DNA of 52,423 nt from assembly GCA_018398765.1 (NCBI GenBank), contig JAHBMJ010005930.1, forward strand, positions 7,501-59,923, given 5' to 3'. Below are positions 1 to 52,423 of the stretch, in pieces. The translations under genes were made by a program, and so were the position numbers. The stretch is from Chromera velia (lineage: Eukaryota > Sar > Chromeraceae). The notes below the pieces were generated by a model. It was given only the letters and a program-made list of their open reading frames with translations. It did not search any database and was not told the origin of the DNA. Positions within the stretch are counted from its first letter, which is position 1. Each line of letters begins with the position of its first letter.

Positions 1-569
1 GTGCCCTGGAAGTTTGATGCTGGAATCCATTGCAGATTGTCCGGACCTAATCGATAGTCTTTCTATTGGTCCTTATACTGGTTGCGCCTCTCGTCATAGT
101 CGAGAATTTTCTCGACCTCCCACTTTATATCATTAGAAGATTAGGAAGTCATTGAGTCTGGCTCTTCTTCTATATTCCTCATTTGAGAAGGGCGGATCCC
201 TTTGATTCTGAGGTATTGGTGAAAGAAGTCGAGATCACCGCTTCCTTGGACCTTGTAATCAAAGCCTGAAGCCCAGTGCAATTCTTGAACGCTCATTTGC
301 ATAACTTATTTATCTGCTCGTTGTTTTTACCGCTGACGTGCTGTCTGGTTAGCTTTCAGCTCCTCTTGACTCAACGGCGTCAACGCAATGCTCTTTGGGA
401 TCTTGTGTTCTTCATCCCAAATTGCTAACTCTGTATAAAGGTTATAATCAGGCAAGAAGTGCATAGCGAACCATAGTAGATACGTGTCGATTCGGTAAAC
501 CTGTTTCATGACCTGGTCACAGAAAGACCGGAATGTTGTAAGTATATGGGTATGGGAGATGTTAATTAG
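1..569. other. no supported gene; one short minus ORF
   Basis: I see no recognisable gene here. A 60-residue minus-strand open frame (327-509) has protein-like composition (YRIDTYLLWFAMHFLPDY) and follows the T5orf172-like remnant at 570-881 on the same strand, so it could be a 3' piece of the same decayed locus. No family was recognised and no splice borders could be assigned. Confidence 0.3.
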
Positions 570-881
570 CTATTCTTGGTGGGACTCAAAAATCCGCACT
601 AGGCTTTTGAGCTTATAGTCGCTGAATAAATCGAGCAGCAGCCGTTCTAGATGATCTAGCCGCGTTTACGTAACTCCAGGCGGAAACACTAGGATGCAGA
701 TGATGTTGAAACCCCACGGATAACACAAGTAGTACTGGTCTAGTCTACGGTCTAGGTTTTTCAACGTGCTACCAATTTTAACAAACGATGGAGATGCTAT
801 GAAAGGATTTTCTAACACGTAGAGAATTGGGTGGTTAACGTTAATGAGACAGGCAATAGTACCACCGGCAGGCATAGTCAA
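570..881 (-). pseudogene. T5orf172/MUG113-type GIY-YIG domain fragment
   Basis: The minus frame from 881 carries the hallmark order of the T5orf172/MUG113 branch of the GIY-YIG nuclease superfamily: a hydrophobic strand ending in LYVLENP, then VKIGST about a dozen residues later, then NLDRRLDQYY. An in-frame TAA follows FPPGVT at about 663-665. The same frame then stays open to a TAG at 570-572 and encodes a helix-rich LERLLLDLF segment that fits the C-terminal part of the domain. So the gene is broken by one stop, or a short intron is missed. Known of the family: such domains are common in large DNA viruses, phages and mobile elements. Inferred: a relic of a mobile or viral gene. The function of this copy is unknown. 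Confidence 0.6.
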
Positions 882-954
882 ACTTCTTTTTCTTTTATCT
901 TATAGGACGGGGTGCAGAGGCAATCAACCACGCAGTGCGAGTGCATATGTATGA

Positions 955-1170
955 TATTAGATCTAGGGTGTGCAGTAGATAAATAAAAAAAAAATAAGAA
1001 AAAGAAAGTTTCCGATCTTTTATTTTTTTTTTTATTTATCAACTGAAAACTATATGGTTTTCAACACAACACCCCGTACAACACTCTTGCAAAATCTATA
1101 AAAAAAAAAACTTTTCCTAATTTTTAAGTTTTTTTTTTTTTTAAATCTCATGCACACCCTAGTATTAGAT
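955..1170. mobile_element. 200-bp hAT-like MITE with 8-bp target duplication
   Basis: The element at 963-1162 has perfect 12-bp terminal inverted repeats, CTAGGGTGTGCA at 963-974 and its reverse complement at 1151-1162. It is flanked by an identical 8-bp direct repeat TATTAGAT at 955-962 and 1163-1170. The interior is A-tract and T-tract rich with no open frame. Short length, TIRs of the TAGGG-TG type and an 8-bp duplication are typical of non-autonomous hAT elements. Confidence 0.75.
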
Positions 1171-1171
1171 T

Positions 1172-1209
<38 letters not shown>
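1171..1209. repeat. (GAT)n microsatellite
   Basis: About thirteen GAT units in a row directly after the right target duplication of the MITE. Confidence 0.9.
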
Positions 1210-1210
<1 letters not shown>

Positions 1211-1327
1211 GCGGAGATGCTCAGCGACTTGCCGATCAAAACACAGGAGGTCAGCGTTTTTATTCCGCATAAGAAACTCGAGGGAACCACCGGTTTTGAA
1301 AATGTGGTGGGCATCACTTACGAGTTC

Positions 1328-1768
1328 TCAAAGGCTGCGAAGTCGCGCTAGTATTGAAGGAGATGCTAATGGGGTGACGGTATGAAAGTCTAGGTTTTCT
1401 AGAAGCTGCGCTAGGACTGCAGTCTGCACACGGACCTGCAGGTGGGACTCGGTGATACGCTCAAGAAGCCCTTTATATCGAAGAGGGACGACAGATGGAA
1501 AAAGGTGGTAGTGGACCATACTTGGAGCTTGGAGAGCCCACAACCACCATCTACCTACTTAAACTAGGGTTTGCACACAATATAAAATGCCAGTAGCTTG
1601 GAGGCCACGCTTCAATGCCGCACTAGGAAAAGGCTCAACTAAGTCTACCAAGGCATCATCTAGTAAGCTTTCGTCTAGCACATCTAGCAGGTTTATTGAA
1701 GCCTCGACGATTTGAGTACTAGCGGTAACAAACGGCAAAAGGTGAAAAGGGATAACCAGACTGCTCAT
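1328..1768 (-). other. two open minus-strand segments, possible exons
   Basis: Minus-strand segments 1559-1768 and 1328-1543 are open with protein-like composition. The first is helix-rich, with a run of Leu-Leu-Asp and Glu around SINLLDVLDESLLDDALVDL. They lie upstream, on the same strand, of the T5orf172-like fragment, with the MITE in between. I could not join them with convincing splice sites and recognise no family. They may be exons of one decayed gene or chance open frames. Confidence 0.25.
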
Positions 1769-1899
1769 GGAATGGTGATGGCCTAGGACGTGGGCGATAA
1801 GCGCTCGGATAGGAGCGGGGAAGATCGATCGTTTCGATTTTTGTTGCTTTCATTTTCTTATTTCTAGAAAACGTTGCGGTGGCGATTAGAGCCCACAGA

Positions 1900-3474
1900 T
1901 CGATCAATCGTTTGCCGCTTGGTTTGATGCAATGCAGGCCGGTTCGGGAGTCTCACATACGGTTCTGCTTGGCTTTGGCATGTAACGAGCCAAGCAGAAT
2001 GACGGTGTTGCAGTCACGTGAGGTTCTTCAACATTGACAATACTGGGTCCTTGTTCTGAAAGGCCATCAGCGTTCGGAGGGTCGCTCCCATGTGTTGCTC
2101 TCGCTGTGGCGCTTCCCGAAGACGCTGCCTGCTGGCTCGGAGGCAAACCGCCCTGCGGAGCTGCAGGGTCAGCTGGAGAAGTAACCGTATGTCCGGGAGA
2201 AGAAACTCCCGATGGGGACGATCGTTGCGCGAGCGGACTGCGTTGTGATAGTCCAGATTGTCTGGAGCCCAGGGTCTGTGCCACAGCCTCGAGCGAAGCT
2301 GCCACTGCTTCCACAAAGGCCCTTGTGAACGCTTCGAACTGTCTTGCATCAACAGAACCTGCCGTGCATGAACAGAGAAAAACACGCAACGACAAAAAAA
2401 GATCCAGGTCATCGCACAGCACAGGCAAGCCAGCCACCGTTCACACGCGACGTCAAAAAGTATGCTGGAGAAATTTTCGGCGCGGGCGACGAAAAAAGTG
2501 ATCCTGATGGGAGCCGGGCGGACCCGCAGACACTCAGGGCTCGAGACGGTGCAACCTCTATGGACGAACGACCAGCCCAGTCGTCTCACAGCAGGCGAAC
2601 TCACGCATGCTGGAGCAATTTTTGGTCGCAGAAGCCAACCTCGAGAAATTTTTGTTCGCACGACGAGAAAAAACCGGGGACAGACACTCAAAGCTCAACA
2701 GACCACGCAAACCCGCAGCAGACGTCTGACACAGGCACTCACGCACTTCTCTCACGGCACGCATCCACACTCCCTACGGTTCCATCCCACTGCAGAACAG
2801 CCGGACCACAGAACACGCGCACGCACGTCAACTTAAAGAGATGGAGATGCCGAATGTATGATGGAGAATTTTTTGTTCGGGCGACGAGAAAAAGAAAAGG
2901 GGGGGGGAACCCCGCGGACACGGCGCTCAGGTTTCTCACACAGCCAGCCACTCACACATACACAGAGCACTCGCGCATTTCCATCTGGCGACGTCGAACG
3001 CATGCTGGAGAAAACGGGAAAGGCAAGGCCCGCAGACACTCAAAGGTCGACAGACCAAGACCAAGCCTCTTGACGCAGGCACACACGCTCTCACGGCACG
3101 CATGCTCAGGCTGCTTGACGGTTCTATCCATCACGACACTCCGGACCAACCAGTCACACAAGGCACGCGCATGTCAACTTAAAGAGATGGAGATGCCGAG
3201 TGTAGGATGGAGAATTTTTCGTGCGGGCGAGGTCGCGACGGAAACAGAAAAAGACCGGCAAGGGGAAGCCAGGTTGAGCCAGACGAGTCACACGCGACTC
3301 AGGAGAAAAGCAGAGAACTGAGGTCCCTGACGGCCACGGACGGCACACGAAAAGAGCACACACAGCCGAGGCACGAGGCCTGCCAACGGTCTAGGAGGTC
3401 AGCCAAGCAGACATGCTGGGGAGTGATAAAGAAAAGGACGTGGCTGCTTAGTTGGAAAAGCGCGAGCGACTGAC
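1900..3474. repeat. degenerate tandem repeats, period about 348 bp
   Basis: Three diverged units share an order of motifs: AGACACTCA near 2525, 2685 and 3033, then a stretch ending in AACTTAAAGAGATGGAGATG (2834-2850 and 3178-3195), then GGAGAATTTTT followed by a GGGCGACGAGAAAA-like run (2462, 2645, 2862, 3209). The best-preserved pair is offset by about 348 bp. Long open frames on both strands here come from the repeat composition and look non-coding. Further 3' exons of the minus-strand gene at 3475-6906 could be hidden here, for example a segment ending at about 3330. Confidence 0.6.
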
Positions 3475-6400
3475 CAGCGGACGAGGAAGCGCCAGCGAGT
3501 CGGTTCTTCTCCTTCAGCAATTCCGTCAGTAGAGAAGCCAGATCCTTTCGCTCGATGCCCCCGTAGATCCCCACCTCTGCCTGAACTGTCGACCCCCCCA
3601 TCGCCGCCTCCACCTGTTCGATTTTTCGCGTCACCTTTTCCAGATCTGACTCCCCTCCCTCTCCCGAACTGTTCCCATTGTACATGTGGGCAAGCCGATT
3701 CCTCGTCCTGCTCGAAACCGCCCAAGCTGCACGTCGCAAAGAGGGCACATTCGCATGATTGATCGAGTGGGCCAAAGGCCAGAATGCCAACGCAGAGGAC
3801 CACAGACAAACTCTGCGGGGGGAGACAGAAGGCATCTCTGCACATACTGGCAGGATTGAAGCCGGACGATCAGCCAGCAGAGCAGGACAAGCAACGCAGG
3901 GGCATCAGTCGGTGGAACACAAGTGAGCCCACAGCCGAGACCTCAAAACGCGAAGGAACACAGACGCACCTGTGGGAGGAATCGAACTGCCTCTGGCAGG
4001 GTCTGGCTCGTCCGCGAGAACACTGGAAGTGTGGAGAGCCTGCACACACACGTACACGCACAATGGCGAATGATTGAAACGAGACTACGCAGTCAAGAGA
4101 TCCTGAGACCTCCAGGGCAGGCACGCTCTGCTCACCGCTTGAAGAAGCTCCCAGGCTGCACCCTCGGGCCCCAGGCTCGACTCGGTCACCTTGCTACACT
4201 TGGAGCTCCTCTCGAGGCGCCCGCAGGGACCTGTGAAGAGCCAAGACGGTAAAGAAAAAACGGTTCGGACCAGGAATGCGTGAAGAGACGGCCAGCACAC
4301 CAGAGGAACGGCATGGGTGCACAAGCTCACGAAACTGGAAAGCAGGACAGGCACGGACGGACGGAGAGACAAAACGACAGGCAGAGAGAGAGACAAGCAG
4401 GGAGGGAGCCCAAAAAAGGAAGGGCCAACGGAGGGCGGGACAGCTGGCATGGAGACCCACCTGCAGGATTCGCGTGGCCATCCAAAGGAGCGCCAGCAAT
4501 GGCTAGAGGCTGCACGCAGGGTACCAGGGGGGACAAAAGGATAGAGACACGCAAGGGGGGCCGTAGACACGCGAACAGAGATGGGACAGAAAAACGGTCC
4601 TGGCACGCCTGGCTCACCTCTTGTCGTGGGGTTGCGAAGAGGTAGGGGCAGACGTCGTCCTTCGGCCTCATGTTCTGCAGGGCAAAGGTCTCCTCAGGAC
4701 GCTCCCAGGGATCTGCATCAAGGACACAAAACAAAGTCGACACGCGCTGAGAAGAAAGCAAAGGGCCATAGAGAGAAGAAACACACGTTCCCCCAGTGCG
4801 AGAAGCGGGCATCGCTAGAGGCAGCTAAAAGGGCGGGAAAAGAGAGGCAGGCACAAGAAGAGAAAAGAGGCCGTGGGAGAAGGCAGACAGACAACGCAGA
4901 AGAAATAAGAAGGAGCTCGAAGGCTCGAGCCTGATAAAGAGGCCAGACAGAGAGGCAAGAGAGAGAGGTGACACTTCCAACCGCGGGTGACGGTCTTCGA
5001 ACCGAAGTGTCACCAACCCAAGAAGGTGAAAGCACCTCACCGGTGACACTTGTGACACTAGTGACACCTTTTTAGAAAAAGTATGTAGAGAAAAGAAGAT
5101 AGGGGCTGTATAGAAAAAGAAAGTTTTTGAAAGCGGTGTCACAACCGTCACCACTGTCACCGATTCCCTGCTTTCACCTTCGAACGGTGGTGACAGCCGA
5201 ATGACGCTTCTTTTTCGGAGGGTGACACTCCAAAGAAAAAAGGGACTCCAGCCTCGGGTCGGACCGATGAAAAGGAGAGACTCGAGAACTGCCTGGCCAC
5301 ACAAAGCGACAAAAACATCCATCGGGGACGCACCTTGAGAAGGAGAAGCGTCGCGGTCGACGTCCCGTTCGGCGTCAAGAGGCTGCACGCAGAGAGGGAG
5401 AGACGTGAGTCCACCAACGGAGGAAACGCGTCGACAGTCCGGACACGCGTGACCCACCACTTCTCGTTGGGCTGCAGACAGGTGTCCCAGGTTGGGCAGG
5501 TTCAAGGTCCTCCCGAGATCCCTCCAGGCACCTGCAGGAAAGGGAGGGGAAGAAATGATTTGGCCGTTGGACCCAGCTCGAGGGACACAAAAAGAAATGG
5601 GGAAGGCAGTGATCAGCTACGGAGGTCCCAAGAGGTAAGCACAGGACGGAACTGCGAAGGGGACGCAAGAGCTAGGTGAGGACGGAACAGCAGGGGGGAA
5701 GGAAGGGCAGAGCTGGAAGAGAAACAGGGGGCAACAGGAACGAAGGGCAGGTCTGGAAGAGAAACAGGGGGCAACAAAACGGCAGAGGGGAACGAAGGGC
5801 AGGGCTGGAAGAGAAACAGGGGACAACAGGAACGAAGGGCAGGGCTGGAAGAGAAACAGGGGGCAACAGGAACGAAGGGCAGGGCTGGAAGAGAAACAGG
5901 GGACAACAGGAACGAAGGGCAGGGCTGGAAGAGAAACAGGGGGCAACAGGAACGAAGGGCAGGGCTGGAAGAGGAACAGGGGGCAACAGGAACGAAGGGC
6001 AGGGCTGGAAGAGGAACAGGGGGCAACANAACAGGGGGCAACGGAACAGCCGGTGGGACTGAAGGGCAGGGATGGAAGAGCAAGAGGTGAGGAAGGACGG
6101 CAGGGGGGAGCGAAGGGCATAGAAGGCAAGAGGTGAGGACAGAATGGCAGGGGGAACGAGGGGCGGGGCTGGAAGAGAAACGGAACTGTAGAGGGGAACG
6201 AAGGGCCGGGCTGGAAGCGAAAGAGGGGGCAACAGAACGAACGGCAGGGCTGAAAGATAAACAGAACGGCAGGGGGGAACGAAGGGCGCATGGCTGGACG
6301 GAAGAGAACGGCAGGGGGGACGAAGGAACCACGAAGGGCGTGGAGGTAAGCGCAGAAAGCGAGGAGACTGTGGAGGCAGAAGAAGAGGGCACAAAAAGAA

Positions 6401-6906
6401 CCTAGAGGCGAGGGGAGGTCGGAAAGAAGACTACGAACCAAAGGGATGCAGAGTTGGGTGAAGACTGTCAGGGAGGAGCAGACAAAGCGAAAGGGGGAAG
6501 CACAAGGCGGGGACCCCAACGGGCAGAAGGGGTAGGCGCAAAAGGGCAGGTCTTTGACCTTGAGGTCCAGGACAGAAGAACGGGAAGGGGGAAAACAGCT
6601 TGGGCGAGTGAGCACACAGCAGCTGGGAAGACAACAGGCAGACGGACCTGTCTCGTCAACATCTCGCGAGCCAGGCAGTCTCTGCTCGTCCAAGAGCACC
6701 TGCCCTCTACTTCCAGACTCCACCCCCTGAACAACATCCTGACCCATGAACTCGTGGCTGCCCTCCTCATGAAGCCTCGACCCACTGTGTTGGTTGCAGT
6801 TCAAGCACCAGGCTGTCCACTCCTCCCCGACCTCCTCCTGCCCCCCACTGCATATTCTCGCCGTCCCCCGACTTCCCCGAGTTGCTGCCCACCGAGAAGC
6901 CGCCAC
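3475..6906 (-). CDS. hypothetical multi-exon protein with Cys pairs and a coiled coil
   Basis: Seven exons on the minus strand join with GT-AG borders and fully consistent phase: up to 6906-6648, 5531-5334, 4712-4618, 4509-4461, 4230-4136, 4039-3970, 3846-3475. The start and the exons after 3475 are not resolved; the last exon shown ends at a GTCAGT donor in phase 1. Visible protein features: a WCLNCNQH Cys pair followed by LHEEGSHEF in the first exon, HACPDC in the second, a clearly coding WERPEETFALQNMRP segment in the third, and a charged heptad-like segment (SDLEKVTRKIEQVE to LLTELLKEKNRL) in the last. The Cys/His spacing hints at a B-box or other zinc-binding fold but is not diagnostic. 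The first intron holds a 40-bp minisatellite and the second a GTGACA hairpin cluster. The 5' end runs into the repeat block that starts at about 6955. No function is assigned. Confidence 0.6.
4966..5240. repeat. nested hairpins built from GTGACA/TGTCAC motifs
   Basis: GGTGACACTT at about 4968 pairs with AAGTGTCACC at about 5004. Next comes AAGGTGAAAGCA with three spaced TGACAC boxes (5024-5070). After an A/T-rich loop, an inverted counterpart holds three TGTCAC or CGTCAC boxes and TGCTTTCACCTT (5137-5180). The whole is an imperfect inverted repeat of about 170 bp inside an intron of the minus-strand gene. It may be a MITE or a structured RNA; no open frame supports either. Confidence 0.55.
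5676..6340. repeat. 40-bp minisatellite
   Basis: Units of 40 bp (GGAACGAAGGGCAGGGCTGG followed by AAGAGAAACAGGGGGCAACA) are nearly identical from about 5720 to 6050 and decay outward to 6340. The N at 6029 lies inside the array, so the copy number in the assembly is doubtful. The array is in an intron of the minus-strand gene. The long Pro/Ser/Phe-rich minus frames across it are by-products of the repeat. Confidence 0.9.
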
Positions 6907-6954
6907 TCGGGGACTTTTGCAGACGGAATTATCTCATCCTCATGCACTGTCTGT

Positions 6955-7013
6955 GATAATTAATAATTAAAATTCTTGAAAAAGTGTGACAAAACTTCTA
7001 TCGATACAATAAA
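6955..7013. other. AT-rich junction between gene and repeat block
   Basis: Base composition shifts abruptly from the GC-rich exon to AT-rich DNA (TAATTAATAATTAAAATT) just before the conserved left end of the large duplicated module. This is the probable left edge of the inserted repeat block. Confidence 0.4.
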
Positions 7014-7132
7014 TTGTAATGTCCCTACGGGACATGCCGTGGCCCCCAGGGGTGAGATAGGGTGAGAGCACTGAGAGGTACGTCCATGATCATGGTACAT
7101 GCATACAACAGGTTCCCCTTCCCATATCAATA

Positions 7133-8084
7133 TATGAATAATAGGGGTGTAAGAACAGGGGGGGGGGTGCGTTCGAGCTCTTAGGACTCCAGATCCGACG
7201 GGGTCCCCCCCGTTCGAGCTCTAGGGAGATCAGACCCCTATGAACGGGGACCCCCCCGTTCGGAAAGCTCTAGGTGAGAAAAAGTGCTAGGTCATGAAGA
7301 CAACCTAGATGATAACCTTCATGAAGCCTAAACTATTCTCAACTCTAACTCAAAACATACTTAAACTTCTAAAATTCTAGCTAAAATCTTTTTATAACAT
7401 TTTATAACTTAAATAAAATTAACTTCAGCATCAATTGAATTCAACTCCGTCATGAGGTATCATTAATCAGCTTCTAATTTTTTCTAATTTGTTATCAAAC
7501 AAAGAATGACAGAGGCAGAAACACTTGCGATATAGACATTAGGTAATCGATGTGCCCTTATATATCAGGGCAGTCATTGTGCACCTGCAGAAAGGCAGCC
7601 AAAATTCTTGGTGAGCCAGTCAGATTCTCTTCTGGCTCGTCGGTGTTGTCTACCTTAGGCCACCCCTTCCACTTGATTCTAAACCACAATTTCCTCCTCT
7701 GAGGAGGGCCTCTCCACTCCCATCCCCGGATTGCTTCCACTTCGTACTCCTCGGAGGGGGGGCTTGCGAGAACCTGTTTCAATTCCTCAAAACGCTGCAG
7801 TGCTGCTCAGAACAACCATACAAGAAAGCGACTGTTCACAGAAGGCGGGGCATGACGGGGCAGGTGAATCATTTAGTGACAGACTCAAAAAATTAATTTT
7901 AATCGTGCGCACGAACTCCGCACGCCCTCCCCCCCCCGTTCGATCTGACGGGTCCCCCCCCCCGTTCGCGCTCTGCAGCCCCGTCCTTCGGACAGGGCCT
8001 CCCCGTCGGGCAGGCTCCTGCCTGCCCCACCAATGGGGTCCCCCCCCCTTGTCTAAAAGAGATTTTACACCTCTATTATGAATA
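7133..8084. mobile_element. 936-bp hAT-like TIR element inside copy A
   Basis: The element at 7141-8076 starts ATAGGGGTGTAA and ends with TTACACCTCTAT, a 12-bp inverted repeat with one mismatch. It is flanked by the identical 8-bp direct repeat TATGAATA at 7133-7140 and 8077-8084. Copy B of the surrounding module lacks it, which gives an approximate empty site. Subterminal G- and C-runs with GTTCG repeats lie near both ends (about 7158-7265 and 7930-8050). TIR sequence and duplication size fit the hAT superfamily; the end resembles the CAGAGGTGTAAA terminus known from Tol2. No transposase is present, so it is non-autonomous. It carries a chromodomain ORF. Confidence 0.75.
7558..7815 (-). CDS. 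chromodomain ORF carried by the TIR element
   Basis: The minus-strand frame encodes a recognisable chromodomain: EYEVEAIRGWEW, then FRIKWKGW, then DNTDEPEENL and a final helix ILAAFLQVHND. Compared with HP1-type domains the NTWEPEENL signature has Asp in place of Trp, while EY and KWKGW are kept, so the aromatic cage is only partly conserved. An annotated ATG would lie at 7782, but the frame stays open upstream to about 7815 (ALQRFEELKQVL), so the domain may be the 3' end of a longer protein. Chromodomains are frequent at the C-terminus of Ty3/gypsy chromovirus integrases as well as in HP1. The most economical reading is a captured fragment of one of these; an expressed small protein is not excluded. 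Confidence 0.6.
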
Positions 8085-8749
8085 TAGTGCCTCAATCACG
8101 GTGATTATCACGGTTGTTGGCTATGTAAAGGCATGGCCGTGGTATCTGTAAATGCCGTAGAGGGCCGGAGACGGCTGGACGGGCTTCAAGACGGTTGAGA
8201 AGAAGAAATAAGAAGAGCTCTGCTATTAGATACGTTTGCTAATAAGAAAATTAATGATGTACAAGGACTTTGCTAACACATGGTGTTAACGTGAATAAAC
8301 GTAAAAGAGAAAATAAAATTGTAACCGTAGCAATACATTACTGATAAATCTTTAACAACTTATTTTTGCTTATAAAAAAAAAAATTACAGTGCTCCCCAC
8401 TTAAATCTACTTACATTTTTATTTTTTATTTATGGAGTCAATATATAAGTCTTTTACACACAAACACATATGCTGTAATGTTTCTTTCATTTACTTTTAT
8501 TTATATTTTGGCCATTCTAGTAGCATAATAGCATATGTAGTAGCCAAACATTATATACACCTTCTATTATCAACTTACTCTTTTAAAACATCTAGCTGTG
8601 ACTAAGACTGTGGGCTAGTCTATAAATGTTTCAACACAATGTTATACAAGTCCCAAACTACACGTTTACTATGCTTGCTGTATTAGTTGCTGTAGTTAAT
8701 TGTGCTCACTTACTCACTCACCAACACACTTAGTCACTGACTCACTGAA

Positions 8750-10330
8750 TCATTTTTGCTTTCTTCACTAATTCACTCACTCACTGTCTCACTTGCTCAC
8801 TCACTTACTCCCCCATTTTCCCTGTCTCTCTTCGATTACTCACCCACATGCCCAAAGTTAACGGCTTCTATTAACACTCTCACATCCACACGCCCCAACG
8901 GCTTTTGTTCACACACTTGCTCTCTCTGTCTCTCTTCGTTTATTTCTATTTATCCACAGGCCCTAGCGGCTTGAAGTTCTGTTTACACACTGAGTCTCAT
9001 TCTCTCTTAGTGACAGGCTGTCTCTATTTATTCAAGTACCCACACGCCCATGCAAATATCTTCTGCTGACATGCTTGTGCGAGTCCTTGTCCCTCTTCAT
9101 TCACCCACACGCCGAACCAGCTCCTGTTCACCTAGCCTGTTCACACCGGTTCACACACACGCTTTCTCTATCTGTATTCATGCACCCATACCGTCGTGAC
9201 ACCCCAAACGGCTTCTGTTTACACACTTGCTCTCCATGTCTCTCTTCATTATTTTTTATTGATTCACTGCATGAGGCCCAAGCGGCTTCTGTTCACACAC
9301 TCACTCTCCTTGTATCTCCTTGTTTCTCTTCATTCACCCACATGCCCAAACGGCTTCTGTTCACACACTCGTTCTCCCTATCTCTTTTAATTCATCAGCA
9401 GGCCCAAGTGGCTTCTATTCACACACTTGATATCTCTTTATTCATCCACAGGCCTAGCCATAAGCCCGAGCGGCTTTTGTTCAATGATACATAATTCAAA
9501 TTTGATTTCTCTTCATTTATCTATGGGCCCAAACGACTCCTATTCCTAGCTTCTGTTCACACACTCGTTCTCCTTATCTCTCTTTCTTCGCCCGTACGCC
9601 CAAGCGGCTTTTGTTCACACACTTGCTCTCTTTGTATCTCCTGGTCTCTCTTCATTCACCCACACGCCCAAGCGGCTTCTGTTCACACACTCGCTCTCCT
9701 TGTATCAGATTCTCCTTGTCTCTTTTCATTCACCTACACGCCCAACCGGCTTCTGTTCACACACTCGCTCTCCTTGTATCTCCTTGTTTCCCTTCATTCA
9801 CTCACATGCCCAAACGGCTTCTGTTTACACACTCGTTCTTCCTGTCTTTCTTCACTCATTCATAGGCCCAAGCGGCTTCTGTATGTTTCTGTTCACACAC
9901 CCAGTCACACACTTGATCTCTTTTCATTTATCCACAGGCCTAACCAGCGGCCCAAGCGGCTTTTTTTCAATGACACACAATTGATCTCTCTTCATTCATC
10001 TACATTTATCCATGGGCCTAAGCGGCTTCTGTTCATATACTTGTTCTCCTTGTCTTGCCCGCACGCCCAAACGGCTTCTGTTCACAAACTCATACATACT
10101 CATAAACATGCTCGCTCTGTCCGTCTCTCTTCATTCATCCATCTGCAGGCCTAAGCGGATTCTGTTACTGCGTACACTTCTTTTCCATGCCCCTCTTTCT
10201 CCATGTACCCGCACGCTCAAACATTCATCTACACGCCCAAACGGCTTTTGTTCACACACTTGCTTACCTAGCTTTATCCACAGGCCTAAACGGCTTCTGT
10301 TCATATCTCTCCCTCTTGAACTCACCAAGC
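8750..10330. repeat. minisatellite of copy A (about 60-75 bp units)
   Basis: About 20 degenerate units share CCCAAACGGCTTCTGTTCAC, then ACACTCGCTCTCCTTGT and TCTCTTCATTCACCCACACG. Unit length varies through internal duplication of TCTCCTTGT. All three plus frames stay open for long stretches and give repetitive peptides (PKRLLFTHS, NGFCSHTRSP) with no conserved domain, so I treat them as non-coding. Confidence 0.9.
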
Positions 10331-10885
10331 GCTAGACCCATATGCGGTGAGCCTCTCCACAACATTTCAAAGCGAATACTACAGTATCCACAGCGACATA
10401 CACTATATATAGACAGTATTTTGTATCCCAAATCCTCAGGTGGAGGTAGAAGGAAGTTAAGAAACCAGGTGCTGAAGAACGATAAGAGGGGCCAAGTAGA
10501 GAGAAAGAAGATGGGTAAAAAGAGGTTCCTGCAGATTAAATTAACCGTTTTTCTTCTTTGTCAAGCGCACTCAGTCGTGGTACGGCTTACTCCTGACTCT
10601 GTAAGGCGGCATGTCTTAACTTGCTACTGAGCGTGGTAGCATAGTCAAACAACGGAGCAATTCAGAACAGCTTCACTCAGACGGTGTACTTTATCGCTTT
10701 CTTTGAAAACTATACAGATGATCGAATCTACGTACAATTCCCCTCCATGTGTGTTTTTACATATGTACTGATACACCAAGGTTACACAAAAGGTGCATGT
10801 TCGCCATGCACGTGCTGTACAGTTGCCGGAAAGCGCGGGTCCCGAAAGGCAAATGTAATCCGATTTCTTGGTAATTCGACTTTGT

Positions 10886-11081
10886 ACACTCCTATGAACA
10901 TAAATATCACTTTACCGCATCATCACATTCGACTCACGCATGCCTTCTGTTCACTACCAATCATCCTTTACCGTTGTTACCAACCTATGCTGTCCTCCCA
11001 AACACATCTCTCTGTGAGAGGCATAGGTAGGTAGGAAACTCAGGAGGAAAACTTGTGATTTAAATTCCTAATCAAGCTACC
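10886..11081. other. junction from module copy A to mitochondrial-type DNA
   Basis: The sequence departs from copy B after GGTAATTCGACTTT and has no gene. CCTTCTGTTCACTACCA near 10943 resembles CCTTCTGTTCATCCCTC in the mitochondrial-type spacer at 12602, so the transition may already lie near 10886. Confidence 0.4.
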
Positions 11082-12518
11082 GTAGGAAATTATATTTCTC
11101 CTATTAATATTATCAAAATGGAAATATCCCTTTTGAGAGTGAATAATCTTTCATTAATATTATTATTATTTTCATTTATTATTTTTATCTTTAATAATCT
11201 TATAGATTTTGGTGTTGGTTTAGGTTGGACCCTATACCCTCCATTATCCACTATTATATATCTTTTATCGATCAATATAATAATTATTGGTTTATTGGTT
11301 TCTGGAATTTCCAGTATATTATCTAGTATTAATTTTATTTATACTATTATTATTATTTATACAGGATTAAATAATTCCGATATTAATATGTATTCAACGT
11401 ATATAGGTTCATTATTATTTGTTTCATTTTTATTATTAATAGTATTACCATTATTAACAACATTATTTATATTATTAATATTTGATTTGAATTTTAATAC
11501 AATTTTCTTTGATACCTATTCGGGTGATGTTTTATTTTTCCAGCATTTATTCTGGTTCTTTGGACACCCTGAAGTTTATATTCTTATATTACCAGCATTT
11601 GGAATTATAGGTAATACTTTATCTGTTTATAATACCCGATATATTTTTGGAAATCAATCTATGATTACTGCAATGGGTTGTATTTCCACTATAGGACTCG
11701 CGGTTTGGGGACATCACATGTACAGTGTTGGGTTGTTAACTGATACCAGATCCTATTTCACTTTTATTACTATTCTTATTAGTATACCAACCGGAACCAA
11801 ATTATTCAATTGGTACTCCACATTATTACATTCATTTATTATTAATAATTATCTTAATATTTATTGTTTATTCTTTTTATTATCATTCTTATTAGGTGGA
11901 GTTACCGGGGTTATACTTGGGAATTCATTAGTAGATTTGGCACTTCATGGGTTGTTAACTGATACCAGATCCTATTTCACTTTTATTACTATTCTTATTA
12001 GTATACCAACCGGAACCAAATTATTCAATTGGTACTCCACATTATTACATTCATTTATTATTAATAATTATCTTAATATTTATTGTTTATTCTTTTTATT
12101 ATCATTCTTATTAGGTGGAGTTACCGGGGTTATACTTGGGAATTCATTAGTAGATTTGGCACTTCATGATACTTATTATGTTGTCGGTCATTTCCACGTG
12201 GTTCTCTCAGTTTCTGCAATTATAACCATTTATACAGCTATTTTATCTTATTTAGAGGTTTTATTTTATAACTCGACAAGTTCGGTTGTTAATAACTCTT
12301 TCAATATTATATATCATTATCTTATATATGGATTAGGTTTATGCGGTCTGTTTATTCCTATGCATTACTCAGGATTATTCACTTTACCCCGAAGAATTCC
12401 TGATTTAATCGATGGTTTGAATTGTTGGAACAGTTTATCGTCTCTAACATCAGGTATAGTTTTCTGTTCATTCTCTGTGTTGACCCCGTATAATCCAATA
12501 ATTAACATCGATGAATAG
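11082..12518 (+). pseudogene. cox1: cox1 fragment (5' truncated, internal duplication)
   Basis: This is cytochrome c oxidase subunit I, the haem-copper core of respiratory complex IV in the inner mitochondrial membrane. The frame lacks the first transmembrane segments and joins homology with the second copy at TAGGAAATTATATTTCTCC. Family motifs are visible: WTLYPPLS, WFFGHPEVYILILP, WGHHMYSVGLLTDTRSYF, IPTGTKLFNW and HDTYYVVGHFHVVLS with the haem and copper histidines. Residues encoded by 11730-11948 are repeated exactly in 11949-12167 (73 codons, in frame), which duplicates a membrane-spanning block after the copper-site HH. The end diverges from the other copy after IVFCSFS and terminates in an unrelated tail. 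About 25 percent GC against a much higher surrounding value marks it as organelle-derived. Either a nuclear mitochondrial insertion or an assembled mitochondrial molecule. Confidence 0.85.
11730..12167 (+). repeat. 219-bp perfect in-frame tandem duplication in cox1
   Basis: Two identical 219-bp units run from GGGTTGTTAACTGATACC to GGCACTTCAT. The two units agree with each other where both differ from the second cox1 copy (for example GGAGTTACC and CTTGGGAATTC against GGAGTAACC and CTTGAGAATTC), so the duplication is younger than the split of the two cox1 copies. Confidence 0.9.
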
Positions 12519-13392
12519 TTGCTGGGTTAGCTAGTGATTTGGTATGTAAGAGGAATGCCTGTATGGGACAGTCGTATGCCGGGTTATAACAGACCAACAA
12601 CACCTTCTGTTCATCCCTCTATAGCTATATGTACTGTGTGTGTGGGGTAAATATTGTAGCTAGGTTGGGTATGGACAGTGAGCGGTAGCTGGTGAAGATT
12701 GAATGAGATGATACGATTGGGCATACAACAGGAGCAGGCGTACGGCATAGATAGTGGAGACAGCATATTCCCATAGATAGATATTGGGGTAAGTATGGTT
12801 GGTTTAGTCGATATGGATTATCTTTACCCGTGAGCTCTCTCCCACACACACAGATATGTAATAGGGATAGCGGTAGCGGTACTGGGAATAGAACAAAGAT
12901 GAATAGAAATCGGAGTTAGCTACAAGGTTAACCTTGTGTGGAGGTATAATATTAAGTCGAGATACTGATTATTCCTGTTCATCCCACCCAAACATCTATA
13001 CTTACTGTGTGTGTGGGTAAGGTTGGACAAGGACTCCTGCATTATATTGTGTGCCTCATCGCTAGTTCAGATATCTACCTTTCCTAGTAGTTATACCTGT
13101 GTGGACAACACCTCCTGGGACACACGAATTCTCTCTGAGCAATCTCTGTTCAATATCTTTTATTAGTTGTTGTAATATTATAACCACAAATACCAAATTT
13201 GGCGGCCGTGATTATTCGGTTGAACTCCCAAACTGCTTGTATAAGCGGGCAATTGGTGTTGTCCAGGGAAATAATAATCTGACTCATCATAGTATGTTCA
13301 CACAGAGTGAGCTGCTAGCTATGTTAATGGGAAAACCCTTTGCTGATAACACTTCGATGAGTTGGTGTAAGATAAATCAGAAAGGATCAATA
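12519..13392. other. mitochondrial-type spacer with C/A-rich inverted motifs
   Basis: No protein gene is supported. ACTGTGTGTGTGGG-type motifs occur in both orientations (12632-12648, 12841-12853, 13004-13018). Stretches such as GGCGGCCGTGATTATTCGG (13201) and ACACTTCGATGAGTTGG (13350) faintly resemble large-subunit rRNA core segments, which in alveolate mitochondria are encoded as scattered fragments. The match is too weak to annotate. The frame upstream of cox1 is open from 13099 but differs in composition. Confidence 0.5.
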
Positions 13393-14937
13393 ATGTTTCT
13401 TATAAATTATAATGAACAAACTATAATGAATATTGATTATAATTCCAACCATTTTATGGATATATTTGGTTTTTCATATTCTTATAATGAATTCTTATAT
13501 TTATCTGATTCAAATAAAATTATTGATAACATTAGTACTATTAATCATAAATATTTAGGTATATATTATTTATATTACGGTATTATCTTTGGTATTATTG
13601 GATCCATATATTCATTAATTATTAGAATTGAACTGGGTAATTCAAATATTAGGATTATCAATTATAATTATTATAATACTGTTATAACTATTCATGGATT
13701 ATTAATGATCTTTTTTCTTATTATTCCAGTATTATTTAGTGGATTAGGAAATTATATTTCTCCTATTAATATTATCAAAATGGAAATATCCCTTCCGAGA
13801 GTGAATAATCTTTCATTAATATTATTATTATTTTCATTTATTATTTTTATCTTTAATAATCTTATAGATTTTGGTGTTGGTTTAGGTTGGACCCTATACC
13901 CTCCATTATCCACTATTATATATCTTTTATCGATCAATATAATAATTATTGGTTTATTGGTTTCTGGAATTTCCAGTATATTATCTAGTATTAATTTTAT
14001 TTATACTATTATTATTATTTATACAGGATTAAATAATTCCGATATTAATATGTATTCAACGTATATAGGTTCATTATTATTTGTTTCATTTTTATTATTA
14101 ATAGTATTACCATTATTAACAACATTATTTATATTATTAATATTTGATTTGAATTTTAATACAATTTTCTTTGATACCTATTCGGGTGATGTTTTATTTT
14201 TCCAGCATTTATTCTGGTTCTTTGGACACCCTGAAGTTTATATTCTTATATTACCAGCATTTGGAATTATAGGTAATACTTTATCTGTTTATAATACCCG
14301 ATATATTTTTGGAAATCAATCTATGATTACTGCAATGGGTTGTATTTCCACTATAGGACTCGCGGTTTGGGGACATCACATGTACAGTGTTGGGTTGTTA
14401 ACTGATACCAGATCCTATTTCACTTTTATTACTATTCTTATTAGTATACCAACCGGAACCAAATTATTCAATTGGTACTCCACATTATTACATTCATTTA
14501 TTATTAATAATTATCTTAATATTTATTGTTTATTCTTTTTATTATCATTCTTATTAGGTGGAGTAACCGGGGTTATACTTGAGAATTCATTAGTAGATTT
14601 GGCACTTCATGATACTTATTATGTTGTTGGTCATTTCCACGTGGTTCTCTCAGTTTCTGCAGTTATAAGCATTTATACAGCTATTTTATCTTATTTAGAG
14701 GTTTTATTTTATAACTCGACAAGTTTGGTTGTTAATAACTCTTTCAATATTATATATCATTATCTTATATATGGATTAGGTTTATGCGGTCTGTTTATTC
14801 CTATGCATTACTCAGGATTATTCACTTTACCCCGAAGAATTCCTGATTTAATCGATGGTTTGAACTGTTGGAACAGTTTATCGTCTCTAACATCAGGTAT
14901 AGTTTTCTGTTCATTCTCTCTGTTATCTACCCACTAA
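13393..14937 (+). CDS. cox1: cytochrome c oxidase subunit I, nearly full length
   Basis: Complex IV subunit I reduces oxygen to water with electrons from cytochrome c and pumps protons across the mitochondrial inner membrane. The frame is open from 13099, but the 98 codons before ATG 13393 have different base composition and no cox1 similarity. Starting at 13393 gives 514 residues, the usual family length. The core begins with NHKYLGIYYLYYG, then TIHGLLMIFF (haem a ligand), LGWTLYPPLS, WFFGHPEVYI, WGHHMYSVG, IPTGTKLFNW and HDTYYVVGHFHVVLS. The C-terminus stops inside the last membrane helix (CSFSLLSTH), at the same point where the other copy diverges. Standard code fits throughout. Whether it is expressed depends on whether this is nuclear or true mitochondrial DNA. 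Confidence 0.85.
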   Translation: MFLINYNEQTIMNIDYNSNHFMDIFGFSYSYNEFLYLSDSNKIIDNISTINHKYLGIYYLYYGIIFGIIGSIYSLIIRIELGNSNIRIINYNYYNTVITIHGLLMIFFLIIPVLFSGLGNYISPINIIKMEISLPRVNNLSLILLLFSFIIFIFNNLIDFGVGLGWTLYPPLSTIIYLLSINIIIIGLLVSGISSILSSINFIYTIIIIYTGLNNSDINMYSTYIGSLLFVSFLLLIVLPLLTTLFILLIFDLNFNTIFFDTYSGDVLFFQHLFWFFGHPEVYILILPAFGIIGNTLSVYNTRYIFGNQSMITAMGCISTIGLAVWGHHMYSVGLLTDTRSYFTFITILISIPTGTKLFNWYSTLLHSFIINNYLNIYCLFFLLSFLLGGVTGVILENSLVDLALHDTYYVVGHFHVVLSVSAVISIYTAILSYLEVLFYNSTSLVVNNSFNIIYHYLIYGLGLCGLFIPMHYSGLFTLPRRIPDLIDGLNCWNSLSSLTSGIVFCSFSLLSTH

Positions 14938-15858
14938 ACCACAAACTCCTCAGTATAACACCCCACCTAGATAAAAGAGCAATAATAGAAGATTGAGTCC
15001 TAAGGCTAGCTGTCCTGGATAATTATTAGCTAATTCACCAAACCTACCATAATATACCCACACATCTAGTCCTAAGTTACCTTTCTACTCTGTGTGTGTG
15101 GGCGTAGGGAAGGTAGAATACTATGTGGAGTATAAATAATCTTAACCCAACTCTATCACATATCTCTGTTCACGATCTGTATTTACCCCACACACACAGA
15201 GTAGAAAGGTTAGGGATGTACAGAGGAATGCAAGAGACTCATCACTATTATATACCAGGTCACTCAGCCGTATGCCCTACCTACTCCAATATAACTACAC
15301 CTACTAATAATACTTCTTCACCAAGTTACCTTTCTACTCTGTGTGTGTGGTAGGAGGCGGTGAGGAGTTAATATTATGTTGAGTCTCTATAGTTCCAGCA
15401 ATTGCTATCTGTACTACCAATCCTACCATCAATATTTACCGAAATAATTATAATGACAAAACCTACCACACATATAGATAATATTAATAGGTCTGTCGGC
15501 ACACAGGTATGAAGGTAGAAAGGTGAATAGGTGATAGAGATTTGTTAATAGAGATTTCACGAAATACCCATACAGGCTTACAGATTAACTCTGTGTGTGT
15601 AGGGTAAATATCGGTGGTGACAGCCTATTCCTCTACCCTACACACACACTATGTATACCAGGTAGGTTTGATCTTTATACCCGATTTACCCCCCACACAC
15701 AGAGTTAACTGCTAACGCCCTATGCCCTTTTACCTTCTCGTACGAATATCCTCTTACCGTCCCTCCCAGTATAAGTTAACTCTGTGTGTGTGGTAGGAGG
15801 TGTTGGCACTCCATATTAACCCACAAGCCCACACACACAGTCACTGTAGCTATATTGG
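14938..15858. other. mitochondrial-type spacer, long perfect inverted repeats
   Basis: No gene is recognised. A 23-bp perfect inverted pair (15080-15102 and 15187-15209, core TACTCTGTGTGTGTGGG) recurs a third time at 15329-15350. A second family with GTTAACTCTGTGTGTG is at about 15584, inverted at 15691-15710 and direct again at 15775. Such motifs every 100 bp or so could drive recombination between mitochondrial molecules. Confidence 0.65.
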
Positions 15859-15912
15859 GTTTCCATAAGTGCGGCTAAGGGCCTTAACAGATACCATGGC
15901 CGGGGGCCACGG
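15859..15912. repeat. solo copy of the module right terminus
   Basis: CCATAAGTGCGGCTAAGGGC followed by CTTAACAGATACCATGGCCG and GGGGCCACGGCA matches 19060-19110 with one or two differences. It sits directly right of the mitochondrial-type DNA. Confidence 0.8.
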
Positions 15913-16084
15913 CAGTTGGCAGGTCTTATATTAACCGGCTGGGGACGACTTTCTTTTTTTTTCTGGATTGAATTGAATTTTTTACTTACAGGTAGCTATC
16001 GTACAAAAACAAGCAGATAATTTGTCGTCAAACGGCTCCTTTAGCTTCGAGCGACATTTTTTTGTTCTCAGTACACCTCAGTAT

Positions 16085-19000
16085 ATAATACCCCTACGGG
16101 ACATGCCGTAGCCCCCAGGGGTGAGATATAGGGTGAGAGCACTAAGAGGTGCGTCCATGATCGTAGTACATGCATGCAACAGGTTCCCCTTCCCATATTA
16201 ATATATGGTGCATGACAAAACCCTCAATCATGGTTGTTGGCTGCACAAAAGCGTAGCCGCGGTATCTGTAAATGCCGTAGAGGGCTGGAGACGACTGGAC
16301 AGGCTTCAAAACCGTTGAAAAGAAGAAATAAGAAGAGCTCTGCTATTAGATACGTCTGCTAATAAGAAAATTAATAACGTACAAGGACTTCGCTAATACA
16401 TGGTGTTAACGTGAATAAATGTGAAAGAGAAAATAAAATTGTAACCGCAGCAATACATTACTGATAAATCTTTAACAACTTTTTTTTGCTTATATAAAAA
16501 AAATGACAGTGCTCCCCACTTAAATCTACTTACATTTTTATTTTTTATTTACGGAGCCAATATATAAGTCTTTTACATACAGACACACACGTTTCTTTCA
16601 TTTACTTTCATTCATATTTTAGCCATTCTAGAAGTAGCATAGTAGCATATATAGTAGCAAAACATTATATACGCCTTCTATTACTAATACTAGTATCAAC
16701 TTGCTCTTTTAAATCATCTAGCTGTGACTGAGATTGTAAGCTAATCTATAAAATGTTTGAACACAACGTTATACAAGTCCCAAACTATATGCTTGCTACG
16801 CTTGCTGTATTAGTTGCTGTAGTTGATTGTGCTCACTTACTCACTCACCAACACACTTAGTCACTGACTTACTCAGTCTTACTGAGTCATTTTTGCTTTC
16901 TTCACTAATTCATTCACTCACTGTCTCACTTGCTCACTCACTTACTCCCTCATTTTCCCTGTCTCTCTTCGATTACTCACCCACATGCCCAAAGTTAACG
17001 GCTTCTATTAACACTCTCACATCCACATGCCCGAACGGCTTTTGTTCACACACTCGCTCTCTCTGTCTCTCTTCGTTTATTTCTATTTACCCACAGGCCC
17101 TAGCGGCTTGAAGTTCTGTTTACACACTGAGTCTCATTCTCTCTTAGTGACAGGCTGTCTCTATTTATTCAAGTACCCACACGCCCATGCAAATATCTTC
17201 TGCTGACATGCTTGTGCGAGTCCTTGTCCCTCTTCATTCACCCACACACCCAACCGGGTCCTGTTCACCTAGCCTGTTCACACCGGTTCAGACACTCGCT
17301 TTCCCTGTCTATGTTTATGCACCCACACCGTCATGACGCCCCAAACGGCTTCTGTTTACACACTCGCTCTCCATGTCTCTCTTCATTATTCTTCATTGAT
17401 TCACTGCATGAGGCCCAAGCGGCTTCTGTTCACACACTCGCTCTCCTTGTATCTCCTTGTCTCTCTTCATTCACCCACACGCCCAAACGGCGTCTGTTCA
17501 CACACTCACTCTCCCTGTCTCTCTTAATTCATCAGCAGGCCCAAGCGGCTTCTGTTCACGCACTTGATATCTCTTCATTTATCCACAGGCCTAGCCATAG
17601 GCCCGAGCGGCTTTTGTTCAATGATACATAATTGATCCCTCTTCATTCATCTACGGGCTAGTTCACGGGCCCAAACGACTCCTGTTCCTAGCTTCTGTTC
17701 ATATATTTATTCTTTTTGTCTCTCTTTCTTCACCCGCAAGCCCAACTGGCTTCTGTTCACATACTCGCTCTCCTTATATCTCCTTGTCTCCCTTCATTCA
17801 CCTACACGCCCAAGCGGCTTCTGTTCACACACTCTCCTTGTATCTCCTTGTCTCCCTTCATTCACCCACACGCCCAAGCGGCTTCTGTTCATACACTTGC
17901 TCTCTTTGTATCTCCTTGTCTCCCTTCATTCACCTACACGCCCAAACGGCTTCTGTTCACACACTCGTTCTCCCTGTCTCTCTTCACTCATCCATAGGCC
18001 CAAACGGCTTCTGTATGTTTCTGTTCACACACTTGATCTCTCTTCATTCATCCACAGGCCTAACCAGCGGCCCAAGCGGCTTTTTTTCAATGACACACAA
18101 TTGATCTCTCTTCATTCATCTACATTTATCCATGGGCCTAAGCGGCTTCTGTTCATATACTCGTTCTCCTTGTCTCGCCCGCACGCCCAAACGGCTTCTG
18201 TTCACAAACTCATACATACTCATAAACACGCTCGCTCTCTCCATCACGCCCAAACGGCTTCTGTTCACAAACTCATATATACATACTCATAAACACGCTC
18301 GCTCTCTCCGTCTCTCTTCATTCATCCACCTGTAGGCCTAAGCGGATTCTGTTACTGCACACACTTCCTTTTCATGCCCCTCTTTCTCCATGCACCCGCA
18401 CGCCCAAACATTCACCCACACGCCCAAACGGCTTCTGTTCACACACTTGCTTACCTAGCTTTATCCACAGGCCCAAACGGCTTCTGTTCACATCTTTTCC
18501 TCTTGAACTCACCAAGCGCTGGACCCATACGCGGTAAGCCTCTCCACAACATTTCAAAGCGAATACTACAGCATCCACAGCGACACACACTATATATAGA
18601 CAGTATTTTGCGTCCCAAATCCTCAAGTGGAGGTACTAGAAGGAAGTCGAGAAACCAGGTGCTGAAGAACGATAAGAGGGGCCAAGTAGAGAGAAAGAAG
18701 ACGGGCAAAAAGTTTTTCCTCTTTGTTAAGCACACTCAGTCGTGGTGTGGCTCACTCCTAACTCTGTAAGGCGGCATGTCTTAACTTGCCACTGAGTTTG
18801 GTAGCATAGTCAAACAACGGAGCAATTCAGAACAGCTTCACTTAGACGGTGAGCTTTATCGCCTTCCTTGAAAACTACATAGATGTTCGAATCTACGTAC
18901 AATTCCCCTCCATGTGTGTTTTTGCATATGTACCGATACATCAAGGTTAGAGGCATGTTCGTCATGCACGCGCGCTGTACATCGCTGTACAGTTGCCGGA

Positions 19001-19115
19001 AAGCGCGGGTCCCGAAAGGCAAATGTAACCCGATTTATTGGTAATTCGACTTTTTTTTTTCCATAGGTGCGGCTAAGGGCCTTAACAGATACCATGGCCG
19101 GGGGCCACGGCACTG
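16085..19115. repeat. large duplicated module, copy B with terminal repeats
   Basis: Collinear with copy A but without the 936-bp insertion. The right end at 19060-19110 (CTAAGGGCCTTAACAGATAC, CATGGCCGGGGGCCACGGCA) is an imperfect inverted counterpart of the left inner sequence GTATCTGTAAATGCCGTAGA near 16264 (8140 in copy A), so the module may be a terminal-inverted-repeat element of about 2.9 kb. No transposase is seen. Confidence 0.75.
16960..18500. repeat. minisatellite of copy B
   Basis: Same unit family as in copy A (CCCAAACGGCTTCTGTTCAC and TCTCTTCATTCACCCACACG). A local 73-bp doubling at about 18186-18310 is absent from copy A, showing that unit number changes after module duplication. 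Confidence 0.9.
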
Positions 19116-19487
19116 CGTCCATCCCTCCGTCCGCATCATTGATTGGCGAGTTCAAGCAAGCAATTGAAGGAGGTAAGGTAAAGTGGACGGCTTGTCCATA
19201 CACAGTGTACGGTACACAGGGTCTTGCACGCAACCCCCCTTTGAGGAATCGGCAGCATCCAGTCAAGATAGATTCAGCTTTCTGAAATAAACAGCACGTA
19301 TAGAAGTGAACAAACAAGGTGTTAGAGCCTGCATCTAAATCGGTCAGTCAATTGCGTGAGGGGCGCCATTGACCGAGTCAGAGACCCCACTTCCACCTGG
19401 GTGGCGGCACATACTCTCTTCAATTGTTTCGGTGAACTTGTAGCTACAGAGTAGACGGGCGAAACCGTCGAGAGATCCCCTTTCGCC
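19116..19487. promoter_or_regulatory. probable 5' flank of the downstream gene
   Basis: This gene-free stretch lies between the repeat block and ATG 19488. It presumably holds the promoter and 5' UTR of the seven-exon gene. No TATA box or defined motif stands out. Confidence 0.3.
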
Positions 19488-22400
19488 ATGTCATTCTCTG
19501 CCAAGCCAAGCCCTGTTTCAAAGCCCTCGCACTCGCCAGAGGGAAAGAGAAAGACCGCATTCAACCTGCCTGAACTCGGAAAGTCTTTCCACGAGAACGG
19601 ACCGGCGACAACCGATGCAGTCAAGCCGCGAATCAAGAAGTCACTCACACGAGCTGTGGGGGCAGTAGACGATGACAGCCGAACACCAAAAGGCTCCTCC
19701 CCCCCCAGAAGTCCATCGAAGGGGCATATCGGCCTCGGGTCTGCTGGGGCGGCCCGCGGCTCTTCTCACAGAGTCAGCAGTGGTCTCAATGTGGTAGCAG
19801 ACCTCGAGAAGGTGAGAGCAGTCACTTGGAGCCAGGAGATCCAAAACAGTGCCACAAAGTGCGCGACCCACATTGACGAATTTGAGCATTTCATCTCTGA
19901 CATGGAAAAGATGAAGGTCTTCAGGTATAAGGGAACTCAGATGTCTGAGTACATTCGGTTGCAGAGGGAGGTGAGCGCTGCTCTGCACAGTCTCAAACGT
20001 CTTGCGGGTGCAGAGAATTCGACAGGGGGAAGGAGTCCTGACTCGGCCTCTTCCCCTTCCTCCCCCAACCGCACCGCCTCCCTTCTTGTGCGGTCCCTCG
20101 TTAACCGTTTCAAGGACCTCATTGCGCGGTCCAAGTGCCACTGGGACAGTTCCACCCGCACCCTGTATAGCGCCATGTACAGGGACGAGGGGGTTCGCAA
20201 CCAGCTGCCCATCTCCTCAATTCTGCAGAGACGCAAGCAGGGGGGGGGGAAGGAATCTCAGGGGGATACATTTTGGACCGCGGTGATTGCAGACCTGGGG
20301 GCAATGCAGTACGAACACCTGGCAGACAGTGGGAGTGCAGAGGAACTGGACGACCTGTGTGAGTACGACGAGAGCATAGACTTCGACAGCAGGACGCCAG
20401 TTAGCGAGGGGGCTTCTCCAGCTGCTCCTATGGTCAGTCTGTGGTGGTGTGTGTGTCTCTCTCTCTTTCTCCTCTCAAAGGGGGCGAGGAGGAGGCAGAC
20501 AGGACCGGGTCTCGAAGGAAGAGAAGAAGGAGGAGAGGCTGGAAGAATGGAAGGCAGACATTGGAGGCAGACAGGAAAGGAAGAACGAAGAGAGAGAGGA
20601 GGGAAGGGAAGTATGGGGTGATTGAGGGTGGGCTACAGTCAGGCAGGGAGAGCGGGAAGAGATTTCAGTGCAGACTGTTGTGTGATTTGCATTTCTCTCG
20701 TTCTCTTCCACTTCTAGCAAAACGAAACTGCCAAGTTTGAGAGTTCCGTTCCTCGGGAAACACCCAGTGACTTCTTTTAGACACCAATACAGAGAACTAA
20801 AAAAATAAATAAAGGAGATACAGATAGAAAGATGATACAGAGACGTTTGAGAGTACCGGTCCTCCCTCGGGATGTTTCCTGCTCTCTCCATGAAACTTTG
20901 CATTGACCCCCAAAACGGGCCGGACCGACAGAGAGTCGAAATAGAAACGTCTTCTCTGCTCATTCATCATCTCATCTCATCTCTGCGCATTGCATTTCCG
21001 TACAAAAAAGGTGTGTGGGTCTGAATTGATTGTGCCTGCAGACGGGAGAGAACACGATGAAAAGTCGCAAGAGCAACCGGTCCTTCGGTCAAAAGTCCAA
21101 GGACGGATTGAGTGACGACGACTTCGGGTCCGAAAGCGACTCCTCGAGTGTGGACCCTTTCAATTCTCCCAGACTGAAGGAGATGATGGAGAAACTAGGA
21201 GACCACGGGGAGGACGGGGGGGCCCGCAACTCGGGGTCGGACGATGCAGTCCCGAATCTCAGCAGCTTCGCAAACAGACTCCAGGTCCGTCCCCTCTCTG
21301 CCGTCTCTCGCTCGCTTTTGTTCCGTTCTTCTTGCCGTTGTGTTGACGTCTGAGAGACACCCAAAACCTGCGACTGGGGGGACAGGCCTGCATGGCTGGG
21401 AGCCCGTCCTTTTGCTTTCAGGCCGTGTATGCATTTTCTTTCATGAAAGAAAAAGAATTTTGCATGAAAGAAAATGCCTGCATGGCTGGGGGCCCGTCCT
21501 TTTGCCTTCAGGCCGTGTGCTCTGACAAATCGAAAATTAAGAGACCTAGTGTCGCAATCGGTTTTTCTGCTCTGCCGCTTAATTTCATCCTTTGACCTAG
21601 GATGCTACCTACGTAGCAGGATTTGTGGAGCTACCGAAAGGACTTTTTTGAAAAGTGCATCTCTGAAAGAAGGACTCTGTCTCCCTCGATCGAGTCTTCT
21701 CACGTCTGTCTCTTCGTTGTTCTTCTCCCCCTTGCTGTTTGTTGCTTTTGTTTGTTCAGGAGATGGTCTCTGAGAAGGAGGAGGCCATCGAGCGTCTGCA
21801 GGAACAACTAGATCATGAGAGGACTCGCGCAGACGATGTCACAAAGAGAGGTACGACTGTGGAGAAGGAACTGAGGGCACATCTCTCCAGACTGCGTGAG
21901 CAGCTGTCAGAGCAGACGGCTCTGCTCAGACGGCTCACCAGAGGATCTGTCTACCTCCCCCCCCCCTCCGGCTCGGCAGAGGTCATCAAAGCTCTCCGTG
22001 CCCCCCCAGGAGACTCCATGCTACCCGCCTCCGCTCTTCCCGCCTGGGGCCCCTCCAACGCCGCCATGCCTCGTCGCCTCATGCGCTTTGCGTTGTGCAA
22101 CGCCGAGCCTCCCTCTTCCTCCGCCTCTGTTCCCGCAAGGGGAAAGGACACGCTCACCAAATACCCCTCTGAGGTTGGACCCTTCGTGTTGGACCAGGAG
22201 TTGGACGTCAACAATAACGCCACCAAGGACTCAAATGCCCGCAAGGCAGCCGCACAGTGGGTCGTCAATGGGGCGGGAGTGCCCGTCAGGGCCCCAGCAG
22301 CAGCCGCACACTTCGCACGGGAACGGGCAGAACTCCTCGCTGTCCCCAGCCTTCGGCGTCCGACCATGGGCTCGGGGGGAAGTGTCAGGACGTCCCCGCG

Positions 22401-23753
22401 GGTGTTGAAGGACAACAGTAGCATCAGCCACAGTGTCACAAGCCCCCTTGCGCGAGGGCCCTCTGCCGCCTCCCCCTCGAAGGGAGGCGTTGTCCCCCCT
22501 TTGAACCTGGCGGTATTGAAGAAAGGAGCCGGGCCGTCGTTCAACACCACACCCAAAGCAGCAGACGCGGACAAGGACCGAGTGGCCCCTCTGCAGCTGC
22601 CGACTGCTGGAGACATCGAGAGGGACTGCGAGCAGATCCTCTCTGCTGCCGAGAACACTCGTCGTGTGTCAGAACTGAACCTTGTCTCATTGGCGTTGCA
22701 ACAGGAACTCAAAAGGTTCGCTTCTTATTTTGTGTTCATTGTGTTGTGTTGTGAAAGGGAACGTCACAGGGGAAAACGCGACGGTTTCTTTCTTGCGGGG
22801 CTTTGGAATTGGAAATGCTCGTATGCTGGCCCTCCCTCCTCATTTCTCTCTACTTCCTTTTTTGCACCTGGATGTTGTTGCTTTTGTTCGATGTTGTATT
22901 TTGTTGCTTTTGGTTGCGCAGCATTCAAAGAGAAGAAGGAAAGGCGAGAGGCAAGGAAAGAGGACGACTGGAAGAAAACACGGGAAACCAACAAAACGAA
23001 GTTTCAATGAATACGAAGAGAAGAAAGGAAAGGCAATTAAGAAAGGAGGAGAACACAGAAAAGTCGGAGGATGTCGAGGAAGGCAGGAGTGAGAGCGAGG
23101 TTTCGTGTGTATTCTGGTCCTTCTATGCGTGCAGAGCGGAAGCCCTCTCTCTTCTTGAGGCAGAGAAGGGAGATCAGCGAGCTCTGCGTCTTCAGGCAAA
23201 GAGACGGCAATCGATCCAGCAGGGCATCACTGCAGCCTTCCAGTCGGCCTCCAAAATTGTGGGGGCGAGTGGGGACAGGCCGAGGAGGCGTTCTTCTGTT
23301 CTCAGCAGTATTCCCGACAGTGAGCAGGTCTCGGCAGCAAGGATGATCACGGTCTCCGGTTCGCAGCTGGACACAGAAGGGGAGGGCATCTCGAAGGTCG
23401 ATGCTGCGTTGCACGATAAGGTCATCAAGCTGCAGACAGACCTGGCGGCAAGCAGAGCGCAAATGGATGCGCTCCTGAAGCTCCACGTCAGTCAGGAACT
23501 CCTGTTGACTCTGGTTTCTGTACCCAGTGATGTTTTCACGAAATCTGATCGACCCTTTTTCGAACTTATTTGTGCCCCCTGCAGTATTGCAGCAGGGCCT
23601 CCGCATGCCTTGCTGCTGTTGCCGTTGGGATCGCGCGATGTTGTCTCTTTCCTGTCAATTCTTTGTGGGAACAGAAGAAGAAACCCTTTTGCAGAACGAA
23701 TCATCCGCTCTGGCACATCTATTGTTCTAAACCGCCCTCCTCTCCTTTCCGAT

Positions 23754-23787
<34 letters not shown>

Positions 23788-26700
23788 TGTCTCTGAGCGT
23801 AGAATTCTTTCTCAACCCTCCTGGATGTGCGTGTCTGCAGTCTTCGGCCGTGTCCGAGTTGAACGAGCTCCGAAATCGCAGCACAGCAGAAGGTAAAAGA
23901 GAGCGCCCCAAACAATTCGTGTGCCGGACTGTCTGTTTGCTCCTGCTTTTGAATTACCAATCAGGTTGACCTGCAGGCACCGGACAGACCTAGACCACAG
24001 ACCTAGAATCGTGAGGAAAACCCGTGTGTATAACTGGATGCGTGAATGGATGGATGCATGGATGGATGGATGGATGGATGGGTAGTTCGAGCCCCACAGT
24101 GGTCATCCTTCTGCTCGGCTTTTCCCTTCCGAGCCTCTGCTCAGTCCCTTGCCAAAACAAACTTTCAAGGCTTCCTTCCGGACGCGCGTCCTTTCATCTT
24201 TCTTCCTTTCTCCCGTGCCACCATCATACGTCCCCTGCAGCCAATGGGAGTAACCCGACAAGAAAGAAAAATACGCCCGGCTGAATTTCGCGTGCTTTAT
24301 TGACCTCTCTTCTTCATGCCAGTGCGTCATTCTACTCTCTCTCTCTCTCTCTCTGTCTGTTTGCAGGGAAACAAGTCTCTTACCGTCACTTCCACACCCA
24401 TTCCCACAGCACCCAGATCGTCCCAGTGCCCCCACACGCACCCGCCACTCTCGCAGCCTCCCTCCCCAGCCCCCGGTCCGTGCATGGGGGTTTCGGAGGT
24501 CCCCCTGCCCCCCTCTCGGCCTGTGTGTCAGCCGTGCCCAGCCCTCTGAACTCCCAAAGGGGGGGGATTCTGGTCTCTCCCAGGAACATTCTCTGTCCCC
24601 CTGTGCCTCGGAACTCGCCCAGGTCTCCTGAGGCAATCTCCTCCTCACACATTCAGTCTCAACCTGCGCTGCCTGTGTCAGGACGGACGCGACCTTCAGC
24701 AGGTCAGAAAGAAGGCGTTGTGGGTGCGTGGAGGGGAGGGGATAGGCTGAGGGGAAGGAAGTCATGAGTGCGCATGTTGCCTGTCTCTCTCTGTTCACTT
24801 CTTCTCTTCTCTTCTCGATGCATTCTCCTGTTTGGATGCTCTGATCAGCTTCACCTCCAAGCCTGCCACCCTTATGGAGTCATGACCATGCGCGGATTTC
24901 TGAAGAGCGAATTCCCCTTTCTCTTGGTTCGTTCTAGCTCCTACAGAGGTCTGAGGTCTGACATTCTTCTTCTTTCTCTATCCTAGACTCAACGTCTATT
25001 TTACTGTGCTGAATTGTGTCAATGCTTCTTTCTGCCTTCCCTCCTTCAATGCAGCGTGCTGCGGAGCTACAGGAGAGGATGCAGGGCCCATCAATCCAAC
25101 GGGAGTGCGGCACCCCCACCCGAACCTGACCAGAAGTCTCCCCACAAGGGGGCACCTCCTGGCTGCCTCTACTCCCGAGGGCGGGCTCATCAGCTCCCCC
25201 AGCAGGGTAGACACTGTCGTGCCTGGCCCGTCCTTGCAGGTTGCTGCTGGACAGCCCCCCCCTTCTGCACTCACCCTGACTCCCTCGGTGATCAGCATCC
25301 CCCTGCCGCATCCAATTCGCTTCAACCCCCCCCCTCGGGAGACGATCCCCCTGCCCCCCCTTCTGCACTCTGTCAACACTTCCGTCACGCAGGAAATCCC
25401 CCATTCCCCTGTCGCACGGGCCCTCAACGCCCAAGAGAGAGAAAACGCCATGCAGAGGAACAAGGAAGCGGAAGCAGAAGCAAAACCAGCCCCCCTGAAG
25501 CCCCTCTCAGAGATTTCTGTCGACTCTTCGGGTCAGAGGGAGAGGGAGAGGGCAGCTGCCAAGAGGGCACAGGGCAAAACAAGCGCAGGGGCTACAGCGA
25601 CCTCAGCTCCTCCCTACAACAAATCAGGGAGTCTAGGTGTCTCCACAGGGTCCAAGCCTAGGCCCCCCCGCCCGATAGTCTCTGGTCGAAGTGGGACTTT
25701 GGGTCTCTCTTCTCAAGGCACTAGGTCGAAGCTCAACGCTTCCTTCGAGGATAAAATCCATGCGCAAGCACGCGTAGTCACTCACTGGGATGGCAAGCTT
25801 AGGACCAAGGCATCCACTACAAGGCTTGGAGGAGGAGGCAGCTCGTCCTCTCTGAAGAACAAAGGAAGTTCAGCCTCCCTGAAGCCGAAGAAGACCACAA
25901 CGCCTGTCAAGAAACCTACCGCTGCCAAGAGCACGCTGCCCAAACCCAAAACCCCAGCTGCCCCTTCCAACTCTCCTATTTCTCCACTAAAGGTCGCAAA
26001 GAGGCCTGCCGTCTCCCCAAAGGCTCCCAAACCCGTCATTAACGTCATCAAGACACACAGCGACCAACACCTGGGAGGATCCCAGGGTCCCTCGGGGGAG
26101 CCGCGGATTCACACCACACGCCAACCCGCCACAATGAGAAATCAAGACACAAACCTCCTCAGTCTGCCGAAGAAAAAGGGAGCACTCAAGAAAAGGACCG
26201 CCGCGTCAACATCACAAAAACCAAAAAGCTCAGTCATTCTGGAGCCCCCCGAAGTGGTCGACCCGCCCGTCTCCCACCAGGCAGCAGCAGCAGCATCATC
26301 TAGGTCTGTGTCGCGTGCAGCGGCTCATCTGACCTCTCGAGGACAACCAGAAAACATGGGAGTACCCAAAGAAGCGCGAAGAGCCGTCCCTGGAGCAACG
26401 AAGCCGTCAAACGCCCGAACTGCAGGAACAGCACGTGCCTCGGCAGCCGGCCCGACTTCAAAGCTTCAGGATATCGCTCCGGTTTCTCTGTCTGCGCCCA
26501 CACCTGCTGCGAACAAGGCAGGTGCACCCCGAGGTCCTTCAGGTGCAAGCTCGAGGGCGCCCCCTGCAAAAGAACGAGGGGAGACGGATGATGTGAAGAG
26601 ACGGCAGACGGGTGCGACGGGATCGGCAGGTGCCGCACCAAAGGCAGTAGAAAAGAACCTGCGGAGATTAATTGCAAAGAATGCGGAGGTGATTGCAAGG

Positions 26701-26946
26701 AATCTAGAGAATTGTTCCAGACCCGACCTGGGGGGGGAGGGTGGAGCGGGTATGGGGTCCCTGCAGCAAGCGGCAGTGGGAGCAGCAGCGGTCTGTTCTC
26801 GGCCCAGGCTTATCCCCCCTGGGGCGTCCCCCTTCTCCAATCAGGGTCGCACCCCCCCTCCAACTCCCACCCCCAGGCTGGGGGTTCCTTTGTGCCCCCC
26901 CGTGAGCATGCAGGCTACCTCGATCGTCGGCTCTCCTGATCGATGA
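19488..26946 (+). CDS. large hypothetical coiled-coil protein, 7 exons, 1591 aa
   Basis: Exons 19488-20432, 21042-21284, 21760-22715, 23135-23486, 23841-23892, 24367-24702 and 25055-26946 join with GT-AG borders (donors such as GTCAGT, GTCCGT, GTAAAA) and consistent phase throughout, giving 4776 nt with a TGA stop. ATG 19488 opens the first exon; no upstream coding extension is evident. Residues 1-315 are Ser/Pro-rich with a helical block (VVADLEKVRAVTW to RLQREVSAALHSLKRLAG). Residues about 397-455 form a coiled coil (EKEEAIERLQEQLDHERTRA to RLREQLSEQ). Exon 4 adds a second helical segment (LSLLEAEKGDQRALRLQAKR). The last 630 residues are basic, Pro/Ser/Ala/Lys-rich and probably disordered, like many cytoskeleton-associated proteins. 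No known domain is recognised. Intron 2 holds a palindromic insert with a 42-bp flank duplication. Confidence 0.75.
21387..21518. mobile_element. palindromic insert 1 with 42-bp flank duplication
   Basis: The palindromic core at 21431-21477 (GCATTTTCTTTCAT to ATGAAAGAAAATGC) lies between two copies of a 42-bp segment, 21387-21428 and 21477-21518 (CCTGCATGGCTGGG to TTCAGGCCGTGT, two mismatches). It is located in intron 2 of the seven-exon gene. Confidence 0.85.
23753..23787. repeat. (GT)n microsatellite
   Basis: Pure GT run inside intron 4 of the seven-exon gene. Confidence 0.95.
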
Positions 26947-28699
26947 AGGAGGGAGGGAGGAAGGGATGGAACGACGGGGAGCCGCTGGATGGATGCATAT
27001 AGGCGGGGGGGGGATCGAGTCCTTCCTTGCATGGGAACTGTACGCAAAACCACACTGACTGCATGGAAGGAAGTGTTCGTTGCGAGTCCATGTTTGTGCC
27101 GTGTCTTTTTTCTTGACCGTCAATCCATCCATGAGGAATCTGTCTGTGTTGCAGTTTCTCCTTAATTCTGTATGTTTTCTCTTTCTTGCATGTCTCGATT
27201 TTCAGGTGAGAGCGCTGGACAGATAGAATGGGGGTAGGGGGCGGTATTTCGTATTCTGTGAAGGACCAGCAGTGCAGCTCCATGTTGACGGTTGGGGGGT
27301 TCTTTGGGAATTGAACTGAGTCGATCATATTGATGAAAGTCGTGCATGCAAAGAAGAATCAAAACACAAAAAAGAACGAAAAGACAATGACCCAAATGAA
27401 AGGCACGTACATGAATGAATGGATGCAGAAAGAAAGAAGCTTAAAGGGACTGCATGCAAAGGTGGCAGGGCACAACGTAGAGTTCCCTTAATTCCCTCAA
27501 ATGAATCCACCCACCCATTTATTTTCTCTCTCTTTTGCATGTCTACACGTTTTCTGATTCATTCACGCTGCATTCATTCGTTTTCATTACTGGGTGGGCA
27601 CAGCCAGTCAGTCAGTCAAGCTAGAGACTGGATCTCTCGCTAATTCGGCACCTCCTTTGCCTCCTTTGCTCTCATCGCCCCCCCCCCCTTCCTAGCTTCT
27701 TTGTTTGTCTGTCTGTACAGTACGCAGCCTTCCTGCATGGCCTCTGGCAACCTGCCTGCACTTGTAAGTGCCCTTCTCTGACTTATCCCCCCCCTCTTCC
27801 CCCTTTTGCGTGAGGACTCGTCTTCATTTTAGGCTTACACAAAGAAGAGAAGCACGTGTATCTGATTCGTCTCTCGATCTTGCCATCGTTACCTGCGAAG
27901 GGAGGGAGGCTGCGACAGGATAGGAGAGACACGTTTGCACCGTTTTCTTCATTCCATCCTTCCTTGTGTGTTTGTAACCTTATAACCTTGGACGTTTGCA
28001 TTTGCTTCTTCTGCCTGCATATCCTTGATCGGGAAGGGCTTCTTCCTGCATCGCATCTCTCAAATAAAATGGCGGGCCTGCATCTGCGTGTGCGTGTGTG
28101 TGTGCGTGCATCCACTGTGTCGCTCTTTCAATTTCGTTGATGGCCGTAGAGGGGGGAAAGGGAGGGGGGGGACCTGGACCTGACGGCTGACTTTTGAAGC
28201 ACAAAATTTAATTGCGTTCTTTCTGCATGAGTCCGTTTGTTCTTTCTACCTCTGCATGTGAAGAAACGAAAGCGAATTCGAGATGGTGTCTCCAGGAAAT
28301 GCATGCAGTCCTTCTTCCAGACGTCCAGTCAAAACTTTCCAAGAAAAAACTTGATGGGTATGCCAAAAGAGCGAGTCAGATTTTCTTGCAACCGGTGGAG
28401 GCCAATGTGAGACTGTCACAATTGAAGAATTGAAGAGAGGGTCTGGTGTTTGATTGGATTGTCCAATGGGAGAGCGGTCAAAGTCACGCAGTGTGTGGCA
28501 AGAAAAGAGCGGATTGTCAACAGACAAAACTCCTACAGGGCTGCCCGAGTTCAGGTTGGCACGGACGAGAAGTCGCAGCTGTGACATATGTGCAAATACC
28601 TCTATCAGTAGACATCTGACCTTTCCCTTCTCGCCGGCCAGCTCAAAGCCGTCAAATTGAAAAACATGCACATAAAAAAAGACTGAGGGAAACCTTGCA
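26947..28699. other. intergenic, no supported gene
   Basis: This is the 3' flank of the seven-exon gene. It holds short GGAT, C-run and GT-rich tracts and short open frames on both strands without coding character. A TACAG followed by GTAAGT 44 bp later (27719-27767) could be a small exon of a 3' UTR; that is not supported otherwise. Confidence 0.5.
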
Positions 28700-29430
28700 C
28701 CGACAACTAGATCGCCTGCTTTGGTTCAATCAACCTATAATGAACCCCTATTGATAAGTCATCATACCACTGCGGCATTGGCACCCTTCACATTATAATT
28801 ATTTCAATTCCTAAATTCTTTAAATTTTTGTATAAAAAAACAATTCTTGTAATTTATGTTTGTTCAATGAATTTTAATTAGTAACTTATCAATTTTTGTT
28901 AATTTTCTAGAGTTTAAACTCGGACTTTAATATAATTGATTTGTATTAGGTTTTGATTACACTATATGGTTAGAAGTAACTACCAGAGGGTTTGAGGGTA
29001 GTCTTGTTTACAATAAATTTTGTAACCGACGATTGGTAACTAGCAGCTAGTAGTCAAGACATCGTCCAGATATGCGGCTTAGCTTTCAAGACACCGTAAA
29101 TGATCCGCGCTTGCGGCGCGGACTTCTAAGCTCATCCAAAAATGTGGCTTGAACTTTCAAATGATAGTTAGGTCCAAGGAGCCTTGAAGGAGGTCTGCAC
29201 AGATATGCACCCTGACCATATTATTTTATGATATAAATCATAAACCAATTGCTGACACTATAATTCAATCTCACCGTTTTGTTTATTGTGAATTACGTTT
29301 ATCACAGTAGTATGATGCTATATAATAGCATTCATTTTGATTAGACAGTTTTCTCCCACTTATACAATGCAATTATGATACAGAGGAGCAGATCATCAAA
29401 AGCACTTCACAGAATCACATTTGTCTCTGC
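28700..29430. other. AT-rich stretch, no gene seen
   Basis: Composition drops to roughly one-third GC. A diverged pair of segments (GATATGCGGCTTAGCTTTCA near 29072 and AAATGTGGCTTGAACTTTCA near 29139) suggests an old duplication. It could be an old inserted element; no ends were found. Confidence 0.4.
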
Positions 29431-29436
29431 ATATGC

Positions 29437-34783
<5,347 letters not shown>

Positions 34784-34823
34784 CTGCAAACACATCCATC
34801 TGCAAGCGCGCGCAAACACACAC

Positions 34824-34845
34824 ACACACACACAGCGAGAGGTCA

Positions 34846-34881
<36 letters not shown>

Positions 34882-34886
34882 ACATA

Positions 34887-34926
<40 letters not shown>
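34824..34926. repeat. (CA)n microsatellite
   Basis: CA run interrupted by GCGAGAGGTCATCA and by CATACACA variants; GCGACAGGTCATCACACGTG follows at its end. Confidence 0.95.
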
Positions 34927-34927
<1 letters not shown>

Positions 34928-35183
34928 CGACAGGTCATCACACGTGACAGCTTACTGAATTCACGTACCGCTGAGACCACAAGAGGGTGCATGCCTCGCA
35001 CCAACAGTCAATCGGGGGCAAAAATTGAAAATGTATCGCGATCAACGACAGGCAGAGAACGCAAGCCTGCCCTAGACCAAATTTTACGCAAACCCATCAC
35101 ACAACTCGGCCTTGTCGCACCGTGTGCAGGAGAAGAGAAAGCAACGCCTGTGAGCTATTGCCTATGAATCATGATGGACTGAC

Positions 35184-35246
35184 CTTTGCAAGAGACCGCC
35201 AACAGACAGCCCGGCAGTCCATCGTGAGGAAGTCTGACGCATGCTC
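35184..35246 (-). CDS. candidate exon, 21 codons
   Basis: The minus-strand segment has a TTCTTGCAG acceptor and a GTCAGT donor, phase 0 on both sides, encoding EHASDFLTMDCRAVC and on. It uses the same donor type as the neighbouring minus-strand exons and is probably an upstream exon of the gene ending at 29437. The phase does not connect directly to the exon at 34783, so one exon is missing or this one is wrong. Confidence 0.4.
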
Positions 35247-35788
35247 CTGCAAGAATTCATTCAAACAGGCAGACAGGAAGACAATGAAACGAGGCAGGGT
35301 GTCCCTCCCTCGTCCTTTTCTTCTCTTTCCCTCCCACGAATGGGGATCTTCTCCCATCAACGGCAGAAGCAATGAGCAGAATCAGAGAGGCCTGCTGGCA
35401 AAACAAGAGAGGAGGGACACACGCCGGCAATGAAGTGAGAAAACACAGAGTGACACACACACAAGATCAGAAGAGAAGGGGGACATGGTGGCAAGTGACG
35501 CACGCCTCGAGACTTCCGCTGGGGTGAGACAGGGGAAGGGTCAAACAACCTCAGTCAGTCAGCGAGGCAGGTAGACTGAGAAGAGATGCGGGGATGATGA
35601 AGAGGAAGGTCGGTTTGGGGGGGGGCACAAAGAGGTTTGAGAAAAGAAAGAAGACAGGAAGGAATATTTCTGGAAGAAGAAATAAGCACAGAGCCAACCA
35701 AGCCCGCAGGAGCCGACGAAAAGGGTAGATCCTCAAAGAGACGGCTACGCACTCCATCCAAGGGGGCTGGCTCTTCCCATGCACTGAC

Positions 35789-35854
35789 CATAAGAAATTG
35801 GTCTTCTTTCGCCGACCAGTCGAAGGACTGTGGGGGTTGGGAGTTCTTGGAGAT
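35789..35854 (-). CDS. candidate exon, 22 codons
   Basis: Minus-strand segment with a CGCACGCAG acceptor and a GTCAGT donor, phase 0-0, encoding ISKNSQPPQSFDWSAKEDQF and on, with good coding character. Likely an upstream exon of the membrane-protein gene or of a separate gene. A start codon was not identified. Confidence 0.45.
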
Positions 35855-35899
35855 CTGCGTGCGAGGGGGAGGGGGCAGTGTCAGATGCGTATTGGGTCG

Positions 35900-37041
35900 C
35901 AACATGTGATGGAATCCAGCCAAAGAGGGTGTAGTGCAACAGTCAGACTGGCCTTCAAGGAGACGGCACTCCGAGGACGGGAGTTTGATCGTATTGGAGG
36001 GACATAGGCCCCAACCGGACTCAACCAGAAAATGATAAGGAAGCGAACAACGCAGGACGAAAGGAGAGTCATGGTCGTGCCGGGAAAATGGGGGGCCCTA
36101 AGATAGATTCGATTAATTCACGCAAAACAAACAACTGCAGATGGCGGCACGGCAAAAAGGAGGCACTGTTTCACTGTTGTTCGTCTCTGTGGAACCATCT
36201 GACAGACAATGTTTTCGGTTTTCAGTTGATCATACAGTGAATAAAGCTGTCATGAAAGATGCTCTGATTGTCTCTCTACATAATCTCTACATAGCTCTTC
36301 TGACTGAGGGACGGCTGTGGGATGTTGTGGCTTTGCAGTGAGCGTTCGGCACATTCCTGTCTCCTTCTTCCCTTCCGACCGGGCCCCGGCACACGCATGC
36401 ACTAGCTACATGCATATATTGCTGAGTTTAGGGGGCCCGCCCAAGTAAGTTCTGCATGCAGGTTCGCGCGCTCCTCGAGCGAAAAGTGGCTATACATATA
36501 TATAAAAAGAAGAAAATTAACATATATATATATATATATATATATATGCAATCGACGTCGCTCGATCGGTTGTCGCAGGTGTGGACATGTGCTTTCTTCA
36601 ACTAGAGGGCAAGGAAGCAATTTGAATCGATGCAGCATCGGGTTTGCTCTGACAAGACACCGGAACTGTAGAGAAACTTAGCCAGGTCTTTTACTTCGCA
36701 TTGAACAATTAAACCGGAAGCGGATTGTACATTACTCATTGCGAAGCTGGAGTGACCTTTTTGAGACTGAGTTTCCCTTAGAATTCTTTCAGGAAGTCCA
36801 TCAAAGACATGTCTGCCAACCCAAGAGCTGCCCCCTCGGCAGCAACCAAACAACGGAGGGAGACGATGAACACACGGACACGGACTGCCGGACAGTTTGC
36901 ACTTCCAAAAAATGAGGTCGGTGTTGCCGTCAGATGGTGATTCTGTCTGAGTGCTTACCGTTTCCCTCTTTCGCTGGTGGCACACAGGCCCTCTGCATGC
37001 ATGCCTCTTGTTCGGATGCGTGCGTCACTGCGTGTGTGCAG
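35900..37041. other. intergenic, possible 5' part of the EF-hand gene
   Basis: No gene is firmly supported. The EF-hand gene needs at least one upstream exon ending in phase 0. An ATG at 36141 followed by AARQKGG is one unproven candidate. A (TA)n run lies at 36521-36547. Confidence 0.4.
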
Positions 37042-39160
37042 AAAGGAGGGATTGTGATCGACCGTGATGAGTTGAAGGTCGCATGGGACTTCTTCGACGT
37101 CAAGGGAGCAGGGAAGTTGACAGTGAACGACATCAAGAAAAGGCTGTCGGTGTTCTACAAGAACCTCTCGGTCAAGGAAGTCAGGTAGGTGGGTTGGGAG
37201 GACTGTCCGTCCGTCTAATAATGTCTGCCTTTCCGTCTGGGCTCTTTTTCGGTCGATCACTTGGGTCTATATACGCGTTCATTGAATGCATGCAAGCGTT
37301 GCTTTCGTTTACTGTTGCTCACTACCAGGCTGAACTTTGGCTGAATCGCTGTTGTCTCTCGTTTTGCCCAGTCACTCCATGCCATACGATTCGTGCCTGC
37401 CTGCCCGGCCTGCTCGACTGAATTGCATCAATGGATCGATCGTGCAATCAATCAATCAGGTTTCTGCTGAACAACCAGAACGAGATCACGTTCGACGAAC
37501 TGTACAACCTCCTGAAGGACAATCAGCTGACGAACTTCGACCCGGTCAAGGAAGCCTTCAAGGTGGGTGCGTGGGTGGGTTGCTGGAGTAATGGCTTCCT
37601 GCAGTGTTTGTTAGTAAGTGCATGATGTTGGTGGAATTTCGCATGTGTCTGTCTCTTCCTCGCTGGACTCATTGGGACACCGTTCGGTCCTCGATCGAAA
37701 GAGGTCTGACAGTTGGACTCAAATGCGCCGTCTTTCTTTCCTTCTGCGTGGTCTCTCACAAAAAAGAGAAGGAGAACAACAAGAAAAACAACAACAGCCA
37801 GAAGACGGAGGAGAAGAAGAAGAAGAAGAAGAAGAAGAAGGAGGAGGAGGAGGAGGAGGAGGAGGAGGAGGAGAAGGAGAAGGAGAAGGAGAAGGAGAAG
37901 GAGAAGGAGAAGGGGGAGGAGGAGGAGGAGGCGGAGAAAAAAAGGAAGAACAAGACGAAGCAGGGGAAAAGAAGAACAAGAAGAAGCAGGGGAAAAGAAG
38001 AACAAGAAGAAACAGGGGAAAAAACTGATGGAGGGAGGTCGAGGAGGAAAAGAAAGAAAGTGCGGGGGGCAGAGCTGGAGAAAGCGGAGAGCGGAGAGAC
38101 GGAGAAGAGAGAGAAGGAAGGGGAAAGGAGGAGAAGGAGAAAAAGAAACACATAGAAAGAGATAAAGACAACAAACCAAGATAAAGGAGAGACGACAAAA
38201 AAAAAAAAAAACATCAAGGGAGGAGGGAGAAGAAACAAAAGGGAAAGAAAAAAAAGAATGACTAGGGAGGTAAAGAGACAGACGGATGAAGTGAGGAGGT
38301 TCTCGGATGACCCCTCAAGCTTATTTGGTGCTGCCTGCCTGCCTGCCTGCATGCATGTTGGGGGTATCTGACCTCTCTTTGTTTTCTTCAGCAGGTCAGA
38401 CCTCCAACCCCTCTTTCCTCTCTCGCTCACGCTTACCGACAGAACTCTCCACTGTCTTCTCCTCTCTGCTGACTCAACATGGACTCATGCATGCAGGTCT
38501 ACGACCCGCTGGACACAGGGTTTGTGGACATGAACGTCGTGAAGGAGTTCTTCAAGAATCTGGGGTATGGGGACATCTCGGAAGACGACGCCAAGATCCT
38601 CCGTCAGTCAGTGGTTTGTTTTTCCTTCTTTTCTTTCTTTATTTATTGCGTTTGCATCTCAAATGAAGATGTGGAGATGGCCAGATTGTGGGAGCTGCAA
38701 GAGCAGCAAGATTGGATGTCCAACAATTGCTTCGGTCTAGCACTTCGGTCGCCTAGTTGCTATGGCGAGAAGAAGCAGGTCTGCATAGATAGATCCAGGC
38801 AGACAGACAGGGCTGCTTGGTCGTTGATGCCAGCTCCTTTCCATGTTTTGTTTCTTCAGCAAACATTTGAACACGCAGGCTTGCAGGTAGGGGGCTCGCT
38901 TTCGCAGCATGTGGTCGCATGAACTAATGACTATACGAGTCCATCAATCACTTGATGAGAGAGTGCTCTGATGAAGCCTTGAGCACCTTGTTCTACAGAG
39001 AATTGATTCCCATTCCCTATCCTCTTGCATGCATGTGCCGCTGCATGAATGAAAGAATGAATAAATGAATGCATGCATCCATGCAGTCCAAACGGCAGAC
39101 GCAGACAAGGACGGCAGGATCGGGTTGGAGGACTTCAGAATGATGGTCCCTTTCGGGTAA
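37042..39160 (+). CDS. EF-hand (calmodulin-like) calcium-binding protein, 5' incomplete
   Basis: Exons 37042-37184, 37460-37562, 38497-38602 and 39087-39160 join in phase (426 nt with stop, 141 residues) and start in phase 0 from an unseen upstream exon. Loop-like sequences appear in order: DVKGAGKLTVND (degenerate), a helical NEITFDELYNLL segment, DPLDTGFVDMNV (degenerate), and DADKDGRIGLED, a canonical 12-residue calcium loop with Asp at 1, 3 and 5, Gly at 6, Ile at 8 and Asp at 12. The pattern of four EF-hand-like units with only the last intact fits calmodulin- or centrin-related proteins that sense calcium. The end reads VPFG then TAA, but GGGTAAGT also looks like a donor, so a further exon is possible. 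A 45-bp copy of the end, stop included, lies at 39265-39309 behind a palindromic insert. Confidence 0.75.
37756..38250. repeat. long polypurine tract, (GAA)n/(GGA)n/(GGAGAA)n
   Basis: About 450 bp of almost pure purine on the plus strand in the intron between 37562 and 38497, with pure blocks of GAA, GGA and AGGAGA units. Long Glu-, Arg- or Gly-rich frames here are by-products. Confidence 0.95.
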
Positions 39161-39309
39161 GTGAGTAAGTGCATTTTCTTTCATACATCTTTAATATGTA
39201 TTAATTCTGTATGTATTGCATGTAATATGTATCAATAAGAATTCTGTATGAAAAAAAATGCATGGGAGGACTTCAGAATGATGGTCCCTTTCGGGTAAGT
39301 GAGTAAGTG
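39127..39309. mobile_element. palindromic insert 8 with perfect 45-bp flank duplication
   Basis: The insert at 39172-39264 (CATTTTCTTTCATACAT to GAATTCTGTATGAAAAAAAA) sits between identical 45-bp segments 39127-39171 and 39265-39309 (GGAGGACTTCAGAATGATGG to GTAAGTGAGTAAGTG). The left one is the 3' end of the EF-hand coding sequence. Confidence 0.9.
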
Positions 39310-39627
39310 GGGGGATCTCTGCATGTCCCTCTCTCTGTCTTTGTTGTGGGGACCCTTGCAATGAGCTTTGTGCGGCAGTAGTGACTCTGACGATTTGGCA
39401 GACTTGACAATAATGATGGCTTTCCAAATATTATCTGGGACAGGGCTTTTTGTCTTGCATCCACGTTTGTCTGCCAGGGTAGTTTTTGACTGTTTCATGA
39501 GAAGTGCCTCCGCTACACCCAAATTCTAGTGGATAAGCTCTCCACTATGTGCATCGACCCACCATGCAATTCAAGAAATGCAGCAATTTGAATTCCGGCC
39601 TGTCCTCTTATTCGTGTATAGACGCAT

Positions 39628-39634
<7 letters not shown>

Positions 39635-39690
<56 letters not shown>
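39635..39690. repeat. (AC)n microsatellite
   Basis: Nearly pure AC run between the EF-hand gene and palindromic insert 9. Confidence 0.95.
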
Positions 39691-39692
<2 letters not shown>

Positions 39693-39802
39693 AGCACGCA
39701 CGTACATGCATCTACATACCCGTACGGACATTTTAATCGTCCATCGATTCATCCACTAAACCACCCAACTGTTCATGAATTCACATCTGAAGTGTCCACC
39801 CA

Positions 39803-40023
39803 CGACGCAACCTCTCGATCGATGTGCCAGGCCTCTCACCGACATGCATTTTCTTTTTCTGTATTAATATTAATTCTGTATGAAAGAAAACGACGCAACC
39901 TCTCGATCGATGTGCCAGGCCTCTCATCGACATGCATTTTCTTTTTCTGTATTAATATTAATTCTGTATGAAAGAAAACGACGCAATCTCTCGATCGATG
40001 TGCGAGGCACCTCACCGACATAC
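39803..40023. mobile_element. palindromic insert 9, two copies in an 88-bp tandem array
   Basis: Flank copies at 39803-39847, 39891-39935 and 39979-40023 (CGACGCAACCTCTCGATCGA to GACATGC) alternate with two identical 43-bp inserts at 39848-39890 and 39936-39978 (TATTAATATTAATTCTGTAT core). The period is exactly 88 bp. The third flank has most of the mismatches. Confidence 0.9.
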
Positions 40024-40429
40024 GCAACGATTCGGGGAGGCACCCTCCATGAAATCGTGTCATTGCAGCAAGGAAATACACCCACCCCCCTGATCCATTG
40101 TTGCAGGCAACCACAACAAGGGGGTGGTGTGAGTGAAAAGTGATCAACGGGGACGCACACAGCTGAATGGTCACGCAAGTCCAACTCGACAGACAGAAGG
40201 TCATTTTTATGCCCGAGCCTTATATCAATACCGAATTTACTGGTGCAATTTATGCAACAATCGTCAAATCATGAGTGTCAAATAGGTAGCCCATACAGGT
40301 GATCACCCGACTAACTGGTTTCACGAAGAAAGGACGAAAAAAGACAATTAACAGTATGTCCTAATTGTACTCCCGTGGTGGCGCTCGAAAACAAAACAGC
40401 TGCTTCTTCTTGATCTCGTAAATTTACCT
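40024..40429. other. intergenic, nothing recognised
   Basis: Ordinary composition, short open frames only. Confidence 0.5.
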
Positions 40430-40845
40430 TCCCTCCCTTCTTTCCCTTCCTTTCCTTTCCTTTCCTTCCTTTCTTTCCTTTCCTTCGGAATCCTTCCTTT
40501 CTTTCCTTTCTTTCCTTTCCTTCCTTTCTTTCATTTCCTTCCTTCCCTTGTTCTTTCCCTTGTTCCTAGCCTTGCTCCTTCCCCTGCACCTTCCCCTGTT
40601 CCTTCCCTAGTTCCTTCGCTTGTTCCTTCCCTTATTCCTTCTCTAGTTCTTTCCTCTGTTCCTTCCCTTGTTCCTTCTTTTGTTCCTTCTCTACTTCTTT
40701 CGCTTGTTCCTTCTCTAGTTCTTTGTCTAGTTTCTTCTCTAGTTCTTTCGCTTGTTCCTTCCCTACTTCCTTCTCTAGTTCCTTTCCTTATTCCTTCCCT
40801 TGGTCCTAGCCTTTTTCCTTCCCTAGTTCTTTCTCTACGCATCCT
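40430..40845. repeat. (TTCC)/(TTTCC)n tract grading into 12-bp repeats
   Basis: A pyrimidine tract grades into units of the form TTCCTTCYCTWG. The minus frame gives an REGT-type peptide repeat with no other support as a gene. Confidence 0.9.
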
Positions 40846-41029
40846 GGCACCCCGGCGGGCACTTTGTATACACTTTTTCCTATGGGACCCTTGTTTCAGA
40901 AAAAATCCAGATTTTGCACAGGCCCACCCTAGTGTGGCATGCCGGAACCAATAGGTGTTTCTGAGTCCGTTTGGACCCAAACTAAGATTCGTTGGTCGCT
41001 GGTGCCATACCTTTCATGTACCGGTCGGA

Positions 41030-41397
41030 GCAGGCCTAAAAGGGTCTCTTGGAGGCCTATATCATATGATTGTGCACCACCACATATGTCGGGGGTGTCT
41101 TTATAGCGAACGAGCCTGGTCGGATCTGCAGAAGCGATCAGACAGAACAAATGACATGAAACTGCGACTTTAGGGTGTGCTAAAAAGCATACAAACACAC
41201 AAGTACGCATCTATTCAGGTGGCGGCACGCCATGGTTCCGTATACATCAATTGTGCGCCGCCACATAAAGCTGAGATACGAATTCTACTCAAAACAAGTC
41301 CTCAATGATCTCTAGAAGCGATCAAACACAGCAAACGGCATAAAACAGCAACCAAAGGGTGTGGTAAGGTGCAAATAAACACACAAACACGCATCTA
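41030..41397. repeat. diverged 183-bp tandem pair next to the LTR element
   Basis: Two units ending in ACGCATCTA (at 41214 and 41397) share GAAGCGATCA-ACA-A-CAAA and AGGGTGTG. The second unit ends exactly where the LTR begins. Confidence 0.7.
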
Positions 41398-41699
41398 AGA
41401 ATAATTAGCCATGTTCAGTGGTTACATCTGGAAGAAGTCTGTTAATCCAGAGTCGCTATCTGGATAGAACGAAAAGTAATCCACAAGATTCAGAAAAGCA
41501 AATTGCATTCAACACGGAATTTAATCGACTCCGTGAGGCGTGCGCACAGCGCAACACAATCGGTTTGACAAAATTCGGATTTCCACGGTTCGCCTTGTGG
41601 CGGCGGTGCACACGGCGGCGGCTCACGCAGCTCTTTCTGATACGGCGGCGGTGCACACGGCGGCGGCTCACGCGGCTCTTTCTGAATGACACACTGATA
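41398..41699 (-). repeat. 3' LTR
   Basis: 302 bp; contains a tandem pair of roughly 42-bp units rich in CGGCGG (41607-41690). Confidence 0.9.
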
Positions 41700-41810
41700 C
41701 TTCTTAACTCCCCCCCTCTATTGACTCAATCGATTTATGAGGGAGTCGACAGACTATTAATCAATGGAAGTGCCCTTCAAGACCGAAATCTTTGTGATCT
41801 CGAGTTTCTT

Positions 41811-44033
41811 CTATTTTGTAAGTCCATCAGCAAGCTGCTCACGTTCACCAGAAACATGCTGAAGCTTCACATTCATTCCACCAAGTTCCTGTGCACACCA
41901 CTTCAGAATTCCTGTCAATCCTTGTTCTTTCTTGCTGACACCCGACTCTGTCTGACCGAGGGAAGTCGCACTGTCCGTGAACATACGCACACTCAAAGAA
42001 CGAAACAGAATTCGAAGAGAACGGACAAGGAGCGGTAGTCTTTTCAGACCAGCGCGGATAGCAAGCAGCTCTCCACCAGGTGCTGACAATACTAGTCGCT
42101 TCTCTCTATATGTGGCCCAATCAAGAATGTTAAGCCAACAACGCCAATTCCAGGATCGATCAGCAAGCTGGATTATCAAAGCAGATCGAGCACTGCACGT
42201 TTTCCCCCTGAATCCACTGTCAATAAAGATTCGCAGTTCGGCATCAGAGACCGAAACAAAAACAATCTTTTTCGGGCGTGCTGCATACATTCGGATCAAA
42301 GTGATGATGACAGCAAGATGTCTCTCTGTGGGTGTCTTACTGAATGCCGCTAACTCACTTGCTGCAAATGCCAAATCGAAACGAAGACGAGCGAGCCAGG
42401 CCAGACGACCAATCCATTTCAAGTAAGTCCCCTCCAAAGTCATGTCAATCTCCTCCGGTTCTGGAGGAGAGAAGTCGCTCTCAACGACCACTCCACTTGC
42501 CTTTCCTTTCGGAAGAGATGAGAGAAAAACATATTCGTTCATTCCCTGAAAGATGCGATCGTCCGATCTTCTCACATCGAAGCCGACTTGCTTTTGAGGC
42601 AAGTCAGTCAGCAACTGAGGATCGTCTATCTCAATTGGTCCCTCGCGTGCAATCTTTCTGAGGGTAGCAAGAGGGTCGGCAGACATGAGTGCAACATCGT
42701 CAACATGCTTGGAGAGCAAACCACCAACCTTCACGTGCTTCACTTGTGTGATCGATGCGTCATCTTATGTTGGAAGAGGAGGAAGAGAAAGACCAGAACG
42801 AACCAAAATAAAAGTACTTTCCATCAATTCAGACCATCGAAGTCGAATCAACACACAAAAAAGAAAACGAGCAAAAATCAAAGGTGCGTCCTTCAATCCA
42901 TACGCAGCTGCCTTCAAGATATAGACAGCTCCAGCCTTCAGACCAAGACAAAGAGCAGCAGGAGGGAGCCACGCAGGCATGCGCACACCAATGCGTCCAA
43001 CCGATGATGGGAGAGGCGCTTGAAGAAACGCACAAGTGATATCAGCAAAAGCAATCTGCCAGCTCATCGACAAAGCAAAAACAAAGAGAATGCGAATCGA
43101 AAAGACGGCTGGCATCCCTGCATAAATCTCGACAGTCCGACGATCGAAAAACTTGTTGCCTACCAAACACAGGCGCGCTTTCGCTTTTCTCGCTGCTCCT
43201 TTCACAAATTTCCAAGTCAGAACCCAAGTCAAAGGAATGATTGTTAAGAGGCTGTACGTCTCGCTTCCTGCTTTCACCTCCTTTCCATACGCAGAGAAGC
43301 GCTCCCACTTCTCCATCTCTCTATCTCCCGCTCCGTCAAATTTCCCTTCCATCACCTCTCGCTTGTCTGCCTGCACGTGTGTCTTACCTATCTCGTCTGA
43401 ACTATCCTTCTCAAGACAAGAAAGCTTTCTATCATGTCTTGTCTTTGCTTTCGCTGCTGTCTGAACTGAGTGCCCATGACAAGGAAAAGAAAGAAGATGG
43501 GCAGTGCAAACACTCTCTTCATCACATGAAAAGAAGTTGCGGGGGCGTCTGCGATCATTCTGAAGAGAAGAAGAGTCAGAACTGGAATTGGAACTCTCTT
43601 CGCGAGACGCTGAAGGAGCCATCTCGGAGGAGTCAGGACCAAAAAGTTCCTCAAAAAGAGCAGAAAGGTCGGATCCTTCTGCATTCTCATCTGGCTGACC
43701 AGCAGGAGCATGCGCTGGAGGATCAATCACCTGAACGATCGACTGAGGAATTCTCTCTGTCTCTCCGTTCTTCTCCAAATTGAAAGGATGCATCAGACGG
43801 TCGGGCTGAACTTTCTGAGTGTTGTTTCTGTCTGGAAGCCCGAGTTCATACCCTATCACTTCCCCTCCCGAGTTTTGGTGAATGAGCGAAACAGAAACGA
43901 GACCAGTGGGTGTCTGAGACATGCAACGAACAGGATGAAACACACCGTTCACAGAAACAAGAGCACAAGAAAGGGAAGAATCAGCAGGAAAATTAAAAGG
44001 ATTCACCCCCCCCCCAAAAGCCCCCCCCCCCAA
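41811..44033 (-). pseudogene. pol: copia reverse transcriptase and RNase H
   Basis: The minus frame 44033-42765 continues after one TAA into 42743-41811 in the same frame. RVT_2 family motifs are visible: WKFVKGAARKAKARLCLVG, YAGMPAVFSIRIL, ADITCAFLQAPLP, LKAAAYGLKDAP. After the TAA come LLSKHVDDVALMS, the catalytic box of the YVDD type with His for Tyr, and WIGRLAWLARLRFDLAF. The RNase H part has RMFTDSATSLG and ends in REQLADGLTK, a usual copia C-terminus. These enzymes copy the element RNA into DNA. His at the YVDD position plus the stop make activity very unlikely. Confidence 0.85.
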
Positions 44034-44057
44034 TGCAGCCCCTCCGTTCAGTGGTGC

Positions 44058-45242
44058 TTACGTTTCCTCATCAGAGGAGAACTCATGAACGACTGTCTGA
44101 GAAGGACCTTGGATGGAGGGATGCATCGTACCGCGCATTCGAGAGACGACAAAAGACCAGAGGCCCGACTGAGTGAAAACACCAGGAGTCGCATGCTTCA
44201 CGTCCTTCGTGTTTGTCTTGACTGCATGAAGCCAGCGAAAACGAACAGTGCACCACTCAAAAACAACACATTCAGCTCGGGAAATTCCAAAAGCAAACAC
44301 TCCAAAACAACCATGTGGACGAATGGACTTAACACGCTTGGTGGGAGAAAAAACAACGGGATCACCAGGTATGAAAGTGATATCAGGCACCCTTCCTGTC
44401 GTAAAGCGTAACGGAGATGCTTTGCGGTACGTGGCAGTTCTGTTGTAAGACCGTTCAACAAGAAGACAGAGAAGAGGAACAAAAGAAAGAGGAAAAGCTC
44501 AAGTTGCAACCAAAGAAATCATTCCCGCCCGCAAAACGGTCCACCACTTCTCCGTTGGCCCTCGAGAAAAGTTCGAAGCGAAAGGACGACAAACAGTCCC
44601 CGCTCGATTCAACACAGTCCGAACGTCCCCTTCTAGGATGCCTTTCTCATTGTCGGAACGAAGCAGCTTGAAGGCTCCATAGTTCAGATTCCATTCGTTG
44701 AAGAATGGAAGGAGGTCCTTGCCTGCCCTGGAGGGTGTCGATCTACACTGCACAAGGCCAGTGCGAAGGTCAGTGGTGGTAAGAAAAATCAAAGTGGAAT
44801 AGGGAGTAGAACCGTAGACGGGATCAAGATCAGACAAAAACATCAAATCAGTCTAACCCTCATCAAGAAAAGAAAGAGGAAAAGAAGAGTCAGGGTCGGA
44901 AGGATCTCTCGATTGAAACTTTCTGTTCACTGCATGCACCCGGGGACAAGAGACACACCACGGGAGCGCAGCTTCAATCTTTCGTCTGGGGATGGAAAGG
45001 AAACGAATGTTGTTTTGTTCCTTCCAAGTGTCGATTAGCCGGGAAAGAGAAGGTTGGATGTGTCTGTAATGCTGCATGAGGATAGAGTTTCGAACAGACA
45101 CAGGCACACGTGTCGTGTCAAGCACGAACGGACCAGAGGTCTCGCAATGACCCTTGCGATTTGGACCTTGTCGTGTGGGGGCAGCAGCAACACGCTCTAT
45201 GGAGGGAGAGACCTGTGAGAGAAAAGAAGAAATGAAATGCAA
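44058..45242 (-). pseudogene. pol: copia GAG-pre-integrase and integrase
   Basis: One minus-strand frame with stops TAG at about 44850, TGA at about 44497 and TAA at about 44055. First segment: a zinc-finger signature with two His in LMQHYRHIQ and a WCVSCPRVH Cys pair. Second segment: the integrase core with FLSDLDPVYG, KLLRSDNEKG and a GPTEKWW Glu fitting the D-D-E triad. Third segment: the integrase C-terminal part (VERSYNRT, GDPVVFSPTKRVKS, GCFGVF). It inserts element DNA into the genome. The frame runs on into the reverse transcriptase after the TAA; GTAAGC at that stop could alternatively be a donor, but decay is simpler. Confidence 0.8.
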
Positions 45243-45421
45243 ATAGAGAAGTTCAAAAGAAAAGAAACAAAGTGAATTCAGTTACAGTCTTTCTAGCTCG
45301 GGTCCCATCTCCCCATTTTCATCCCAGTCATTACACGTCTTTATCCCCCCACCCATCGATCTGTCAATGGCTCCTTTGTGAAAGGGATTTCTATGAATTG
45401 ACTGCTTTGGATATATATGGA

Positions 45422-47269
45422 TCAACAGAAGTTACGGCCCTCTAAGTCCCCCTTAATAACAACGTGAAAAGCTCTGTAGACCTTACTGACCCTTTGCGCA
45501 GTGACGATCGTTGTGAAAGGAAACTCCGCACTCGGAGACGCGCGTTGGAGCTTTGCCCACACAATCTCTCTCCCGGCGGAGACGAGGGCAGCCAGACCGG
45601 ACAGGCGGCAGATCATCGGAGTGGCAAGCAGAACATGCTTTGCTCCGGGGTGGTCGGTGAGATTTCCCTCGAGACGGACAACCGCCTCCTCTCCTGAGTA
45701 GAGAGGAACTCTCACCTCGATGAGAGCCCTCTCGTGACAGACCACGCCCTCCCCCTCTCGCGCTCCAAATGCTTCTGAGTACACTGACTTGTGCTACCAG
45801 CGGTGGACAATGAATGGAGCAACAAGAAAAAGGGGAAAGAGAGAAAACGAACATTCGGTGTCCATGTACATACCGAAGCCGTTTTCCATCAGCACTCTGC
45901 AGGACTCGGTGACCACATGCGCCATACGCAGTCGCTCGTAGGAGGTGTCAAACCTATCCTCGTCTCTCTCACCCATCTCGATGCAGTGAGAGAAACGAGC
46001 CATGAAGGCCTCCTTGTCAAAGTTGGAACCCCCTATCTCGCCGGAAGCGTCGCCCTCTGCCTCTTCGTCTTCATCTTCATCATCTTCGTCTTCTGTACTG
46101 GCGTGTCTGACACGCTGCTGCTGCTGCTGCTTCTTCTTCGTTTGCCACTGGGCGCTGCCTTTGGTGCTACTGGGTTTCTCTTTCTCCGCCATCTTCATGT
46201 AGGTCTCAGCCACAGCCTCTGCAAAGCGGGCGGAGGAGAAGTTCTTTCCCCCCCCCCTCACCTGCATCTGACCACCACTCCCAGAAGAAGAAGAGGAACT
46301 CGACTGCTTCTGTGAAGGGCGGTCATCCTGGCTGAACTTTCCTTTTCCCTTTCCCCTCCTCTACCTCCAACCTCTATACTTCTGGGTGAAGTGTTCCAAC
46401 TTGGCGACCGTCTCTTCTTGGAGGTTGTGGAAGTCGGTACTCTCTGACAGCAAGCAAGCCGTCTCTGCGATAGCTGCCTCCAAACCCTGGGGAAGGGAAG
46501 AAGGAACAGGAGAGGACAGGATGGTAAAAGTCTTCGTAGCAGTCCCATTTGAGACTGAAAGGACACCAAACGAAACGGAAGGGATCCATGCGTTCCGATT
46601 GATCCTGTCAATGGAATCAAATCGGGAAAGGATCTCTCCAACGAATTCGGTTTGGAACTTGAAGGACGACTTCACCAGCACGGCCCCATCAGCTACTACG
46701 ACTGTCTTCGTTCCCCAGGATGGAGCGAGCTTCTTGATGTCCTCTAGAATGCATTTCCAGAAACGAATGCCCAGGAGACGGTCTGAAAACTTCAATCCGA
46801 CTCGGTCGGATGAAGCAACCTCATTCAGAGACGTGAAGGCATTGAGAGCCTCACGAAGAGAAAGCCCAAACTTCGAAACGCAAAGAGAGAAGAACCAAAT
46901 CGCATCGGCCAGGAGTTCGAACTCCTGGTCCTTGTCGATCTTCTTATCGACAGACTCAATCGTCTCCACGAATGTGTCGAGGGCCCACTTCCTCAGGGCG
47001 GCCAAGTGCGCCGCATTAGTACTGGTTTTCTCGGGGGCTTTCTTGGAGTCATCTGCTAAGATTTTCTCCACCAGAAAACAGAGGGAAGGATCAACGACTA
47101 AACAGAGAATGAAAAGAGAAGGACCGACATTGGTCAGGCCCGACACAGAGGCAATGCTGTTTACCCATACCCTCAGAACCTTCGCGTAAGACTGGACCTG
47201 TTTGTAGTCAGAGCGAGAGGGTGGGCGTTCGGTCGACCAGACGACCTTGCTTTCCTTCTGTATAGACAT
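45422..47269 (-). pseudogene. gag: copia gag and protease region
   Basis: The minus frame from ATG 47269 is open to a TAG at about 46361, then to a TAG at about 45794 and to 45422, all in one frame; the pol frame is shifted relative to it. The first 300 residues are helix-rich capsid-like sequence without close resemblance to a named family. The middle has poly-Gln and an acidic Asp/Glu run (46030-46120). YMDTECS at about 45855 is where an aspartic protease DSG/DTG motif would be expected but has Glu for Gly. Assignment as gag-protease rests mainly on position in the element. Confidence 0.65.
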
Positions 47270-47324
47270 TGAAAGGAAGGCCTGGGAAGGGAAGGACGAA
47301 GAGGGTAGAGCACTGTTACACCGC

Positions 47325-47626
47325 AGAATAATTAGCCATGTTCAGTGGTTACGTCTTGAAGAAGTCTATTAATCCAGAATCGCTATCTGGATAGAACGAA
47401 AAGTAATCCACAAGATTCAGAAAAGCAAATTGCATTCAACACGGAATTTAATCGACTCCGTGAGGCGCGCGCACAGCACAACACAATTGGTTTGACAAAA
47501 TTCGGATTTCCGCGGTTCGCTTTGCGGCGGCGGTGCACACGGCGGCGGCTCACACGGCTCTTTTTGATGCGGCGGCGGTGCATACGGCGGCGGCTCATGC
47601 GGCTCTTTCTGAATGACACACTGATA
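47325..47626 (-). repeat. 5' LTR
   Basis: 302 bp, same length as the other LTR with about 95 percent identity. The inner border is followed on the minus strand by GCGGTGTAACAGTGCTC, a possible but unproven primer-binding site. Confidence 0.9.
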
Positions 47627-48200
47627 AGAATGTTCTAGTATGATAAGTTCTCTTCCAACAGCCGAGACAATCCTGCTATGCACGTACTGTTTGCTAAGGG
47701 ACCGACGGTGGACTCTACCAAAATCACCATCTCCAAGATTGGTCAATATGACGGCATGCTCTCACTTCTGGGTAAGTCAAATAATCGAGCAAAAAGAGTA
47801 CATGCAAAAAAATTCACTTTTTTGCGATCCGGGTGAGGACGCCGAAAAAAAAAAATGAATAATTGATGTATGCACCTTCTGCACGCGCATCATTCGCGAG
47901 AAGTCACGGGTTTGATTGCATATATAATGGCGCTGACATACCGGAACCCTGCATGCAATATCAGACGGACTGACTCCAAGAATGTAACATCTGATCAATT
48001 GAGAAGCACAAAACAAGGCATGAGAACCAATGTGCGCAACCCCCCTTTCCCCTTTGCTGCTGTCTTTTGTCTATCGCTTCCAGCAGGTGAATAGTGCACT
48101 CAATTGTATAAGCAGGAAGGAACATAAGAAGATCAATCATCAAAGGAGGGAGTGTAGCAAAATCAACCAAGAACAGTAAAAAGAAAGAAAGTCCTTTCAT
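47627..48200. other. flank between the two retroelements
   Basis: The minus frame LTNLGDGDFGRVHRRSLSKQ to GRELIILEHSYQ runs into the 5' LTR and looks protein-like, so copia may have landed in or near a coding sequence. The rest has no recognised gene. Confidence 0.35.
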
Positions 48201-49693
48201 TCTATAATGCGATCAACGAAGGACTCCTCGAATGAGCAATGACATCAGAAAAAACCTTCACGAGAAAACGAAAAGGCCAACGAAGGAGAAAGTATTCAAG
48301 AAAAAGAAAAGTCAGTTCATCAATAAGAACACGAGCAGGGGCATTACAGGAAAGCAAGGAACACAATACATTCGAACTCATCTGTCCGACCATTCCCTGC
48401 AACCGAGAAATGCAAGAAAAACCATGGATGAATCTAACTCTCTTCAGGGTAGGGAAGAGAGGGAATGGAAGAGCATTATCGAAATCATGGAGGCAAGAAA
48501 AGGAAAAAGCACACAGGTTATGATACCATTCGACGAGAGCATCCCAATTAGGGTTTACAGCTGCAAAAAACAAGACAGAGGGTGTCTGTTGGAGAAAAAA
48601 AATCCAAAGCCTCAGCACCGTGCCTTTCGAAGACACATTCAGGACTGTAAAGATCTTCCTGCAAAAGTAAAGCAGGAGGGCTCCCGTCCCGAAGACTCAT
48701 TACATCCGAAGAAGCACAGCCAGGAAAACGAACAAAAAGAGAGTGGTCATCTATATATCATGCACCAAACCATGACTTGTCTTCCCAAGATGAAACAGAG
48801 AAAGAATCAGTAACTGAGAACTCTTGCCAGGCTGCAAAGAATTTCGCCCCCCCAGGAGAGCATGGGCTCCCCTGAGGGAAGCCTTCCTTCTGTCGAATCA
48901 GTCGTCCATGAACATGAATCAGATTAGTACGAAAGTCAAGGTCAACGATCTCCGGTAGGACATCAATAGGGCATGAGATGGCATCTGCGAATCTGTTATG
49001 AGAGGACAAGAAGGCAGCAGGCTTCACATATTGTCTGCGTGACACCCATGCCTCTCCACATGCCCCCCCAGCCTCCTTCTTACAGAAAGGATGGAACTTC
49101 GGTAGAACAATATATCTGTGTCGAGATTCTGCCTTCACCCTCGTGACGAACTTTCTAAGTGACAACAGAAAGGCATCGCGTGAGGGGGGGGGGAAAAAAG
49201 CCTTGATATCATCAACAACCATCTTAATGTGACCAACAGGCCAGTCAGGCTTCATCGAAAGCTGTTCAGACCGATCAGCGGAACGTCCATACCCGGCGGT
49301 GAATACAGACACACATTCTTGAAAAGAAAAAGTCGAGTTCAAGTCACAGTGAGGACCGAAGTAACGAAGCAGGCCATTTAGACATTTACATGCAAAGGAA
49401 AAGAGAGACTTACGTCCATGCAAGGCATACGAGACGAGCGGGCGGTATTTGATAAACGACCAGCCCGGGGGCAACCGACCATCGTCCCCCCAGGATTTCC
49501 TTTTTGCCCATAGAAGGCCAGTTCCAAAACGATGCTTCCTTCTATTCAAGGAACCAAAACGTAAAAGAAAAGACTTCAGGGCAGCAGACTGGTCCGCGAT
49601 GCCACTCGCCAGATCATTAACAGCGCAATCAAGGTCTGCCTGTTGCAAGACAGCATACGATCGGTTATCTATGAAAGCCGCTCTTACAGCTTG
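48200..49693 (-). pseudogene. PLE ORF part 2: reverse transcriptase
   Basis: From a phase-compatible acceptor (TACAG) near 49693 the frame encodes RT motifs in order: FIKYRPLVSYALHGRKS, VVDDIKAFFPP (motif A, Asp), KEGFPQGSPCSPGGAKFF (motif B), then WFGA, an in-frame TGA at 48758-48760, and YIDD at 48757-48746 (motif C). The frame continues with LYSPECVFERHGAEALDFF to a TAA near 48563. Related sequence (ALVEWYHNLCAF, FPLFPTLKRVRFIHGFS) follows in another frame to 48202. In PLEs the residue before the YxDD box is usually basic, so the TGA may derive from CGA. This enzyme primes cDNA synthesis at the cut made by the nuclease. Confidence 0.75.
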
Positions 49694-49847
49694 ACTGTAC
49701 TTCTATGCACATAGAAAGGCTAGATCACCTCGGGCCTTATCCACCGGAACAACAGCCAACACATCCAACAACTTTTTCACCATCCCAGCCTTCTTTGAAA
49801 GGGGAGGCCCCCTCCTCAGAGCACGGAGCACATAAAAGAGTAGTCAC

Positions 49848-52343
49848 TCACCTCTCCCTTAGGTCTGCCATAACCGCCGCAGACACACCTCCATCACCCC
49901 CCCTCCCCTGACCATGCCGGGCAGAGCCAAGACGTCCCCTCCCACAACCCCTTGGGGAGACAAGAAAAGAAACAAAAAAGTCAATCCCCTTCTCAACCGT
50001 TGCCCACGATCCACTGTTCGGCCATAATTTACATGAAGATGAGAAATTCAAAGGGAGAGAGAAAAGCGAACGGAGAGACGGAGAAGAAGAAAGAAGTGCA
50101 CATGCATGTCCCTCCAGAAGGGGCAAATCGAGAAGTCGAGCGATTCGAATGCAAGGGCAATCATCATGCAAGTTACCATGCAATTCAGAAGGAGCATCAA
50201 AACAAACCTTGTATGTATTGTCGAGCATCTGTTTCAAGTTCTTGAGTTTTGTCGGCAAGAGTTTTAGATGAACTGAGCTCTGCGGAGCAACTTTTTTTCT
50301 GATCAATTCGAACTGACAAAAGTAAAAAACCCTGAACTTCGGACAGTCAGCAAGCGGAAGGCGAATAGAGATCGACTTCCCTTTCAGTATTTCCATCATT
50401 GACCATCCATTCAGTTCACACAGACGTTTAACGTTCATGTCGAATGTCTGTCTGCCTATAGCAAGAATCCCCCTTCTCGGAACCCTCCTCACACATGCCT
50501 TGATATCATCCTTACTGGCATTGACAGATCTGATCGACCTATCAGGAAGCACCTTCTTGAAAAACATCACAAGGAGTCTGTTACAAAAAAGAGAGACACA
50601 TGTATTCCCAGACTCATCCCCCCTTTTCCCACCCATCCTCTGCATAAATTCATCACAAGAGAGGAAAATACCTCCCCTCTCAAGTTCCCTCGACTCCTTC
50701 GTCATGCACAGAGAGGAGCGAAGCTTGTGTCTCAGCTGAGTGTAACCTGAACCTCTCCTGCACGCACGGGTAGACAGACGGGAGCGTTCTGGTTTCAGTT
50801 CAATCGAAGGGTCATTCCTTTCCTTCCTCGAGACACCCACAGTATTCCACGTTGGTTGATACGCTCTGATACAAAGCAATTCCATCATACGAAGACTTAT
50901 TTGTCCACCATTCACCCGTGCTAGAGGCAGTACAACGAAGAGAGCATGACGAGAAGCATCACTAGACAGCACTGAGTAAAAACGATGTGCATACCCCCGC
51001 TCAAATTTATTCGCTGCCCGACTCCCCCTCCGTGATCGCAAAGCCGCATAGAAGTGCTGCATGATGTGATCAAGCACCATTCCCACCGTACTCCCGAGGT
51101 ATAGGCCTCTCTTTCATTGGGACCAATCCATATAAATCACTTTCCTGTCCCACCACCCAGCATGCCCACCTGTCTCTCTACACGCACTCCTCACCTCCCT
51201 TAAATATTTACTGTACGCACTATTCCCCAACTCAAGCCAGACAGAAGCAGCGATAAAATGAAACAGGATCAATCTCCTCATGATCTTTTGTCGACATCCT
51301 TTCCTGAACAAGGTCCGACTGTATGACCATGTCCTACATCGATCATCAGGAGAAGCCGGCATCACCTTCAAAGTGTACGAAGGAGGATGGGAAGGCTTAG
51401 CAACCAAGACAACTGTTAATGCACATTTGCATATTTCCACTCTCTGTGCACAGACCGGACATGGTTCCCCCCCATGCACATCAAGTAGTGCAATAAGCAT
51501 CCTGCACCTAACGAGCTTGAGTGTAAGACAGTCTAACTCCGCCTTGATCCTTTGCCTCATGCTCTCCCTGCCAAAGCCCCCATAATCCCTCAGATTAGTA
51601 TCAAGACAGTCATTCAACCCTGCCAGCTCATCCCTCATTTGGTCTACTATAGATGAAAAGAAAGAAAAATCAAAGGCCACATCAAACATGCACTGACCAG
51701 AAGAACAGTCCGTCGCAGGTCCTAGTCAACCATGTCCCTCCCCCTTGCCCTGCCCCTCCCCCCTCTCAGCAAGGAGTCCATGTAGACGCTGCCTCGCCAC
51801 CACCATCACGTAGATCAGCTCGGTCAGGCCTAGGGAATCCAAATCCCCCTCGACTGAGCAGTCCCTGAGGAAGGAGAGAACTTCCTCCTTCGCCTCCCTG
51901 GGAGTTGTTTCCTGCCTCATGATAGCCTCGATTGTTCTCGTTTCATCCATGCTATACTGCCATCTCTGTTCCCCCAACCCACCATTCCTGGGCTGCCTGT
52001 ATACAGGCAGATCTACGAGGTCAGCGTAGTTAATTCTCCCCCCATCCATCGGGACACTCGGGGGATGAATCCAGTGTGCGCTTAGCACCTTCCTCCCCCT
52101 CCCCACAGACGTAGGGCAGAATAGAGGGACCGCCTGTTTCGGGGTCTTATGTCCCGCCTCTTCCTCCCCCGACCTCGGTGTGGCAAAGCCAGAGTTTGCC
52201 CCTCCATCATGTTCTTCCGACGATGCCGATCTGACCCGATCCCTCTTTGTAAAGCTCTCTCTCGTTTGTGCACCTGTGTCCATGCTCTGCACTCCGGCCC
52301 CCATTACCAGCCTATCCCTTCCCCCCGGCACCGATAGACTCAT
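49848..52343 (-). pseudogene. PLE ORF part 1: N-terminal region and GIY-YIG domain
   Basis: One minus-strand frame runs from ATG 52343 to 49848 with in-frame TGA at 51726-51728 and 51114-51116 and no TAA or TAG. The N-terminal 400 residues are unrecognised and include CPVCAQRVEICKC. The nuclease has VIY (51140-51132) and YLGST (51101-51087) about ten residues apart, which brackets the second TGA. Then come a His-rich helix DHIMQHFYAALRS in place of the usual Arg-x3-His helix and ELLCIRAYQPTWN, matching the final Glu and P-x-x-N of the family. A C-x-C followed by GH and SLRSLF near 50100 resembles a conserved segment of Naiad-type proteins. The terminal TGA at 49848 overlaps an AG|GTGAGT donor; splicing to TACAG near 49693 keeps phase with the RT. 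PLEs are known to keep introns. Confidence 0.7.
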
Positions 52344-52408
52344 TTCTCCCCTCCCACCCCTCCTAGGCCTGCCTCTGGGTCTGCCCGTCCCATTCTTCCT
52401 AGTATCTC

Positions 52409-52423
52409 CCCCCCCCCCCCCCC
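52409..52423. other. C-run at contig end
   Basis: Fifteen C in a row end the window. Homopolymer-limited assembly probably truncates the 5' end of the Penelope-like element here. Confidence 0.8.

Follow-up and report, generated by a model that had tools for sequence, protein, structure and literature searches.

Short inserts between long flank duplications in Chromera velia as possible micro-retroposons primed from both ends of staggered breaks

Introduction

Among the closest described counterparts of the inserts reported here is the twin or dual priming of L1 elements, in which both 3′ overhangs of a break act as primers and inverted cDNAs come to lie between target-site duplications, in some cases with microhomology to the target and a poly(T) run on one side (PMC2837659); the inserts of Chromera velia would share these traits. 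Dual priming by two RNAs has been postulated for L1 (PMC2837659). In L1, two-ended priming is a variant behaviour of kilobase-long elements, whereas in Chromera the two-ended copying of a ~40-nt 3′ end appears to be common. The duplications of such LINEs are generally 10–20 bp (PMC6895275), compared with an average of 40 bp in Chromera, and an involvement of L1 is not implied.

Very long duplications from widely spaced nicks are a likeness to R9 and related RLE LINEs; R9 makes a stagger and duplication of 126 bp, and the LINE reverse transcriptase is capable of template jumping (PMC6895275). A sequence-only reading of the DNA analysed here had put the duplications of retroelements at up to about 20 bp and had held long ones to be undescribed, which is too strong in view of R9 (PMC6895275). 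R9 is specific to rDNA, whereas the Chromera inserts are dispersed, have flank duplications of 17–67 bp and show no coding element. SLACS reportedly makes a 49-bp duplication.

Introners are spliced as introns and carry short duplications, in which they may differ from the Chromera inserts. Both are short elements spread in the genes of protists (PMC9860276, PMC7789003). Patch-mediated break repair also yields a duplicated flank from opposite-strand nicks; unlike the present case, no family-specific insert is described in the available part of that account (PMC8355091). Among the titles and opening lines of abstracts of the top papers listed in literature searches we found no description of such inserts in Chromera, which is no proof of absence; in the main text of Woo et al. 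2015, as far as available, 'palindrom' and 'introner' occur 0 times (PMC4501334).

Results

We analysed a stretch of 52,423 nucleotides from a C. velia contig (the window). Read directly, all nine sites noticed in the sequence-only reading hold a short insert with arms like GCATTTTCTTTCATAC between two copies of the flank, as had been described (Table 1). We refer to the direct copy of local flank as X and to the main insert family as P throughout. X at site 4 is 32 bp, for which 19 bp had been given. The arm has 28 matches in the window at ≤3 mismatches, against 0.63 expected and a maximum of 3 in 100 shuffles. By eye, X of site 8 reads like the end of a putative exon with a GTAAGT splice donor.

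Table 1 Inserts and flank duplications (X) at the nine sites of the window
Feature	Position	Details
X copy 1, site 1	21386..21428	43 bp; 95% identical to 21476-21518
Insert, site 1	21429..21475	47 bp, two arms
X copy 2, site 1	21476..21518	
X copy 1, site 2	30141..30179	39 bp
Insert, site 2	30180..30251	72 bp
X copy 2, site 2	30252..30293	42 bp
X copy 1, site 3	31008..31047	40 bp
Insert, site 3	31048..31121	74 bp
X copy 2, site 3	31122..31161	
X copy 1, site 4	32212..32243	32 bp
Insert, site 4	32244..32279	36 bp
X copy 2, site 4	32280..32311	
X copy 1, site 5	32587..32633	47 bp
Insert, site 5	32634..32732	99 bp
X copy 2, site 5	32733..32778	46 bp
Site 6, X-insert-X-insert-X	32972..33218	X 47 bp; two units, inserts 53 bp each
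Site 7, array of six X-insert units	33466..34155	Left X cut by N gap 33280-33465
X copy 1, site 8	39127..39171	45 bp, copies 100% identical
Insert, site 8	39172..39264	93 bp
X copy 2, site 8	39265..39309	
Site 9, X-insert-X-insert-X	39802..40021	X 43-44 bp; inserts 44-45 bp; two units

The genome-wide survey covered one assembly of 177.8 Mb in 4040 contigs, which is smaller than the 193.66 Mb in 5953 scaffolds of the C. velia genome of Woo et al. 2015 (PMC4501334). Arm GCATTTTCTTTCATAC had 1938 matches at ≤2 mismatches, against 149 for the reversed pattern. The insertions look strongly clustered in the genome: 22 of the 1938 matches lie at 21431-39981 of the window, which makes up 0.03% of genome length. 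We assembled 106 clusters from the window and from fetched loci (L numbers), the latter being the first places listed in the genome arm searches. Each cluster needed one arm with ≤1 mismatch; the sample favours exact arms, and sites 4 and 9 of the window (32212 and 39802) fall outside it by this criterion.

X reached an alignment score of at least 32 in 100 of the 106 clusters, compared with 32 of 11,130 mispaired left and right flanks (all mispairs of the 106). The top mispairs are pairs bordering N gaps (L030, L103, L113 and the window at 33.5 kb) or pairs within one locus (L099, window), and there is no N in any X. A first set of 72 clusters had given a maximum of 29 among 714 mispairs. X differs in sequence from site to site, which supports the earlier claim on this point, and accompanies nearly every sampled copy; genome-wide copies mostly lacking duplications, the finding that the earlier reading had named as contrary to its own view, are not what we see. 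Among the six clusters below the cut, L023 is an array with X of ~15 bp, L079 has X of ~17-19 bp, L118 merges two neighbouring sites with X at each by eye, and L030 and L103 adjoin N gaps. L063 has an arm, and X was looked for there and not found.

The length of X averages 39.5 bp (sd 10.5, range 17–67, n=100). The copies of a pair are 80–100% identical and 31 of 100 pairs are perfect, so the insertions seem to span a range of ages. Taking the outer X copies as given, 78 of the 100 sites have one unit, 12 have two, five have three, one has four, three have five and one has six. BLAST among the fetched loci showed inserts in common, together with a single common stretch of 187 bp; a filled/empty paralogous pair was not recognised in it.

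We then consider the inserts themselves. Both arms were recognised in 76 of 142 units, one in 64 and none in 2, with an anchor that allows 1 mismatch; terminal inverted repeats at both ends are thus not general, although arms that have decayed may have escaped recognition. A perfect even palindrome of ≥16 bp occurs in 10 of the 142. Left and right arms each follow the template for 18-40 nt. Their lengths do not correspond (Spearman -0.34, p 0.006, n=65 sites) and differ by ≤1 nt at 10 of the 65 sites, against 10.5 expected by shuffling, a mismatch to be read with the caveat that two arms in one short insert compete for length. Both outer arms are anchored at 66 of 100 sites (types A-A 38, B-B 7, B-A 1, one side unclassified 20). 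'Palindrome' fits only part of the family, the arms being often unequal or single. The earlier view of the palindrome as the inserted unit is not supported, given these independent arm lengths and one-armed units, and we disfavour a transposed palindrome because the arm lengths do not agree.

The order of the arms is regular. An inward-right arm ahead of an inward-left one was seen in none of the 142 units, although 76 hold both signs and 37 of these have at least three arms. Extra arms of the same direction restart with ≥7 terminal bases (one mismatch allowed) in 18 of 58 cases; array units of L001, L007 and L127 recur among the 58, which are not independent events. The other 40 carry ≤6 terminal bases, mostly after GAATTC or a T-run, and some of them may simply be deeper template. 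This order and these restarts would be expected of a polymerase that advances inwards from each end and jumps or slips while copying a short template. Deletion of the centre of an unstable palindrome after insertion could likewise make arms unequal, though restarts at the terminus do not follow from it.

Outer starts lie mostly within TGCATGC[A/G]TTTTC (145 of 165 anchored junctions), with inner extents of the same 18-40 nt. At these 145 junctions, the 20 outside the offset range having been dropped, target end and template start share a mean microhomology of 1.72 nt compared with 0.40 in shuffles, and this is seen on both sides. A purine follows the inferred nick at 148 of 199 ends, compared with an expectation of ~115.5 under the requirement that the base differ from the insert, and the preference is similar on both strands.

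TGCAG occurs inside X in 24 of 90 cases, 10 short X having been left out, compared with 8.2% of flank windows (p 2e-7, with 12 words tested). CAGG is mildly raised in X (p 6e-4), as are CTGCAG and CATG, and there was no rise of GATC, AGCT, GTAC, GCGC or TACCT in X interiors versus flanks. The bases upstream of YGCAG in X are pyrimidines at a frequency of 0.62 versus 0.52 in controls. On account of the TGCAG enrichment and the upstream pyrimidines we read X as overlapping 3′ splice sites, and its TGCAG content suggests that it may often do so, whether through targeting or through survival. Donor-like words show no enrichment (3 of 100 X versus 2.4%), which counts against this reading. If X often spans a 3′ splice site, the exon start could survive the duplication intact while the insert would become part of the intron, and introns could be reshaped in this way in a relative of malaria parasites.

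In part of the family, poly(T) stands directly before the arm and replaces its terminus (16 genome matches versus 0 for the reversed control). Among ten such loci read, T-runs of ≥10 abut X in six (L172, L173, L174, L176, L179, L180) and T-runs lie ≤2 bases from X in two (L177, L178). L174, L176, L177 and L179 are one-armed and have the order X-poly(T)-arm-X, the layout of a minute retroposon with a poly(A) tail. At these loci the control for X is weak, as T-runs align with one another: the 90 mispairs score up to 73, which 6 of the 10 loci exceed. In a further case, L084:1647, copies of a 42-bp X enclose AAT15A6. Within the 142 units, T-runs of ≥8 occur at 2 left and 0 right ends, and A-runs at 6 right and 0 left ends (three are units of the L109 array and two are mutated arms). 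A poly(T) tail beside the duplication is found only in a subset of copies. It may reflect slippage on the template's own A-run, with T-runs sitting where the arm has TTT or TTTT. The P template would be an RNA of ~40 nt, 5′-GAGCGCUCCCUGAAAAAGAAUUCUGUAUGAAAG followed by AAAAUGC or UAAACGC, with the predicted 3′ end ...UGUAUGAAAG(A/U)AAA(U/C)GC, also written ...GUAUGAAAG(A/U)AAA(U/C)GC.

A second, GC-rich family, Q, has the pattern (T)TGACGCACGCAAGGA..., taken from another insert in L009, with 417 matches at ≤1 mismatch against 27 for the reversed control. X scores ≥30 at 15 of 22 Q sites (X 18-56 bp), whereas 462 mispairs reach at most 24. Of the sites below 30 (L132, L136, L140, L143, L144, L145, L149), L145 is an array whose X by eye measures ~21 bp, L140 (28) and L143 (26) come close to the cut-off, and no X was seen in L144 and L149. 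The predicted 3′ end of the Q RNA is ...UUGCGUGCGUCAA. In L009, at 3522-3732, a Q insert recurs at an 81-bp period, a multiple of three; by eye the reading frame stays open, and the protein would gain a repeated peptide.

Long P and Q copies have a common centre, TTTTTCA-NNN-AGCGCT. A pattern for this centre led to a third family, R, a palindrome around GGGGCGCCCC. Long X was found at 0 of 7 R copies (L152, L153, L154, L155, L158, L159, L160); the repeats present are one of 13 bp in L158 and one of 20 bp in L154, the latter being the arm of L154 itself. R serves as a negative control, indicating that a palindrome as such does not bring X. We did not adopt a kinship of R with P and Q via 'TTTTTCA', R having been found through a pattern built from P and Q and being without X. 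In L152, L153, L155, L159 and L160 the R copy is a near-perfect palindrome, AATTAATTAGCTTTTTCACGGGGCGCCCCGTGAAAAAGC..., with no long flank duplication. Separately, L084 (395-549), L107 (847-1020) and L061 (164-316) hold AT-rich or mixed inserts without P or Q arms, flanked by duplications of 42-60 bp.

Discussion

We propose, at about even probability, that the inserts are micro-retroposons made by target-primed reverse transcription of a ~40-nt RNA from both 3′ ends of a ~40-bp staggered break. An endonuclease would nick the two strands ~40 bp apart and leave both ends with 3′ overhangs, each of which would serve as primer for reverse transcribing one type of short RNA from its 3′ end. The two cDNAs would be truncated independently, with occasional jumps or slips back on the template, and then joined; filling of the overhangs would yield the ~40-bp duplications. 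Copying from one side would give one-armed inserts, and arrays would result from later unequal exchange between X copies. The duplications and the spread of their lengths, the inward order of the arms, their unmatched lengths, the microhomology and the poly(T) at some junctions are features of the inserts as they stand. Here we infer the RNA nature of the template, the 3′ overhangs, the enzyme and the mode of array growth.

Two hallmarks of retroposons are seen, a target-site duplication of variable length and a constant RNA 3′ end opposite an end that is truncated to varying extents. The lengths of X scatter about a mode, unlike the near-fixed duplication of a transposase, which we count for retroposition. 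The widely staggered nicks suggested earlier fit the flank duplications. Counting against retroposition, we found neither a gene for a source RNA nor a full-length autonomous partner nor an enzyme, L063 has its arm without X, and the X-flanked inserts without an arm (L084:395, L107:847, L061:164) fit general gap filling. A search of the genome for RVT_1 gave 150 scored matches of 1759 candidates, 12 of them >700 bp and taken as LINE-like; P arms were not seen by eye in the one RVT_1 region read (L129, including 1526 N). A candidate autonomous element in C2883 (83324-88940) was ruled out, both of its ends being separate small inserts with their own X. CTTTCATACAGAATTCTTTTTC had 0 exact matches in viral contigs, which removed a viral source from consideration, and Rfam gave only matches below the gathering score, nearly all to miRNA models, in the window at 30000-40100 and in five loci.

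The main rival is repair of staggered breaks, which we consider rather unlikely. Here opposite-strand nicks ~40 bp apart would have their overhangs filled and the gap patched by a theta-like or NHEJ polymerase, with no dedicated retroelement; the patch would be drawn from abundant short palindromes, poly(A/T) and simple repeats, whose DNA would be copied or captured. Vaughn and Bennetzen reportedly described rice insertions with tandem duplications in 2014. The X-flanked inserts without arms speak for repair, microhomology and repeated short template slips suit an end-joining polymerase, and the window has plain two-copy tandem repeats without an insert, of 42 bp (30444), 45 bp (41599) and 45 bp (47523). 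In mammalian cells, breaks with complementary 3′ overhangs lead to small tandem duplications (PMC8355091). Against repair, X has a mode near 40 with no broad decay, and the insert ends are family-specific with the same terminus start on both sides. TGCAG is three times commoner in X than in flanks, a bias not expected of random breaks unless it arose through survival. The fetched loci hold five other plain tandem duplications, of 61-124 bp; the 42-45 bp ones in the window weaken this point, and we no longer count such lengths against repair, which lowers our confidence in retroposition slightly.

A non-autonomous DNA transposon or MITE, with the arms as termini, a transposase of ~40 bp stagger and unequal arms through decay of the palindrome, seems improbable. 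The arms look like terminal inverted repeats, both ends behave alike, exact copies of both 16-base arms stand ≤30 nt apart at 8 genome sites, and C836 and C2506 have a perfect TTTTCAGGGAGCGCTCCCTGAAAA centre. Transposases give duplications of near-fixed length, however, and X varies too widely (by the sd given above) for a fixed length. The single recognised arms, the rarity of perfect even palindromes and the unmatched arm lengths also tell against it, as does the lack of a longer element with these ends in the 106 clusters; inserts closed within the searched 140 bp, apart from L030 and L103, which border N gaps, and L063, which is without X. Ordinary tandem repeats, with arrays as palindrome-containing minisatellites and single sites as two-copy minisatellites, are very improbable and already largely contradicted: 22 of 100 sites do have two to six units and a few inserts show the same arrangement without arms, but one insert lies between two X copies at most sites, and the insert is common genome-wide whereas X is site-specific.

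Returning to retroposition from both ends, the combination seen here did not appear among the papers listed, and with moderate confidence we take it for a variant of retroposition with repair filling as its main rival. More tentatively, Chromera might possess a dedicated system in which ~40-nt small RNAs are written into both 3′ ends of breaks with ~40-nt overhangs, used by two or more families of RNA (P and Q, which have a 5′ AGCGCU-NNN-UGAAAAA motif in common) and favouring 3′ splice sites. Such a system, if real, would amount to a type of mobile element whose defining trait is priming from two ends and not a transposed unit. The arm copies in one genome, far more than 1000, record the priming and joining of the two ends of staggered breaks, a stage of retroposition that has otherwise been deduced from L1 variants that are uncommon.

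Other features of the window

The 42-bp two-copy tandem repeat at 30444-30526 starts with GCATGCA and is possibly X-X after loss of an insert. The two-copy tandems at 41599-41685 and 47523-47612, 6 kb apart, have nearly the same 45-bp repeat (GGCGGCGGTGCACACGGCGGCGGCTCAC...). On the minus strand, 48758-51689 holds ORFs that by eye resemble reverse transcriptase (DIKAFF..., GFPQGSPCSP), which we take to be its motifs, with a possible GIY-YIG-like stretch preceding them. Four RT-like ORFs at 48758-52343 had no Pfam match at E≤10, and a search for homologs of one of them gave none at E 0.001 among 512 candidates. Remains of a Copia-type retroelement lie at 41811-44846 on the minus strand, with an RVT_2 match in the ORF at 42765-44033. 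At 11118-14937, two partial Chromera cox1 copies stand between two blocks of a ~68-bp satellite-like repeat (CCCAAACGGCTTCTGTTCACACACTCGCTCTCC...; 8794-10335 and 16931-18492), and one of them carries a perfect 219-bp tandem duplication (11729-12168). One COX1-like frame of the window matches C. velia COX1 at 98% identity over 100% of its length, from which the genome is assigned to this species, and the region is either mitochondrial DNA in the nucleus or an assembly join.
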